From Devosia sp. YR412 (GTDB lineage Bacteria > Pseudomonadota > Alphaproteobacteria > Rhizobiales > Devosiaceae), in contig NZ_FOFL01000001.1 in the NCBI RefSeq assembly GCF_900110945.1, positions 682,001 through 746,000 on the forward strand: a stretch of DNA of 64,000 nucleotides, read 5' to 3'. The notes beneath the pieces are model-generated. The model ran no database searches, was not told the DNA's origin, and saw only the letters and a program-made list of their open reading frames with translations. Below, one piece after another: positions 1-64,000 of this stretch. Made by a program: the position numbers and the translations under genes. Numbering within the stretch: position 1 is the first letter of the stretch; the number at the start of each line of letters is the position of its first letter.

Positions 1-2
1 TC

Positions 3-1799
3 CTGACCATGCAGAAGACCGTGATTAACGGCGAAACCGTACCGATCTTCGGCGGCGTCTTCGCAATTTTTGGCCATGGCAATGTGGCCGGCGTCGGCGA
101 GGCGCTGTATGGCATCAAGGACACGCTGCCGACCTATCGGGCGCAGAATGAACAGGGCATGGCCAATGCCGCCGTGGCTTTCGCCAAGGCCAGTTTCCGC
201 CGCCGCTTCATGGCCTGTACCACGTCCATCGGCCCTGGCGCCCTTAACATGATCACCTCGGCTGCGCTGGCGCATGTGAACCGCATTCCGGTTCTACTGC
301 TGCCGGGCGACGTCTTCGCCAATCGCCTGCCCGATCCGGTGCTGCAGCAGGCCGAAGACTTTGGCGACGGGACCATTACGGTCAATGACGCTTTCAAGCC
401 GGTCAGCCGCTATTTCGATCGCATCACCCGGCCCGAGCAGATCATCCCTGCCCTGCGCCGCGCCATGCAGGTGCTCACCGACCCAGCGGAGTGCGGCCCG
501 GTGACGCTCAGCCTCTGCCAGGATGTGCAGGCCGAGGCCTATGACTATCCCGAGAGCTTTTTCGAGGAAAAAGTCTGGGGCGTCCGGCGCATCATGCCGG
601 ATGCCGACGAATTCGCCACGGCCGCCACGGCCCTGCTGCAGTCGAAGAAGCCGGTGATCATTGCCGGCGGCGGCGTGCTCTATTCGGAAGCCACCAAGAC
701 ACTGCGCACTTTTGCCGAACGCTATGGCGTGCCGGTGCTGGAAACCCAGGCCGGTAAATCCAGCCTGCCGCATGACCATGACCTTAACATGGGGTCGGTG
801 GGCGTTACCGGCACTTCGGCCTCGAACCAATTGGCCGAAGAGGCTGATCTGGTGCTGGCCGTCGGCACGCGGCTGCAGGATTTCACCACCGGGTCTTGGG
901 CGCTGTTCAAGAATGAAGACCTGCAAATTATCGGCCTCAATGTGCAGCCCTTCGATGCGCACAAGCACCGCGCCCTGCCCCTGGTCGGCGATGCCAAGGC
1001 AACGCTCGACGCGCTGAACCAGGCGCTGACCGGTTGGCAGGTCGACAGCGACTGGACCGACAAGGCTAGGGACGGCAAGGAGACCTGGCTGGCTGCAGCA
1101 GATCGCGCCACCGCCTCGACAAATGCGGCGCTGCCGTCAGATGCGCAGGTGATTGGTGCCGTGCAGCGGGCGCGGGAAAATGCCGTGCTGGTCTGTGCGG
1201 CCGGCGGCTTGCCGGGGGAACTCCACAAGCTGTGGAAGGCCAATGGCCCCGGCAGCTACCACATGGAATATGGCTTTTCGACCATGGGCTATGAGATCGC
1301 CGGGGGCCTCGGCGTCAAGCTGGCGCGGCCAGAGGCCGATGTCGTGGTGATGGTCGGCGACGGCAGCTACATGATGCTCAATTCCGAGATCGCCAGCTCG
1401 ATCATGCTTGGCGCCAAGCTGACCATCGTGCTGCTCGACAATGCCGGCTATGGCTGCATCAACCGGCTGCAGATGGCCACAGGTGGCGCCAATTTCAACA
1501 ATCTCTTGAAGGACACACATCACGTCACCCTGCCCGACATCGACTTTGCCGCGCATGCCGCCTCCATGGGCGCCATTTCGCGCAAGGTCGGCTCCATCGG
1601 CGAACTGGAAACCGCGCTCCAAGAAAGCGAGGGCAATGATCGCACCACGGTCATCGTCATCGAAACCGATCCTCTGGTCACGACGGATGAAGGTGGACAC
1701 TGGTGGGATGTGGCAGTGCCTGAGGTCAGCGAGCGGCCGCAGGTCAAAGCGGCGCGCGAGGCCTATGTGACGGCGCTCAAAGCGCAGCGTATCGGTTAA
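3..1799 (+). CDS. iolD: 3D-(3,5/4)-trihydroxycyclohexane-1,2-dione hydrolase, 5' end outside the window
   Basis: Thiamine-diphosphate enzyme that hydrolyses the ring of trihydroxycyclohexane-1,2-dione to 5-deoxy-glucuronate in myo-inositol breakdown. The 598 visible residues show the N-terminal TPP domain with the activating Glu in YRAQNEQG, and the C-terminal cofactor motif starting GDGSYMMLN and closing at DNAGYG. The frame is open to the left edge. The ATG at position 9 lies where IolD proteins are already well inside the protein (the usual beginning ...LTMAQAL... precedes GVFAIFGHGN by about 30 residues), so I think roughly 10-25 codons are missing and that ATG is internal. iolE follows 13 bases after the stop, so they are co-transcribed. 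Confidence 0.93.
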   Translation: MTMQKTVINGETVPIFGGVFAIFGHGNVAGVGEALYGIKDTLPTYRAQNEQGMANAAVAFAKASFRRRFMACTTSIGPGALNMITSAALAHVNRIPVLLLPGDVFANRLPDPVLQQAEDFGDGTITVNDAFKPVSRYFDRITRPEQIIPALRRAMQVLTDPAECGPVTLSLCQDVQAEAYDYPESFFEEKVWGVRRIMPDADEFATAATALLQSKKPVIIAGGGVLYSEATKTLRTFAERYGVPVLETQAGKSSLPHDHDLNMGSVGVTGTSASNQLAEEADLVLAVGTRLQDFTTGSWALFKNEDLQIIGLNVQPFDAHKHRALPLVGDAKATLDALNQALTGWQVDSDWTDKARDGKETWLAAADRATASTNAALPSDAQVIGAVQRARENAVLVCAAGGLPGELHKLWKANGPGSYHMEYGFSTMGYEIAGGLGVKLARPEADVVVMVGDGSYMMLNSEIASSIMLGAKLTIVLLDNAGYGCINRLQMATGGANFNNLLKDTHHVTLPDIDFAAHAASMGAISRKVGSIGELETALQESEGNDRTTVIVIETDPLVTTDEGGHWWDVAVPEVSERPQVKAAREAYVTALKAQRIG

Positions 1800-1812
1800 G
1801 GGGAATATTGAA

Positions 1813-2730
1813 GTGAAAGCCAAACTTGGCATGTCGCCAATCGCCTGGTGGAACGACGATCTCGTCGAACTCAGCGATGACGTTTCTCTCGAAGAATGCC
1901 TGCGCCAGTCGCGCTCAGCCGGGTTCACCGGCATGGAGAAAGGGCGGCGCTTCCCCGACGATCCGGCAGTGATGCTGCCGATCTTGCGCGCTGCCGACGT
2001 TACGCTGTGCGGCGGCTGGTTCTCCGGTACGCTGGTCGAGGAAGACCTCAGCGCCAACAAGGACCGCATTGCGCCGATGATCGACCTGTTCAAGGCGGTC
2101 AACGCACCCTGCATCGTCTATGGCGAAGTCGGTCGGTCGATCCAGGGCAAGCGCGAGGTGCCGTTGGCGCAGAAGGCAAGGCTCTCGGAAGACGAGATGA
2201 AAGCCTATGCACGCAAGGTCACCGAATTTGGCGAATGGTGCGCCGAACAGGGCATGCCCCTCTCCTACCACCATCACATGGCCGCCGTGGTCGAGACCGA
2301 GCCGGAGCTCGATGCCTTCATGCGCCATTCGGGCGAAGGCATTCCACTGCTGCTCGATGCCGGGCACCTGGCCTTTGCCGGTGGCGACGTGCTGCGCGCG
2401 ATCGATAATCATCACGCCCGCATCAACCATGTGCATGTGAAGGATATCCGCCGTTCGGTGGTGGATGGGCTGGATCGTTCGAAGCAGAGCTTCCTCGATG
2501 CGGTGGCGCTGGGTGCCTTTACTGTGCCGGGCGATGGTTCGCTCGACTTCGGCGCTATCGTGCAGCGATTGGCTGACCATGGCTATGAAGGCTGGTTCGT
2601 GGTCGAGGCCGAACAGGATCCCGTCGCCAATCCGCCACTGAAAATGGCACAGGTCGGGCATAAGGAACTCATCCGCGTCATGAGTGCCGCCGGGTACACC
2701 GTCGAGACAGAGGGCTTCCCCAAGGGGTGA
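1813..2730 (+). CDS. iolE: myo-inosose-2 dehydratase
   Basis: Converts scyllo-inosose (2-keto-myo-inositol) to trihydroxycyclohexane-1,2-dione, the substrate of IolD. It is a 305-residue TIM-barrel protein of normal family length. Family signatures are SPIAWWNDDL at the N terminus, the metal-ligand stretch SYHHHMAAVVET near residue 160, LLDAGHLAFAGG near 185 and HVHVKDIR near 215. The start is GTG. It lies 13 bases after iolD and 45 bases before the small membrane protein gene, inside the iolD-iolE-orf-iolB operon. Confidence 0.95.
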   Translation: MKAKLGMSPIAWWNDDLVELSDDVSLEECLRQSRSAGFTGMEKGRRFPDDPAVMLPILRAADVTLCGGWFSGTLVEEDLSANKDRIAPMIDLFKAVNAPCIVYGEVGRSIQGKREVPLAQKARLSEDEMKAYARKVTEFGEWCAEQGMPLSYHHHMAAVVETEPELDAFMRHSGEGIPLLLDAGHLAFAGGDVLRAIDNHHARINHVHVKDIRRSVVDGLDRSKQSFLDAVALGAFTVPGDGSLDFGAIVQRLADHGYEGWFVVEAEQDPVANPPLKMAQVGHKELIRVMSAAGYTVETEGFPKG

Positions 2731-2775
2731 GCTTTCCCGTAGAACGCCATTCAAAGATGTTTCGGAGACTGGCGC

Positions 2776-3027
2776 ATGGCCCTCAAGCCCAATGACGTGA
2801 ACTGGTTCAAGCCGATGTGGCGGCGCGTCGCCGTCACCGCCTTCCTTGCCGTGTGGTGCGCCTGGGAATGGTTGTGGAACCAGGAGCCCTTCTGGGGCGT
2901 GCTGGTCGGCGCGGCGCTGGCCTATTCGCTGTATAATTTCTTCTACGCCTTCCCCAAAGAGGAGCCGGCCGATGAGCAAATCCCACCTCCTGCTGAAACC
3001 AACGAGCAAGACGGGCCTCGTCCATGA
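2776..3027 (+). CDS. small two-helix membrane protein (DUF3329-like)
   Basis: Predicted 83-residue inner-membrane protein. A short charged N terminus with a WRR motif is followed by two hydrophobic segments, about residues 18-35 and 41-60, then an acidic, proline-rich tail. I recognise it only loosely as one of the short DUF3329-type proteins of Rhizobiales, with no known function. It sits between iolE and iolB, and its last 56 bases overlap the start of iolB in another frame, so translation of the two is probably coupled. A role linked to inositol uptake or metabolism is guesswork. Confidence 0.7.
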   Translation: MALKPNDVNWFKPMWRRVAVTAFLAVWCAWEWLWNQEPFWGVLVGAALAYSLYNFFYAFPKEEPADEQIPPPAETNEQDGPRP

Positions 3028-3772
3028 TGTGACGCCGGCTTCGGCTGGCTGGGGCCATGTCGGCTTCGCGCTGCACAAGCTCGGTACCGGCGAGGTCGCG
3101 GGCGGCGCGGCAGGTGACCGGGAATTGTGCCTGGTGCTGGTCAGCGGCAAGGCGCGGATTTCCGTCGATGGACAGGATTTCGGCGAGATCGGCGAACGCA
3201 TGACGCCCTTCGAAGGCGCGCCCTGGGCGGTCTATGTGCCAAAGGGTAGCGAATGGGTGGCCGACGCCACCACCACCCTCGAGCTGGCGGTGTGTTCGGC
3301 GCCGGGCGGCGGCGAATACAAAGCCCATGTCATCGCGCCCGGCACGCATCCGCGGTTGAGCCGCGGCAAGGGCGCCAATGTGCGCCATGTCTATAATATC
3401 ATGCCCGAGGATGACGGTGCGGCTAACGCGCTGCTGGTGGTGGAGGTGATCACCCCACAAGGCAACACCTCGTCCTATCCGCCGCACAAGCATGACCAGG
3501 ACGACCTGCCCAACGAGAGTTTTCTCGAAGAAACCTATTATCACCGCCTCAACCCGCCGCAGGGCTTTGCCTTCCAGCGGGTCTATACCGATGATCGCTC
3601 GCTGGACGAGGCCATGGCGGTGGAGGATGGCGACGTGACACTGGTGCCGCGCGGCTATCATCCGGTGGCCACGACGGCGGGCTATGATCTCTACTATTTG
3701 AACGTCATGGCCGGGCCGAAGCGCGTATGGAAATTCCACAACGCGGCCGAGCATGAGTGGCTGTTGAAGTAG
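2972..3772 (+). CDS. iolB: 5-deoxy-glucuronate isomerase
   Basis: Isomerises 5-deoxy-D-glucuronate to 2-deoxy-5-keto-D-gluconate, the step after IolD. The 266-residue bicupin protein shows the metal-binding pattern YPPHKHD, then LEETYYHRL, and the C-terminal FHNAAEHEWL found in IolB. The frame is open further upstream, but homology begins at ATG 2972 (MSKSHLLLKP), which follows a GGAG at 2961 and lies within the end of the preceding membrane protein gene. It is the last gene of this plus-strand run and is followed by a hairpin terminator. Confidence 0.94.
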   Translation: MSKSHLLLKPTSKTGLVHDVTPASAGWGHVGFALHKLGTGEVAGGAAGDRELCLVLVSGKARISVDGQDFGEIGERMTPFEGAPWAVYVPKGSEWVADATTTLELAVCSAPGGGEYKAHVIAPGTHPRLSRGKGANVRHVYNIMPEDDGAANALLVVEVITPQGNTSSYPPHKHDQDDLPNESFLEETYYHRLNPPQGFAFQRVYTDDRSLDEAMAVEDGDVTLVPRGYHPVATTAGYDLYYLNVMAGPKRVWKFHNAAEHEWLLK

Positions 3773-3794
3773 GGTTTCAAATATCGAACAGCAA

Positions 3795-3818
3795 AAAGGG
3801 CGCCGCGGGGCGCCCTTT
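3795..3818. terminator. bidirectional terminator between iolB and iolG
   Basis: A perfect 10-bp stem AAAGGGCGCC / GGCGCCCTTT with loop GCGG. On the minus strand the stem is followed by five T residues, so it ends the iolI-to-iolG operon well. On the plus strand the arm ends in TTT, so it can also end iolB. It lies between two convergent stop codons. Confidence 0.88.
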
Positions 3819-3841
3819 CGCATCGGGACGGCTGCGGGAGA

Positions 3842-4879
3842 TCAGCGGCCCTGGAACACACTTTTGTCGGCCAAAGCGCCGGTGACTTCGCTGACCTTGA
3901 CGGCCCGACCTTCCCGGACTGACTTGACGGCCGCATCGGCCAGGGCCAGCGCGATCAGGCCATCGAGGCCGCTCGGCGAGGCTGGCGACTTGGATTCAAC
4001 GGCATCGATGAAGGTACTGATTTCGCGAGCATAGGCTTCGGTGTAGCGGGTCATGAAGAAGTCGTGCAGCGGCGGGCGGGTGTAGCCGGATGCATTGGCG
4101 ACTTCGATGGCGACCGGGCGCTGGTTTTCCGCCGAGACGGCGCCCTTGGAGCCATGCACTTCGATGCGCTGGTCATAGCCATAGGTAGCGCGGCGGGAGT
4201 TGGAAATAGTGGCATGCTTGCCCGAGGCAGTGGCGAGCATGACCGAAACCGAGTCATAATCCCCGGCCGTGCCGATGGCCGGATCGACCAGCACCGAGGC
4301 CTGGGCGGTGACGGTCTCGATCTCCTCGCCGAGCAGCCAGCGGGCCATGTCGAAGTCGTGAATGGTCATGTCGCGGAAAATGCCGCCCGAGCGCTTGATA
4401 TAGTCGACCGGCGGGGCGCCGGGATCGCGCGAGACAATGGTGACCATTTCCACGGCGCCGATCTCGCCCTTGGCGATGACATCGCGCACCGCCTGGAAAT
4501 GCGGATCAAAGCGCCGGTTGAAGCCGACCATCAGGGTGGCGCCTTCCGCATCGACGACCTTGAGGCAGGCCTTCACCCGCTCGACATCGAGATCGATCGG
4601 CTTTTCGCAAAAGATCGCCTTGCCGGCGCGGGAGAATTTTTCGATCAGGTCGGCATGGGTATCAGTGGGGGTGCAGATCACCACGGCATCGATATCGGCC
4701 GCGTTGAGGATGGCCTCGACGCTGCGCACTTCGGCGCCATACTGGCCGGCCAGTTCGCTGGCGGCCTTTTCGAAGGCGTCGGCCACGGCGACGAGCTGGG
4801 CCTTGGAGCTGGAGGTGATGGCCTTGGCGTGAACCTTGCCGATGCGGCCGGCGCCGAGCAGGCCGAAACGAACAGTCAT
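3842..4879 (-). CDS. iolG: inositol 2-dehydrogenase
   Basis: NAD-dependent oxidation of myo-inositol to 2-keto-myo-inositol, the first catabolic step. The 345-residue GFO/IDH/MocA protein has an N-terminal Rossmann motif GLLGAGRIG, the catalytic Lys in CEKPIDL near residue 95, and the catalytic Asp and His in FRDMTIHDFDMARWL near residue 172. It is the last gene of a five-gene minus-strand operon behind iolI, ibpA, iatA and iatP, 47 bases after iatP. Confidence 0.94.
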   Translation of the reverse strand: MTVRFGLLGAGRIGKVHAKAITSSSKAQLVAVADAFEKAASELAGQYGAEVRSVEAILNAADIDAVVICTPTDTHADLIEKFSRAGKAIFCEKPIDLDVERVKACLKVVDAEGATLMVGFNRRFDPHFQAVRDVIAKGEIGAVEMVTIVSRDPGAPPVDYIKRSGGIFRDMTIHDFDMARWLLGEEIETVTAQASVLVDPAIGTAGDYDSVSVMLATASGKHATISNSRRATYGYDQRIEVHGSKGAVSAENQRPVAIEVANASGYTRPPLHDFFMTRYTEAYAREISTFIDAVESKSPASPSGLDGLIALALADAAVKSVREGRAVKVSEVTGALADKSVFQGR

Positions 4880-4926
4880 GATAGTCTCCGGTAGAATGCG
4901 CCGGGAGGTGGCGCGGAATGAAAGGA

Positions 4927-5943
4927 TCAGACCTTTTTGCGCTTTTGCTGGCGGTACTGGTCGGCCACCACGGCGGCAACGATGATCATGCCCTTGATGA
5001 TCTCCTGATAATAGGCATCGACGCGCAGGAAGGTGAAGCCCGAGGTCATGGTGCCGAGGATGATCGTACCGATCACCGTGCCGGTGATGCGCCCCTTGCC
5101 GCCCGAGAGCGAAGTGCCGCCGATGACGGCTGCCGCGATCGCATCGAGTTCATACATAACGCCCATGCCGGCCTGGGCCGTCTGGGCGCGGGCTGCGGTG
5201 ACGAGACCGGCGAGGCCCGCCAGCATGCCGGCGATGGCATAGACCTTGATCAGGTGCTTTTCGATATTGATACCCGAGACGCGGGCGGCCTGTGGGTTGG
5301 CGCCGATGGCATAGGTGAACTTGCCATAGCGGGTATAGCGCAGGGCGATGTGGAAGATCAGCGCCACGCCGAGGAAGATCACCACCGGCCAGATGCTGTA
5401 GCCAATGGAGGTGAAGTCGGGCGTCAGGCCCGATACCGGCTGGCCCTTGGTGTACCATTTGGCCACGCCGCGCGCCGACACCATCATGCCCAGAGTGGCG
5501 ATAAAGGGCGGAATCTTGGTGTAGGAAATCAGCGAGCCATTGATGATGCCGGCCAGCGTGCCGATGGCGAGGCCGATCAGCAGCGGAATGAACACCGGCA
5601 GGCCGACGAGACCGGGATAGACCGGACGGGCCCAGTCGGCGCTCTGGGCAAAGCTGGCGGCGATCATCGCCGTCATGCCCACCACCGAGCCAGAACTCAG
5701 GTCGATGCCACCGGTAATGATCACTTGAGTCACGCCGACCGCAATGATGCCGACGACCGAAACCTGCAGGATCATGATGGTTAGGCGCTGCTGGTTGAGC
5801 AGGAAAGACTGGCCAACGAAGATCCAGCCGAGCAGTTCAAAGGTCAGTGCGATGCCAGCCAGGACCAGCAGGATGGACAGCTCGGTCGGCAGCTTGCGGC
5901 GGCGGACCCGCGCGGGTGCAAGGCTTTCGGAAGTGGTGGTCAT
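4927..5943 (-). CDS. iatP: myo-inositol ABC transporter permease
   Basis: Inner-membrane permease of the CUT2 (ribose/inositol) class, 338 residues with about eight to ten hydrophobic helices. It has the class signature GGIDLSSGSVVG near residue 95 and AAVIGGTSLSGGKGRITGT near the C terminus. The open frame extends upstream, but ATG at 5943 is preceded by GGGGAGGAA and gives the usual short hydrophilic N terminus. The inositol assignment comes from its place between iolG and the ATPase and binding-protein genes in one operon. Confidence 0.87.
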   Translation of the reverse strand: MTTTSESLAPARVRRRKLPTELSILLVLAGIALTFELLGWIFVGQSFLLNQQRLTIMILQVSVVGIIAVGVTQVIITGGIDLSSGSVVGMTAMIAASFAQSADWARPVYPGLVGLPVFIPLLIGLAIGTLAGIINGSLISYTKIPPFIATLGMMVSARGVAKWYTKGQPVSGLTPDFTSIGYSIWPVVIFLGVALIFHIALRYTRYGKFTYAIGANPQAARVSGINIEKHLIKVYAIAGMLAGLAGLVTAARAQTAQAGMGVMYELDAIAAAVIGGTSLSGGKGRITGTVIGTIILGTMTSGFTFLRVDAYYQEIIKGMIIVAAVVADQYRQQKRKKV

Positions 5944-5980
5944 GGCTGGTTCCTCCCCGCGGCAGAATTGAATGGATGGG

Positions 5981-7519
5981 TCATTGCGCCGCCAGTTCCA
6001 TGATCTTGACCTGGTCAGCTTCGCTGCGATCCAGGAAACCGGTGGCACGACCGTGGTGCATGACCATGATGCGGTCGCTCATGCCGAGCACTTCGGGCAG
6101 TTCGGACGAGATCATGATCACGGCGACACCCTGGCGCACCAGTTGGGTCACCAGCTTGTGGATCTCGGCCTTGGCCCCGACGTCAATGCCGCGCGTCGGC
6201 TCGTCGAGAATGAGAATTTTGGGGTTGGTCAGCAGCCAGCGGCCGATAAGCACCTTCTGCTGGTTGCCGCCGGAAAGGTTTTCGACCCGCTCGTCGAGAC
6301 TCGGCGTCTTGACCCGAAGCTTTTGGCTCATGTCCTCACAGACCGCGCTGAGCTTGCCCTGCGTGACGAAACCAAAGCGGGTGTATTTGTCCTGCAACAC
6401 GGCCAGTTGCATGTTTTCCTGGATGTCGAGCATCAACAGGCACCCGGTTTCCTTGCGGTCCTCGGTGATGAAGGCCATGCCGTTCTGGATGGCGACCGTG
6501 GGCGAGGAAATGTCCACCAACTGGCCATTGATGGAAATCGTGCCGCTCGAAGCGGGCGTGACGCCGAAAATGGTCTCGGCGACATTCGAGCGGCCTGAAC
6601 CGACGAGGCCGGCAATGCCGAGGATTTCACCGGCGCGAACGTCGAAGGAAATGTCGGAAAAGACGCCGTCGAGGCTGAGGTCCTTTATCGAGAGCACCAC
6701 CTCGCCGATCGGCACGTCTTCCTTGGGGAACATCTGGATGATTTCGCGCCCGACCATCATGCGGATGATCTCGTCGCGGGTCACGTCCGTCGAAGCATGG
6801 GTGCCGATGTAGCGGCCATCGCGGAACACCGAGAACTCGTCGGCGATATCGAACAGTTCGCTCATCTTGTGGGTGATGTAGATGATGCCTTTGCCCTGGT
6901 CGCGCAGGTCGCGGATGATGCGGAACAGGTGGGCGACCTCAGTCTCGGTCAGGGCCGAGGTGGGCTCGTCCATGATCAGCACGTCGCTCTCGTAGGAGAC
7001 GGCCTTGGCGATCTCGATCATCTGGCGGCTGGCGACGGAGAGCGTCGAAACCTGCACTTCGGGATCGATATCGATATTGAGGCGGGCGAAAAGCTCTTCG
7101 GTCTGGCGGTTGAGCTGGCCGTGGTTGACGAAGCCGAAGCGGTTGAGCGGCTCCCGCCGGATCCAGATGTTTTCCGCTACCGTCATCCATGGCATCAGGT
7201 TGAGTTCCTGATGGATCATGGCAATGCCGTTTTCCAGCGCATCGAGCGGCGACTTGAGGCGGATGTCAGCGCCGCGCAGGGTGACGCTGCCACTGTCAGG
7301 CGTATAGATGCCGGCGATGATCTTCATCAGCGTCGACTTGCCGGCGCCATTCTCGCCCATCAGGGCATGCACGGTGCCACGGCGCAGCTGCAGCGACACA
7401 TCGTCGAGCGCCACCACGCCGGGGAATTCCTTGCGCGCATTCTTGATCTCGAGGAGATAGGGCGCGTTGGGCACAGCGCCGCTTTCGCGGACCGCACGCA
7501 TCGTCTGCGGACTAACCAT
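5981..7519 (-). CDS. iatA: myo-inositol ABC transporter ATP-binding protein
   Basis: Tandem ATPase of a CUT2 sugar importer, 512 residues. The first domain has Walker [10 protein letters not shown] and Walker [11 protein letters not shown]. The second has the degenerate Walker A GLVGSGRS usual for this class, signature LSGGNQQKV and Walker [17 protein letters not shown] at 7519 is chosen because GGGAGA lies just upstream and homology begins soon after. The inositol role rests on position between the binding-protein and permease genes of the iol operon. Confidence 0.88.
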
Positions 7520-7559
7520 CGCTATGTCTCCCTGCGCTTTTGCGGCGTGGTTGGAGGAG

Positions 7560-7583
7560 GATGCGCCGTCGAGACGGCGCATC
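7560..7583 (-). other. intercistronic mRNA hairpin between ibpA and iatA
   Basis: Inverted repeat GATGCGCCGTC / GACGGCGCATC around a GA centre, giving about ten stem pairs. It lies between the ibpA stop and the iatA start with no T tract on the minus strand. It probably protects the 3' end of the abundant binding-protein message or partly attenuates read-through, which is common after binding-protein genes. Confidence 0.65.
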
Positions 7584-7611
7584 TAGTCATCTGTAGCGAA
7601 GACGAAACGGA

Positions 7612-8565
7612 CTAGTTCTTGGCCTGGTAGTTGGCCAGGTTTTCCGGGGTCACCAGCTCGAAGGGCACCCAGACTTCGCGTTCGACCTTTTCTCCACGGG
7701 CCAGGGCCAAAGCAGCATCGAGCGAGCCGGAGCCCTGGGCGGCAGCGTTCTGGAACACGGTGACGTCGAGATCGCCGGCTTCCATGGCAGCCAGAGCGTC
7801 GGCCGTGGCATCCACACCGCCAACGATCACGGCATCCATGGCGATCCCGCCAGCCTTGAGGGCCTGGATGGCGCCGATGGCCATTTCGTCGTTATTGGCA
7901 ATGACGGCATCGAACTGGATGCCGGCCGAGAGCCAGTTGGTGACAAGATCGGCGCCCTGCTGGCGCGACCAATTGCCAGTCTGCTCGTCGGCGATCTTCA
8001 TGAAGGAGCATTCGGGCGTGGCGATCACGTCATGCACGTCTTGGGTGCGTTGGCGGGCGGCCTGGTTGGAGAGTTCGCCCATCAGGACGACGATATTGGC
8101 TTCCGTCTTGCCGGCCTCGGTCAACAGGCGACAGACTTCCTTGGTCTCGAGCGTACCGGAGTCCACTTCATTGGAGGCCACGAAGGCCTGGTTTTCCGGC
8201 AGGGCGTCCAGGTTGATCGGCTGGCGATTGACGTAGACCAGCGGAATGCCGGCATCGGCGGCCAGCTGGGACATCGGCGCGGTGGCGTCGGTATCGACCG
8301 GATTGACAATGATGGCATCGACTCCCGAAGCGATGAAATTCTGGATCTGGCTCATCTGCTTGGACACGTCGTTCTGCGCGTCTTCGACCTGCAGTTCGAC
8401 GCCATCGAGGGTAGCGCCGTAATCCTGCATGCCATTGCGCAGCACGGTGAGGAAATTGTCGTCGAAGGCGGCCATGGTGACGCCGACAGTCTCGGCATAA
8501 GCAGCGCCGGCAAAGCCGGTGGACAGCATTGTCGTGGCCAGAGCGGCCAGCGCAATCTTCTTCAT
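7612..8565 (-). CDS. ibpA: myo-inositol-binding periplasmic protein
   Basis: Substrate-binding protein of the inositol importer, 317 residues. A signal peptide (MKKIALAALAT..., cleavage after AYA near residue 23) is followed by a type I two-lobed fold typical of RbsB-like proteins: VEDAQNDVSKQMSQIQNFI near residue 55, VNPVDTDATAP near 88 and VIANNDEMAIGAIQAL near 215. ATG 8565 is preceded by GGAGGA. It lies between iolI and iatA in the same operon. Inositol as ligand is inferred from that context. Confidence 0.88.
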   Translation of the reverse strand: MKKIALAALATTMLSTGFAGAAYAETVGVTMAAFDDNFLTVLRNGMQDYGATLDGVELQVEDAQNDVSKQMSQIQNFIASGVDAIIVNPVDTDATAPMSQLAADAGIPLVYVNRQPINLDALPENQAFVASNEVDSGTLETKEVCRLLTEAGKTEANIVVLMGELSNQAARQRTQDVHDVIATPECSFMKIADEQTGNWSRQQGADLVTNWLSAGIQFDAVIANNDEMAIGAIQALKAGGIAMDAVIVGGVDATADALAAMEAGDLDVTVFQNAAAQGSGSLDAALALARGEKVEREVWVPFELVTPENLANYQAKN

Positions 8566-8644
8566 AGTGTTCTCCTCCACAGAGCGGGTGTCCGGTTCGC
8601 ACCCCGTTTTTTCCGGATTTCCCTTTTGCGGGAATAGTTGGGCC

Positions 8645-9469
8645 TTAGGCCGCGCGGGCCTTCAGACCGTCTTTTATGTAGGCCATGGATTCCTCCACCG
8701 CCCCGGCCGGATCGGCCAAGTGACGCAGGTCCTCGGCAAAGGGTTCAAATGATAGCGGACCAGAATAACCACCGCGGCGCAGCGCCGCGATCTGGCCGAT
8801 AGTGTCGAGGCGATCCCTGGGGCCAACCAACAGGCGATGGCTGTCGCGCATGTCACGGACGGCAATATCTGGATCCTCGACACCGGAAATGTGCACCAGC
8901 CCCGTCAGTTCGGGAAACAGCTCAGGCTCGCCGGCCAGATGGTGATGGAATGTGTCATGCGTCAGCCGGAACACCTCGCGGCCACCGGCGGCGTCGATAG
9001 CCGCAACGGCTTCGCGCTTGGACCGCAACGTGCAGCTCTCAAAGCCCAGGCATTCGACGAGGCCGGTGATACCATGCTTACGCAGGATGGGCGCCAGGCC
9101 GATCAGCGCTTCGGTCGCCTTGGCGATCCGCGTCGCACTGTCGAATGCCTGCCCGGAATTGTCAGCCACGAGCACCAGCGCCCTGGCGCCGCTCCCGGCA
9201 CAATAAGCGGCCAGCTCTTCTGCCTCAGCGGCGCGAACCTCGGACCAGATATTGAACTGCTGTAAGGCGTTGATGGAAATGATGGACACATCAGTGTCCA
9301 GTGCGAGCTGGCGGACGCTGGATGCCGGCAGCCCATCAAGGATGGCATTTCCAGCGATGTCGTTGCGGATTTCCACCTGTGGCACGCCGATCCGGGCGGC
9401 CAGTGCAAAGAACGCGGCCAGCGTGAGCTGCGGTGCGGTCATGTGGTTGATCGCAAAGGCGAACGACAA
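8645..9469 (-). CDS. iolI: 2-keto-myo-inositol isomerase
   Basis: Xylose-isomerase-like TIM-barrel enzyme, 274 residues, similar to IolI, which interconverts 2-keto-myo-inositol and 1-keto-D-chiro-inositol. Seen are the N-terminal AINHMTAPQL, a metal-ligand Glu in LVECLGFESC and LTHDTFHHHLAGEPE near residue 175. The start is a TTG with GGGAG eight bases upstream. It is the first gene of the minus-strand inositol operon and lies directly behind the promoter and the GGAA-N6-TTCC operator. Confidence 0.85.
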   Translation of the reverse strand: MSFAFAINHMTAPQLTLAAFFALAARIGVPQVEIRNDIAGNAILDGLPASSVRQLALDTDVSIISINALQQFNIWSEVRAAEAEELAAYCAGSGARALVLVADNSGQAFDSATRIAKATEALIGLAPILRKHGITGLVECLGFESCTLRSKREAVAAIDAAGGREVFRLTHDTFHHHLAGEPELFPELTGLVHISGVEDPDIAVRDMRDSHRLLVGPRDRLDTIGQIAALRRGGYSGPLSFEPFAEDLRHLADPAGAVEESMAYIKDGLKARAA

Positions 9470-9528
9470 GTCCCTAACTCCCCATCACGCCAGGCAGGTT
9501 TTTTGAGCCCGGTCATTTCTTGACCCAA

Positions 9529-9557
9529 ATGAAACACAGGTTCCGTAAAATTGTCAA
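9529..9557 (-). promoter_or_regulatory. candidate sigma70-type promoter of iolI
   Basis: Read on the minus strand there is a perfect -35 box TTGACA (9557 down to 9552), a 17-base spacer and TTTCAT (9534 down to 9529), which matches the -10 consensus at four of six positions. Transcription would start some 50 bases before the TTG of iolI. Confidence 0.5.
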
Positions 9558-9560
9558 TGC

Positions 9561-9574
9561 GGAATATTCATTCC
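9561..9574. promoter_or_regulatory. candidate IolR operator GGAA-N6-TTCC
   Basis: GGAATATTCATTCC, with arms GGAA and TTCC six bases apart. As I recall it, the Sinorhizobium meliloti RpiR-type repressor IolR recognises GGAA-N6-TTCC in iol promoters. The site lies four bases upstream of the -35 box of the iolI promoter. The iolR gene itself is not visible near here and may lie to the left of iolD. Confidence 0.6.
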
Positions 9575-9823
9575 AAAATCGCATCTTTTCGACCAAATTT
9601 CGGCACTGTTAGCGACCACATGTTCTCGGGCCACTGTTTATCGAACAGGAAGAAGCCGACCCACGACCTTGCGACTCTCCGAGGCGAGATAACCGGCATC
9701 GAGGCGCGAACTTCGCTCCTGCCTGCAGCCAACCTCATGCTGGTCCGCCTGAGCCAAATTCCAGCACTGCAGATACCCGAACAGGGATTGCATGCATCAG
9801 GCGCAGATCAGGCTTGCAATCAT

Positions 9824-9853
9824 ACTTCACGAATGCAATACAGTTCGTGAAGT
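9824..9853. promoter_or_regulatory. 10-bp inverted repeat before the second sugar operon, probable operator
   Basis: ACTTCACGAA and TTCGTGAAGT, perfectly complementary and ten bases apart, ending 17 bases before the TTG start of the TIM-barrel gene. A two-fold symmetric site about two helical turns long fits a dimeric repressor. The RpiR protein encoded in the same operon is the natural candidate. Confidence 0.5.
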
Positions 9854-9870
9854 TATGAAGAGGCTCTGTT

Positions 9871-10860
9871 TTGTCCGATCTGCGTTTTGCCACCCGCCTG
9901 AACTCCTTTGCCTCCGCCGCGCATCTCGCCTGGCCGGACCAGAAGGGCAAGCCGTCCATGATGCAGATGGCGCAGCGCGCGGCCTCGGTCGATGGCTTGA
10001 CCGATCTCGACCTCAACTATCCCGACCATGTCGGCATTGATCCCAAGCAGATCGCCCGCGAACTGGGCGATCTAGGCCTCGCTATCAATGGCTTTGCCAT
10101 GCGTTACTACAGCAATCCGGCCTTCAAGATGGGCGCCTTCACCAATCCGGACGCTGCCGTCCGTCGTGAAGCGATCGACCTGACCAAGAAGGGCATTGAC
10201 GCGGCGCGCGAGACCGGCGCTTCGCTGATGACGCTGTGGCTGGGCCAGGATGGCTTCGATTATGCCTTCCAGGCCGACTATGGCACGCTGTGGCAACACG
10301 AAATCGACGGTATCCGTGAAGTTGCCGAACATGATCCGGATTGCCAGATCAGCCTCGAATACAAGCCCAACGAGCCGCGCTCCTATTCGCTGATGCCCGA
10401 TGCGGCCACCACCTTGCTGGCAATCAAGGAAGTCGGCCTGCCCAACCTCGGCGTGACGCTGGATTTTGCCCATGTGCTCTATGCCGACGAACAGCCGGCC
10501 TTTGCCGCGGCACTGATCGCCCGCCATTCCAAGGTGCTGGGCCTTCATCTCAACGATGGCTATGCCAAGCGCGACGACGGCCTGATGGTCGGCGCGGTGC
10601 ATACGCTGCAGACCATCGAACTGCTCCGTCAGGTCCGCAAGGACGGCTATGACGGCGCCATCTATTTCGACACGTTCCCGGACATGACCGGTCTCGATCC
10701 GGTGCGGGAATGCGAAGTCAACATCGCCACGGTCAAGCGCATGCTGAGCGTGGTGGATGCGATCGAACGCGACAATGGCCTCGCCGCCGCGATCGACAAG
10801 CAGGATGCCGTGGAGGCGCAGGGCATCATCCAGAATCTGATGCTCCGCCGCGACGCATAA
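9871..10860 (+). CDS. sugar isomerase/epimerase, xylose-isomerase-like TIM barrel
   Basis: 329-residue AP-endonuclease-2/xylose-isomerase-like protein, first gene of a six-gene sugar operon. Likely metal-site stretches are LWLGQDGFDYAFQ near residue 125, ISLEYKPNEPRSYS near 168, VTLDFAHVLYADE near 198 and LHLNDGYAKRDD near 225. The start is TTG with GAGG eight bases upstream. It is clearly paralogous to the TIM-barrel protein at 31929-32909 (shared [18 protein letters not shown] and LDF.H stretches). I take it as an aldose-ketose isomerase acting before the PfkB kinase; the sugar is unknown. Confidence 0.8.
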   Translation: MSDLRFATRLNSFASAAHLAWPDQKGKPSMMQMAQRAASVDGLTDLDLNYPDHVGIDPKQIARELGDLGLAINGFAMRYYSNPAFKMGAFTNPDAAVRREAIDLTKKGIDAARETGASLMTLWLGQDGFDYAFQADYGTLWQHEIDGIREVAEHDPDCQISLEYKPNEPRSYSLMPDAATTLLAIKEVGLPNLGVTLDFAHVLYADEQPAFAAALIARHSKVLGLHLNDGYAKRDDGLMVGAVHTLQTIELLRQVRKDGYDGAIYFDTFPDMTGLDPVRECEVNIATVKRMLSVVDAIERDNGLAAAIDKQDAVEAQGIIQNLMLRRDA

Positions 10861-10893
10861 GACGACAATCACCACCATTGGGGAGGACCCACA

Positions 10894-11952
10894 ATGAACT
10901 CTGTTCTCAAGACGACCCTTGCTGTTGCCCTGTTAGCAACCAGCCTGAGCAGCGCTTTCGCGCAGGATCTGGCGCCGCTGAACTCCGATACCGAGACTGA
11001 CCGTATCGACTGGTCGGCGCTTGAATCGACCTTTGGCCCGCTGCCCGCCCTGCCCGAGGGCACCCGCGCCGGAGGCGTTTCCAAGACGCTGACCAATGAA
11101 TATTGGCGCTCGCTCGGCGAAGGCTACCAGAACTTTGCCGACGCCAATGGCGTGACGCTGGCCTACCAGGCCGCGCAGAGCGAAGGCGACCAGCTCGGCC
11201 AGCTGACCATTGCCGAAGGCATGGTCACCACCGGCTTCAACGTGCTGCTGCTATCGCCGCAGACCGACGCCAACCTGCAGCCGGTGCTGGAACAGGCCGC
11301 TGCCGCCAATATCCCGGTGGTCAACGTCAATGACGCCGTGATCCCGGGCGTTGCCCACTATGTTGGCAATGTGCAGCGCGACAATGGCGTGCGCGTCGCC
11401 AACTGGTTCATCGAGAACCATCCCGAAGGCGGCAAGGTCGCGGTGATCGAAGGTCAGCCGGGCGTGTTTGCCGCCGTGCAGCGCACCGATGGCTTCACTG
11501 CCACGATCCTCGAAAGCGGCAAGTTCGAAGTCGTCGCCAGCGTTCCGGGCAATTGGGATCGCCAGCTGTCCTATGACGCGGCCACCAATATCCTCAACCA
11601 GCATCCCGACCTGATCGGCTTCTATTCCAATAACGACGGCATGGCGCTGGGCGTGGTGGAAGCCGTCAAGGCGGCCAATCTCAAGGACCAGGTTGCGGTG
11701 TTCGGCACCGACGGCATTTCCGATGCCTATGCCTCGATCCGCGCTGGCGATCTGACCGGCACCGTGGACAGCTTTGCCGTGATGACCGGTGAGGTCGCCA
11801 TGGAAGTTGCGCTGCGCCTCGTCGGCGGCCAGGATCTGCCCCGCGTGGTGGCAACGCCCCAGGCGCTGATCACCGCTGACAATGTCGACCGTTATTCGGG
11901 TGAGGGCGTCGATCTGCGCGCCGTGCTGATCGAAGACGCTGCCGCCCACTAA
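10894..11952 (+). CDS. sugar ABC transporter substrate-binding protein (RbsB-like)
   Basis: 352-residue periplasmic type I sugar-binding protein. The signal peptide ends after SAFA near residue 23. The two-lobed fold shows VSKTLTNEYWRSLGEGYQ near 65, LLLSPQTDANLQPVL near 115 and IGFYSNNDGMALGVVEA near 235. GGGGAGG lies eight bases before the ATG. It is 33 bases after the TIM-barrel gene and precedes the ATPase and permease genes of the same importer. Ligand unknown; a ribose-, allose- or ketose-type sugar would fit. Confidence 0.85.
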   Translation: MNSVLKTTLAVALLATSLSSAFAQDLAPLNSDTETDRIDWSALESTFGPLPALPEGTRAGGVSKTLTNEYWRSLGEGYQNFADANGVTLAYQAAQSEGDQLGQLTIAEGMVTTGFNVLLLSPQTDANLQPVLEQAAAANIPVVNVNDAVIPGVAHYVGNVQRDNGVRVANWFIENHPEGGKVAVIEGQPGVFAAVQRTDGFTATILESGKFEVVASVPGNWDRQLSYDAATNILNQHPDLIGFYSNNDGMALGVVEAVKAANLKDQVAVFGTDGISDAYASIRAGDLTGTVDSFAVMTGEVAMEVALRLVGGQDLPRVVATPQALITADNVDRYSGEGVDLRAVLIEDAAAH

Positions 11953-12015
11953 AACTCCCTCCCCGGCGTCGGCGGCCAAAAGCTGCCGGCGCCACCTTCC
12001 GTTCAGGAGCCCAAC

Positions 12016-13545
12016 ATGACCGTGCCGCGTCTGGCCTTCGAAGCCGTCACCAAATCCTTTGGCCCCGTGCAGGTGCTCAAGGGCGTGTCTTTCGATGTGG
12101 CGCCCGGCGAGGTGCATGGCCTGCTCGGCGAAAACGGGGCCGGCAAGTCCACCTTGCTCAAGATTCTCTCCGGCGTGTTTCGCCCGACCGATGGCCGCGT
12201 GCTGATCGATGGCAAGCCCGTCGATGCGCATGGCCCGGTGGCCGCGCGTCGCGCCGGCATCGCCATGATCCACCAGGAACTGCAGCAGGTGCCGCGCCTT
12301 ACCGTGGCGCAGAACATGTTCCTTGGTCGTCCCCTCACCCATCTCGGCATGATCGTCGATCACCGCGAACAGGAGCGGCTGGCTGCGCAGGCTTTGCGCG
12401 CCATCGACCCGTCCATTGATCCATCCGCACCGATCGGCAAGCTCAAGGTGGCGCAGCGCCAGATCGTCGAGATCGCCCGCGCCCTGCTCGAAGACGCCAA
12501 GCTGGTCGCCATGGACGAGCCGACCTCAAGCCTGACGCCCGCCGAATTCGACCGCCTGGCCGAGATCATCTTCGATCTCTCGGCGCGGGGCGTCTCGGTG
12601 GTCTATGTCTCGCACAAGATGGACGAGATCTTCCGCATCTGCTCGCGCTCGTCGATCATGCGCGACGGCCAGCTGGTCGGCAGCGTCGACATGAAGGAAA
12701 CCGACCAGAAGTCGGTGGTTTCCATGATGGTTGGCCGCGAGCTGTCGCAGCAGACCCACACCAGTTTTGCCACCGACCAGGTGGTGCTTGAAGCGACCAA
12801 CCTCTCCTCCGCCGCGAAAGTGCGCGATGTGTCGCTGACCCTGCACAAGGGCGAAGTTCTCGGCATTGCCGGCCTCGTCGGTTCCGGCCGCACCGAATTG
12901 CTGCGCCTGATCGCCGGCGCCGACCAGCGTTCGGCTGGCGATGTGAGCATCGATGGCAAACCCGTGGCGCTGAAATCGCCGCGCGAAGCCATTGCCAGCG
13001 GCATTGGCCTTGTCCCCGAAGAGCGCAAGCGCGAGGGCATTATTCCGCTGCGCTCGGTGCGCAACAATATTGCCCTGGCCTCGATGAGCCGGTTTGCGCC
13101 ACACGGCGTGGTCAATAGCCGCGCGCTCAAGGCCGTCTCGGCAACGACGCTCAAGGAAACCGGCCTGCGCCCGTTTGCCCCCGAACGCGAAATCCGCCGC
13201 TTCAGCGGTGGCAACCAGCAGAAGGCCATCATCAGCCGCTGGCTCGCCGCCGAGACCCGCATCTTCCTCTTTGACGAACCGACCCGTGGCATCGACGTCG
13301 GCGCCAAGGCCGAGATATACGCGCTGATCGAAAAGCTCGCCCAGGAAGGCAAGTCGGTCATCGTCGTCTCCTCCGAACTGCCCGAAGTCATTCGCCTCTC
13401 CGACCGCGTGCTGGTCATGCGCGAGGGTCAGCTGGCCGCCGAATTGAGCGGCGACGCCATCACCGAGGAGGCCATTGCCTCCCACGCCATTCCCCAATCC
13501 CCCGCTACGGCCGCCGGCACACCTGCCGCGCCGCTGGCCAATTGA
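12016..13545 (+). CDS. sugar ABC transporter ATP-binding protein (RbsA-like)
   Basis: 509-residue tandem ATPase of a CUT2 importer. Domain one has Walker [17 protein letters not shown] and Walker B AMDEPTSSL. Domain two has GLVGSGRTE, signature FSGGNQQKA and [12 protein letters not shown]. The C terminus carries an alanine- and proline-rich tail of about 15 residues. AGGAG lies eight bases before the ATG. It couples with the binding protein upstream and the permease ten bases downstream. Confidence 0.88.
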   Translation: MTVPRLAFEAVTKSFGPVQVLKGVSFDVAPGEVHGLLGENGAGKSTLLKILSGVFRPTDGRVLIDGKPVDAHGPVAARRAGIAMIHQELQQVPRLTVAQNMFLGRPLTHLGMIVDHREQERLAAQALRAIDPSIDPSAPIGKLKVAQRQIVEIARALLEDAKLVAMDEPTSSLTPAEFDRLAEIIFDLSARGVSVVYVSHKMDEIFRICSRSSIMRDGQLVGSVDMKETDQKSVVSMMVGRELSQQTHTSFATDQVVLEATNLSSAAKVRDVSLTLHKGEVLGIAGLVGSGRTELLRLIAGADQRSAGDVSIDGKPVALKSPREAIASGIGLVPEERKREGIIPLRSVRNNIALASMSRFAPHGVVNSRALKAVSATTLKETGLRPFAPEREIRRFSGGNQQKAIISRWLAAETRIFLFDEPTRGIDVGAKAEIYALIEKLAQEGKSVIVVSSELPEVIRLSDRVLVMREGQLAAELSGDAITEEAIASHAIPQSPATAAGTPAAPLAN

Positions 13546-13555
13546 GACTGTCATC

Positions 13556-14533
13556 ATGAGCCAAGCAAATGCCAAGCCGGACGCCGGCTTTTTCGAGACC
13601 GTGTTCTCGCGCTTTTCGGTGCGCGACGCCGGCACGCTGATCGGCCTCGTGGTCATCATGGCGGTCTTCGCCATCCTGGTCCCGGGCTTCCTCTCCGAGC
13701 GCAACCTGCTCAACATCCTGCAGCAGTCCAGCATCAATGCCTGCCTGGCGCTTGGCATGACGCTGGTGATCATTTCGGGCGGCATCGACCTGTCGGTCGG
13801 CCCGACCGCTGCGCTCTCCGCCGTGCTGACCGCAACGCTGCTGGTGCTGGGCGTGCCCGCACCCGTGGCCATCGCCGCCGGCCTGGCGCTCGGCGCCGCC
13901 TGCGGCCTGTTCAACGGCTTCATGGTCGCCATTGTTGGCCTGCAGCCCTTCATCGTTACGCTGGGCACGCTCAGCACCTTCCGCGCGCTCGCCCTGATCT
14001 ATACCGGCGGCAATCCGGTGCTGGGCATTCCCGACAGCTTCCGCGCCATCTTCAATGGCTCGCTGTTCGGCATTCCGACCCCGGTGGTTATCGTCGCCGT
14101 GGTCGCGCTGATCGCCTGGGGCGTGCTCAAGAAGACCCCGTTTGGCGAATATCTGCTGGCCGTCGGTGGCAATGAAGAAGCTGCCCACATCGCCGGCGTG
14201 CCGATCGCCCGTACCAAGATCGCCGCCTATGTCATCTCGGGCACGCTGGCCGCTCTCGCCGCCATGATCCTGATCGGCCGCCTCGGCGCTGCCGAGCCGA
14301 TCCTCGGCAATCTCTGGGAGCTTGACGCCATCGCAGCCGCAGCCATCGGCGGCGCCTCGCTGATGGGCGGCAAGGGCAGCGTCGTCGGCACGATCCTGGG
14401 GGCAATCATCCTCGGGGCCATGCGCAACGGCTTGACCTTGATGAACGTGCAGTCCTTCTATCAGCTGCTGGCGACGGGCCTCATCATCCTCGCCGCCATG
14501 TTGATCGATCGGGCCACACGAGGACGCGAATGA
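13556..14533 (+). CDS. sugar ABC transporter permease (RbsC-like)
   Basis: 325-residue inner-membrane permease of the CUT2 class with a hydrophilic N terminus and about eight to ten transmembrane segments. Class motifs are ISGGIDLSVGPTAALSA near residue 78 and IAAAAIGGASLMGGKGSVVGT near 265. The open frame extends back into the ATPase gene, but ATG 13556 gives the usual N terminus. Its stop overlaps the RpiR start (ATGA). Confidence 0.87.
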   Translation: MSQANAKPDAGFFETVFSRFSVRDAGTLIGLVVIMAVFAILVPGFLSERNLLNILQQSSINACLALGMTLVIISGGIDLSVGPTAALSAVLTATLLVLGVPAPVAIAAGLALGAACGLFNGFMVAIVGLQPFIVTLGTLSTFRALALIYTGGNPVLGIPDSFRAIFNGSLFGIPTPVVIVAVVALIAWGVLKKTPFGEYLLAVGGNEEAAHIAGVPIARTKIAAYVISGTLAALAAMILIGRLGAAEPILGNLWELDAIAAAAIGGASLMGGKGSVVGTILGAIILGAMRNGLTLMNVQSFYQLLATGLIILAAMLIDRATRGRE

Positions 14534-15402
14534 GCATAGACGAGCTGGACCTGCGGGCCATTGGCCCCAGGATCCGCATGCGCCTGCCCCTGTTGACACC
14601 GCTCGAACTGCGCGTGGTGGAAACGGTGTTCGGCCTGCGCTCGTTCACCGAGCGCACGGCGCTCAACCAGATCGCCACCGATGCCGGCGTCTCCGAGGCG
14701 CTGGTGGTCAAAATCGCCAAAAAGCTGGGCTTTTCCGGCTTCCGCGATTTCCGCACCGCCGTGGCCGAATACAAGCGCTCGCCCACTGCCGAAATGCATG
14801 AGGAACTGTCGGCCGACGACAGTTCCGAAGCGATCCTGCAAAAGGTATTCCGCACCTCGATCCAGGCCCTGGAAGAAACCCTCGCCATCATCGATGTCGC
14901 GGCTTTCGATCGCGCTGCCGACCTGGTCAAGAATGCGCGCAACCGCGACTTCTATGGTGTGGGCGGCTCGGCCCAGATCGCCCGCGACGTGGCGCATAAA
15001 TTCCTGCGCATCGGCATTCGCAGCTCGGTGCAGGACGATTCCCATATGATGCTGATGTCGGCGGCGCTGCTCGGGCCCGACGATGTCGCCATCGGCTTTT
15101 CCCATTCCGGCCGCACCACGGCGGTGATCGATGCCATCCAGCTGGCCCGCAAGAGCGGCGCCCGCACCATTGTCGTCACCAATTACAATTCCTCGCCGCT
15201 GGCCGAAATTGCCGACATCGTGCTCTGCTCCACCGCGCAAGGTTCGCCGCTGATGGGCGAGAACGCCGCCGCGCGCATTGCCCAGCTCAATATCCTCGAT
15301 GCCCTTTTCGTCGCCGTGGCACAACGAGACTACACCGCTGCCGAGGTCAATCTCGAGCGCACCATGGCCGCCGTCACCTCCAAACGCAAAGACCGTTCCT
15401 GA
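14530..15402 (+). CDS. RpiR-family transcriptional regulator
   Basis: 290-residue sugar-responsive regulator. An N-terminal HTH of the RpiR type (residues about 25-85, ERTALNQIATDAGVSEALVVK) is followed by a SIS sugar-phosphate-binding domain (about 125-265, FYGVGGSAQIARDVAHKF and GFSHSGRTTAVIDA). It overlaps the permease gene by four bases and the kinase gene by one (TGATG), so it is made with the transporter and kinase. It probably controls this operon in response to the phosphorylated sugar, perhaps through the inverted repeat upstream of the first gene. It might also act on the iol genes, since rhizobial IolR belongs to this family. Confidence 0.88.
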   Translation: MSIDELDLRAIGPRIRMRLPLLTPLELRVVETVFGLRSFTERTALNQIATDAGVSEALVVKIAKKLGFSGFRDFRTAVAEYKRSPTAEMHEELSADDSSEAILQKVFRTSIQALEETLAIIDVAAFDRAADLVKNARNRDFYGVGGSAQIARDVAHKFLRIGIRSSVQDDSHMMLMSAALLGPDDVAIGFSHSGRTTAVIDAIQLARKSGARTIVVTNYNSSPLAEIADIVLCSTAQGSPLMGENAAARIAQLNILDALFVAVAQRDYTAAEVNLERTMAAVTSKRKDRS

Positions 15403-16280
15403 TGCCAATTTCTTCGCCCGTTATCGTCCTGGGCAGCCTGCATTATGACATCATCGTCCATGGCCCCGGTCGTCCCCGCAAGGGCGAGACGGTGACAGGT
15501 ACGGCCTGGGCGCCCAAATGCGGCGGCAAGGGCGGCAACCAGGCCGTGTCAGCAGCGCGGGCCGGTGCGCCTGTGCGGATGATCGGCGCCGTGGGCGACG
15601 ATGACTTCGGCACGGCCTTGCTCGGCAATTTGACCAGCAACAAAGTCGACGTTTCGGCGCTGGCTGTGCTGCCCGGCGAAACCTCGGGCATGAGCGTCGC
15701 GATTTTCGACGGCGAAGGCGATTACGGCGCCGTCATCGTCTCGGGCTCCAATCTCAAGATCGATCCCACGGCCCTGTCCAACCAGGGCTGGGACGCCGGC
15801 AGCTGGCTGGTGTTGCAGAGCGAAGTGCCGGAGCCGGTCAACCTGGCCGGTGCCCGGCTGATGCAGGCTGCCGGCGGCAAGGTCGTGCTCAATGCCGCCC
15901 CTGCCCGTCCCGTGGCGCAGGAGGTGCTCGACCTCGTCGACATTCTCGTCGTCAACGCCATCGAAGCGGAAATGCTGGCTGCGACGCCTGTGGTCGAAAC
16001 GCTCGCTGGCGCCATGGCTGCGGCGATTAAACTGCTGGAGCGCAGCCGCGCCGTGGTGGTGACCGCCGGTGGCGAGGGCTGCGCCTATGCCGATCGCTCC
16101 GGCCAGCGCGTCAGCATTCCGGCCAAGAAGATCGTCGTCGCCAGCACGCATGGCGCCGGCGACGAATTCATCGGCGCTCTCACCGCCGCCCTGTGGCGCG
16201 GTCTCGACATTGAGGCTGCGTTGAATGCTGCCAATGAAGCTGCGGCCCTCCTGGTCAGCACGCCGGAAGACCAGCGCTAG
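15402..16280 (+). CDS. PfkB-family sugar kinase (ribokinase-like)
   Basis: 292-residue ribokinase-fold kinase, last gene of the operon. Signature 1 reads CGGKGGNQAVSAARAG near residue 45. Signature 2 reads STHGAGDEFIGA near 245, with the catalytic Asp in GAGD, but the Asp-Thr usual before it (as in DTTGAGD) is replaced by Ser-Thr. The gene overlaps the RpiR stop in a TGATG junction. With the upstream isomerase it forms an isomerise-and-phosphorylate pair for the imported sugar. Substrate unassigned. Confidence 0.82.
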   Translation: MPISSPVIVLGSLHYDIIVHGPGRPRKGETVTGTAWAPKCGGKGGNQAVSAARAGAPVRMIGAVGDDDFGTALLGNLTSNKVDVSALAVLPGETSGMSVAIFDGEGDYGAVIVSGSNLKIDPTALSNQGWDAGSWLVLQSEVPEPVNLAGARLMQAAGGKVVLNAAPARPVAQEVLDLVDILVVNAIEAEMLAATPVVETLAGAMAAAIKLLERSRAVVVTAGGEGCAYADRSGQRVSIPAKKIVVASTHGAGDEFIGALTAALWRGLDIEAALNAANEAAALLVSTPEDQR

Positions 16281-16303
16281 TCTGGTCTCGGCCGCCCGAC
16301 GAA

Positions 16304-17275
16304 CTAGTAGCGCGCGAAGGCCTCGGCGATGGCATTGCGGTCCGCCTTGGCGGCCAGCAGCGCCGAGAGCAGCAGCCGCGACTTGATGGCCGAGAGTTCG
16401 CCGGCAAAAATGGCGCCGGCAGCCTGCAAGGTGGTGGCGCCGCTATCGGCGCCATAGACCGGCAGCGTCCGGCCCTCGGGGCAGCGCGAGGCGATGACCA
16501 CAATGGCACCAGCCTTGACCAGCCGCGCCACGGCGTCAGCATAGCCGCGCGGAGCATTGCCGCGGCCGAAAGCCTCGATGATCACGCCCGGCACGCCGGC
16601 ACTGGCACAGAAATCGAGATAGGCCGTGCTTGAGCCGAGGCCCGGCTTGACCAGTTCAATGCCCTCGACGAGCCCATGGTCGGCAATCACCCGCCGCTCG
16701 GGCCGGCGTTGGATGTAGACCACGCCATTGTCGATTTCGCCCAGCTTGCCATAGCCGGCCGAGCGGAAAGTATCGACGCGCGCAGTATGGGTCTTGCTGA
16801 CCGTGGCGGCGGCATGGATGTCGCCTTCGAACACCAGCAGGCTGCCCAGCCCGCGGGCAATCGGCGCGGCGGCCACCCGGATGGCGTCGGCAACATTGCG
16901 CGGCCCATCGGTGTCGGGCATGTCGGCATGGCGCTGTGCCCCGGTGAAGACCACCGGCTTGTCGCTGCCGATCAGCAGGTCGGCGATGAAGGCGGTTTCT
17001 TCCATGGTATCGGTGCCATGGGTGACGACGACACCGTCGCAGTCGTCGCGCTCAAGGTGACCGGCGATGCAGCGCACCAGCTGGTACACGGTCGCCAGAT
17101 CGAGCGCATAGCTGCCGACCGAGGCGAAATCATCCACCTCCACCGCCATGCCGTCGAGCGGATCATGCAGCGTGGCGATCAGCGCGGCCCCCTTGCGGTC
17201 GGCGACCACCGAATGATCGCTGGCCTTGCCCGAGGCAATCGTCCCTCCGGTCGACACCACAGTAACGCGCTTCAT
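16304..17275 (-). CDS. asparaginase-family amidohydrolase
   Basis: 323-residue member of the L-asparaginase family. The nucleophile Thr lies in VSTGGTIASG near residue 10, and the second Thr-Asp pair in VVTHGTDTMEET near 85; the catalytic Lys is in SDKPVVFTGAQRH. No signal peptide, so it is probably cytoplasmic (type I-like). ATG 17275 with GGGAG nine bases upstream is preferred over a TTG three codons earlier. It ends a minus-strand cluster after CobW, a CxxC protein and a deacetylase-like hydrolase. Release of ammonia from asparagine or from a half-amide of that pathway is the likely job. Confidence 0.85.
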   Translation of the reverse strand: MKRVTVVSTGGTIASGKASDHSVVADRKGAALIATLHDPLDGMAVEVDDFASVGSYALDLATVYQLVRCIAGHLERDDCDGVVVTHGTDTMEETAFIADLLIGSDKPVVFTGAQRHADMPDTDGPRNVADAIRVAAAPIARGLGSLLVFEGDIHAAATVSKTHTARVDTFRSAGYGKLGEIDNGVVYIQRRPERRVIADHGLVEGIELVKPGLGSSTAYLDFCASAGVPGVIIEAFGRGNAPRGYADAVARLVKAGAIVVIASRCPEGRTLPVYGADSGATTLQAAGAIFAGELSAIKSRLLLSALLAAKADRNAIAEAFARY

Positions 17276-17298
17276 GTCACTCAACTCCCAACCCCGTC

Positions 17299-18300
17299 TC
17301 AGCTCGCCACCGCGGCATCTTCCTGCGTCCCGGCCAAGCGGTGGAACACCTCGAATGAGTGCCGCACCAGCGCCGGATCGAGGTCCTGCATGATGAACAC
17401 CAGTCGCGAGCGCCGGTCGGCATCGGGCCAGCCTGACATATGCACCGGCGGATGCACCAGCCGCTGCACGCCATGCACGGCGACCGGACGATCGTCGCCC
17501 GCAATATTGAGAATGCCCTTGACCCGCAAGACTTTATCGCCATGCCGGTGCAGCAGCATGGTCAGCCAGATGCCGAACACCGTCCAGTCCAGCTGCTGGT
17601 CGGTGACGATGGAAAACGACTGGACCGTGCCACTCTCGCCCGCGTGATGACTGTGCCCAGCCAGTGGCAGCACGGGCAGATCGCGCAAGCGACCGGCATG
17701 GGCATCGAGCACCATGTCGGCGTCGATCCCGGCAGCATCGCGCACCGAGGCCGTCGGGTTGATCGCGGTGAGCATGGCCGTGAGATCGGCGACCGTCTCC
17801 GGCGCAACGAGATCCCCCTTGGTCAGGATCACCACATCGGCTGCCGCCACTTGCTGCAGGGCCTCTTGCCGCGTCGCCAGCAGGCCATGGCCGTTGACCG
17901 CATCGACCGTGGCGATCACCGTGCCGGCCGAAAAGTGGCTGCGCAGCACCGGATGGGCGCGGATGGTCGAGAGCACCGGATAGGGATCGGCCAGCCCGGT
18001 GGTTTCGATCACCACCCGGTCGAACCACGGCACTTCGCCTCGCGCCCGCAGCGAGTGCAGGTTGAGCAGCGCATCGGCAATCTCGCCGCGCACCGTGCAG
18101 CACAGGCACCCCGATTTCATCAGCACCACATTGGCGTCGATGCGGTCGAGCAGTTGGTGGTCGAGGCCCACCTCGCCGAACTCGTTGATCAGCACGGCTG
18201 CGCCCGAGAGGTCAGGATAGTCGAGCAGCCGCTGCAACAGCGTGGTCTTGCCCGAGCCGAGAAAGCCCGTCAGCAGGTTGATGGTGGTTAGTGCCGTCAT
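17299..18300 (-). CDS. CobW-family GTP-dependent zinc metallochaperone
   Basis: 333-residue COG0523 GTPase. Walker A GFLGSGKTT, the metal-binding GCLCCTV near residue 65, Walker B IETTGLADP and base-recognition TKGD are present, with a His cluster HSHH near 218 and a C-terminal CobW domain holding SFEVFHRLAG. Such proteins deliver zinc to client enzymes. The neighbouring deacetylase/imidase-like hydrolase is a metal enzyme and a plausible client. The gene overlaps the end of the small CxxC gene by four bases. Confidence 0.88.
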   Translation of the reverse strand: MTALTTINLLTGFLGSGKTTLLQRLLDYPDLSGAAVLINEFGEVGLDHQLLDRIDANVVLMKSGCLCCTVRGEIADALLNLHSLRARGEVPWFDRVVIETTGLADPYPVLSTIRAHPVLRSHFSAGTVIATVDAVNGHGLLATRQEALQQVAAADVVILTKGDLVAPETVADLTAMLTAINPTASVRDAAGIDADMVLDAHAGRLRDLPVLPLAGHSHHAGESGTVQSFSIVTDQQLDWTVFGIWLTMLLHRHGDKVLRVKGILNIAGDDRPVAVHGVQRLVHPPVHMSGWPDADRRSRLVFIMQDLDPALVRHSFEVFHRLAGTQEDAAVAS

Positions 18301-18623
18301 GCCCCGGCCTTCAGCCGCGCCAAAAGCACGGGGTCGAGCGGATCAAATGTCGCGCCGGACAGCGCTTCGGCTTCGGGCCAGAGATGCGACAGGCTGTCGA
18401 AGACTTTGGATTTACCCGTCGCAGTCTTCAGCAGATAGGCGCGGCCATGCCAGTCGGCCAATTGCATGCGGCGCGTCGCGAGCACGGCATTGACCACCGC
18501 CTGCCGATGCGCCGCCTCGCGCCGCCGCGACAGGCGGTCCCCATTGCGCGAATAGACGCCGTCGCGCGCCACTGCGCTCGACCAATGGTCGTCACATCCC
18601 AGAATACCGCACAGCGAGCACAT
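18297..18623 (-). CDS. conserved hypothetical protein with N-terminal CxxC
   Basis: 108-residue soluble protein starting MCSLCGILGCDDHW. The CxxC plus a third Cys and a His nearby look like a metal site. The rest is basic (RRREAAHRQAVV) with no domain I can name. ATG 18623 is chosen because the CxxC start is its natural N terminus. It lies seven bases after the hydrolase gene and overlaps the CobW gene by four, so it is made with both. A metal-handling or cofactor role with CobW is inference. Confidence 0.72.
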   Translation of the reverse strand: MCSLCGILGCDDHWSSAVARDGVYSRNGDRLSRRREAAHRQAVVNAVLATRRMQLADWHGRAYLLKTATGKSKVFDSLSHLWPEAEALSGATFDPLDPVLLARLKAGA

Positions 18624-18630
18624 GGCCGGA

Positions 18631-19509
18631 CTATTTGCGCGGCGAGCGCCGGGCGAAATCGTCGGCCATTTCATTCATGGTGACGAAGCGCACGCCCTCA
18701 TGGCCCTTGATGTACTCGAACAGCCGTTCGAGCATCAGCAGCACCTGCGGGCGGCCGGCCACGTCGGGATGGATGGTCATCGGGAACACCGCATAATCCA
18801 TCTCGCGATAGACCCAGTCGAACTGGTCGCGCCACATCTGCTCGATATCGCGCGGGTTGACGAAGCCATGGCTGTTGGGCGCCGTCTTGATGAACATCAT
18901 CGGCGGCAGGTCGTCGAGATACCAGTTGGCCGGGATTTCGATCAGGTCGGTCTCGGTGCCGCGCACCAAAGGCTTCATCCAGTCTTCCGGGCGGCCGGAA
19001 TAGTCGATCTTGGTCCAGCTATCGCCGACGCGCACATAATAGGGCGTGAAGTCATTGTGCATCAGCGAATGGTCGTACTTGATGCCGCGTTCGAGCAGCA
19101 GCTCATTGGTAACGCTGGAGAATTCCCACCACGGCGCGACATAGCCAGTGGGCCGCTTGCCACAGAGTTCGGTGATCAGCGCGATCGACTTGTCGAGCAC
19201 CGCCTCCTCCTGCTCGCGCGTCATGGCGATCGGGTTTTCATGGCTATAGCCATGCATGCCGATCTCATGGCCGGCATCGGCAACCGCCTTCATCTGCTCG
19301 GGAAAGGTTTCCACCGAGTGGCCGGGAATGAACCAGGTGGTCTTGATCCCCATGCGCTCGAACAGCTTCAACAGGCGGGGCGAACCCACTTCGCCGGAAA
19401 ACAGGCCGCGCGAGATATCGTCAGGGCTGTCCTCGCCGCCATAGGAGCCGAGCCAACCTGCCACCGCGTCCACGTCGACGCCAAACCCAACCAGAATGTC
19501 CTTAGCCAA
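18631..19509 (-). CDS. polysaccharide deacetylase family hydrolase, PuuE/cyclic-imide-hydrolase-like
   Basis: 292-residue NodB-homology protein without a signal peptide. Metal-site stretches are [12 protein letters not shown] at the N terminus, [14 protein letters not shown] near residue 85 and [10 protein letters not shown] near 255. Length and lack of export fit the cytoplasmic PuuE allantoinase / cyclic imide hydrolase branch better than peptidoglycan or chitin deacetylases. The start is TTG 19509 with AAGGAGA eight bases upstream. It heads an operon with the CxxC protein, the CobW chaperone and the asparaginase-like enzyme, so a ring-opening imide or ureide hydrolase is my preferred reading. 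Confidence 0.78.
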
Positions 19510-19734
19510 GATACGGTCTCCTTCGACTGCGGACCATACGGCCCCGGGTCGCGTTTCGGCGCAAGCGTGCCGCTGGTGGAACTGTCCGCCCGGATGACGC
19601 CCAGCGTCAACAGCGTCAGGGCCATGGCCGCAATGCCAGATAATGGTCTTGTGCTTTTGTCCTGCAGGCATTCGTGGCAATACCGTTGGCGTTCTTATTC
19701 CCCGCCGACGCCCCATCGAGGTCCGGAGTTCCCT

Positions 19735-21180
19735 ATGCGTGCCCTTGCCGATCAAACCCTGTTGCAGTCGCAAAGCTATATCAACGGCCAGTTTACCGGC
19801 GAGCCGAGCCTGCCGGTCACCAATCCCGCCACCGGCGAGATGGTCGGCCTTGTGCCCAATCTGGGCGCCGCGGAAGCCACGGCGGCCGTCGAGGCCGCCG
19901 CTGCCGCCTTCCACCCCTGGGCTGCAAAACCCGCCAAGGAGCGCAGCGTGCTGCTGCGCAAATGGTTCGAGCTGATCATCGCCAACCGCAATGACCTCGC
20001 CACTATCCTGACCAGCGAACAGGGCAAGCCCTTCGCCGAGGCGCTGGGCGAAATCGACTATGCCGCTTCTTACGTCGAATTTTACGCCGAAGAGGCCAAG
20101 CGGGTGGCCGGCGAACTGCTGCCCTCCCACCGCGCCGATGCCCGCATCATGGTGCTGCGCCAGCCGATCGGCGTGGTGGCCGCCATTACGCCGTGGAACT
20201 TCCCCGCCGCGATGATTACCCGCAAGGTCGGGCCGGCGCTGGCCGCGGGTTGTACCGTGGTGCTGAAGCCGGCGCCCGAAACGCCGCTGACCGCGCTGGC
20301 CCTAGCCGAACTGGCGCAGCGTGCCGGTTTCCCGGCTGGTACGCTCAATGTCGTCACCGGCGACGCGATTGCCATCGGCGGCGTGCTGACCAGCCATCCC
20401 AAGGTGCGGCTGGTCGGCTTCACCGGCTCGACCGAAGTCGGCAAGATCCTGATGCGCCAGGCGGCCGGCACGGTCAAGAAAGTGGCGCTGGAGCTGGGCG
20501 GCAATGCCCCCTTCATCGTGTTTGACGACGCCGATATCGACGCCGCTGTCGAGGGTGCCATGCTCTCGAAATTCCGCAACATGGGCCAGACCTGCGTCTG
20601 CACCAACCGCATCTATGTGCAGGACAAAATTCACGACGCCTTCGTTGCCAAACTGGTCGAACGCGTCCGTGCGCTCAAGGTCGGCGACGGCTTTGCCGAG
20701 GGTGTTGTGCAGGGCCCGCTGATCACCGAAGAGGCCATCACCAAGGTCGAGGCGCACATCGCCGACGCAGTATCCAAAGGCGCCTCAGTGGCGCTGGGCG
20801 GCAAGCGGCATAGCCTGGGTGGCACATTCTTCGAACCAACCGTGCTGACCGGCGTCACTGCTTCGGCCCAGCTGGCGCAGGAAGAAACCTTTGGCCCGCT
20901 GGCGCCGGTGTTCCGCTTCACGACCGAAGACGAGGTCGTGGCCGCCGCCAATGCAACCGAGACTGGCCTCGCCGCCTATTTCTATTCGCAGAACGCGGCG
21001 CGGCTGTTTCGAGTCATGGAGCGGCTCGAATATGGCATGGTGGGCATCAATACCGGCCTGATCTCCACCGAGCTCGCGCCGTTTGGCGGCGTCAAGGAAA
21101 GCGGCAATTCCCGCGAAGGCTCGAGCCACGGCATCCTCGAATTCACCGAGCTCAAATATGCCTGCATCGGCGGCCTCTAA
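19735..21180 (+). CDS. gabD: NAD(P)-dependent aldehyde dehydrogenase, succinate-semialdehyde dehydrogenase type
   Basis: 481-residue aldehyde dehydrogenase closest to GabD, oxidising succinate semialdehyde to succinate. Seen are [13 protein letters not shown], the general base Glu in [11 protein letters not shown] near residue 250, the nucleophile Cys in [11 protein letters not shown] near 285, and EETFGPLAP near 382. ATG 19735 is preceded by GGAG; the longer upstream open frame is antisense to the hydrolase. It is divergent from the imidase-like cluster and its stop overlaps the stop of the convergent glycosidase gene by four bases. Confidence 0.88.
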
Positions 21181-22691
21181 CCCCTCACTCGTGACCGCAC
21201 CCGGATCGCCAGCCCCGGCCGGCGCGGCAGCTTCACCGCGAAGGCTGCCGATGGCGCCTTGGCAATGCTGACCGCGCCATGCCGCACCGGATGGTTTTCC
21301 GGCGCCGGCACGATTTCGGCCGGCGTCACCGTCATGGCCCAGCTGTCGATCAGGTCAACTTCATAGTCGCCATCCACCTTGGGCAGGCCATAGGGCCAGA
21401 TTTCCGGCTGGTGCTCGCCCAGATAGATGATGGTGGTGTCGCCATCCGTCGCTGCGGAAATCCGCGACGAGAAGCGCACGCTGGCATCGACCGGCTCGAA
21501 GCCGTTTGTGACGCTCTCTTCGAGGATATCGCGCAAAAAGCCGATCCGCTGCCAGGCTTCGCCATGCAACTCGCCGCCCTTGGCCCACCAGATCAGGTCC
21601 TCCGGATGGCGGTAGGTCTCGCCATGCCCGGCATAGGCGCCGCGCAAGGCCATGGTCCAGAAGCGATGCACCAGTTCCTCGGCGGTGATATTGCCCCAGG
21701 CCTCGGTCAGATTGCCCTCATATTCGGGCTCGTCATTGACCACTGGCTTGCCATAGGCAGCGCGCCATTCCGGCGTTCGCTTGACGTCCCAATGCTGCAT
21801 GCAGACATGGCTGACCCAGGGCTGGCGGTGATCGTAATTGGCCGTGGGCGCGCCATTGTGGATCGAGGTAAGATGCCGATACGGATCGTTTTCCGCGATG
21901 ATCTGGAAGAAGCGGTCCCATTGCGCCATCGGCTTGGTGTCGAGCATGAAGTCATATTCATTCGCCAGCGCCCACCACACATTGGCATGGGCGCCAAGCC
22001 GCGCCACGAGATATTGCACATAGCGATAGTCCTGTTCCGCCGACATGCCGGAATAATTCCAGCGGTCATAGGGGTGGAACAGGATGACATCGGCCTCGAT
22101 GCCCAGCGCGCCCAGCGCCATCACCTGGGTTTCGAACTGCCGGAATGCCGCCGGGTTGGGCCGGTCGAAATCGAGCTCGCCGTCCGCGCCACGCTGATAG
22201 ACGTCATGCAGCGGCTCGTTGACATTGTAGGGATAGTCCTTGGGAAACACCCCCATCCGGACCTTGTTGAAGCGCGTCTTGGCCAGCGTCTCCAGCGTCT
22301 GCGCCTGCATCGCCAGCGGCTGATGCGTCCAGGCATAGCAGGTGGTGCCGAACGGCAGATAAGGCGTGCCATCGGCATGGGCGAAGTGGAACGTATTGGC
22401 CACCCGCACCGGACCATGCCGGCCGGGTAGCGGCGCGGTGACCGAAACCTCACCGCCCTGCCCGTCCGGCTCTGACGCATTGGATCTGGTGACGAAGCGC
22501 CAAATGCCCGGCTGGTCCGGCATGAAGCGGATCTTGTAGACGCCCTCGCCGTCATAAAAGCCCGGCACCCGAACCTGCCGCTCGCCCTGCTGGAACGTGG
22601 CCTCAAGCGTTACCTCCATGAAGGGGTTGCCCTCGCTTGGTCCGGTGAAACTGGCTTCGAACAGGCCCCATTGGGCGACGGAGGTGGTCAT
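21177..22691 (-). CDS. DUF5060/DUF4038-type glycoside hydrolase, apiosidase-like
   Basis: 504-residue protein with an N-terminal Ig-like DUF5060 (about 1-90), a DUF4038 TIM barrel (about 95-400) and a C-terminal beta domain like DUF5605. Candidate catalytic carboxylates are the Glu in WWALANEYDF near residue 240 and the one in VVNDEPEYEG near 320. DUF4038 proteins include the GH140 apiosidases. No signal peptide is seen, so it would act on imported oligosaccharides. It lies behind a sugar-binding-protein gene and near split transketolase, kinase and isomerase genes that fit D-apiose use. Other furanosidase or glycosidase specificities are possible. Confidence 0.8.
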   Translation of the reverse strand: MTTSVAQWGLFEASFTGPSEGNPFMEVTLEATFQQGERQVRVPGFYDGEGVYKIRFMPDQPGIWRFVTRSNASEPDGQGGEVSVTAPLPGRHGPVRVANTFHFAHADGTPYLPFGTTCYAWTHQPLAMQAQTLETLAKTRFNKVRMGVFPKDYPYNVNEPLHDVYQRGADGELDFDRPNPAAFRQFETQVMALGALGIEADVILFHPYDRWNYSGMSAEQDYRYVQYLVARLGAHANVWWALANEYDFMLDTKPMAQWDRFFQIIAENDPYRHLTSIHNGAPTANYDHRQPWVSHVCMQHWDVKRTPEWRAAYGKPVVNDEPEYEGNLTEAWGNITAEELVHRFWTMALRGAYAGHGETYRHPEDLIWWAKGGELHGEAWQRIGFLRDILEESVTNGFEPVDASVRFSSRISAATDGDTTIIYLGEHQPEIWPYGLPKVDGDYEVDLIDSWAMTVTPAEIVPAPENHPVRHGAVSIAKAPSAAFAVKLPRRPGLAIRVRSRVRG

Positions 22692-22723
22692 ATCTTTTCC
22701 TGTCAGGGCGCGGACCTTGTGCT

Positions 22724-22847
22724 CCCTCTCCCCTGAGGGGAGAGGGCGGGGTGAGGGGTTCAGCGGCTGGCGAATGCAACGTAGCCCAACAAAACACTGA
22801 ACCCCTCACCCGCCCCTACGGGGCGACCTCTCCCCTCAGGGTAGAGG
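22724..22847. repeat. composite intergenic palindromic repeat
   Basis: Nested inverted repeats. CCCTCTCCCC/GGGGAGAGGG at 22724-22746 comes first. The arms GGGTGAGGGGTTCAG (22749-22763) and CTGAACCCCTCACCC (22797-22811) enclose 33 bases. CGCCCC-TAC-GGGGCG (22811-22825) and ACCTCT/AGAGGT (22826-22847) follow. It fills most of the gap between the glycosidase gene and the binding-protein terminator. It resembles the GC-rich mosaic repeats scattered in alphaproteobacterial genomes. Confidence 0.75.
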
Positions 22848-22876
22848 TAAGCATCGGCTACCACTAAAAACAAAAT

Positions 22877-22898
22877 GGCCGGGCCTCTCGGCCCGGCC
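22877..22898 (-). terminator. rho-independent terminator of the sugar-binding-protein gene
   Basis: Perfect 9-bp stem GGCCGGGCC / GGCCCGGCC with a four-base loop. On the minus strand it is followed by ATTTTGTTTTT. It lies 21 bases beyond the binding-protein stop, so the glycosidase gene downstream is reached by read-through or from its own promoter. Confidence 0.9.
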
Positions 22899-22918
22899 TT
22901 CAATCTCATCGTCTAAAC

Positions 22919-24316
<1,398 letters not shown>

Positions 24317-25156
24317 CTACTTCGCCACAATCACCTCAATACCCCGCCGCTCGAACTCCGCACGGTCGACGTCGGTAATCCCGTCATCGGTAATCAGCCC
24401 GGCAATCACGTCGATCGGGCCCAGCGAGGAAAACGAGGTGCGGCCGATTTTTGTACTGTCGGCAACCAGATAAACCTTCGACGCCGCCTTGATCATGGCG
24501 CGCTTCACATAGAGATCCGCCATGGCCGGAAAGGTCAGCCCGGCTTCGAAACTCACCGCCGCCGTCGCGAGGAACAGCTTTTCGGCAAAGATGCCCTCAA
24601 AGAAATCGCCGGACTTTTCACCGGTCAGCGACAGCGTCGGCGCCTTGAACAGCCCACCCGACATATGCACCGTCATCGAGGGCAAAGCCCCCAGCGCCAA
24701 GGCAATATTGATCGAATTGGTGATGACATTGAGGCTGTCATGTCCCAGCAGATTGTTGGCAATCTCGGTCGTGGTCGAGCCGGAATCGAGGATAATGGTT
24801 TCGCCATTGCCGACAAGCGCCGCCGCGGCGCGGCCGATCTTTTTCTTGGCATCCATATTGGTCAGGTGGTGCAGCGACATCGACTGCACCTGCTGCGGCA
24901 TGGACTTCAAATAGGCTCCGCCATGCTCGCGCACCACATAGCCGTCATTGTCCAGCCGCTCGAGATCCTGGCGGATCGTCGCTTCCGAGACCGCAAATGC
25001 CACCGAAAGGTCGCGTACGCGGGCGCTGCCTTCTTCCTGCAGCCATTCGAGAATTTTCATCCGTCGCGGCTCGGCCAGCAGATTCAGTCGCGATGCGTCC
25101 GCATTGGGCTTGCGGCCCCGTTTGGCGGGCGTATCGCTGCTTTTGCTGTCGGCCAA
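24317..25156 (-). CDS. DeoR/GlpR-family transcriptional regulator
   Basis: 279-residue regulator. After a basic N-terminal tail (KRGRKPNAD), the DeoR winged helix spans about 30-85 (RRMKILEWL, VSEATIRQDLERLDNDGYVVREHGGAY). The sugar-phosphate sensor domain follows with DSGSTTTEIA near 120, ITNSINIA and LVADSTKIG near 235. It lies 29 bases after the sugar permease gene in the same direction, so it is probably made with the transporter. It likely represses this transporter and the divergent transketolase operon until a phosphorylated intermediate appears. Confidence 0.88.
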   Translation of the reverse strand: MADSKSSDTPAKRGRKPNADASRLNLLAEPRRMKILEWLQEEGSARVRDLSVAFAVSEATIRQDLERLDNDGYVVREHGGAYLKSMPQQVQSMSLHHLTNMDAKKKIGRAAAALVGNGETIILDSGSTTTEIANNLLGHDSLNVITNSINIALALGALPSMTVHMSGGLFKAPTLSLTGEKSGDFFEGIFAEKLFLATAAVSFEAGLTFPAMADLYVKRAMIKAASKVYLVADSTKIGRTSFSSLGPIDVIAGLITDDGITDVDRAEFERRGIEVIVAK

Positions 25157-25185
25157 GTCGTCGCTCCTTGCGTGCCGTTTGCGGC

Positions 25186-26232
25186 TTATGACTGGCGTGT
25201 ATTGGCCGCCAGCTTCCTTTGCAACTGATCGAGCACGACGGCGGCGATAATCACAAGTCCTTTGATGACCATTTGCCAGAATTCGGACACGCCCATCATC
25301 ACGAGGCCATCGCTGAGCACACCGATAACGAAGGCGCCGATGATGGTGCCGCCGATCAACCCCCTGCCCCCGCTCAAGGACGTGCCGCCGAGCACTGCCG
25401 CGGCAATGGCATTGAGCTCGAAGGTTTCGCCGCTGGCCGGATGCGAGGCCACCAACTGCGAGGAGACGATCAGCCCCACCACGGCGGCGCAGAAGCCCGA
25501 AATCATGTAGACGGCGATCTTGATGCGATCGACTCGCACGCCGCTCAGCGCCGCGGCGCGCTCATTGCCGCCCACGGCATAGACACGGCGGCCGAACGGG
25601 GTGCGCTGGGCCACATAGGCGGCGATCAGGGCCAGGACGATCAGGATGATGATCGACACCGGAATGCCCAGCACATTGCCCGAACCGATGATCGGATAGC
25701 CCTGGTTGCCCAGTTCCGGCTTGCCGACAAGGTTGGAGAAAGTCGAGCCGCCCGACAGCAGCAGGGCCGCGCCGCGTGCCACGTAAAGCGTGCCCAGCGT
25801 GGCGATAAACGGCGCCACTCCGAGCTTGGTTATGAGAAACCCGTTCACGGCTCCGATCGCCGTGCCCACCGCCAGGGCGATCAGGATCACCTCGATGACA
25901 CTGGGGTAGATCACCACGCCGAGCATGGGCAATTGCAGCCCATGCACCAGAAGGCCACCCGCCACCATGCCGGTGAGGCCGACAATGGAGCCGACCGACA
26001 AGTCGATGCCGCCGGTCAGGATGACATAGGTCATGCCGATGGCGAGGATGGCATTGATCGCCACATGCTTGGAAATGATCACCGCATTGGCGACGGAAAC
26101 GAAGTTCGGCGCCATCAGCGCGAAGAACAGCGTCACCACGATCAGCGCGATAAAAGTGCGCAGCTTGAGGACAAGCAGCAGGCCGGAGGCATTGCCCGAC
26201 GAGCCGGTATTGGCGGCAGTAGCAGTGGACAT
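25186..26232 (-). CDS. sugar ABC transporter permease (RbsC-like)
   Basis: 348-residue CUT2 permease with about eight to ten membrane helices. It has LTGGIDLSVGSIVGLTG near residue 75 and IAAAVLGGTSLSGGRGLIGGT near 280. Two in-frame ATGs are adjacent in codon order; the second (26232) stands five bases after AAGGAG and is preferred over 26235. It lies ten bases after the ATPase gene. With that ATPase, the DUF2291 lipoprotein and the binding protein at 22919-23860 it forms one importer. Confidence 0.87.
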   Translation of the reverse strand: MSTATAANTGSSGNASGLLLVLKLRTFIALIVVTLFFALMAPNFVSVANAVIISKHVAINAILAIGMTYVILTGGIDLSVGSIVGLTGMVAGGLLVHGLQLPMLGVVIYPSVIEVILIALAVGTAIGAVNGFLITKLGVAPFIATLGTLYVARGAALLLSGGSTFSNLVGKPELGNQGYPIIGSGNVLGIPVSIIILIVLALIAAYVAQRTPFGRRVYAVGGNERAAALSGVRVDRIKIAVYMISGFCAAVVGLIVSSQLVASHPASGETFELNAIAAAVLGGTSLSGGRGLIGGTIIGAFVIGVLSDGLVMMGVSEFWQMVIKGLVIIAAVVLDQLQRKLAANTRQS

Positions 26233-26241
26233 CATGGCTCC

Positions 26242-27765
26242 TTAGGCGAAAGCAGGTTTGTCGATTTTATGTGTGGAAGCGCGGACCAGCGCCTCGTCTG
26301 TTGCGTCTTCGGCGCGCAGGTCGGCGGTGATTTTTCCATAGGCCATGACCAGGATGCGATCGGCCACGGCATGGGTCTCTTTGAGATCCGAGGTCGTGTA
26401 GACAATTGCGAGGCCACTATCGGCGAGGTCGCGCATGGTCGAGAAAACCTCGGCCTTGGCGCCGATATCGATGCCGCGGCTGGGCTCGTCGAGCAGCAGT
26501 ACGCGCGGCTGGGTGAGCAGGCTCTTGCCGATCACCACCTTCTGCTGATTGCCGCCCGACAGCGAGGTGATCGGCGCATCGGCACTGGCGGTCTTGATAT
26601 GCAGCTGGCCGATGACCTCATCGAGCAGCGGCTTTTCATCAGCCTTGGAGATCGAGAAGAATTTGGTGAAGCGGCGCAGGCTGGCCAGCCCCAGATTGCC
26701 GCCAACGCTGAGATTTTGCACCAGGCCATCGCGCTGACGATCTTCCGGCACCAGCAGCAGGCCGGCCTTCATGCGGCGATTGACCGAATGCCCGGCCAGC
26801 TCCTTGCCCTCGAGCTTTACTGAACCCTTGGCGCCGCTGCGCAAGCCATAAAGGCTCTCGAACAATTCGGTGCGCCCGGCCCCGAGCAGGCCATAGATGG
26901 CGGTGATCTCGCCGGTGCGGAACGCCACCGAGACATCATCCACGGCCAGTCCAGCGCCACGGCGCGGCAGGCTGAGATGCTCTACCTCAAGAATGGCCGC
27001 CCCCGCCGGCGCTGCGGGCGGACGCTTGGCCACCATCTCGCCGGCACCGAGCATCTTCTCGATGATCCAGGGGATGGTCACCTCGGCGCGCGGCGCCGTG
27101 GCAGCCAGCCGCCCGTCGCGCAGCACAGTGAAATGATCGCCGATACGGATCAGCTCTTCGAGCCGATGCGAAATATAGATGATGGCCACGCCATTGCGCT
27201 TGAGCTCGCCGATCACCTTGAACAGCACTTCGACTTCCGAGGCCGACAGCGCCGAGGTCGGCTCGTCCATGATCAGGATGCGTGCATCCTCGGCCAGCGC
27301 CTTGGCGATCTCGACGATCTGCTGTTCGCCAATCATCAGATCGCCGACCAGCGCATCGGGGTCGATGGCATGCTCGAGCCGGCCGATCAGCTGTGTCGCG
27401 CGCGCCTTTTGTGCTGCGCGATCAATGTGAAAGCCGGCCTTGGTGATGTCGCGGCCGAGAAAGATATTCTCGGTGACGCTCATGTTCGGGCAGAGATTGA
27501 GCTCCTGGAAGACGATGCCGATGCCCTGGCTCGCCGCATCGCGGATCGAGGAAAAGCTGACCGTTTCGCCATGCATGGTGATGGTGCCCAGCGTCTGCCG
27601 CTCCACACCCGCCAGGATTTTCATCAAGGTCGACTTGCCGGCGCCATTCTCACCGATGAGAACATTGACCGCCCCGGCATGCACGTCGAAATCCACATCC
27701 TGCAATGCGATCGTACCCGGGAAAGCCTTGGTGATAGCCCGCGCGCTGAGAACGACGTCGCTCAT
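26242..27765 (-). CDS. sugar ABC transporter ATP-binding protein (RbsA-like)
   Basis: 507-residue tandem ATPase. Domain one shows Walker [10 protein letters not shown] and Walker [11 protein letters not shown]. Domain two shows the degenerate GLLGAGRTE, signature LSGGNQQKV and LLLDEPSRGIDIG. The ATG overlaps the stop of the DUF2291 gene by four bases, showing translational coupling. Part of the pentose-type importer of the 22-33 kb locus. Confidence 0.88.
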   Translation of the reverse strand: MSDVVLSARAITKAFPGTIALQDVDFDVHAGAVNVLIGENGAGKSTLMKILAGVERQTLGTITMHGETVSFSSIRDAASQGIGIVFQELNLCPNMSVTENIFLGRDITKAGFHIDRAAQKARATQLIGRLEHAIDPDALVGDLMIGEQQIVEIAKALAEDARILIMDEPTSALSASEVEVLFKVIGELKRNGVAIIYISHRLEELIRIGDHFTVLRDGRLAATAPRAEVTIPWIIEKMLGAGEMVAKRPPAAPAGAAILEVEHLSLPRRGAGLAVDDVSVAFRTGEITAIYGLLGAGRTELFESLYGLRSGAKGSVKLEGKELAGHSVNRRMKAGLLLVPEDRQRDGLVQNLSVGGNLGLASLRRFTKFFSISKADEKPLLDEVIGQLHIKTASADAPITSLSGGNQQKVVIGKSLLTQPRVLLLDEPSRGIDIGAKAEVFSTMRDLADSGLAIVYTTSDLKETHAVADRILVMAYGKITADLRAEDATDEALVRASTHKIDKPAFA

Positions 27766-28394
27766 GGCGCAGCCTTTTCCAGCGTCACCGGCGTCACCAG
27801 CAGTTTGTCGCTGGCCCCGGCGAGGCTCATCGCGCCAGTAAAGTTGACCGTATCGCCCACGGCAATGGCTTCAGCATTGCCGCTGAAGCCTTCCAGCGCC
27901 AGCGCCGTCAGCGCCTTGCCGACATCGGCATATTCGATCTGATTGGTGAAATCCTGGAAGGTCACAAAGGGCAGACCGTCGCGCACCGCATTGCCACGGA
28001 TCACCGGCCCAATCTGCAGCACCACCGGATCGGCAAGACCGTCCACCGCCACCTCAAGCGTCCCGGCCCGCGACTCGACATTCTTGGCGCTGACCACACC
28101 GGTCCCGCTGACGACAAAGCTCCAGGGCGACCCCTCGCCGGCCCGATACCCAAACTCCGCGCCCGCCGCCGCCAGATCCGCCCCAATCGCCGGCAGAACC
28201 TCCGCCACCGGCTTCGCCGCCTCAACAAAATGCGGCAAAGCACGCCCGGTCCACAGCTCCGCCGCATAGGCCTGGGCATTGAAACCAGCCGCCGCCGTCT
28301 CCGCCTCATCCGCAATCGGCAAAATTTTGCAACCACTCAGCGGCAGCACGGCGGCAAAAGCCAGTGCCAGGCAGGCCAGGCGCCGGTTAAACAT
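27762..28394 (-). CDS. DUF2291 lipoprotein associated with sugar importer
   Basis: 210-residue predicted lipoprotein. A positively charged start (MFNRR), a hydrophobic stretch and the lipobox LSGCK near residue 22 are followed by a periplasmic domain with WSFVVSGTGVVSAKN and VTFQDFTNQIEYADVG, as in DUF2291. Proteins of this family are found beside CUT2 sugar importers of alphaproteobacteria; their job is unknown to me. ATG 28394 is preceded by GAGGAG. It is the first gene of the minus-strand operon DUF2291-ATPase-permease-deoR, divergent from tktA. Confidence 0.83.
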   Translation of the reverse strand: MFNRRLACLALAFAAVLPLSGCKILPIADEAETAAAGFNAQAYAAELWTGRALPHFVEAAKPVAEVLPAIGADLAAAGAEFGYRAGEGSPWSFVVSGTGVVSAKNVESRAGTLEVAVDGLADPVVLQIGPVIRGNAVRDGLPFVTFQDFTNQIEYADVGKALTALALEGFSGNAEAIAVGDTVNFTGAMSLAGASDKLLVTPVTLEKAAP

Positions 28395-28435
28395 CGTCAG
28401 AACTCCTCGTCTCGCATCGCCGACCATTCGGTTCG

Positions 28436-28453
28436 TTGCGATTATTTGCGATT
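28436..28453. promoter_or_regulatory. helically phased direct repeats in the divergent promoter, candidate DeoR site
   Basis: TTGCGATT occurs at 28436-28443 and again at 28446-28453, ten bases (one helical turn) apart, with a further TTGCGA at 28495-28500. Repeated half-sites between two divergent operons that share a pathway suit a single regulator, most simply the DeoR protein of this locus. The rest of the 267-base gap holds AT-rich sequence but no other named element. Confidence 0.45.
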
Positions 28454-28661
28454 TTGCATTTGTGCGGCTGGAAAATCGCGCTGTCAATGTGGATTTGCGA
28501 CCTATCAACACCACAACATGCCGAAAAACCCTGCGAATTCGGGTGTCCCAGCGAATCCGCAGAAATCGAAAATATTCTCGTTGCGATGACGGCGAGCCGA
28601 GGTTAGTTTGCCGGTAACACGCCAGATCGGGCCACGCGCCCGGCGCGACAGGAAAAGCCAA

Positions 28662-29501
28662 GTGTCCCTAACTGCACAAAGCCACCGCAACGATCTCGTT
28701 GCCACGATTGCCGAAAAGGCGCTGTGGATTCGCCGCCGCAGCTTCCAGATGGTCTATGAAGCCCAGCAAGGCCACCCCGGCGGCGACTTCAGCGCCACCG
28801 ATGTGCTGGCCGCGCTGTATTTCGGCGTCATGCGCTATGACCCCAAGCGGCCCAATGACCCGGCACGCGATCGCTTCGTGATGAGCAAGGGCCATTGCAC
28901 CGGCGCCTTCTATTCGGTGCTGGCCGCAGCCGGCTATTTCCCCGAGGCCGAACTCAGCGACTATATGAAGCCGCTAAGCAAGCTCAACGGCCATCCCAAC
29001 CGCAACTATCTGCCGGGTGTAGAGACCAATACCGGCCCGCTGGGCCACGGCCTGCCGGTGGCGCTGGGCATTGCCATTGCTGGTCAGATCGACAATTCCG
29101 ACTTCCGCACTTTCGTGCTGACCGGCGACGGTGAGCTTCAGGAAGGCAGCAATTGGGAAGCGGCGCTGACCGCCGGCCATCGCAAGCTGGAAAACCTGAC
29201 GCTGATCATCGACCGCAACCGGCTGCAGCAGGGCGCGCGCACCGAGGAAACCGCCTCGCTCGACCCGCTCGACGACAAGTGGCGCGCCTTTGGCTGGCAT
29301 GTCGAAATGATCGACGGCCATGACCACCAGCAATTGCTCGATGTGCTTTCGGCATCGCCCAAGGGTCGCGGCAAGCCGCTCTGCGTTATTGCCAATACAT
29401 TCAAGGGCAAGGGCGTCAGCTTCATGCATGATAACGTCGCCTGGCACCACGGCGTGCCCACCAAGGAACAATACGAACAAGCCATGGCGGAACTGGTCTG
29501 A
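28662..29501 (+). CDS. transketolase, N-terminal subunit (apulose-4-phosphate transketolase-type)
   Basis: 279-residue TPP-binding half of a split transketolase: GHPGGDFSATDVLAAL near residue 35, SKGHCTGAFYSVLAAAGYF near 75, GPLGHGLPVALG near 125, and the cofactor motif TGDGELQEGSNWEA near 150 with LIIDRNRLQ. Start GTG 28662 is chosen because AGGAAAAG stands just before it. The next gene supplies the pyrimidine-binding half, joined by TGATG. Split transketolases occur in D-apulose 4-phosphate cleavage (AplA/AplB) and in sulfoquinovose breakdown; the neighbours favour the former. Confidence 0.85.
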   Translation: MSLTAQSHRNDLVATIAEKALWIRRRSFQMVYEAQQGHPGGDFSATDVLAALYFGVMRYDPKRPNDPARDRFVMSKGHCTGAFYSVLAAAGYFPEAELSDYMKPLSKLNGHPNRNYLPGVETNTGPLGHGLPVALGIAIAGQIDNSDFRTFVLTGDGELQEGSNWEAALTAGHRKLENLTLIIDRNRLQQGARTEETASLDPLDDKWRAFGWHVEMIDGHDHQQLLDVLSASPKGRGKPLCVIANTFKGKGVSFMHDNVAWHHGVPTKEQYEQAMAELV

Positions 29502-30457
29502 TGAGCGCTGCAGCCCCCAATAAAGCCGGCATGTTCGACTGCCGCGACAGCTTTGCCGCCACGATCGAAGATCTGGCCGCCAATGATCCCCGCATCGTCA
29601 CCGTGGTGAGCGACAGCGTCGGCTCCTCCAAGCTCGGCGGCTTCAAGAAGAAGTGGCCCGAGCGCATGGTCAATGTCGGCATTGCCGAACAGACCGTGGT
29701 TGCCGTTGGCGCCGGTCTCGCCAATGGCGGCAAGATTCCCTTTGTCTCCGCTGCCTCGTGCTTCCTCACGGCCCGCTCGCTGGAGCAGATCAAGGCCGAC
29801 ATTGCCTATTCCAATGTCAATGTGAAGCTGATCGGCCAGTCGTCCGGCGTCGCCTATGGCGAACTCGGGCCGACCCATCATTCCATCGAAGACATGGCCT
29901 GGCTGCGCCTCCTCACCAATCTCACCATCATCGTACCGGCCGATCCCTGGCAGACCGAGCAGGCGATCCGCGCTGCCGCTGCCATGACCGGGCCGGTCTA
30001 TGTCCGCGTCAGCCGCATGCCGGTGCCGGCGCTCGAGCGCGGCAATGGCACGTTCGAGATCGGCAAGGCCGAGACGCTGGTCGAAGGCGATCAGGCGACC
30101 ATCATCGCCAATGGCACCATGGTGCATCGCGCTGTGGCAGCCGCAAAAACCCTCGCCGTCGAAGGCATTGCGGTGCGCGTCGTCAACATGGCGACGATCA
30201 GCCCGTTCGATGAAGCGGCGATCCTGGCCGCCAGCGAAACCGGTGCCATTGTCACCGTCGAGGAAGGCAATATCCGCGGCGGCCTTGGCGGCGCGGTGGC
30301 CGAAGTGGTCACCGCCAATATCCCCGTGCCGATGCGCATCATGGGCTTTCCCGGCTTTGTGCCGACCGGTTCGGCCGATTTCCTGATGGAGCATTTCGGC
30401 CTGACCGAAGCCGGCATCGCCGACGCCGTGCGTCAGACCATCGCGCGCAAGAAATGA
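29501..30457 (+). CDS. transketolase, C-terminal subunit (apulose-4-phosphate transketolase-type)
   Basis: 318-residue pyrimidine-binding and C-terminal domains of the split transketolase. Seen are the catalytic Glu in VGIAEQTVVAVGAGLA near residue 65, ARSLEQIKADIAY, GPTHHSIEDMAWLR near 125 and VEEGNIRGGLGG near 255. It begins at the stop of the first subunit (TGATG) and overlaps the kinase start by four bases (ATGA), so the subunits are made together with kinase and isomerase. The separation into two genes is normal for this subfamily, not a frameshift. Confidence 0.85.
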   Translation: MSAAAPNKAGMFDCRDSFAATIEDLAANDPRIVTVVSDSVGSSKLGGFKKKWPERMVNVGIAEQTVVAVGAGLANGGKIPFVSAASCFLTARSLEQIKADIAYSNVNVKLIGQSSGVAYGELGPTHHSIEDMAWLRLLTNLTIIVPADPWQTEQAIRAAAAMTGPVYVRVSRMPVPALERGNGTFEIGKAETLVEGDQATIIANGTMVHRAVAAAKTLAVEGIAVRVVNMATISPFDEAAILAASETGAIVTVEEGNIRGGLGGAVAEVVTANIPVPMRIMGFPGFVPTGSADFLMEHFGLTEAGIADAVRQTIARKK

Positions 30458-31932
30458 GTTCTGCCGGCCTCGTCCTCGCCATCGACCAGGGCACCACCAA
30501 TACCAAGGCCTTGCTAGTCTCGGCCGATGGTCGGGTCCAGCATCAGGCCTCGGCGCCCAATGTCGTGACCTATCCGCAGCCCAGCTGGGCCGAGCAATCG
30601 GCCACGGCACTGGTCGAAGGCGTGCGCCAGGTGATTGCCGAAGTGGTGGCTAAGGCCAATGGCGCGGACATTCTCGCCGTCGCCATTTCCAACCAGCGCG
30701 AATCCATCGTGGTGTGGGATGCCGCAACGGGCGAGCCGATCGGCCCCTGCGTTATCTGGCAGTGCCGCCGCTCGGCGCCGAAATGCGAAAGCCTGCGGGA
30801 TGCCGGCCATGCCGCGCTCATCGAAGGCAAGACTGGTCTGGCCCTCGACCCGCTGTTCCCGGCCGGCAAGATCGCCTGGCTGCTCGACAATACACCCGAT
30901 GCCCGTGACCGCGCAGAACGGGGCGAACTCCGGGTCGGTACGGTCGATAGCTGGCTGCTGTGGAACCTGACCGGCGGCACGGTGCATGCCACCGATCATT
31001 CCAATGCCTCGCGCACCCAGCTGTTCAACACCGAGACGCTCGCCTGGGATGAAGAACTGGCGGCGCTGTTCGATGTACCGCTGTCCATGCTGGCCGACGT
31101 CCGCTCGTCGGACAGCGCGTTTGGCCATGTGGCCGACGGCGCGCTCGCTGGCATTCCGATCCACGCAATGATCGGCGACTCCCATGCCGCCCTGTTCGGC
31201 CATGGCGTGCGCACGCCGGGCACGGTCAAGGCTACCTATGGCACCGGCACTTCGCTGATGGCGTTGACGCCGGAGCGCGTGCTGTCCAGCCATGGCCTCT
31301 CCAGCACCATTGCCTGGAGCCAGGACGGCAAGGTCGCCCATGCGCTCGAAGGCAATATTTCCGTCTCCGGCCAAGCTGCCGCCTTCATGGCGCAGATGCT
31401 GGGCCTGACTGACGCCGCCGCCCTCTCCGCCCTCGCCGAAAGCGTGGGCGATAGCAATGGTGCGGCCTTCGTCCCGGCGCTTGTCGGCCTCGGCGCCCCG
31501 CATTGGCGCTCCGATGCCCGCGGCACCATTACCGGCCTGTCGCTGGGCACCACGCCCGCCCATCTGGCCCGGGCAGCACTTGAAGCCATCGCTTTTCAGG
31601 TTGCCGACGTGTTTTCCGCCATGGAGCAGGACATGGGTGCGCCCATGGCCGAATTGCGTGCCGATGGCGGCGCTTCGCGCAACGACTTCCTGATGCAGTT
31701 CCAGGCCGATATCCTGGACCGCAGCGTTGCCACCGCCGCTGCGCCCGAAGTCAGCGCGCTTGGCGCTGCGGCTTTGGCCTTTGCCGGCCTCGGCATAGCG
31801 ATGACACCGATCCCGGCGGCCGGCCAGCATGATCCGGCCATGAGCGACAGTGACCGCGCCGCGCATCTTGCGCGCTGGCATGGCGCCATTGCCCAGACCC
31901 TGACGACACACAATAACGGAGGAAAATCATGA
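30454..31932 (+). CDS. FGGY-family carbohydrate kinase (glycerol-kinase-like, candidate apulose kinase)
   Basis: 492-residue FGGY kinase. The first ATP motif is [13 protein letters not shown] at the N terminus. Further signatures are [10 protein letters not shown] near residue 85, [14 protein letters not shown] near 165, [12 protein letters not shown] near 240, GTGTSLMAL near 262 and [17 protein letters not shown] near 405. In sequence it leans towards the glycerol-kinase branch. The ATG overlaps tktB, and its stop overlaps the isomerase gene by four bases. In the proposed pathway it would phosphorylate D-apulose at C4; xylulose-, erythritol- or glycerol-type substrates are alternatives. Confidence 0.85.
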
Positions 31933-32909
31933 GCAACCAGCGTTACGGCGCCGGCATCTGGCACTTTGCCACCTATGTCGACCGCTATGCCACCGACGGC
32001 TATGGCCCGCCGCGCAGCGTTATCGAAGCCATCGACATTGCCGGCCAGGTCAAGGACCTCTCGGTCGTCGACATCAACTACCCCTATTTCGGCGGTGAGT
32101 TCTCCAAGGAACAGATCAAGGTCGCGCTCGACCGCAACAATCTGTCGGTCATCGGCATCACGCCCGAAATCTATACCCGCGAATTCGCCAAGGGCGCCTT
32201 CACCAATCCCGACGCCGGCGTGCGCCGCCGCGCCCATGAGCTGATCACCGAAGCGGCCGATCAGGTGCGCTATTTCGGCGCCGACTATGTCAAGCTCTGG
32301 CCCGGCCAGGACGGCTGGGACTATCCCTTCCAGGTCGATCACGGCACGCTGTGGAAGCATTCGCTTGATGGCGTCGGCCAGCTGGCCAGCGAAAACCCCG
32401 ACGTCAAGTTCGTCATCGAGTACAAGCCGCGCGAGCCGCGCGTGCACATGAGCTTTGACTCCCTCTCGCGCACCCTGCTCGGCATCGAAAAGATCGGCTT
32501 GCCCAATGTCGGCATCCTGCTCGATTTCGGCCACGCCCTGTTCGGCGGCGAGTCTGCAGCCGACTCTGCACAGATGGCCATCGACTACGGCCGGCTGTTC
32601 GGCATGGACGTCAACGACAACTACCGATCCTGGGACGATGATCTGGTCGCCGGCAGCCTGCACCCGATCGAGCTGTTCGAATTCTTCTACGTGCTGCGCA
32701 AAAACAAGTGGGAAGGCGTCTGGCAGCTCGACCAGTTCCCGTTCCGCGAAGACAGCGTTGCGACTGCCACCCATGCCATCGACTTCCTCAAGGCCGCCGG
32801 CCGTGGCCTCGACGTGCTCGATATCGACGCGCTCAAGGAAGCCCAGAGCAAGCATGACGCCATCGGCGCGCTCAAGATCGCCCAGAAGGCCCTGTTCAGC
32901 TCGTTCTGA
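31929..32909 (+). CDS. sugar isomerase, xylose-isomerase-like TIM barrel (candidate apiose isomerase)
   Basis: 326-residue AP-endonuclease-2-like barrel, last gene of the transketolase-kinase operon. Probable metal-site stretches are [19 protein letters not shown] near residue 120, [15 protein letters not shown] near 160, [13 protein letters not shown] near 198, and [14 protein letters not shown] near 222. AGGAGG-like sequence precedes the ATG. It is paralogous to the isomerase at 9871-10860. An aldose-ketose isomerisation feeding the kinase is the straightforward role. Confidence 0.82.
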
Positions 32910-32928
32910 TCCACACTGCCGACCAAAG

Positions 32929-32955
32929 AAAGGGCGCCCCTCGGGCGCCCTTTTT
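32929..32955. terminator. terminator between isomerase and UgpC-like genes
   Basis: Perfect 11-bp stem AAAGGGCGCCC / GGGCGCCCTTT with loop CTC, followed by further T residues on the plus strand. It ends the transketolase operon and, read on the other strand, can also end the convergent transporter operon. Confidence 0.9.
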
Positions 32956-32977
32956 CGTTTCCCGGATGCTGACCGGT

Positions 32978-34060
<1,083 letters not shown>

Positions 34061-34064
34061 GGTT

Positions 34065-34892
34065 CTATCCTTTGACGGCGCCTGCGGTCATTCCAGCCAC
34101 GATCTGCCTGTTGAAGAACAGGAAGACGATGAGCGGCGGAATGGTGATCAGCAGGATGTTGGTGAAGAGCAGGTTGTAGGCGGTGCTGAACTGGCTCTGG
34201 AAATTGTAGAGCGTCAGCTGCACCGTCGCATTGCCATTGCCCGGCAGGTAATACAGCGGGTTAGTGAAGTCGTTGAAGATGCCGACCGACTGCACCACGA
34301 TATTGGTGACGGTCACCGGCCAGAGCAGCGGCAGCACGATGCGGAAGAACACGTCCAGCGGCCGAGCGCCATCGATCACCGCCGCCTCGTCCAGCTCGCG
34401 CGGAATGGTGGCGATGAAGGCGCGATAGAGGATGATCGAGAATGGCAGATTATAGGCTACTTCGATCAGGATCATGCCATGCAGCGTGCCGAAGAGCTTC
34501 AAGCCCTGCAGCAGCCAGATGGTCGGAACCACGGCGGGCGGGATCATCAACCCGGCAAGGATCAGGAACTCGATCAAGCCGTTGAAGCGCGTCTTGCGGC
34601 GGGCCAGCACGAAGCCGACCATGGCGGCAAAGACGATCAGCAGCGTCACGCTGACCACGGTGATCAGGGTGGAATTGATGAAGGCGGTGATCATCATCCA
34701 GTTTCGGGTCTTCACCACCTCGAAGATATTGTCGAAGAGGTGAAAGCCATTGGGCCAGGAGAAATCGCGCAGCGCCGACTGCTGCCGATCCTTGAAGGCC
34801 ATCAGGATGATGAACAGGAACGGGATGACGAAGACCACAAAGGTGGCGGCGATGGCGGCAAAACCACCAATGATGGAGGTGCGCTGCTTCAT
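34065..34892 (-). CDS. CUT1 sugar ABC transporter permease (MalG type)
   Basis: 275-residue permease with six predicted membrane helices. The EAA-loop region [25 protein letters not shown] near residue 185 contacts the ATPase, and [11 protein letters not shown] follows. ATG 34892 is chosen; its first codons overlap the end of the partner permease by four bases. The C terminus MTAGAVKG is the usual end of MalG-type proteins. Confidence 0.92.
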
Positions 34893-35779
34893 TCGAAGCC
34901 CTGCTTGCGATTGAGGAACATGGTCAGCGGCACGACCAGCACCGCGATGAGGATGAAGAGCACCACATTGCCGGCGGTGGACAGGCCATAAAAGCCGGCC
35001 TGATACTGCTTGTAGATCACCGAAGCGACGGTATCGGAGGCAAAGCCCGGTCCGCCCTTGGTCATGGCCCATATCAGATCGAAGGTGCGCAAGCCGCCGA
35101 TGAAGCTGAGGGTGATGACGGTGGCGGTGGCCGGACGGCTGAGCGGCAGCGTCACATAAAAGAAGTTCTGCAAAGGCGTCGCGCCATCGATGCGGGCGGC
35201 TTCGTAGTAATCCTTGGGAATGGCGACGAGGCCGGCGATGTAGATCACCGTAGCGAGGCCTACGCCCTTCCACACATCGACCAGGGCGACCGAGAACAGC
35301 GCAAGCTTGGGATCAACCAGCCAGCCTGGCCCCTTGATGCCGATCAGCGACAGCGCCTCGTTGATCATGCCATTGGTGGGATGCATCAACACTGTAAAGG
35401 TCATGCCGACGCCGACCGTCGAGACCAGCACCGGAAAGAAGATCACCGAGCGCAGATAGCCGCGGCCCATGATCTGGCTGGTCAGCATCAGTGCCAGCAA
35501 CATGCCGAGCACCACCTTGAGGCCCGAGCTGATCGCGGCATAGACCACGGTGTTGACCAGGCCCTGGATGAGAAAGGGCTCGCGGAAGAATTGCGCGAAG
35601 TTCTCGAAGCCGATGAACACGGCGCTGGAAAGGCTCCAGCGCGTCAAGCTGAAATAGAGCGACGCAAAGGTCGGCGCCAGAAACAGCACGGCGTAGATCA
35701 CCGCAGCCGGGGCATAGAACCAGCTAGGATAGAGAGACCGGCGCTGGGCTTTGAGCGCGGGAGCAGCAGCAGCCGTCAT
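34889..35779 (-). CDS. CUT1 sugar ABC transporter permease (MalF type)
   Basis: 296-residue permease with six predicted membrane helices. It opens with a basic N terminus and YPSWFYAPAAVIYAVLFLAPT. The EAA motif reads YYEAARIDGATPLQNFFYVTLPL near residue 205. It pairs with the MalG-type permease through a four-base overlap and follows the binding-protein gene after a strong hairpin. Confidence 0.92.
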   Translation of the reverse strand: MTAAAAPALKAQRRSLYPSWFYAPAAVIYAVLFLAPTFASLYFSLTRWSLSSAVFIGFENFAQFFREPFLIQGLVNTVVYAAISSGLKVVLGMLLALMLTSQIMGRGYLRSVIFFPVLVSTVGVGMTFTVLMHPTNGMINEALSLIGIKGPGWLVDPKLALFSVALVDVWKGVGLATVIYIAGLVAIPKDYYEAARIDGATPLQNFFYVTLPLSRPATATVITLSFIGGLRTFDLIWAMTKGGPGFASDTVASVIYKQYQAGFYGLSTAGNVVLFILIAVLVVPLTMFLNRKQGFE

Positions 35780-35801
35780 GGGAAACCTCGCAACACAGGA
35801 C

Positions 35802-35827
35802 GGCTCCGGAGGATGACCTCCGGAGCC
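35802..35827 (-). other. strong hairpin between binding-protein and permease genes
   Basis: Perfect 11-bp stem GGCTCCGGAGG / CCTCCGGAGCC with loop ATGA, in the 67-base gap after the binding-protein stop. No T tract follows on the minus strand, so it probably stabilises the binding-protein mRNA and lowers expression of the membrane genes. Confidence 0.75.
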
Positions 35828-35846
35828 TCGGCGATATCAGATGCGC

Positions 35847-37136
35847 TTACCAGCCTTCGAGACCGAGCTGCTGGGCCTGCTTGCGGACGTCTTCGTCATA
35901 GAGCGCAGCACCTTCGGCAGCCGGACGGATGCCCGAACCGACTTCAACGGTGATCTGCTCGAGTGCCGGGCCCTTGACCGGCGACAGGAACTCGAGAGCG
36001 GGAGCGTTCTGGCCGCCTTCGGCAAAGTAGGGCAGCATGTCGGAAACGGCCGGCGGCACGTCAGCCGGCAGTTCGCAACCGGCAATCATATAGGGACCGG
36101 TGGCGCCGACGGCTTCGTTGCGAATATCGCAGCCTTCGGGGCTGGCGATAAAGCCGATGAAGTCCTTGGCCAGATCCGGGCTGCTGGTGGTCTTGGCGGC
36201 ATAGATCGAGTCCGGCATCCAGGTGGTCAGGCCGTTCTTGGCGGCATCGTCGCCGGGCTGGGCGAAGAAACCGACGTCCTGCAGATGATCCGGAATAGTC
36301 TCGGCAATGGCGCCGACGCCGAAGGTCAGCATCGGGTAGTGTGCACCCTCGCCCGTGGCGACCATGCGGAGGCCGTCGGGATAGGTCGCAGCGCCAAAGT
36401 CTTCATTCAGATAGCCGGCCTCGAACACGGCCTGCAGCTTTTCAAAGCCGCGGACTGCTGCCGGGGTGGTGGCGAACTTGGCTTCATTGGCGGTGAACTT
36501 CTCAGCAAAATCCGGCACTTCGGCAAGGACGTTGAAGAAATCGGCCAGCACGAACAACTGGCTGGTCCAGCTCTCGCCATAGGTCTGGATCACGGCAACC
36601 TTGCCGGCCGCCTTGATCTTTTCATTGTTGGCCATGAACTCGTCCCAGGTCTTGGGAACTTCGAGGCCAAGCTCTGCATAGAGCGGGATATTGTAGAAAA
36701 TGCCGCCGCCCATGGCTGGCGCGAACGGCGCGCCATAGACTTCGCCGCCGGCAGAGACGACGCTCTTGAAGCTGTCCTGGACATTGGCCTGGAAGGGCGC
36801 ATCGGTCAGGGGCAGCAGGTTCTGTGTCGGGTTGAGCGCCTGGAACAGCGAGCCCGAATTGTAGAAGAACACGTCGGCCATCGCGCCGGTGGCGAGGCGG
36901 GTCTTGACGATATTGTCGCCTTCACCGCCGCCGGGGCGCACTTCGATATCGATGGTCACGTCCGGATTGGCTTCGGTGTAAGCGGCGACCCAGGCTTCGG
37001 CCACGGCAACCGACTGCGGGCCGTTGTCGATCAGGAACGACAGATAGCCCGACTGCTGGGCCTGGACGGCATGCGATGCCATCATCAGACCCAGTGTGCT
37101 GGCGCCCATCAGGGCAAAAAGTTTCGTCTTGGTCAT
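35847..37136 (-). CDS. CUT1 sugar ABC transporter substrate-binding protein
   Basis: 429-residue extracellular solute-binding protein family 1. The signal peptide ends at AVQAQ near residue 26. The mature protein shows AWVAAYTEANPDVTIDIEV, ADVFFYNSGSLFQAL near 90, YGAPFAPAMGGGIFYN near 135 and PKTWDEFMANNEKIK near 165. It is the first gene of the CUT1 transporter operon and lies 59 bases after the GH78 gene, in the same direction. Its ligand is therefore probably a rhamnose-containing oligosaccharide or rhamnoside. Confidence 0.9.
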   Translation of the reverse strand: MTKTKLFALMGASTLGLMMASHAVQAQQSGYLSFLIDNGPQSVAVAEAWVAAYTEANPDVTIDIEVRPGGGEGDNIVKTRLATGAMADVFFYNSGSLFQALNPTQNLLPLTDAPFQANVQDSFKSVVSAGGEVYGAPFAPAMGGGIFYNIPLYAELGLEVPKTWDEFMANNEKIKAAGKVAVIQTYGESWTSQLFVLADFFNVLAEVPDFAEKFTANEAKFATTPAAVRGFEKLQAVFEAGYLNEDFGAATYPDGLRMVATGEGAHYPMLTFGVGAIAETIPDHLQDVGFFAQPGDDAAKNGLTTWMPDSIYAAKTTSSPDLAKDFIGFIASPEGCDIRNEAVGATGPYMIAGCELPADVPPAVSDMLPYFAEGGQNAPALEFLSPVKGPALEQITVEVGSGIRPAAEGAALYDEDVRKQAQQLGLEGW

Positions 37137-37195
37137 AGTCTACCTCCCTTGGCGGCCCATCTCCCCGGGCCTTGGTTGAAGTCCGATCGCAGGCC

Positions 37196-39568
37196 TTATG
37201 GCGTGCGCGCGTTGATCTCCGGGCCACGCTCGAATGTCGGGGCGGGCACGGTATAGTTGAACGTGACGACATGACGGCCGGCAGTGAGCGCCTGATCGGC
37301 GCCTTCGGCAAGAGCCGCACCGTCGAGCTTTGCATCGCGATAGGCTTTGGACAGGCGCAGCGTGCCGCGGGCGCCTTGTGGCACCTCGATGTCGTAGCGC
37401 ACCTTGTCGCCATCCAGCGTCCAGCCTGCCTTGATCAGGCCGGCGGGGCTCTCGTGGCTTGCCGCCACCGGCGACAGGCCATCGAGGATCACCGGCTCAA
37501 AAATGACGTGCTGGAAGGCAGGCGCCTTCTCGTCCGGCCGGAAGCCGGCGACACCTTCGAGCAGCCACTGGCAGACAGCGCCATAGGCATAGTGATTGTA
37601 GGAATTCATCTGCGGATTGTAGATTGAGCCGTCAGCCTGGATAGCGTCCCAGCGTTCCCAGATGGTCGTTGCGCCCATCTTGACCTGATAGAGCCAGCCC
37701 GGGACTTCTTCCTGCAGAAAGACTTCGCCGGCCATGCCCTGCTCGTCCAGTTTTACCAGCGCCGGCAGCAGCGCCGGCGTGCCGATGAAGCCAGTGCCGA
37801 TACGGCCGTCGGTGCGATGGATGGCATTTTTGAAATAGGCCTTGGCCGCCTCATGCTTGTCGGCCGGGATCAGGTCATGCAGGAACGCCAGCGCATAGGA
37901 CGTCTGGTCGTCGCCCGCGACGCGACCGGCCGGGGTGATAAATTCGCGGGCGAAGGCGTCCTTGACCTTGGCGGCCATCGCGCTCATTCGCTCGGCAGTT
38001 GCCGTGTCGCCGACAATGGTGGCAATTTTGCTGACCAGTGCCGAGGTGATGTGCAGGTAAAGCGTTGCCGCCGCATCGTCGCTGATGGTGGGCAGCGGCT
38101 TGGCGCTCGGCCCGCTTGGCTGCAGCCAGTCGCCGAAGGAGAAGCCACGGGCGCCCCAGGCGCGCGGCGGCTTGACGATCGGGCCCTCGCTGATCGACCA
38201 GACGAAATCCACCCACTTGACCATGGCCGGCAGGGTTTCGGCCAGGATTTCGGTGTCACCATAGTGCAGGTACAGCTGCCACGGCACCACGGCGATGGCA
38301 TCGCCCCAGCCGGTTGAGCCATAAAAACCCGGATAGTCAGCAGGCTTCATTTTGGTGGGATCGGGCACGACATGGGGCACCGCGCCATCGTCGCGCTGGT
38401 CAGCCATCACGTCGCGGATCCACTTGCGGAAGAAGCCGCGCGTCTCGGCCAGATACATGGCTGTGCTGGCAAACACCTGTGCGTCGCCGGTCCAGCCCAG
38501 GCGCTCGTCGCGCTGCGGGCAATCGGTCGGCACTTCGATGAAATTGCCGCGCTGCGACCAGACGGTATTGAGGAACAGCCGATCGACTAGCGGATTGGCC
38601 GAGGTGAAGCTCGACTTGATTTCATTGACCGAACTGATTGGCACCGAGACCACGCTGATCAGCTCGGCCTTGCCGGTGATGGTGACGCGGGCATAGCGGA
38701 AGCCGTGGAAGGTGAAGTGCGGGCGGAATGCCTCGTCACCCGTCCCGGCCAGCGTATAGTCGACGATCGCCTCAGCGGTGCGGTAATTGACGTTGTAGAA
38801 ATTGCCGTCCTTGTCGAGCACTTCGGCATGTTCCACCAGGACCTTGGCGCCAGCCTCGCCACGCACGGTGAAGGCAACATAGCCGCCGACATTCTGGCCG
38901 AAGTCGAATACCGGGCGTCCTTCGGCATCATTCCACTGCTTGACCACGGGCAGCACGTCGAGTTCGCGTACCGGCGTGGTTTCATGCGCCACCAGGCGTG
39001 TCTGGTCGAAGCTGATGACTGCGCTGCCGGCAGAGACCTTCGGCGCGATGCGCGCATCGTAGCGTTCGCCGAAATAGATGCCGGATTTCTGGATCGGCAG
39101 CTCGCCACTTTCCCAGCCGGCATCGGTGGCCAGCAGCACGTCGGCGCCGCTGTGCAGTTCGGCGATGGCGGCGATCTCATCGCCCCAGGTGTTGAAGATC
39201 GGTGCCTTGCCCCACATCATCTTCGAGCGTAGCCAGCCATCGGCCAGCCAGATGTCTATAGAGTTCTCGCCCGCCACCAGCAGGTCGGTGACATCATAGG
39301 TTTGGTAGCTCAGGCGGGTATCGTAGCTGGTCCAGCCGGGCGTCAGAATGTCCTTGCCGACGCGCTGGCCGTTGATGAAGCAGATATAGAGCCCCAGCGC
39401 GCTGATACGCAGCTGTTCGTGGCCGGAAACTGCATTCAGCGAGAAGCTCTTGCGCAGGAAAGAAGCCGGAGTGCCGACACCCTGATCGCTCAGCGGGCGA
39501 ACCATCTTGGCGGTCCAGCCGGTGCGCGCGGATTTGGTAGTGGCGTCGAAAACTGCGGCATCAGACAC
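37196..39568 (-). CDS. GH78 alpha-L-rhamnosidase
   Basis: 790-residue GH78-like enzyme removing terminal alpha-L-rhamnose. N-terminal beta-sandwich domains (about 1-290, FLRKSFSL, ALGLYICFINGQRVG) precede the (alpha/alpha)6 catalytic domain with the general-acid region VPTDCPQRDERLGWTGDA near residue 350, FSFGDWLQPSG near 480 and GATTIWERWDA near 625; a C-terminal beta domain follows. The start is GTG 39568, with GGAGG eight bases upstream; the longer frame runs into the divergent LacI promoter. No signal peptide, so it should act on imported rhamnosides. It heads the operon feeding the CUT1 genes. Confidence 0.9.
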   Translation of the reverse strand: MSDAAVFDATTKSARTGWTAKMVRPLSDQGVGTPASFLRKSFSLNAVSGHEQLRISALGLYICFINGQRVGKDILTPGWTSYDTRLSYQTYDVTDLLVAGENSIDIWLADGWLRSKMMWGKAPIFNTWGDEIAAIAELHSGADVLLATDAGWESGELPIQKSGIYFGERYDARIAPKVSAGSAVISFDQTRLVAHETTPVRELDVLPVVKQWNDAEGRPVFDFGQNVGGYVAFTVRGEAGAKVLVEHAEVLDKDGNFYNVNYRTAEAIVDYTLAGTGDEAFRPHFTFHGFRYARVTITGKAELISVVSVPISSVNEIKSSFTSANPLVDRLFLNTVWSQRGNFIEVPTDCPQRDERLGWTGDAQVFASTAMYLAETRGFFRKWIRDVMADQRDDGAVPHVVPDPTKMKPADYPGFYGSTGWGDAIAVVPWQLYLHYGDTEILAETLPAMVKWVDFVWSISEGPIVKPPRAWGARGFSFGDWLQPSGPSAKPLPTISDDAAATLYLHITSALVSKIATIVGDTATAERMSAMAAKVKDAFAREFITPAGRVAGDDQTSYALAFLHDLIPADKHEAAKAYFKNAIHRTDGRIGTGFIGTPALLPALVKLDEQGMAGEVFLQEEVPGWLYQVKMGATTIWERWDAIQADGSIYNPQMNSYNHYAYGAVCQWLLEGVAGFRPDEKAPAFQHVIFEPVILDGLSPVAASHESPAGLIKAGWTLDGDKVRYDIEVPQGARGTLRLSKAYRDAKLDGAALAEGADQALTAGRHVVTFNYTVPAPTFERGPEINARTP

Positions 39569-39601
39569 GCGGACATCCTCCCTATGAACCGGTTTGTCCG
39601 G

Positions 39602-39631
39602 TGTAAACTGTTCTACGTGTAGCGTTCTACA
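39602..39631. promoter_or_regulatory. candidate LacI operator between GH78 and its regulator
   Basis: Within the 139-base divergent gap, GTTCTAC occurs at 39610-39616 and 39624-39630, 14 bases apart. GTAG-CGTT-CTAC (39619-39630) has symmetric outer arms. The position just upstream of both starts fits an operator of the adjacent LacI protein. Confidence 0.4.
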
Positions 39632-39707
39632 TTTTCGCACGCTTGGCAATAGGCAGTTTGTGGAATTCATGCGAGAAGGTGCAGTCGCCTGGGGAGGGCG
39701 GGAACGC

Positions 39708-40736
39708 ATGACTACGAGCAAGACACCGAAGCCGGCGACACGGGCCACCATTCGCGAGGTGGCGCTGGACGCTGGCGTCTCCGTCGCGGCGGTCTCAAAA
39801 GTGCTGCGCGACGCCTATGGCGTCAGCGACACGCTGCGCGCCAAGGTGCGCAGCTCGATGGACAAGCTGAATTACCGCCCGCTGGCCTCAGCCCGCGGCA
39901 TGCGTGGCCGCACCTATACGATCGGTCTGATCTTTCCTGACCTGCGCAATCCCTTTTTCGGCGACGTGTTTGCCGGAGTGAACTCGGCTCTGGAGCGCAC
40001 GCAATACCAGGCGATGCAGGGCATCAGCGTCTCGGTGGAGGCGCTGACCGAAGCCATGATCGACCGGCAGATGGATGGCATCATTCTCGTCGGCCCCAAT
40101 GAACCGCGCGCCACCCTGCTCGATATCGCCAGCCGCATCCCCATCGTCGCCATCGGCCATCACGACGATCCCGGCAGCACGCCTTTCGACATCGTCAACA
40201 ATGACGACCAGCTCGGCGCGCGTCTCGTGGTCCGCCACTTGATCGGCAATGGCTTCCGCAATGTCGCCATGCTCAGCCTCAACAACCAGCCGTCGACGGT
40301 AATCCAGCAGCGCGAAATTGGCTATCGCATGGAAATGGTCGAACAGGGCTGTGGTGAAGCCATCAACATCGTCCGCGCCTCGCAGGTCACGCGCGATGTG
40401 CAGATTTCCGTGCGTCGCCTGCTGGAAAGCCCCGATCGGCCCGAGGCGATCTTCTGCTGGACCGACCTGATGGCTTTCGAGGCGATCAGCGTGGCCACCG
40501 AAATGGGCCTCAGCATCCCCGACGATGTCGCCATTGTCGGCTATGACAACACCATGTTCTGTGACTTCGCGCAGAACCGTCTCACCAGCGTCGACCAGTC
40601 CGGTGAATTGCTCGGCCTGCAGGCCACGCGCCTGTTGATCGAGCGCATCGAAGGCCGCTCCGAGAGCGAACAATTCGTGGTCATGCCCCGCGTGGTGGTT
40701 CGCGCCAGTTCAAAGCGCCGGCAGGTTCCGGACTAG
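39708..40736 (+). CDS. LacI-family transcriptional regulator of the rhamnoside locus
   Basis: 342-residue LacI regulator. The HTH lies at about residues 12-58 (ATIREVALDAGVSVAAVSKVL), the hinge at LASARGMRG, and the periplasmic-binding-like sensor domain follows (IGLIFPDLRNPFFGDVFAGV, DGIILVGPNEPRA, IFCWTDLMAFEAI, AIVGYDN). ATG 39708 is preceded by GGGGAGGG. It is divergent from the GH78-CUT1 operon, which it most likely represses until the imported sugar or its product binds. Confidence 0.9.
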   Translation: MTTSKTPKPATRATIREVALDAGVSVAAVSKVLRDAYGVSDTLRAKVRSSMDKLNYRPLASARGMRGRTYTIGLIFPDLRNPFFGDVFAGVNSALERTQYQAMQGISVSVEALTEAMIDRQMDGIILVGPNEPRATLLDIASRIPIVAIGHHDDPGSTPFDIVNNDDQLGARLVVRHLIGNGFRNVAMLSLNNQPSTVIQQREIGYRMEMVEQGCGEAINIVRASQVTRDVQISVRRLLESPDRPEAIFCWTDLMAFEAISVATEMGLSIPDDVAIVGYDNTMFCDFAQNRLTSVDQSGELLGLQATRLLIERIEGRSESEQFVVMPRVVVRASSKRRQVPD

Positions 40737-40786
40737 CTCGAACTTGCAAGGCGGCTTAGGCTGGGTCCACTCGAGGATCGTTTCGC

Positions 40787-41509
40787 ATGAGTGCTTCGCT
40801 TTACCCCGCCGGCTTTTACGACAATCGCCGCGCCCACACCGCCCATGCCGCCCACGGCGTGCTGGCGGCCCTGCCCCAGGGTCTCAGGCGGTCGAGCGTC
40901 GCCGATATCGGCTGCGGCACCGGCACCTGGCTGACGGCCGCGCTGGCGCAAGGCTCCCAAAGCGCCTTCGGCATTGAGGGAGACTGGGTGACGCCGGCCA
41001 TGCTCGACGATGCGCGCATCGTCTTTGCCCCGCAGGATCTCGAACAGCGCTTCACCGGCCCGCGTGTCGATCTCGCCCTGTCGCTGGAAGTGGCCGAACA
41101 CCTCTCGCCCGAACGCGCCGAAAGCTTCGTCGTAGACCTCGTGGCCCTGGCGTCCGCTGTGCTGTTCAGCGCCGCCATTCCCGGCCAGGGCGGCGTCGGT
41201 CATCTGAATGAGCAATGGCAAAGCTGGTGGGCCGGCCTCTTCGCCGTGCACAACTATCGCGCCTATGACGTGATCCGCCCGGCGATCTGGACCGACGAGG
41301 CTATCCCCGCCTGGTACCGCCAGAACGCCATACTCTATCTCGACGCCACCACCGCCATCGCGCTGAACCTCACGCCGACCGCCCCCACCCTGCTCGACCG
41401 CGTGCATCCGGCCTTCTGGAACCGCGCCAATCGCGAACTGGCCTATGCCAATGCCCTGCCGGAATCCGAAGTGCTGCGGCGGCAGTCCGAGGCGGCCCAG
41501 CAGCAATAG
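40787..41509 (+). CDS. class I SAM-dependent methyltransferase
   Basis: 240-residue methyltransferase-like protein. The SAM motif I is SVADIGCGTGTWLTAAL near residue 40, followed by an acidic motif II (AFGIEGDWV) and SLEVAEHLSPE near 98. The C-terminal third (YRQNAILYLD...) is less typical. No transmembrane or export signal. It lies after the LacI gene in the same direction and ends next to the stop of the convergent ThuA-like gene. Target unknown; O-methylation of a small molecule or sugar is only a possibility. Confidence 0.78.
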   Translation: MSASLYPAGFYDNRRAHTAHAAHGVLAALPQGLRRSSVADIGCGTGTWLTAALAQGSQSAFGIEGDWVTPAMLDDARIVFAPQDLEQRFTGPRVDLALSLEVAEHLSPERAESFVVDLVALASAVLFSAAIPGQGGVGHLNEQWQSWWAGLFAVHNYRAYDVIRPAIWTDEAIPAWYRQNAILYLDATTAIALNLTPTAPTLLDRVHPAFWNRANRELAYANALPESEVLRRQSEAAQQQ

Positions 41510-42145
41510 TCAGCGCACCGCCCAGAGCAGCCCGCGGCGCAGGATTTCCCTTACCGGACCATCGGCCAGTTCATCGACCGTATGCCCTAACGAGGAATAA
41601 AACACCCGGCCCCGGTCATGCATGGTGGTGAACACCACGGGCATCACCACGCCCTTCCGCCAGGGATGAAATTCGCCCGAGAAGGTCGTCGTCGCCAGCA
41701 CCTCCACCGCCGGGTCGTAGTTGAGATAATACTGCTCGGACGTGTGTTCGAAGCTCTTGATCCCAGCCAGCAGCGCATTGTCGCCGACGTCCACCCGATA
41801 GGTGATGATATTGCCCGGATGCTGCACCCAGTAGACGCTGGCCATGTAGCGAAACGGCACGGAGCTGCGAAAACTCGTTGCTAGCCCCATGTGGTAGCCC
41901 GCCAGCCCGGTCCCCGCCTGCACAGCGTCTACGAGGTTGGCCATCTTCTCCGGCGCCAGCGTACCATCGGTGATCACCGGCACGACGAGGTCGTTGCTGC
42001 CGACGTCCTCGGCACCCAACGCATCATAATCCCCCGTCACCGTGACGGTGAAACCCTCGGCTTCCAGCAGCTCGCGCACAACCTGCGCGCCCCGCTCGGG
42101 CGTATGCAGCTCCATGCCGCCCCAGACCACCAGTGCCTTTTTCAT
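41510..42145 (-). CDS. ThuA-like domain protein
   Basis: 211-residue protein of the ThuA/glutamine-amidotransferase-like fold: [14 protein letters not shown] at the N terminus, LVVPVITDG near residue 52, [11 protein letters not shown] near 75, YWVQHPGN near 100 and [19 protein letters not shown] near 175. ThuA proteins accompany sugar-utilisation genes and are thought to handle keto- or oxidised sugars. It is the last gene of the ten-gene minus-strand operon and overlaps the fusion gene by four bases. ATG 42145 matches the start of the domain. Confidence 0.82.
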
Positions 42146-43785
42146 AGCCCAATCCCCACCGCCCTTGTGCGATGCACGCCCTTGGGCACAAAGGCAAAAC
42201 TGTCCGCTATGCCCAGCAGATCTGCTGCCAGGTGGATGACCGAGAGCCACATTTCAGCGCCCTGCAGGCTCGGCGCCTGACCATCGGCAAAGGCGAAGCC
42301 CTGCCCGTCCACCCAGCGCTCTTCGGCCCGCGCGATCACCGCCCTGGCAATGGACTCCGCCTCGGCACGGCGATAGTCGCCCTGTTTGAGGCACAGCAAC
42401 AGCGGATGAATGGTGTCGAGCAGGTTACAGGCCGTATAGGTCGGGCCGGAAAAGCCGCCATAATTGCGATAGTTGAGCAGCACGGAATCCGTGGCCCGCT
42501 CGGCATTGGGCACCGGCAGGCCGAACTGGGCATAGGTGCCGCGAGTGAGCCGGTAGAAGCCATTGACCGGCTGCAGCAGGCCCTCGTCGGGTGTGGGCGA
42601 ACCCCAGAGCCCGGTGGCGCGATCCTGCCGCATCGCCAGCCAGCCGAACAGCACCTCTCGCGCGCGGCCGGTCGAAAAATAGCGCGCGTTGTAATAGAGC
42701 GCCGTGCCGATGGCATCCACCGCCGCCCCGGCGCCCCAGGCCCGCTCGCGCCAGGTGAGGCTGTCCAGCCAATCGCAGAGTTCATTCGCGTCCAGTTCCA
42801 CCGCCGCGATCCGGTGCAGCGGCTTGCCGCCCAAAACCTCGATGGCATAACCAACCGACAGCACATTATAGAGCGCCAGCCCGTCATCCCGCGTGGCCTG
42901 CCCCGGTGCTACCGGTCGGTGCGGATCGGGAAACAGCCCGCTTACCGGATCCTGCAGCGCCTGCAGCTCGGCCAGCGTCGCCGCAACATCCAGCCCTTCG
43001 GGCAAACTATCAAAACCGGCCGCTAGTTCTATGGCATCATTGCGATGCCGGGCCGAGCGCCGCACCTGCCCATCCGCCTCGCGCGACACATAATCACCGC
43101 CCTCGCGATAGGCTGCCAGGACCTCCGGCAGCTGTGCCTTTGCCAAGGTCCCCAGCCGGCCCAGCGTCGCGACCGCGTCACCCTTCGCCGACTGCCCGCG
43201 ATAACGGACCACCTTCGCCGGCACACCGCCGACAATGGCCATGCCCGGCACGTCCTTGCTGACCACGGCGCCCGCCGCAATCACCGCGCCCCGCCCTATG
43301 GTCACCCCATCGAGCACCACGGCATTGGCGCCAATCCACACATCGTCCTCGATCACAATGCCCAGGCTCTCGTGCTTCTGGGTGTGGATGGGAACTGTCG
43401 GATCATCGAAGCCATGGTTGAAGCCGACGATGGAGACATGGCTGGCGATGCGCACGCCGTCGCCGCAGCGCACCTTGCCCGAAATCATCGCATAGGGATT
43501 GATCGTGGTATGGGCGCCAAATTCCACGTCGCCCCGCACCAACGCATGGCCGGCGATCCAGCTCTTCTCGCCCAGCACCAGATGCTCGGTAAAGATCGCC
43601 GCCTCCGCCGCCACATAAGCAGAGGGATGAAAACTCGCCCCCGCCACGCGTGCCCAATGCGCCTGCCGCGCCCGATGCTCCGGACTCTCGATATCGGCGG
43701 GCGTGCGATCCCAGGTCAGGAACTGCAGCCTTGCCTCGTGGTCGGCGTCGATGCCGTGGTCATCGGTCATGCGAACGCTGCTCAT
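42142..43785 (-). CDS. hexapeptide-repeat acyltransferase fused to a probable alpha/alpha-toroid domain
   Basis: 547-residue two-domain protein. Residues about 45-200 are a left-handed beta-helix acyltransferase (VALVR-type hexapeptides, [22 protein letters not shown], end motif VGGVPAKVV) with the likely catalytic His in [10 protein letters not shown]. Residues about 210-547 are helical, with repeated [11 protein letters not shown] and [12 protein letters not shown] and a conserved-looking [15 protein letters not shown]; they resemble alpha/alpha-toroid folds of glycosidase or prenyltransferase/cyclase type. Both ends overlap neighbours by four bases, so the fusion is intact. An O-acetyltransferase coupled to a glycan-handling barrel is my guess; no characterised match comes to mind. 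Confidence 0.75.
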
Positions 43786-44789
43786 GCCAACCGCTCTAGC
43801 AATGCCGGTTCAACCTCGAATTCCAGCCTCTGACCCGCCACAAAGCGCTCCACTTCCTCGACCGCCAGTTCGCCCAGCCGCAGCCGCTCGGTTCCCACAG
43901 CCCCCGCAACATGCGGCGTGAGGAAAACATTAGGCAGACTATAGAGCGGGGAATTGCTTTCGGGAATTTCCGGATCGGTGACGTCGATCACCGCGTGAAT
44001 GCGCCCGCTCTGCAATTCGGCAATCAGCGCCGCCTCGTCGACCAGCGCGCCGCGCGCGGTGTTGATGAAGGCTGCGCCGTCCTGCATCAGCTTGAACTGG
44101 CGGGAGCCGATCATCGCCCGCGTCGCCGGCAGCGACGGCGCATGCACCGAGACCACGTCCGAGCGCGCCATCAGCGTGTCGAGATCGACCAGCTCAGCCC
44201 CCGCCAGCACCGGATCGCCCTTGCTGACGAAGGGGTCGCTGATCAATACGGTGAAGTCGAACCCCGCCAGCATCTTCGCCACCCTCCGGCCGATGCGCGA
44301 GGCGCCGACCAGGCCAATGGTGCGATGGTAATTGCCGATCGGCTCGTCCATCAGGGCGTAGCTGCTGCGCCGGCCCGGATCGGCCCGGTACCGGTCGCGC
44401 AGTTCGAACACCCGCTTGTTGGCAAAAAGGATCGCCGCCAGGGTGAATTCGGCCACCGGCACCGCATTGGCATCGGCGGCATGGGTCACTTTGATGCCGG
44501 CGGCATAGACGGACGGATCGAGGGTGAACTTCACTGTGCCCGCCGCGTGGGCGATCAGCTTGAGATTGGGGGCAGCGCGCACCACCTCCCCCGTCACCAT
44601 GGGACAGCCCCAGCCGGTGACGAGGATGTCGATTTCGCCCAGCACTTGGCGCGCTTCGGCACTGGAAAACTCTTCCAGCGGCGCAGCGCGCACCACGTCG
44701 CAAGTCCGCGCCAGTCGCGCCAGCGCCTCGCTGTCGAACACATGCCTGGTCTTGTCCGCCGCCATGGCGAAGGCGAGTTTGGGTCTCAT
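43782..44789 (-). CDS. D-isomer-specific 2-hydroxyacid dehydrogenase
   Basis: 335-residue NAD-dependent dehydrogenase of the phosphoglycerate-dehydrogenase/hydroxypyruvate-reductase family. The Rossmann motif reads [10 protein letters not shown], so the second Gly of GxGxxG is Ser. Catalytic residues are Arg in [10 protein letters not shown] near 235, an acidic residue in DVTDPEIPE near 265 and His in [10 protein letters not shown] near 290. ATG 44789 joins the DUF2264 stop in a TGATG junction. It may reduce or oxidise a sugar-acid derivative released by the neighbouring enzymes. Confidence 0.87.
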
Positions 44790-46642
44790 CAGAACCGCTC
44801 CGGCACCAGAATGGCGCTGACATCGACACCCTCGCGGGCAAATAGCGCCTCCAGCGCAGCCAGATCGGGAGCCGAGGGGGGCTGCCGCAAAACTGCCTCG
44901 GCTCCCTCGCCCGCCGGCAGCGCTAGGGCCGCCGTCACCAGCACCGTCGTTCCGGCGGGGATATCGCCGCGCAATTGCGGCACGATCGTCTTGGAGACGA
45001 TCAGATTGGTGTTGGGATAAGCGCGGTGCGCCCGGCCTTCGCGCTGGCCACTGAGATCGACAACGGCGCTGAGGTCGGTGACGCTTTTGGCCACGGCGCG
45101 GCCCGCTTCGTCGATGTAAGTGTCGGCATTGAGATCGGCCCGCCCGATAGCAAACCCGCCTTCGGTAGCATGCAGCGCGCGTGGCGTGGTGATCCGATGC
45201 ACCCGGATGTGCCAGGGATTGGCCGGGACCAGCCAGGTTTCGACCGTCACGTCGCTCCAGGGTTTCCATCTGGCGAACAGCCTATCGCCGGCGATCTGGG
45301 CAAGTTCGTTGGTTTCGCGCACGCGGTAGTGGCGGCCGTCGTCGGAAAAGGCCAGGGCCCCGTCGAAGGCGCCCATATTGTAGGCGCGCTCGTCCACTTC
45401 CACCGAAAAACCGTAACGGCTGGCATAGACAAACTTGGCATATTTCTCGGTGCCATTGCGCATCTGCCAGTTCTGCTGGCCGCTCGACAGCGCCACCACA
45501 TTGCCGGGCGTGTGCATCATCACCATGCCGGGGTGCTTCAGCGGGACAGGTGCCTCATCGGTTACCGCTGCGCTTTCCTCGTCGGTCCAGAACGGATGAT
45601 CCTCCGGCAGGGCGAGCGGCAGGAAGGCCTTCAGCGCCCAATAGGGCGAGCCGGCCGAATTATAGCTCTCCGACATGAAGAGGTTGGGATAGCCATAGCC
45701 GATACTCAGAATCCCATCGCGATTGGCAATCGGCTTGTCGGCCCACCAGCGCAGGTGGCGCATATATTGGCCCTTGATCTCGCCCCAGGGCAAGGCCTCG
45801 AGATCGGCAAAGGCCAGCGCGCCCCAGATGCCACCGCAGGCGAAGCGATAGGTGAGGCTGCGGCCGAAGGCTAAGGTGCCGCCCTCGTCGTCGAACCAAT
45901 GGCGAATGTCCTTGGCAAACAGCGCTGCGCGTTCTCTATAGGCCGCCACGCGCTTGTCGTCGCCCTTGGCCAGCTTGGCGTAGATCAGGCCGTAGAAATG
46001 CATGGCGAAGGGAATGTAGTGGTCGATGCGGCGCACATTGCCGTCACGATACCAGCCATCGCCGAGATAGAAACCATCCAGCTCTTCGAGATATTTCTCG
46101 GTCAGCGAGCGGTCGAAATCGACGCCGCATTCCTCCAGCCCCAGGTCCACGAGGATGCGGAAGAATTTCCAGTTGTTGTCGGCATAGTCGAACTGCCGCG
46201 CGTGCTTGAGATAGGCGGCGAGGTTGTCTTTGGCCTTCTGCGGCAGCGGCTCCCAGACCAGATGCGGCAGCAGCCGCAGAGTGAAGCCGATGGCGGCGAG
46301 TTCCACCATGCGCTGGTCGGTGGCATTGACCTGGCCCCAGTATTCGGGATGGTCGGGATCGGTGCCATTAGCGAGGCCGTTGCGATAGAGTGCCCAGTGA
46401 TCGAATTCACCGCCGCCAGCCGCCAGCGGGGTCAGGCCCCAGAGCGGGCGGGCGAAGCCTTCGAGGTCAGCGGCAGCGCGGTCGAAATGCGCGCCAGCGC
46501 CGTCGAGCCGCACGCGCGCCCCGCCTTCGGAAAAGAAAGGCAGCAGCGGATTGAACAGGTCACGCAACGCCTTTTCCACATCGGCGCGGCTCTTGAGCGG
46601 ATTGCCATGCAGCGGATTGGCGCTCACGGGATCATAAGTCAT
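44789..46642 (-). CDS. DUF2264 protein, probable glycoside hydrolase (GH154-like)
   Basis: 617-residue protein of the DUF2264 family, which I associate with GH154 exo-beta-glucuronidases. The N-terminal two thirds are an alpha/alpha barrel (DHWALYRNGLANGTDP near 85, RQFDYADNNWKFFRILVDLGL near 150, DGWYRDGNVRRIDHYIPFAMHFY near 195), followed by a beta-rich C-terminal part (HPGMVMMHTPGN, WLVPANPWHIRVH). No signal peptide. It overlaps the DppF stop in TGATG and is surrounded by a transporter, a heparinase-like lyase and a dehydrogenase, which suggests uronic-acid-containing oligosaccharides. Confidence 0.85.
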   Translation of the reverse strand: MTYDPVSANPLHGNPLKSRADVEKALRDLFNPLLPFFSEGGARVRLDGAGAHFDRAAADLEGFARPLWGLTPLAAGGGEFDHWALYRNGLANGTDPDHPEYWGQVNATDQRMVELAAIGFTLRLLPHLVWEPLPQKAKDNLAAYLKHARQFDYADNNWKFFRILVDLGLEECGVDFDRSLTEKYLEELDGFYLGDGWYRDGNVRRIDHYIPFAMHFYGLIYAKLAKGDDKRVAAYRERAALFAKDIRHWFDDEGGTLAFGRSLTYRFACGGIWGALAFADLEALPWGEIKGQYMRHLRWWADKPIANRDGILSIGYGYPNLFMSESYNSAGSPYWALKAFLPLALPEDHPFWTDEESAAVTDEAPVPLKHPGMVMMHTPGNVVALSSGQQNWQMRNGTEKYAKFVYASRYGFSVEVDERAYNMGAFDGALAFSDDGRHYRVRETNELAQIAGDRLFARWKPWSDVTVETWLVPANPWHIRVHRITTPRALHATEGGFAIGRADLNADTYIDEAGRAVAKSVTDLSAVVDLSGQREGRAHRAYPNTNLIVSKTIVPQLRGDIPAGTTVLVTAALALPAGEGAEAVLRQPPSAPDLAALEALFAREGVDVSAILVPERF

Positions 46643-47676
46643 CAGGCGATTTCCTTAACAGGCGCGTCGTCATAGGCGCCCTTCAAGTTGAGCTGTTCGG
46701 CAAAGTGGCAGGCCGCTTCCTGCGCCATGCCCGCGATGGGTCGCAGCACTGGCTTTTCAGTCCGGCAGCGGTCCTCGGCATATTTGCAGCGGGTGTTGAA
46801 CGGGCAGCCCGTCGGGCGATTGCCGAGATAGGGGATTTCCCCGCGCACTTCGGTCTTCCGCACCTTGCGCCGCAGCGGATCGGCGATCGGCAGCGTGTCG
46901 AGCAGCAGCTCGGTATAGGGGTGGCGCGGCCGTTCGAAGAGCATTTCGGTGGGCGCATTTTCCACCACATGGCCGAGATACATCACCACCACGCGGTCAG
47001 CGATATAGTTGACCACGCCCAGATCATGGCTGATGAAAATATAGGTCAGGCCAAACTCGGTCTTGAGATCCTCCAGCAGGTTCAGCACCTGGGCCTGGAT
47101 GGAGACGTCGAGCGCCGAAACCGCCTCGTCGGCGATCACCAGTTTGGGGTCGAGCACCAGCGCCCGGGCAATGCCGATGCGTTGCCGCTGGCCACCGGAA
47201 AAGGCGTGGGGATAGCGGCCAACCGCCTCGGCCGGAATGCCGACCTTTTCCAGGGTGGAAATCACCCGCTCTTCGAGCTCACGGCCCTTGCAGATGCGGT
47301 GGATGCGCAAGGGCTCGGCGACGATGTCGAAGACCCGCATATAGGGGTTGAGCGAGCTCATCGGGTCCTGGAAGATCATGCGGATATCCTGACGCCACGG
47401 CTTGATCTCGCGCTTGGAGAGCGCGGTCAGCTCCACATCGCCGCCGGACTTTGGATGATAGACCACCCTGCCCTCGCTGGAGCTTTGCGCCTGGATGATA
47501 CAGCGGCCGAGGGTCGTCTTGCCGCAGCCGCTTTCGCCGACAATGGCCAGGGTTTCGCCCGCCTCGACCGTCAGGTTGATATCGGTCAGCGCATCGAGCC
47601 GGCGTTCCTTGCCGAACAGGCCGCCGCTCAGCAGGAAATGCTTGGAGAGATGGTCGACGGTCAGCAGCGTGCTCAT
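46642..47676 (-). CDS. Opp/Dpp-type ABC transporter ATP-binding protein (DppF-like)
   Basis: 344-residue ATPase with Walker A GESGCGKTT, signature FSGGQRQRIGIARA, Walker B LVIADEAVSALD and a C-terminal oligopeptide-transporter tail with the Cys-rich CPFNTRCKYAEDRC. It overlaps DppD by four bases. In this carbohydrate operon the system probably carries oligosaccharides rather than peptides. Confidence 0.9.
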   Translation of the reverse strand: MSTLLTVDHLSKHFLLSGGLFGKERRLDALTDINLTVEAGETLAIVGESGCGKTTLGRCIIQAQSSSEGRVVYHPKSGGDVELTALSKREIKPWRQDIRMIFQDPMSSLNPYMRVFDIVAEPLRIHRICKGRELEERVISTLEKVGIPAEAVGRYPHAFSGGQRQRIGIARALVLDPKLVIADEAVSALDVSIQAQVLNLLEDLKTEFGLTYIFISHDLGVVNYIADRVVVMYLGHVVENAPTEMLFERPRHPYTELLLDTLPIADPLRRKVRKTEVRGEIPYLGNRPTGCPFNTRCKYAEDRCRTEKPVLRPIAGMAQEAACHFAEQLNLKGAYDDAPVKEIA

Positions 47677-48710
47677 GCCACGACCTCCGCAGGTTGGCGC
47701 GTCAGCAGATGACAGCGCGCGTGGTGGCCATTGCCCAGCGCGGTCCGCTCAGGCCTGACCGTGGCGCAGGGCTCGAAGGCATGGGGGCAGCGGCTGGTGA
47801 AGGCACAGCCCTCGGGCCGGTCGCGTGGCGCCGGCACCGTGCCCTTGATCGGCGACAGCCGCACCCGGTCGGCCTTGCGCGCCATCTTGGGAATGGAGCT
47901 CATCAGGGCCTGAGTATAGGGGTGGCTGGGGGCGGCAAAGACGTCGAAGACGCTGCCCTGCTCCACCACGTCGCCCAGATACATTACCGCCACTTCATCG
48001 GCGATTTCGGCCACCACGCCCAGATCATGGGTGATGAACAGCATGGCCATGCCGAAATCGGCCTGTAGCTGCCGCAATAGATCAAGGATCTGTGCCTGGG
48101 TGGTGACATCGAGCGCCGTGGTCGGCTCGTCGGCGATCAGCACCTTCGGCGCACAGGCCAAGGCCATGGCGATCATGGCGCGCTGCCGCAACCCGCCGGA
48201 GAGCTGGAACGGATAGCTGTCCGCCCGCTCCCGCGCGCCGGGAATGCCGACCTGGTCGAACAAAGCCACGGTGCGTTCGCGCGCCTGCTTGGGTTTCAGC
48301 CGCTCGTGCAGGATCAGCATTTCATCGATCTGGTCGCCGATCGTATGCACCGGCGACAGCGAGGTCATCGGCTCCTGGAAGATCATCGAGATCTCCCTGC
48401 CGCGAATGGCGCGCAGCGGCAGGCTGTCGGCCTTGAGTTTTGCGATATCGGTCGGCGGTTCGTCGCCCGGCGCAAACAGCATCGAGCCGCGCTGGATGCG
48501 GGCATTCCTGTCGAGCAGCCGCAGCACCGACCGCGCCGTCACCGACTTGCCGCAGCCGCTTTCGCCGACCAGCGCCAGCGTCTTACCGGGCGAGAGCGTC
48601 AGGTCAACCTGGCGCACGGCCTCGATGTCCGCCTCGTCGGGCGAGGAGAAGACGATCGACATGTCCTTGATGGTCAGAATGGGTTTAGCGTCCATGGGGA
48701 TCAGCGGCAT
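47673..48710 (-). CDS. Opp/Dpp-type ABC transporter ATP-binding protein (DppD-like)
   Basis: 345-residue ATPase: Walker [10 protein letters not shown], signature [14 protein letters not shown], Walker [12 protein letters not shown] and the tail [14 protein letters not shown]. Start ATG 48710 has a distant GGAG; an internal ATG five codons later (48695) is also possible. Either way it overlaps the permease gene upstream. It pairs with the DppF-like ATPase. Confidence 0.9.
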
Positions 48711-49827
48711 CGCGAAGGCCGTCTCCGAAAAAGTTCATGGCAAGGATGATGACGACGACGCAGACGCCCGGAGCCAGAAGCCAGGGCGCACTGGCCAGCG
48801 TGCGGATATTCTGTGCGTCCTGCAGCAGCGTGCCCCAGCTGACGATGGGCGCCTGAAGGCCGAGGCCCAGGAAGCTCAGCGCCGTTTCGGCGAGGATCAT
48901 ACCGGGAATGGCCAGCGTCGCCGCGGCGATGATGTGGCTCATGAAGCTGGGCACCATGTGCCTTGTGATGATGCGCCAGTCGCTGGCACCGTCGAGCTGC
49001 GCCGCGGTGACGAAATCTTCTGTCCGTAGCGAGAGGAACCTTCCCCGCACCACGCGCGCCAGCTCGGTCCAGCCGATCAGGCTCAGGATCAGCGTGATGG
49101 CAAAATAGGTCTGTAGCGCGCTCCAGTCCTTGGGCATGGCTGCGGCAAGGCCGAGCCAGAGCGGAATGGTGGGCATGGAACGGATGAACTCGACGACGCG
49201 CATGGTGGCGCTGTCGAACCAGCCACCGTAATAGCCGGCAAAGCCGCCGATCACGATGCCGAAGAACAGGCTCAGCGTCACGCCCGCCAGGCCGATGGAC
49301 AGCGAGATGCGCGTGCCATGGATCAGCCGGCTCAGCATGTCGCGGCCGAGACGATCAGCGCCCAGGATATAGAAGGGGTCGCGCGGGTTTTCGACGCCGA
49401 TGAATTTTGTGGTCAGCGGGATGAAGCCGAATAGATTGTACGGCTTGCTCTCGGCAAAGAAGCGCACCGGCAGGCGGACCTCCTCGTCGATCACAAAGGT
49501 GCGGCGCAGCGCCACCGGGTCGATCTCGGTTTTGTAGCCATAGACGTAAGGCCCGAATTCCCAGCCGCCATCCTCGTTCACCGCCACGAAATGCAGGCCC
49601 TGCGGCGGCGCATAGGTATAGCGGGCGCTATAGGCCGAGGGGTCGACAGGGGCGAGGAATTCCGCAAACAGCGCCACGGCATAAAAGAGCGCCGCGATCC
49701 ACAGGCTCACCACCGCCAGCTTGTGGCGCTTGAAGCGGCGCCACATCAGCCCGAACTGGCTTTCGCGCGCGGGACGCTTGATGGCCACAGGGTGGGTTAC
49801 GTCGAGATGCATGGTTTCGGTGGCCAT
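48685..49827 (-). CDS. Opp/Dpp-type ABC transporter permease (DppC-like)
   Basis: 380-residue permease, longer than usual DppC because of a 100-residue periplasmic insertion after the first helix (YTYAPPQGLHFV...). That insertion is common in the carbohydrate-importing branch of this family. Membrane helices follow with the coupling motif RTEDFVTAAQLDGASDWRIITRHMVPS near residue 270. It starts directly after the DppB stop and ends overlapping the DppD start by 26 bases. Confidence 0.9.
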   Translation of the reverse strand: MATETMHLDVTHPVAIKRPARESQFGLMWRRFKRHKLAVVSLWIAALFYAVALFAEFLAPVDPSAYSARYTYAPPQGLHFVAVNEDGGWEFGPYVYGYKTEIDPVALRRTFVIDEEVRLPVRFFAESKPYNLFGFIPLTTKFIGVENPRDPFYILGADRLGRDMLSRLIHGTRISLSIGLAGVTLSLFFGIVIGGFAGYYGGWFDSATMRVVEFIRSMPTIPLWLGLAAAMPKDWSALQTYFAITLILSLIGWTELARVVRGRFLSLRTEDFVTAAQLDGASDWRIITRHMVPSFMSHIIAAATLAIPGMILAETALSFLGLGLQAPIVSWGTLLQDAQNIRTLASAPWLLAPGVCVVVIILAMNFFGDGLRDAADPHGR

Positions 49828-50817
49828 CTATTTGCTCCCGTAACGGATGCGGGGATCGATCAGGGCGAGCAATATGTCCGAGATCACCGTGCCGATGACC
49901 GTCAGAACCGAGAGCAGCAGGATGATCGCGCCGGCCAGATACATGTCCTGCGTGGTCAGCGAGCGCAGCAGCATGGGGCCGGCCGTTGGCAGGTTCATCA
50001 CCACCGAGACGATGACCGAGCCCGAAACCAGCGCCGGCAGCAGCCAGCCAATGGTGGAAATCAGCGGATTGAGCGCCAGCCGCACCGGGTATTTGAGGAT
50101 GACCTTCCACTCGGGCAGGCCCTTGGCGCGGGCCGTTGTCACATAGGGTTTCTGCAGCTCGTCGAGCAGGTTGGCGCGCAGGATGCGGATCAGCTCGGCC
50201 GTGCCGGCTGTCGCCAGCACCAGCACCGGCGCCCAGGCATGGGCCAGGAAGTCCCAGATGCGCGGCAGGCTCCAGCGCGCCGTCTCGAACTGCGGCGAGA
50301 ACAGGCCGCCCATGGTGGTGCCGAACCAGATATAGGCGAGGTACATCAGGATCAGCGCGAAGAAGAAATTGGGTACGGCGAGGCCAATAAAACCGGCGAC
50401 GGTCGCCAGATAATCGCCCAACGAATATTTACGCACCGCCACGTAGATGCCGATCGGCACGGCGATGACCCACATGACAATGACGGCAAGGCCCTCGACC
50501 ATGATCGAGTTGCCGAGGCGCCCCCAGATCAATTCCCAGACCGGCCGCTTCCATTCAAAGCTCTGGCCGAAATTGCCCTGCACGATGCCGGTGATCCATT
50601 TCCAATACTGGATATAGAAGGGCTCGCCGAGCCCGTACTGGACGCGCAGGTTCTCGATCACCCGCGGATCGACCTGGTCACCGGTCGACGACAGCTGCGC
50701 GATATAGCTGGTCAGATAGTCGCCTGGCGGAAGCTGGATGATGGCGAAGGCCACGATCGAGACGGCAACAAGCGTGAGCAGCATGGCGATCAGTCGCCGG
50801 ATGATAAAACCGAGCAT
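49828..50817 (-). CDS. Opp/Dpp-type ABC transporter permease (DppB-like)
   Basis: 329-residue permease with six predicted helices: MLGFIIRRLIAMLLTLVAVS at the N terminus, IQLPPGDYL, YIQYWKWITGIVQGNFGQSF near residue 85, and the coupling motif PYVTTARAKGLPEWKVILKYPVR near 225. It lies 81 bases after the binding-protein gene; that gap holds a GC-rich hairpin (about 50845-50873) that may damp membrane-gene expression. Confidence 0.9.
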   Translation of the reverse strand: MLGFIIRRLIAMLLTLVAVSIVAFAIIQLPPGDYLTSYIAQLSSTGDQVDPRVIENLRVQYGLGEPFYIQYWKWITGIVQGNFGQSFEWKRPVWELIWGRLGNSIMVEGLAVIVMWVIAVPIGIYVAVRKYSLGDYLATVAGFIGLAVPNFFFALILMYLAYIWFGTTMGGLFSPQFETARWSLPRIWDFLAHAWAPVLVLATAGTAELIRILRANLLDELQKPYVTTARAKGLPEWKVILKYPVRLALNPLISTIGWLLPALVSGSVIVSVVMNLPTAGPMLLRSLTTQDMYLAGAIILLLSVLTVIGTVISDILLALIDPRIRYGSK

Positions 50818-50898
50818 GACAGGCCCTTCCAGTGGTTTCTATGTCCCCCCGCGGCATGGGAGCGCCGCGAGGGGTGGAAGCGGGGGGAGGTCTGCCCG

Positions 50899-52812
50899 CT
50901 ATTCGAAATACCAGGTGACCGGGTCCATCGGCGCTGGCGTCGGGAACAGCCAGGCGTTGAACATGGAGTCGGGCACGTTCTTGAGGTTGTTGCGCACGAT
51001 CGAGTAGGAGTTCGGCATCAGGCTCACGCCGACCACCGGGAACTGTTCCTTGGTGATGGCGAGGACTTGGCGGAACAGATCGGCGCGCTTTTCCGGATCG
51101 GCTTCGGCGCGGACCTGGTTGTAGAGGTCCATCTGCTCCTTGGCCCAATCAGCCGGCTCGACGGCGATTTCGGGCCGCGTGCCATTGAACCACTGTGCCC
51201 AGCGATAGGCCCAGACCGATTCATCGCTGAAGGGGAAGTAGTAGCGTGGCTCCTGAAGCGCCTCGATGCCGCCGTCACCGGCCCAGATCTGGGCGTCGAA
51301 CTCACCGGCCGGGCGCTTTTCATAGAACAGCGTGCGGTCGATATTGTTGAGCTCGAGCTCGATGCCGGCAGCGCCAAGCTGGAGCTGCATGATTTCGAGC
51401 ATGTCGATCCATTCCGGCCGCAGGGCCGAAATCACGTCGACGGTGATCTTGGCAGGATTGCCGTCGCTCATCAGATAGATGCCGTCGCCATTGCGTTCGA
51501 CAAGGCCGGCGGCCTCGAAATGCTGGGCGGCGAGATCGGGATCGAACTGGGTATATTGCTTGGCCAGTTCCTCATCATAGAACTGGCTTTCCGGGCGCGG
51601 CGCGACCTGGAAGGGTTCGCCCTGGCCGGTAAAGACCACGTCGATGATTTCCTGGCGGTCGATAGCGTGCGACAGGCCGACGCGGAAGTCCTTGCTATTG
51701 TAGAGCGCGTTCTTGACCGGATCGAGATGGTTGAGATTGAGCTGCAGCACCAGCGTATTGGACGCCGAGGGGATGACTTCGCCCAGATGATAGCCACCGG
51801 CTTCCTGGCCGTCGAAGAACAGCGGCTTGTTGACGTTGGTGGCGATGTGGCGTTCCTGGAAATCGATCTCGCCGTTGAGCGCGGCCAGTGTCAGTTCCTC
51901 GACGCCGCCCTGGCTCACCCGCATGTCGAGATTGTCGATATAGGGCAGCTGGTTACCGGCGCTGTCGGTCTTGAAATAATAGGGATTGCGCTTCCAGGTG
52001 ACGCGGGCGGCATTGGCCGACAGCGGCTGGTCGATCACCCATGGATACAGCACGGGCAGGTCGGGATTGGAGAAGCGAATGGTTTCCCAGCCCCAGGCGC
52101 AGCGATCCTGCAGATACAGCGCCCAGCTATCGAAGCCGGCGGCCTTGGCTTCGGCTTCGGCATTCTCGTTATAGGTGGGGTGGAACTGGCTGCAGTATTT
52201 CTTCTGCAGCGAGGTGATGTGCAACCCATCGGTCGAGGCCAGGGTTTCAAGGAACATGCCGTTGGGCTTGGCGAAGGTGAACTTGAAGCTGGTGTCGTCG
52301 ATGACGGTCAGCGTCGCCGGATTGTTCTTGTTGTCGATCCAGCTATTGGCCGGATAATCGGGGTCATTGTAGATTTCCACCGTGAAGGCGATGTCTTCAG
52401 TGGTGAAGGGCGTTCCGTCGCTCCACTTCACGCCGTCGCGCAGCTTGAAGGTATATTCGGTGGCGTCGGCATTGGATTCCCATCTTTCAGCCAGGTTGGG
52501 CAGCACGCCTTTCCACTCATGGTCGTAGCGCAGCAGGCCTTCATAGGCGACGGTCTTGACGATCATGCCATTGTCGCCGCCGCCATTCATGCCCATGCGC
52601 CAGGTGCCGCCATAGGTTCCGACGCTCGGGCCATCCACCACCAGCGGATTGACCGGCAGGCGTTCGGCGACCGGCGGCAGCGTGCCGGCCGATACCAGCT
52701 CATCCAGTGCTGGCGACTGTTGCTGCGCCAGAGCTGGCGCCGCCGCGAGCATCATTGCCGCGAGAGCCACCGCCCCGGTCAAACCGAAGACATTGTCTTT
52801 CCTCATCCTCAT
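50899..52812 (-). CDS. family 5 ABC transporter substrate-binding protein, probable oligosaccharide-binding
   Basis: 637-residue extracellular binding protein. The signal peptide ends at APALAQ near residue 31. The family 5 core shows LAERWESNADATEYTFKLRDGVKWSDGTPFTTEDIAF near residue 110 and FRVGLSHAIDRQEI near 370. At about 640 residues it is longer than peptide-binding DppA (about 535), as is usual for carbohydrate-binding members. The start lies in a run of ATGAGG repeats; ATG 52812, six bases after GGGAGG, is preferred. Binding protein of the DppBCDF-like importer. Confidence 0.87.
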   Translation of the reverse strand: MRMRKDNVFGLTGAVALAAMMLAAAPALAQQQSPALDELVSAGTLPPVAERLPVNPLVVDGPSVGTYGGTWRMGMNGGGDNGMIVKTVAYEGLLRYDHEWKGVLPNLAERWESNADATEYTFKLRDGVKWSDGTPFTTEDIAFTVEIYNDPDYPANSWIDNKNNPATLTVIDDTSFKFTFAKPNGMFLETLASTDGLHITSLQKKYCSQFHPTYNENAEAEAKAAGFDSWALYLQDRCAWGWETIRFSNPDLPVLYPWVIDQPLSANAARVTWKRNPYYFKTDSAGNQLPYIDNLDMRVSQGGVEELTLAALNGEIDFQERHIATNVNKPLFFDGQEAGGYHLGEVIPSASNTLVLQLNLNHLDPVKNALYNSKDFRVGLSHAIDRQEIIDVVFTGQGEPFQVAPRPESQFYDEELAKQYTQFDPDLAAQHFEAAGLVERNGDGIYLMSDGNPAKITVDVISALRPEWIDMLEIMQLQLGAAGIELELNNIDRTLFYEKRPAGEFDAQIWAGDGGIEALQEPRYYFPFSDESVWAYRWAQWFNGTRPEIAVEPADWAKEQMDLYNQVRAEADPEKRADLFRQVLAITKEQFPVVGVSLMPNSYSIVRNNLKNVPDSMFNAWLFPTPAPMDPVTWYFE

Positions 52813-52931
52813 CCTCATCCTCCCTGTTCCGGGCATTGACCCGGCGTTGCGTTCGGCGTCCGGTTGTTCCTCCACCCGGAGAGCCGCTTCAGTCTCCTGG
52901 CTCGCCTTGCAGCGAGCAGCACTCCCGCCCT

Positions 52932-54743
52932 TCAGAGCGGCGAGATGGTCAGCGCGAGGCGCCCGTCCCGGTCTTGCTGCCGGGGGGTGAACACCACGCG
53001 AATAAGATCGACGGCGGGCTGGTATTGCTTTTCGACGCCATCATGCCGGTCGAGGGAAACGTCCACCGCGCCGGCGTCATAATCGACCCGCAGGCCGGCG
53101 CTCTCGTCGCCGATCACCACGGCACCATTGCCGGTGGTCACGCCGAGCGGCGTCACCAGCACCGACTGGAAATCTCCGGGCCCGTTGGCAAAGGCAAAGC
53201 TGTCTTCGAGCAGCACGCGACCGCCCGGCGTCAGCCGGTCAAAACGCAGGCTGCGCTGCAAAGCGCTCAGCCCTGCCTCGGACGGATAGGCGGCGGCCAT
53301 ATCGAGCTCGAGGCGGTCCTCGTCAGCGCCATGGGTGTGTCGCAGCACCGTCGCGGCATGGGATCGGCCCGCCGCCTGCTCCACGCCATTGACCAGCGGC
53401 ACCGAATGGCCGCGCGAGGAGGCCATGATGTTGTCGTAGCGCTCCGGTCCGAAATAGGCTTTCGAATAACGCCCCCTGCCCGGATCGGTCAGCACCACTT
53501 TGCCGCCAACCACGACCATGAACGAGCCGACGTCGTTCTGATTGTGCATTTCGTCATTATTGCCGCCCTTGGCCGCAAGGCGGAGGGAGTTGGGATCGGC
53601 CGGTTCGAGGCGGCTGATCATCCAGCCCATGTCCGCGTACCAGTCGTGCGCACTGCCACCGAACGCCGTGTCACTGTCGGGCAGCGGCCAGGCATATTGG
53701 CGCAGCGGCCAGGCGAACTGGTTGAATACCTCCACCGCATAGTCATTACGCATGCCGAGCTCGGTCAGCGCCGGCAACTCAAGCCGCTGTGCCAGATGGC
53801 TCAACAGGCCGGGATGGAACGTCGGATTGCTGTCGGAATCCGAAAAGCTGGTCCAGACGCCCTGCGTGAGAACCGTGCGCACCGGAAACTGCGCAATATC
53901 GCGCACCTGGAGATCATCGAGCAGGTCGATGGCGCCGCCGGTGCGGGCATGCAGCAGTTGCGCCAGCACGACATAATTGCCAAAGCCATAGGACCAGTAA
54001 TCCGGCCCCTCGGTCGAACCGCCCTGGCCATCGAAGGTTTCAAGATAATCGGCAAGGCTATGCAGCCCGCGCGTGATGATCTCGGCCAGCCGGTCGAGAT
54101 CAGTCTCGAGAAAGCAAGCCGCCCCGACCACACCCGCCACGCAGACCGCCGTCCAGTTGTTGACCTGCTTTTCCGGCGTCGTATGCAGCCACCAGTGATC
54201 ATTGCGCTCAAGAAATGGTGCCACCGCCCTGCGATTGACCTCGCTGCGGATACGGGCCCGCAGGCTCGGCGACAGCCTGTCACCCAGCAGGTAATCGGCT
54301 TCGGCCAGATCCAGCGCCGTCATCGCAGCGGCGAGGTCCAGCGTCGGACGATCGGGAAAATCCAGCGTGCGGGCATGCGCCGGCCAGGCCCAATTGGTTT
54401 CTTCCAGCCGCGCCCACAGCAGGTTTTCGGCCGCGGCGGCAAAACCGCCCTGCCCCTCCAGCCATTCGGCCAGCGTCAGGCGATACAGCATGTTGCGGCG
54501 CTGACGCTGGGCATCTTCATAGCCCTCGCGCATACCGCTGCGCTGGAATTCGAGATAGAGTTCTGCGGGCAAGGCCGGGATCGCAACGACAGCATCTTGG
54601 GTGGCGGCTGACCGAAGCTGCTCGACCGCCTCGGTGCCGATACGCTGACGGATGGCGGCGGCGTCGCTCGGGAACGGCGCAAAGGCGGGAGCGCTTTGCA
54701 GCGCCAGTCGCATATGCTTGACGTTCCACCGTCGCAAATCCAT
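52932..54743 (-). CDS. heparinase II/III-family polysaccharide lyase
   Basis: 603-residue lyase-like protein. Residues about 60-330 form the alpha/alpha toroid (NDHWWLHTTPEKQVNNWTAV near 160). The C-terminal beta-sandwich heparinase II/III domain contains the hallmark NNDEMHNQNDVGSFMVVVGG near 400 and DPGRGRYSK. No clear signal peptide, so it would cleave imported oligosaccharides. ATG 54743 has AGGAGG six bases upstream. It is the first gene of the ten-gene operon. Substrate likely a uronate-containing oligosaccharide; plant-associated bacteria use this family on oligo-uronides. Confidence 0.85.
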   Translation of the reverse strand: MDLRRWNVKHMRLALQSAPAFAPFPSDAAAIRQRIGTEAVEQLRSAATQDAVVAIPALPAELYLEFQRSGMREGYEDAQRQRRNMLYRLTLAEWLEGQGGFAAAAENLLWARLEETNWAWPAHARTLDFPDRPTLDLAAAMTALDLAEADYLLGDRLSPSLRARIRSEVNRRAVAPFLERNDHWWLHTTPEKQVNNWTAVCVAGVVGAACFLETDLDRLAEIITRGLHSLADYLETFDGQGGSTEGPDYWSYGFGNYVVLAQLLHARTGGAIDLLDDLQVRDIAQFPVRTVLTQGVWTSFSDSDSNPTFHPGLLSHLAQRLELPALTELGMRNDYAVEVFNQFAWPLRQYAWPLPDSDTAFGGSAHDWYADMGWMISRLEPADPNSLRLAAKGGNNDEMHNQNDVGSFMVVVGGKVVLTDPGRGRYSKAYFGPERYDNIMASSRGHSVPLVNGVEQAAGRSHAATVLRHTHGADEDRLELDMAAAYPSEAGLSALQRSLRFDRLTPGGRVLLEDSFAFANGPGDFQSVLVTPLGVTTGNGAVVIGDESAGLRVDYDAGAVDVSLDRHDGVEKQYQPAVDLIRVVFTPRQQDRDGRLALTISPL

Positions 54744-54816
54744 TGCCATCCTCCTGGGTGGCCGCCCGTTCACGACCCGGCGCCTTAAGACGCCCATCCA
54801 AGGTAGGAGGAGTTTT

Positions 54817-54876
54817 ACGCAAGATCAAGTATTTTGCGCAAATCACGCAAGTTACGCAAATTTGGTCATTTTGCGT
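54817..54876. promoter_or_regulatory. cluster of TTGCGY half-sites before the heparinase operon, probable LacI operators
   Basis: Within 60 bases lie ACGCAA at 54817, TTGCGCAA at 54834-54841, ACGCAA at 54845 and 54854, and TTGCGT at 54871-54876. TTGCGCAA is a perfect palindrome. The same half-sites occur upstream of the LacI gene (56036-56085), which points to one regulator for both promoters. Confidence 0.6.
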
Positions 54877-54988
54877 CGAAAGACCAATCGTCTAGCTCTC
54901 GGAAAACACCGAACAACATCGTCAATGCTAACAGTCTGCTAACGCAATCGCCGTTCAGAATCCGTTATTTTTCGTTCAGAATCCCGTT

Positions 54989-55993
54989 TCAGACGGTAAA
55001 AACCGTCTCGCCCTCGACCATGGAAACGCCGATTTCGAGCTGTTGCACCGCCCGCTCGCCATCCATATGTTCGGCCAGCAGACGCACCGCGCCGCGCCCG
55101 ATCGCCTCGCGATCGACCCGCATGGTGCTGAGCCGCGGCGTGGCCATGTCGGCCAGCGGCAGATCGTCGAAACCAATGATGGAAAAGCCCGGCGGCAGAG
55201 GACTTTCGGGGCCATAGAGCGCCTCCAGCATCTCCACCGCGGCAATGTCGTTCCAGATGAAAGCGGCCGTCACCTCATGCTTGCCGGCCAGGATATCGGC
55301 CAGCAATTCGCCGGTCCGCCGCTCGTCGGAATTGACCACGATCCCGGCCGCGCCAGGCGTCTTGGCGATGGCCTGTTCAAAGCCTCGCTGCCGCTGCCGG
55401 ATGGTCGGCCGGTAGCGATGGGTATAATGCAAAATCCTGCGATGCCCGGCACTTAGAAGGCGCTGCGTGGCCGAGTAAGCACCATAATAATTGGCCGGCG
55501 CCACCGAACTCACCCGCATCTCCGGATCGCTGCCATTGACCAGCACCAGCGGCACATCGGCCTCCGCCGACCAGTCCGTCAGCTCATCCCAGGCATCGAT
55601 TCCGGCCAGCAGCAGCCCACCCGCATCAGCCTGCGCCACCTGCTTCTTGACCAGTTCCAGCGTCACCGCGGACTCATTGATCAGCCGCACATCCAGCGCC
55701 ATGCCCGACGCCGCCGCCTGCTCCCGCATGCCTTCTACGATGCCAAAATAAAAGCCGGAAAGCCCACTCGTCGCACTGCCCAGCGGCACCAGCGCCACCG
55801 CCCGCTTATCCCCCAGCACCGCCGCCATGCTATGCTTGGACTTATACCCCAGCGTCCGCGCCACCCGCTGCACCTCGCGGCGAACCGCGTCGCTGATTCC
55901 AATTTCATTGGCCAGCGCGCGTGACACCGTGCTGACCGAAACCCCGAGGCGCTCCGCAATGTCTGTCTGATTTGCCCGCTTTTGGATCGCCAC
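54989..55993 (-). CDS. LacI-family transcriptional regulator of the uronide locus
   Basis: 334-residue LacI protein. HTH at about residues 8-55 (NQTDIAERLGVSVSTVSRALANEIGIS), then a sensor domain with VALVPLGSATSGLSGFYFGI, GLLLAGIDAWDEL, AAFIWNDIAAVEML and SIIGFDDLPLADMATPRL. GTG 55993, with GAGGA nine bases upstream, is preferred; TTG 55999 is the alternative. It precedes the ten-gene operon in the same direction and has matching operator half-sites on both sides, so it should be autoregulated and control that operon. Confidence 0.87.
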   Translation of the reverse strand: MAIQKRANQTDIAERLGVSVSTVSRALANEIGISDAVRREVQRVARTLGYKSKHSMAAVLGDKRAVALVPLGSATSGLSGFYFGIVEGMREQAAASGMALDVRLINESAVTLELVKKQVAQADAGGLLLAGIDAWDELTDWSAEADVPLVLVNGSDPEMRVSSVAPANYYGAYSATQRLLSAGHRRILHYTHRYRPTIRQRQRGFEQAIAKTPGAAGIVVNSDERRTGELLADILAGKHEVTAAFIWNDIAAVEMLEALYGPESPLPPGFSIIGFDDLPLADMATPRLSTMRVDREAIGRGAVRLLAEHMDGERAVQQLEIGVSMVEGETVFTV

Positions 55994-56035
55994 GATCAAG
56001 ATTCCTCAAACCGGCCCACTTCGCGCCGACGATCT

Positions 56036-56085
56036 ACGCAATATTTGCGTATTTTGAGTTGCGCAAGCTTTTCCGCAAAACGCAA
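56036..56085. promoter_or_regulatory. palindromic operators between lacI and the ArsR-type regulator
   Basis: ACGCAATATTTGCGT (56036-56050) is a perfect 15-base palindrome apart from its odd centre. TTGCGCAA follows at 56059-56066 and ACGCAA at 56080-56085. They lie in the 154-base divergent gap between the LacI start and the ArsR-type start and match the sites at 54817-54876. Confidence 0.62.
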
Positions 56086-56147
56086 TTGATTGCATCAAAA
56101 ATGCTGATACAGATCGGGATTATGCCTTGCCATTGAAGTCGGGTGCC

Positions 56148-57080
56148 ATGAGCCGCAATTTTCTTGTTGTCGATCCGGAAGACAATCTCGATGTCTTGCG
56201 CGGCCTGGCGTCACCGGTGCGGGTGAAAATCCTCAAGCTGCTGCATGTCGAGGGACCGATGAATGGCAATGACATTGCTGAAAAGCTCGAGCTGCCGCAG
56301 TCGACCGTCTCGACCAATATCCAGATCCTCGAGTCTGCCGGGCTGATCCGCACCGAGACGCAGAAGGCGCGTAAGGGCAATCAGAAGATTTGCCACTCGA
56401 CCTTCGACGAAGTGCTGGTGATGTTCAAGGAAGACGTCAAACCATTGAAATCCAACACGATAGAAGTGGCCATGCCGCTGGGTCTTTATACCAGTTGCCA
56501 CGTTTCCGCGCCCTGCGGCCTCTGCTCGGCCGACGGCATTATCGGGCTACTCGACGTGCCGGATACCTTCCTCGAACCAGATCGCATGAAAGCCGGGCTG
56601 ATCTGGTTCACGCGGGGATACCTCGAATATCAGTTTCCCAACAATGCCAAGCTGAGCCAGACGACGATCGAGGCCATCGAGTTCTCCATGGAGCTCAGCT
56701 CGGAAGTGCCCGGCACGTCTGAAGATTGGCCGAGCGATATCACGCTGTCGGTCAATGGCACCGAGATTGGCACCTGGATGAGCCCGGGGGACTTTGGGGA
56801 CAAGCGCGGGGTCTATACGCCGGCGTGGTGGAAGCTGAAGGGCAGCCAGTATGGCACGCACAAGACCTGGCGCATCACCGCAGACGGTACTTTTATGGAT
56901 GGCGAACGGATTTCTGCGGTATCGCTGGCCGATCTGGACTTAGCCAATCGGCACTCGATCCGACTACGCATTGCCGTGAAGGACGACGCCAAACATCCGG
57001 GCGGCCTCAATATTTTTGGTCGCGGCTTCGGCAATCATGACCAGGACATCGTGATGCGCCTGCATAGCGCCGACATGTAA
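56148..57080 (+). CDS. ArsR-type HTH regulator with large C-terminal domain
   Basis: 310-residue regulator. The winged HTH spans about 15-85 (LASPVRVKILKLLHVEGPMNGNDIAEKLELPQSTVSTNIQILE). A Cys cluster CHVSAPCGLC lies near residue 118. The C-terminal part (about 195-305) is a predicted beta-sandwich (DITLSVNGTEIGTWMSPGDF, YTPAWWKLKGSQYGTHK) that looks like a carbohydrate-binding jelly roll. Most ArsR proteins are about 100 residues, so this is a sensor fusion of the COG4189 kind. ATG 56148 is used; TTG 56127 is possible. It precedes the arabinofuranosidase gene and probably controls it. Confidence 0.82.
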   Translation: MSRNFLVVDPEDNLDVLRGLASPVRVKILKLLHVEGPMNGNDIAEKLELPQSTVSTNIQILESAGLIRTETQKARKGNQKICHSTFDEVLVMFKEDVKPLKSNTIEVAMPLGLYTSCHVSAPCGLCSADGIIGLLDVPDTFLEPDRMKAGLIWFTRGYLEYQFPNNAKLSQTTIEAIEFSMELSSEVPGTSEDWPSDITLSVNGTEIGTWMSPGDFGDKRGVYTPAWWKLKGSQYGTHKTWRITADGTFMDGERISAVSLADLDLANRHSIRLRIAVKDDAKHPGGLNIFGRGFGNHDQDIVMRLHSADM

Positions 57081-57114
57081 TAATCATATATTTGCGCTTG
57101 AAGGCCCTCCCCGC

Positions 57115-57148
57115 CTCGTTTACAAACGAGATAGCTGATTTATATCAG
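57115..57148. promoter_or_regulatory. two adjacent palindromes before the arabinofuranosidase gene
   Basis: CTCGTTT-AC-AAACGAG (57115-57130, seven-base arms) is followed four bases on by CTGAT-TTAT-ATCAG (57135-57148). They lie in the 96-base gap between the ArsR-type gene and the GTG of the GH51 gene, 28 bases before it. They are likely operators, perhaps of the ArsR-type protein. Confidence 0.5.
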
Positions 57149-57176
57149 AAAAACGGGATTAAAAAGGGAGGGTGAC

Positions 57177-58688
57177 GTGAAGGCATCGGTCATCGCGCAT
57201 AAGGATTTTACGATCAGCAAGATCGACGATCGGGTGTATGGGGCATTCCTCGAGCACCTTGGTCGCGCCATTTATGAGGGCATTTACGAGCCCGACCATC
57301 CGACTGCCGATAAGGATGGCATGCGCGGCGACGTGGCCAAGCTGGTGAAGGACCTCAATGTTCCGGTGGTGCGCTACCCCGGCGGCAATTTCGTTTCGGC
57401 CTATGACTGGGAAGACGGCATCGGTCCGCGTGAAGACCGCCCGACCCGCCTCGACCTCGCCTGGCACACCTCGGAAAGCAACCAGGTCGGCATCCATGAG
57501 TTCGCCGACTGGTGCGCCACGGTGAATACCGAGATGATGCTGGCGGTGAACCTCGGTTCACGCGGCGTCGATGATGCCCGCAATTTCCTCGAATATGTGA
57601 ACCATCCCGGCGGCTCCTACTACAGCGACCTGCGCATTGCCAACGGCCGCGCCGAGCCGTGGAACGTCAAAATGTGGTGCCTTGGCAATGAGATGGACGG
57701 CCCTTGGCAGGTCGGCCACAAGGATGCCGACGAATATGGCAAGCTGGCCGCCAACACCGCCCGTGCCATGCGCATGTTCGACAAGTCGCTCGAACTGATC
57801 GTCTGCGGCTCGTCGAATTCGGACATGAAGAGCTATCCCGACTGGGAGCGCATCGTGCTCGAGCACACCTATGAGCACGTCGATTACATCAGCCTGCACA
57901 TGTATTTCTTCAACCCGGAGAAAGAAACCGCCAACTTCCTGACCATGGCGGAAAAGCTTGATACCTATATCGAAACCGTCGCTTCGACGATCAAGCAGGT
58001 GAAGGCCAATAAGCGCAGCAAGCGCGACGTCTATATCTGCTTTGACGAGTGGAACGTCTGGTATCACTCCAAGGAACAGGACAAGAAGATCCTCGAGGGC
58101 AATAGCGGCTGGCCGCATGCGCCGGGCCTGCTGGAAGACGTCTACAACTTCGAAGACGTGCTGATGGTTGGCCTGATCCTCAACACCTTCATCCGCCGCT
58201 CGGATGTGGTGAAGATCGCCTGTATCGCCCAGCTGGTGAATGTGATCGCACCGATCATGACCGAAAAGGGTGGCCCAGCCTGGGCACAGACGATTTACTA
58301 CCCCTATTACTTTGCCTCGATCTTTGGTCGCGGCACGGCGCTGGACCTCAAGGTCAACACGCCCACCTATGACGGCAAGTATGGCGATAACGCCGGTTAT
58401 GTCGACGTGTCAGGCGTTTACAACGAGGACGAGAGCACGATCAGCTTCTTCCTGGTCAACCGCCATGGCACCGAAGCCGCGGACGTGGACCTCGACCTGC
58501 AGGGTTTTGCCGCCGGCGAGGTGATCGACCACCAGGTGATGACCCACACCAATCTCGAAGCGGCCAATACCGCGAAGAACCAGACCGAAGTTGCCCCTCG
58601 TAAGGGTGAAGGCGCCAAGGCGGATGGTGGCAAGCTCAGCGTGACACTGCCGCCCTATTCCTACCAGATGGTGCGCGTGAAGGTCTGA
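57177..58688 (+). CDS. abfA: GH51 alpha-L-arabinofuranosidase
   Basis: 503-residue intracellular exo-enzyme releasing terminal L-arabinofuranose. N-terminal FLEHLGRAIYEGIYEP, VRYPGGNFVSAYDWEDGIGP near residue 62, the acid/base Glu in CLGNEMDGPW near 173 and the nucleophile Glu in CFDEWNVWYHS near 290 are typical GH51 residues. A C-terminal beta domain ends in YSYQMVRVKV. The start is GTG with GGGAGGG just upstream. No signal peptide, so it acts on imported arabino-oligosaccharides. No arabinose pathway genes are in the window. Confidence 0.95.
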   Translation: MKASVIAHKDFTISKIDDRVYGAFLEHLGRAIYEGIYEPDHPTADKDGMRGDVAKLVKDLNVPVVRYPGGNFVSAYDWEDGIGPREDRPTRLDLAWHTSESNQVGIHEFADWCATVNTEMMLAVNLGSRGVDDARNFLEYVNHPGGSYYSDLRIANGRAEPWNVKMWCLGNEMDGPWQVGHKDADEYGKLAANTARAMRMFDKSLELIVCGSSNSDMKSYPDWERIVLEHTYEHVDYISLHMYFFNPEKETANFLTMAEKLDTYIETVASTIKQVKANKRSKRDVYICFDEWNVWYHSKEQDKKILEGNSGWPHAPGLLEDVYNFEDVLMVGLILNTFIRRSDVVKIACIAQLVNVIAPIMTEKGGPAWAQTIYYPYYFASIFGRGTALDLKVNTPTYDGKYGDNAGYVDVSGVYNEDESTISFFLVNRHGTEAADVDLDLQGFAAGEVIDHQVMTHTNLEAANTAKNQTEVAPRKGEGAKADGGKLSVTLPPYSYQMVRVKV

Positions 58689-58755
58689 TTGCAGGCCTGA
58701 TGGACAACCTATGGTTAGCCATCCAGTAGTCAGTTGAAGCAATGTGGTGAAAAGC

Positions 58756-58787
58756 AACGGGGCGTCTCAGCGATGAGGCGCCCCGTT
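58756..58787 (+). terminator. terminator after abfA
   Basis: A 14-bp stem with one G-U pair: AACGGGGCGTCTCA, loop GCGA, TGAGGCGCCCCGTT, followed by T residues. It lies 67 bases beyond the abfA stop and just before the convergent GNAT gene. Confidence 0.9.
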
Positions 58788-58799
58788 TCGTATCAGACT

Positions 58800-59378
58800 T
58801 TATGATCTAGAGACCGCGACCCGGGCGTGAAGCACGGTCGGATTATCCTTATAGGCGGCCCTCGCATATTCGCTGTAGCCGAGCTTGGCGGCGAGGTTGA
58901 GCGAGGCCAGGTTGGCCGGATCGATCATGCAGACGCTGCGCGGGATGAAGTGATCGGCCCAGGCGAGGATGGTCGAGAGGGCTTCGAGGGCCAGCCCCTT
59001 GCCGTGATATTGCGGCAGCATGGCCCAGCCGGCTTCGGGGGTGGTGCCAAAGGGTGGGTTGAGGTCGCGGTGGAAGTCGGCGAGGCCGAATTCGCCGACC
59101 AGCGCGCCGGTCTCGATATCGCTGGCGAGGAAATAGCCGTAACCGAGCAATTGCCAATGGCCGACATAACCCATGATGCGGCGCCAAACCTCTTCCTCGG
59201 TGCTGGGCCGGCCGCCGATGAAGCGGGTGACGGCTGGATCGGACCACAGCGTCGTGCAGGCGGCGAGGTCGTCGCGCGTATGGGTTCGCAGGATCAGGCG
59301 CTCGGTAACCAGAACCGGCGGAGTGATGCGCCGAGCCTCATGGTTCGACAGGCTCACCATGAGGTCGGGCGTGAGCAT
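58800..59378 (-). CDS. GNAT-family N-acetyltransferase (RimJ/RimL-like)
   Basis: 192-residue acetyltransferase: TERLILRTHTRDDLAACTTLW near residue 25, EFGLADFHRD near 95, the acetyl-CoA motif MLPQYHGKGLALEAL near 120 and NLASLNLAAKLGY near 155. The N-terminal residues 5-14 (DLMVSLSNHE) are encoded by a dispersed palindromic repeat at 59336-59364, so this start region was reshaped by the repeat. ATG 59378 overlaps the peptidase stop in TGATG and is kept because no later start precedes the domain. Substrate unknown. Confidence 0.82.
   Translation of the reverse strand: MLTPDLMVSLSNHEARRITPPVLVTERLILRTHTRDDLAACTTLWSDPAVTRFIGGRPSTEEEVWRRIMGYVGHWQLLGYGYFLASDIETGALVGEFGLADFHRDLNPPFGTTPEAGWAMLPQYHGKGLALEALSTILAWADHFIPRSVCMIDPANLASLNLAAKLGYSEYARAAYKDNPTVLHARVAVSRS
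59336..59364. repeat. REP-like palindrome inside the GNAT coding start
   Basis: Arms CCTCATGGT (59336-59344) and ACCATGAGG (59356-59364) around TCGACAGGCTC. I recognise this 29-base unit as a REP-type element common in alphaproteobacterial genomes, normally intergenic. Here it codes for residues near the N terminus of the acetyltransferase. A partial relative, CCCTCA-TGG-TGAGGG, stands near 60718-60732. Confidence 0.75.
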
Positions 59379-60481
59379 CAGAGACCTGCCGGCACGGCGG
59401 TGCGGGGCATTTCGGAGAAGATCTCCGCCACGCCATTGCGGATGATGACGATTTCCTCGAGCCGCAGGCCGAACTGGCCCTGGAGATAGATGCCCGGCTC
59501 GATCGAGAAGACCATGCCTTCGTCGAGAATGGTCTCGGAGGTGGCGGTGATATAGGGCGTTTCATGCACGTCGATGCCCAGGCCATGGCCGGTGCGGTGC
59601 AGGAAATTTGGGCCATAGCCGGCGGCAGTGATGACGTCGCGGGCGGCCTTGTCGACGGCGCTGGCCGGCACGCCCGGCTTGGCGGCGGCAATGGCGGCCT
59701 CGACGGCGCGGTCGATGATCGAGTGGATCTGGCCATAGCCTTCGGGCGCCGAGCCGAGATAGCCCATTCGCGTCATGTCGGAGGGGTAGCCGTCGAGGCG
59801 GCAGCCTGTGTCGATCAGCACGGCATCGCCAGCCTTGAGCGGGGTGGCGCCGGTGTGGTGATGCGGGAAGGCGCCGTTGGGGCCAAAGCAGACCGAGCAG
59901 AATTCGGTGGTGGCGCCATTTTCCTTGTAGAAGGCGTCGATGAAATCGGCCACGTCGCGCTCGGTCATGCCGGGTTTCAGCGCGGCAAAGGCGGCAGCGA
60001 CGGCCCGGTCATTGAGCAGATGGGCGGCCTTGAGCAGGGTGTATTCGGTCTCGTCCTTGCGGGAGCGGAGATAGCCGACAGTATCCTGGGTGAAGCGGCG
60101 GGTCGCGCCGGGTAGTGCGTCGAGCACCAGGAGAGCGAAATCGGCGCGCATGGTTTCGTCGAGGACCACGGATGGCGCGGTGCGGGTGATGCCCGTGGCA
60201 GTGAGCAGGTCCTGCAGGGCCGCATTGGGGCCGTCGGCATCGGCCCAGGGGAAGAAGGGCAGATCAGTGTGCTGGCGGGCGCTGTCGACATTGAGCGCCG
60301 GCATCAGGAAGCCGGCAAAACTCTGGCTGACCATCAGCATGACGGGGCGCTCATCGCCATGCGGCGAGAGGTCGGCCAGATACATCATGTGGCTGGAGGG
60401 GCCGATGACCACGAGGTCGGTGTTGGTGGCCGCCATGCGAGCGCGGAGGTTGGCCATGCGGGTGGTGAGAGTCGGGGTCAT
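59378..60481 (-). CDS. M24-family Xaa-Pro peptidase
   Basis: 367-residue creatinase/prolidase-like protein. The N-terminal creatinase-type domain (about 1-130) precedes the pita-bread domain with dinuclear metal ligands: Asp in LIDTGCRLDGYPSDMTR near residue 225, His in GHGLGIDVHETPY near 300, Glu in FSIEPGIYL near 325 and Glu in RLEEIVII near 338. ATG 60481 is preferred to an upstream in-frame ATG. It is transcribed towards the GNAT gene (TGATG). Likely role is cleavage of N-terminal residues before proline in imported peptides, consistent with the neighbouring Dpp-type system. Confidence 0.88.
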   Translation of the reverse strand: MTPTLTTRMANLRARMAATNTDLVVIGPSSHMMYLADLSPHGDERPVMLMVSQSFAGFLMPALNVDSARQHTDLPFFPWADADGPNAALQDLLTATGITRTAPSVVLDETMRADFALLVLDALPGATRRFTQDTVGYLRSRKDETEYTLLKAAHLLNDRAVAAAFAALKPGMTERDVADFIDAFYKENGATTEFCSVCFGPNGAFPHHHTGATPLKAGDAVLIDTGCRLDGYPSDMTRMGYLGSAPEGYGQIHSIIDRAVEAAIAAAKPGVPASAVDKAARDVITAAGYGPNFLHRTGHGLGIDVHETPYITATSETILDEGMVFSIEPGIYLQGQFGLRLEEIVIIRNGVAEIFSEMPRTAVPAGL

Positions 60482-60504
60482 GCTGGGCTCTTTTATTGAC
60501 GGGG

Positions 60505-60615
60505 ATACCCCCACCTAGCCTCCCCCTGGGGGGAGGAATCCCGCCGGTGCTGGGCGAGATTATGCCCAATGCACTATGCGGTTCCTCCACGTTTCGGGAG
60601 GCTGGGTCGGGGTAT
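60505..60615. repeat. interrupted inverted repeat
   Basis: ATACCCCCACCTAGCCTCCC at 60505-60524 matches the reverse complement of 60596-60615 at 18 of 20 positions, with 71 bases between the arms. The GC-rich, A/T-poor arms resemble those at 22724-22847 and 24142-24263. Confidence 0.65.
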
Positions 60616-60770
60616 TCTGCTTTGCCAATCTTCAGCCGCCCATCCCTTTTTGGGGAAGCTCGGGAGGGGCGAGGCCCCTGCCCGGCTCGACGACGGACCT
60701 TTCGGTCCTGTCTCGCGGCCCTCATGGTGAGGGCGGGCGGCTGATGGATCGGTTTCAACCTGAAAGTCTG

Positions 60771-60792
60771 GAGCCGGGCAAAGGCCCGGCTC
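60771..60792. terminator. hairpin after the Dpp-type binding-protein gene
   Basis: Nine-base stem GAGCCGGGC / GCCCGGCTC with loop AAAG, ten bases beyond the binding-protein stop. On the plus strand it is followed by TTTATT, on the minus strand by no clear T tract. A terminator or mRNA-stabilising hairpin for the minus-strand gene. Confidence 0.6.
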
Positions 60793-60801
60793 TTTATTGG
60801 A

Positions 60802-62388
60802 TTAGTTCTTCGTGACCAAGCGGTAGAACACGAAGTCGGAGTTGGAGCCGTTGACGTAGCCTTCGACATTGTTGGCCATGGCGATGGTCAGCGCAGCCTG
60901 GAACATGATGACGATCGGGGAAGAAGCCTGGGCTTCCTTTTGGATCTCGATGTAGTCGGCGTTACGGGCGTCCTGGTCGGCTTCGCCGAGGGCTGCGGTG
61001 ACCTTGTCGTTCAATTCCTGGGGCACCGCCCAGGCGTTACGCCAGGTGGTGGTTGCCGTGTAGTTGTCGTCGGAATTGTCGGAATTGTAGGCGAAGGCCT
61101 TGGCGTTGGAGTGCGGGTCCATGAAATCCGGGCCCCAATAGAGCAGCATGGCCTGGTGGGTGCGCTCGCGGTACTTGGTGATGACCTGGGCGCCGGTGCC
61201 GGGCAGGATCTCGAAGTTGATGCCGGCCTCGGCAAAGCCAGCCTGCAAGGACTGGGCGATGTCGGTGAACGGGGTCGAGTTGATCACGTCGAGGGTGACG
61301 TTAATCGGGGTGGTGATGCCTGCATCGGCCAGGATCTGCTTGGCCTTTTCGACGTCGTAGGTGAAGGGCGTCTCGTCATAGGAACCGGGGAAGCCCTTTG
61401 GCCAGAAGGCCTGGTGCTTTTCCATCTGGCCCTTGAGGAAGGTCTCGGTCATCCCGTCGTAGTCGACGAGGTAACGCGCAGCTTCCCAGACGGCCGGCGG
61501 GGTTAGCGATTCCGTCTTCTGGTTGAAGCTGAGGAAGTGGACGGCGGCCTGCGGATAGGTCTCGACCTTGACCGTATCGGCTGGCAGGCCGGCGATCTGG
61601 TCGGGGGTCAGGTTCTTGGCGAGATCGACGTCACCCGAGGTCAGCAACAACTGCTGGGTGGCGGCTTCGGCAACGTGGCGGATGATGATCGACTTCATCG
61701 CCGGCGCGCCACGGAAATAGGTCTCGTTGGCGGTAAGACGAACGATTTCTGCCGGACGGTAGTCGGACATCACGAAGGCGCCCGAACCAGCCGAATGGGT
61801 GTTCAGCCAGGCATTGCCCAGGTCTTCGCCAACGGCGTTTTCCATGACCAGGACTTCATCGACGATGGAGCCCGGGCGCGAGGCCAGAACGTTGAGCACG
61901 AAGGCCGAGGAGAAATCGCCCTCATACTTCACGACCACCTTGCCATCGGCAATGGTGACCATCTCGGCCATGTTCTCGGGGGTCCAGCCAAGCTGGGCGA
62001 GAATGAAGGCCGGGGTGAGGTTGAGCGTGATGACGCGCGAGAACGAGAAGACCACGTCTTCCGGACGAACCGGATTGCCCGAGGCGAAAGTCGCGTCGCG
62101 CAGGGTAAAGGTGATGGTCTTGGCGGCCTCGTCGGCCACCCATTCGGAAGCAAGACCCGGCGCCAGGACCGTGGTGTCTTCGGCTTCATAGCCGACCAGA
62201 CGGTCATAGACGTTGGTGTTGATCTCGCCCGAGGTGAATTCATAGGCCTGTGCGGGATCGAGCGCGACGATGTCGTCGATGTTCTGGGCAATGACCAGAG
62301 CATCGGCCGGGGTCGCGGCATAGACGGCGCCGGCTGCCAGGGGCAGCGAAAGCGCAGTCGCCAGCAAAGCGGCTGTGAGCAGCTTCAT
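60802..62388 (-). CDS. family 5 ABC transporter substrate-binding protein (DppA-like)
   Basis: 528-residue periplasmic binding protein. The signal peptide ends near VYAA (residue 25). The core shows TFTLRDATFASGNPVRPEDVVFSFSRV near residue 100, GSGAFVMSDYRPAE near 205 and VHFLSFNQKTE near 290. The length is that of dipeptide-binding proteins. Its ATG overlaps the stop of the XRE-cupin regulator by four bases. Partner permease genes begin on the opposite strand at 63196. Peptide or opine-like ligand, unassigned. Confidence 0.88.
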   Translation of the reverse strand: MKLLTAALLATALSLPLAAGAVYAATPADALVIAQNIDDIVALDPAQAYEFTSGEINTNVYDRLVGYEAEDTTVLAPGLASEWVADEAAKTITFTLRDATFASGNPVRPEDVVFSFSRVITLNLTPAFILAQLGWTPENMAEMVTIADGKVVVKYEGDFSSAFVLNVLASRPGSIVDEVLVMENAVGEDLGNAWLNTHSAGSGAFVMSDYRPAEIVRLTANETYFRGAPAMKSIIIRHVAEAATQQLLLTSGDVDLAKNLTPDQIAGLPADTVKVETYPQAAVHFLSFNQKTESLTPPAVWEAARYLVDYDGMTETFLKGQMEKHQAFWPKGFPGSYDETPFTYDVEKAKQILADAGITTPINVTLDVINSTPFTDIAQSLQAGFAEAGINFEILPGTGAQVITKYRERTHQAMLLYWGPDFMDPHSNAKAFAYNSDNSDDNYTATTTWRNAWAVPQELNDKVTAALGEADQDARNADYIEIQKEAQASSPIVIMFQAALTIAMANNVEGYVNGSNSDFVFYRLVTKN

Positions 62389-63065
62389 GTGCGTTTCTCC
62401 TTTGAAGTGACTATCTTTTTGTTCTTCACCGGCTTGGTGCCGGGTTTTGCAACCGCCGCGACCTGCCGCGAGGGCTTGGCCGAGGAACGGAAGAGGGCGA
62501 GCGTGCCGGTCCAGAGGAGGCGCGCGGGCTGGTCGGTGTGGTTCGACCAGGAATGGGGGCGATTGCCGCGAAAGTGCAGGCTGTCGCCGGCGCTCATCAG
62601 CATGTCCTCGCCTTCGAGGCGCGAGGTGATCGCGCCATCAAGCACGTAAAGGATTTCCTCGCCCTCATGGGCGACGGTTTCGGACCGGTAGCCGGGCGGC
62701 ACGGTCATGACGAAGCTGGAGAGCGTATTGCCGGGAAAATCGGTGCCGAGACGCTCATAGACGATGGAGGAGCCATCCACGGAAAAGCGGTTGCGCTCGC
62801 TGGATCGGGTCAGCGCCGTCTGGGCGGTGGGGGCAGAGACGAAATAGTCGATGCCGACGCCAAGGGCGCGGGCGATACTGGCCAAAGTGCCCAGCGAGGG
62901 CGTAGCATGATCGCGCTCGACCTGGCTGAGATAGCCGACGGAAACCTCGGCGGATTTACCCAGGGCTTCCAGCGTCATCTGCTGCTGGCGACGACGCGCA
63001 CGAATGAGGGCGCCCACCTTGGGGTGTCCCTCCGTCTCGAGCCTGGCCAGCGCACTGCCTGTCAT
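62385..63065 (-). CDS. XRE-family regulator with C-terminal cupin domain
   Basis: 226-residue regulator. HTH at about residues 17-72 (VGALIRARRRQQQMTLEALGKSAEVSVGYLSQVERD), cupin at about 105-190 (EGEEILYVLDGAITSRLEG, HFRGNRPHSWSNHT), then a basic tail ending in KNKKIVTSKEKRT. ATG 63065 follows GGTGG. It is the first gene of a two-gene unit with the binding protein and is divergent from the permease genes, so it most likely controls the whole transporter and senses its substrate or product through the cupin. Confidence 0.88.
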   Translation of the reverse strand: MTGSALARLETEGHPKVGALIRARRRQQQMTLEALGKSAEVSVGYLSQVERDHATPSLGTLASIARALGVGIDYFVSAPTAQTALTRSSERNRFSVDGSSIVYERLGTDFPGNTLSSFVMTVPPGYRSETVAHEGEEILYVLDGAITSRLEGEDMLMSAGDSLHFRGNRPHSWSNHTDQPARLLWTGTLALFRSSAKPSRQVAAVAKPGTKPVKNKKIVTSKEKRT

Positions 63066-63121
63066 CAAACCACCAAAATTTTTTTGATATAAGCAAAGTT
63101 TTCTGTATGGTGAAAGCGAAA

Positions 63122-63137
63122 TGTGAAGGTCTTCACA
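63122..63137. promoter_or_regulatory. palindrome in the divergent regulator/permease gap
   Basis: TGTGAAGGTCTTCACA has six-base arms TGTGAA/TTCACA around GGTC, and most of the centre also pairs. It lies between the XRE start (63065) and the permease start (63196) in an otherwise AT-rich promoter stretch (63070-63110). A probable operator of the XRE-cupin protein. Confidence 0.5.
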
Positions 63138-63195
63138 ATCCGCGAGAGAGTCATTTCTCGGGTGTAAGGCCTTGTTCCGAAAATGGAATTTTCGC

Positions 63196-64000
63196 TTGAG
63201 TCTAGAACCCCAGCTGACCGCCCCTCCTGCCCCGATTTCGCCCAACAAGCGGATATGGGGCCGTCGTGCGTCGGCAGTGGCGGGATTCGTGGCGACGGTT
63301 TTCCTCACCTTTTTGGGCCTCTTGGCCATCACCTTCTTTATCGGCCGGGTGATCCCGATCGATCCGGTGCTGGCAGTGGTCGGCGACCGGGCGACCAATG
63401 CGGTCTATGAGGCGGCGCGGGTGCAGATGGGGCTGGACAAGCCGCTGGTGGTGCAATTCTTCCACTATGTGGTGGGGGTGTTTACCGGCGACCTGGGCCA
63501 GTCGGTATCGACCGGGCGGTCGGTGGCCGAGGATATCAGCCGGTTTTTCCCGGCGACGCTGGAAATGGCGACCATCGGCATCATTATTGGCGTGGTGATC
63601 GGCGTGCCTCTGGGCGTGATTGCCGCAAGCGGGCAGGGTTCGTGGGTCGACCAGATCATTCGCGTGGTGGGACTGCTCGGCTATTCCATGCCGGCCTTCT
63701 GGCTCGGCCTCGTCGGGCTGGCGCTGTTCTATGCGCGGTTGCGCTGGGTGGGCGGGCCGGGGCGGCTGGATATTTTCTATGACGGGCTGGTGTCGCCGGT
63801 GACCGGGCTGATCCTTATCGATAGCCTCTTGGCCGGTGAGTTCGATATTTTCTGGAATGCCATCAACCACCTGATCCTGCCGGCTTCGGTGCTGGGCTTT
63901 TTCAGCCTAGCCTATATCGCCCGCATGACGCGCTCGTTCATGCTGGACCAGCTGAACCAGGAATTCGTCACCACTGCGCGGGTCAAGGGCGTGCCGGAGC
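63196..64000 (+). CDS. Opp/Dpp-type ABC transporter permease (DppB-like), 3' end outside the window
   Basis: 268 visible residues of a DppB-like permease that runs off the right edge. After a hydrophilic N terminus the first helix is FVATVFLTFLGLLAITFFIG, then VIPIDPVLAVVGD, QMGLDKPLVVQFFHYVVGVFTGDLGQSV near residue 80 and the beginning of the coupling region FVTTARVKGVPE at the last bases. No ATG fits; TTG 63196 (MSLEPQL...) is my choice, TTG 63172 or GTG 63277 being alternatives. Other transporter genes should follow to the right. Confidence 0.83.
   Translation, partial: MSLEPQLTAPPAPISPNKRIWGRRASAVAGFVATVFLTFLGLLAITFFIGRVIPIDPVLAVVGDRATNAVYEAARVQMGLDKPLVVQFFHYVVGVFTGDLGQSVSTGRSVAEDISRFFPATLEMATIGIIIGVVIGVPLGVIAASGQGSWVDQIIRVVGLLGYSMPAFWLGLVGLALFYARLRWVGGPGRLDIFYDGLVSPVTGLILIDSLLAGEFDIFWNAINHLILPASVLGFFSLAYIARMTRSFMLDQLNQEFVTTARVKGVPE

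Follow-up and report, generated by a model that had tools for sequence, protein, structure and literature searches.

A likely D-apiose utilisation locus of the transketolase type with a candidate intracellular apioside hydrolase in Devosia sp. YR412

A ten-gene locus in a 64,000-nucleotide stretch of the Devosia sp. YR412 genome (3.83 Mb), the whole of which is called the window here, probably serves the utilisation of D-apiose by the transketolase route and includes an intracellular glycosidase of its own, a reading that we hold with reasonable confidence. This enzyme most likely acts in the cytoplasm on apiosides that have been imported, and its family would lie outside GH140. Both the pectin RG-II and many plant glycosides have apiose as a key sugar, and the solved apiosidases encountered in this analysis belong to GH140. 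A further candidate family that acts in the cytoplasm and goes along with apiose catabolism would account for apioside use by soil and root bacteria, and a large protein family that so far has no name would gain a likely role.

Organization of the locus

A preliminary description of positions 21177-32909 had called ten genes, and all of them were found there in two divergent sets, each gene backed by Pfam; gene content and coordinates were thus borne out by open reading frame positions and domains. The minus-strand set comprises, in this order, a DUF2291 lipoprotein, the CUT2 ATPase and permease, a DeoR regulator, the CUT2 binding protein and the glycosidase. The plus-strand operon encodes the N- and C-terminal halves of a split transketolase, an FGGY kinase and a TIM-barrel isomerase, and its description as fully overlapping is correct, the junctions sharing 1 base (29501), 4 bases (30454-30457) and 4 bases (31929-31932). 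The features, including those of an adjacent cassette, are as follows.

21177..22691, minus strand: candidate cytoplasmic apioside hydrolase (Pfam DUF5060, PF13204 (Apiosidase-like), DUF5605)
22919..23860, minus strand: CUT2 substrate-binding protein, D-apiose type (reading frame to 23899, ATG at 23860)
24317..25156, minus strand: DeoR/GlpR-type regulator (HTH_DeoR and DeoRC)
25186..26235, minus strand: CUT2 permease (PF02653)
26242..27765, minus strand: CUT2 ATPase with two ABC domains (PF00005 in two stretches)
27762..28394, minus strand: DUF2291 lipoprotein (PF10054; listed reading frame to 28661, likely start 28394)
28662..29501, plus strand: transketolase N-terminal subunit, AplA/AptA-like (PF00456; reading frame from TTG 28608, GTG 28662 likelier)
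29501..30457, plus strand: transketolase C-terminal subunit, AplB/AptB-like (PF02779 and PF02780)
30454..31932, plus strand: FGGY kinase of the AplK (apulose kinase) clade (identity to SE15 AplK, trees)
31929..32909, plus strand: TIM-barrel isomerase of the D-apiose isomerase (ApsI) type (PF01261, 3ktc match)
32978..37136, minus strand: adjacent CUT1 importer with MalK-type ATPase, two permeases and SBP_bac_1 protein (Pfam for the ATPase, one permease and the binding protein; second permease by similarity)
37196..39751, minus strand: GH78-type alpha-L-rhamnosidase (Bac_rhamnosid domains)

The arrangement is not a chance one, as it recurs in Rhizobium sp. SL42, which has the same genes minus the glycosidase, and in two further genomes of the window's genus (G222 and G291), where the same gene set including the glycosidase occurs in another layout.

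Importer and pathway enzymes

The CUT2 binding protein was 78% identical to RHE_RS26605 of Rhizobium etli, whose own cluster includes OiaX. Its best relatives in the PDB were 5ibq and 4ry0 (472-473 bits), of which 5ibq is, we assume, a structure containing D-apiose; the structure model of the window protein was mediocre (pLDDT 72.7). The permease shared 66-69% identity with three rhizobial counterparts and 57% with that of E. coli SE15, and the DeoR regulator 63% with its SL42 counterpart. DUF2291 was rejected as a marker of apiose loci, since it also occurs in an FGGY/TIM-barrel locus on pRL12, presumably an erythritol locus.

Searching the PDB with the isomerase gave a single match at E≤1e-60, 3ktc (440 bits), which we take to be the D-apiose isomerase of Pectobacterium; identity to the SL42 counterpart was 88%. 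The FGGY kinase was 42.5% identical to AplK of E. coli SE15 (ECSF_RS02700), 39.8% to GlpK and 25-27% to EryA and XylB. As the GlpK value lies close to that of AplK, pairwise identity alone is not decisive and the tree decides. A tree of 25 rows grouped SE15 AplK with the window kinase and its relatives (support 99/99), apart from GlpK, and EryA and XylB were placed far from this group. A 30-row tree, with EryA left out, supported the group at 84/100 and placed two kinases (L168 and L181), from glycosidase loci outside the Proteobacteria or of phylum not given, beside GlpK without firm placement. Readings as erythritol, xylulose or glycerol kinase were rejected by tree position, those as EryA and XylB also by their low identity. 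Comparison with AplK had been proposed beforehand, with clustering among xylulose or erythritol kinases named as the outcome that would speak against an apulose kinase; the window kinase falls in the AplK clade, and no such clustering was seen in the tree.

The N-terminal transketolase half was 46% identical to AptA of SE15 (ECSF_RS02710) and 73% to the SL42 protein, the C-terminal half 41% to AptB (ECSF_RS02715) and 65% to SL42. As judged by sequence, the two halves make up a transketolase of the AptA/AptB kind. In the tree of N-terminal halves, for which the program issued a long-branch warning, SE15 AptA did not join the window clade directly; it paired with proteins of two genomes of the window's order (G175 and G316), whose genes lie beside an apiose-type binding protein. 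PMC13001218 treats ECSF_RS02700, RS02710 and RS02715 as aplK, aptA and aptB and describes growth on D-apiose of ST131 and STc14 strains bearing the cluster, SE15 being ST131. No match to OiaX was found in the window's own genome, which leaves the transketolase route as the probable outlet. The importer's binding protein, the isomerase, the kinase and the two halves of the transketolase support the proposal of a D-apiose transketolase route.

The glycosidase

DUF5060, PF13204 and DUF5605 all scored above the Pfam cut-off in the glycosidase, PF13204 with 64.3 bits against a cut-off of 26.5; two GH140-type proteins in the phylum sample reached 311 and 356 bits with this domain. The nearest solved structure was 4n0r (BVU_0362 of Bacteroides vulgatus, a putative glycoside hydrolase), and PDB sequence searches with phmmer (E≤0.001) and hmmsearch (E≤10) returned this entry only and no GH140 enzyme. 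On its three domains and the 4n0r fold the protein was assigned to the DUF5060-PF13204-DUF5605 (4n0r-type) group. Structures of GH140 were linked to it by fold or profile comparison only, the profile link being weak (probability 93%), and fold alignments with the GH140 enzymes BT1012 and 8t9w gave 14-15% identity. In the literature searched, DUF5060 appeared in one paper, on Lactobacillus, and two papers named DUF4038, PF13204, DUF5605 or BVU_0362.

Two glutamates, E245 and E321, were invariant in 18 sequences and aligned with the catalytic positions of GH140, which makes Glu245/Glu321 the candidate catalytic pair. The catalytic Asp of GH140 (Asp187 in BT1012) corresponds to Glu245 in the window protein. 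In a profile alignment, two positions that carry aromatic residues in the GH140 site were also aromatic here (Y119 for Trp63, Y324 for Tyr287). The preliminary description had tied the enzyme to the GH140/DUF4038 apiosidases. PF13204 lies above its cut-off, and to this extent the link stood; as far as sequence goes, however, the glycosidase is not a GH140 enzyme, having Glu for Asp and different flanking domains, with GH140 out of the reach of the PDB sequence searches.

A simple hydrophobicity scan, which is not a trained predictor, revealed no hydrophobic leader in the glycosidase, and no upstream start was found, so that the enzyme should act in the cytoplasm; on the same grounds a secreted enzyme was rejected for the window protein. 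The suggested order of events, in which apiose is freed and then imported, is therefore probably wrong, and cleavage should follow uptake. One relative (G591) carries a hydrophobic leader.

Distribution in Devosia and its order

Among 75 Devosia genomes the glycosidase was present in 35, an orthologue of the kinase in 36 and both in 32. The glycosidase thus occurred in 32 of 36 kinase-bearing genomes versus 3 of 39 without kinase, and the kinase in 32 of 35 glycosidase genomes versus 4 of 40 others (Fisher 1.9e-13, uncorrected for relatedness). Both genes shared a contig in 28 of the 32 genomes, 3.6-13.5 kb apart (in three cases via a second-type copy of 49-51% identity), and lay on different contigs in four. 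This linkage count covers kinases of at least 68% identity and leaves out rows of 41-50%, most additional copies of the glycosidase and a second copy in G717. Only 10 of the 75 genomes yielded the CUT2 binding protein, all of them with the kinase and nine with the two genes close together, at most 29 candidates per genome having been scored. The pathway is therefore accompanied more regularly by the glycosidase than by the importer of the free sugar.

In 397 genomes of the order, where up to five binding-protein candidates were scored per genome, the glycosidase was detected in 23, the apiose-type binding protein in 40 and both in 18 (Fisher 4.5e-16, uncorrected for relatedness). The glycosidase lay in a CUT1 operon in 16 of the 23 and with two Opp-type ATPase genes in five (Pfam of one); the remaining two were the window glycosidase, beside CUT2, and that of G005, beside a broken transketolase operon.

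Linkage to two apiose routes

A scan of named genomes yielded at least 587 relatives of the glycosidase, the best 80 of which were examined with their flanks. Among these 80, two or more of five oxidative-route markers were present at 27 loci and two or more transketolase-route markers at 10; seven had the transketolase N-half only, three had a single marker, and no marker was seen at 33, of which 10 lie on stretches shorter than 21 kb. The transketolase route thus accounts for 17 of the best 80 if the seven loci with an N-half only are counted. An apiose locus should fill well below 1% of a genome of this kind, so that chance alone should give less than about one such linkage among the 80. 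Most of the 27 oxidative-route loci carried ApnL and a Gfo/Idh/MocA protein. OiaX was seen at 8 of the best 80 loci, and in most Rhizobium loci the stretch stops before OiaX. Within the Alphaproteobacteria, oxidative-route genes adjoin the glycosidase in Rhizobium and Mesorhizobium. The positive loci that record titles place outside this class are those of Paenibacillus ginsengihumi and an Acidobacteriota MAG, with oxidative-route genes, and of an Anaerolineae MAG and a Limnochordia MAG (3.4 kb contig), with split transketolases; an uncultured-bacterium MAG was also positive for glycosidase and apiose markers. In R. johnstonii, ApnL and OiaX exceeded the cut-offs of their curated models, and by these models the neighbours of the glycosidase are apiose enzymes; the OiaK-like kinase scored below its cut-off. 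Linkage to two unrelated downstream routes that share apiose argues that the enzyme delivers apiose. The pairing of glycosidase and apiose genes, which the preliminary description had thought would be notable in an alphaproteobacterial locus, is not confined to this one and recurs across Devosia, Rhizobium and other bacteria.

Proposed pathway and alternative explanations

Gene content, homology, clade placement, linkage and the absent leader were established directly and suggest the following scheme of ligands, catalytic steps and regulation. Free D-apiose would enter the cell via the CUT2 importer, and apiosides via a different ABC importer, which in relatives is of Opp type or CUT1. The DUF5060-PF13204-DUF5605 enzyme would cut the apiosides in the cytoplasm with its Glu/Glu pair. 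The TIM-barrel enzyme may then convert D-apiose to D-apulose, which the FGGY kinase would phosphorylate to apulose 4-phosphate; transfer of a two-carbon unit to glyceraldehyde 3-phosphate by the split transketolase would yield dihydroxyacetone phosphate and xylulose 5-phosphate. Regulation of the locus would fall to the DeoR protein. On a broader view, the DUF5060-PF13204(Glu)-DUF5605 proteins would form an intracellular apioside hydrolase family outside GH140 that spans several phyla and serves either of two unrelated apiose routes, and Devosia apiose would mostly be imported as apioside and freed inside, as the CUT2 importer for the free sugar is missing from most genomes of the genus. We regard this generalization as evenly balanced between right and wrong.

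The pathway could be right and the glycosidase nevertheless a helper that strips another sugar (glucose, mannose or galactose) from apiose-containing glycosides. This appears rather unlikely given that the enzyme accompanies two chemically unrelated apiose routes and is aromatic at two positions that are aromatic in the GH140 site (Y119 and Y324 in the profile alignment). Far less probable is a pathway that merely resembles the apiose route and serves a different sugar, either a pentose or a branched one (ribose or apiitol, for example). Public records do label relatives of the binding protein as D-ribose proteins, 4ry0 (RHE_PF00037 of R. etli) is titled a ribose transporter binding protein, and a sister class of 11 loci, which combine such a transketolase and kinase with two SDRs and another binding protein, indicates that such enzymes can serve other inputs. 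However, OiaX accompanies the same type of binding protein, as does ApnL in R. johnstonii, both being apiose enzymes by curated model, and the window isomerase is of the 3ktc type.

The adjacent CUT1 importer and GH78 enzyme are possibly associated with the apiose locus. The nearest gene of this cassette is convergent with the isomerase gene and ends 68 bases from its stop, relatives of the cassette adjoin the apiose locus in G005, G291 and G357, and a GH78 relative was found in 53 of the 75 Devosia genomes, in 13 of them within 25 kb of kinase or glycosidase. Glycosidase and cassette might together make up a single larger system acting on fragments of pectin (RG-II) or glycosides that carry rhamnose and apiose. 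A joint role is conceivable because RG-II contains Rha-alpha1,3-Api-beta1,2-GalA, cleaved by alpha-rhamnosidase and beta-apiosidase according to PMC7939467. We nonetheless consider it doubtful, as GH78 is common in Devosia and lacks such linkage in 40 of the 53 genomes, and the window CUT1 permeases are only 32-33% identical to the glycosidase-linked ones of R. johnstonii. A literature search retrieved nothing joining apiose, Rhizobium and rhamnosidase. An apiose locus of the transketolase type with its own glycosidase stays our preferred reading.

Comparison with known systems

A literature search gave no paper linking Devosia and apiose. D-apiose degradation I (apiose isomerase, AplK and AptA/AptB; Pectobacterium and Escherichia) is named as MetaCyc PWY-8089 in PMC13001218, and the window isomerase is the putative counterpart of the Pectobacterium apiose isomerase given there. 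To this pathway the window adds a predicted intracellular glycosidase and a DeoR regulator. The E. coli SE15 cluster shares the CUT2 importer with DUF2291 protein, the FGGY kinase and the split transketolase but, unlike the window, has two SDRs in place of the isomerase. The plasmid locus of Rhizobium sp. SL42 (L005) resembles the window in enzymes, importer, DeoR protein and two divergent sets, whereas its gene order differs and no glycosidase is among the annotated features of that stretch. Conversely, the oxidative locus on pRL12 of R. johnstonii (OiaX, OiaK-like kinase, ApnL) has the same type of CUT2 binding protein (78%) and a 66% identical glycosidase, but its downstream enzymes are those of the OiaX route and not a transketolase, and the glycosidase lies in a CUT1 operon. 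From the GH140 enzymes BT1012 and 8t9w the window glycosidase is set apart by Glu at the second catalytic position, by DUF5060 and DUF5605 and by the missing leader; the record of 4n0r is titled a putative glycoside hydrolase and gives no function. The transketolase locus is of an already known kind, and its new part is the predicted intracellular glycosidase.

Repeats and possible further sugar loci in the window

Palindromic repeats flank the gene for the CUT2 binding protein of the candidate D-apiose locus on both sides:
22725-22847 and 24141-24261, palindromic repeats with arms of 21-24 and 49 bases.

At 44789-49827, a DUF2264 protein adjoins genes of an Opp-type importer, and this region is possibly another glycan locus. 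The region 9-16280 encodes a ThDP enzyme, a CUT2 importer, a xylose-isomerase-like protein, an RpiR regulator and a PfkB kinase, a gene set that resembles an inositol locus.

Glycosidase genes and apiose operons in other genomes

In many genomes of the window's genus, a second glycosidase copy, approx. 50% identical, lies immediately upstream of the first (for example in the comparison loci L040, L038, L034 and L036). Genome G591 carries a GH140-type and a DUF5060-type gene (L184 and L189; G591:C7:808298-812051), whose PF13204 domains are about 2 kb apart; the DUF5060-type protein has a hydrophobic leader. The apiose operon of genome G005 (L033:11191-13095) is in decay, while the neighbouring glycosidase is intact. 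The N-terminal half of its transketolase is truncated, the C-terminal half is broken close to its end and the kinase is reduced to about 92 residues. An isomerase was not found at this operon.

Eleven loci (L084-L094), one of them from the window's genus (G332), form a second class with a split transketolase, an FGGY kinase and two SDRs. Their CUT2 binding protein is of a different type, with 27-34% identity to the apiose or erythritol ones. The substrate of this class is perhaps apiitol or another branched polyol. The two SDRs share 54-69% identity with their counterparts in the apiose cluster of E. coli SE15.
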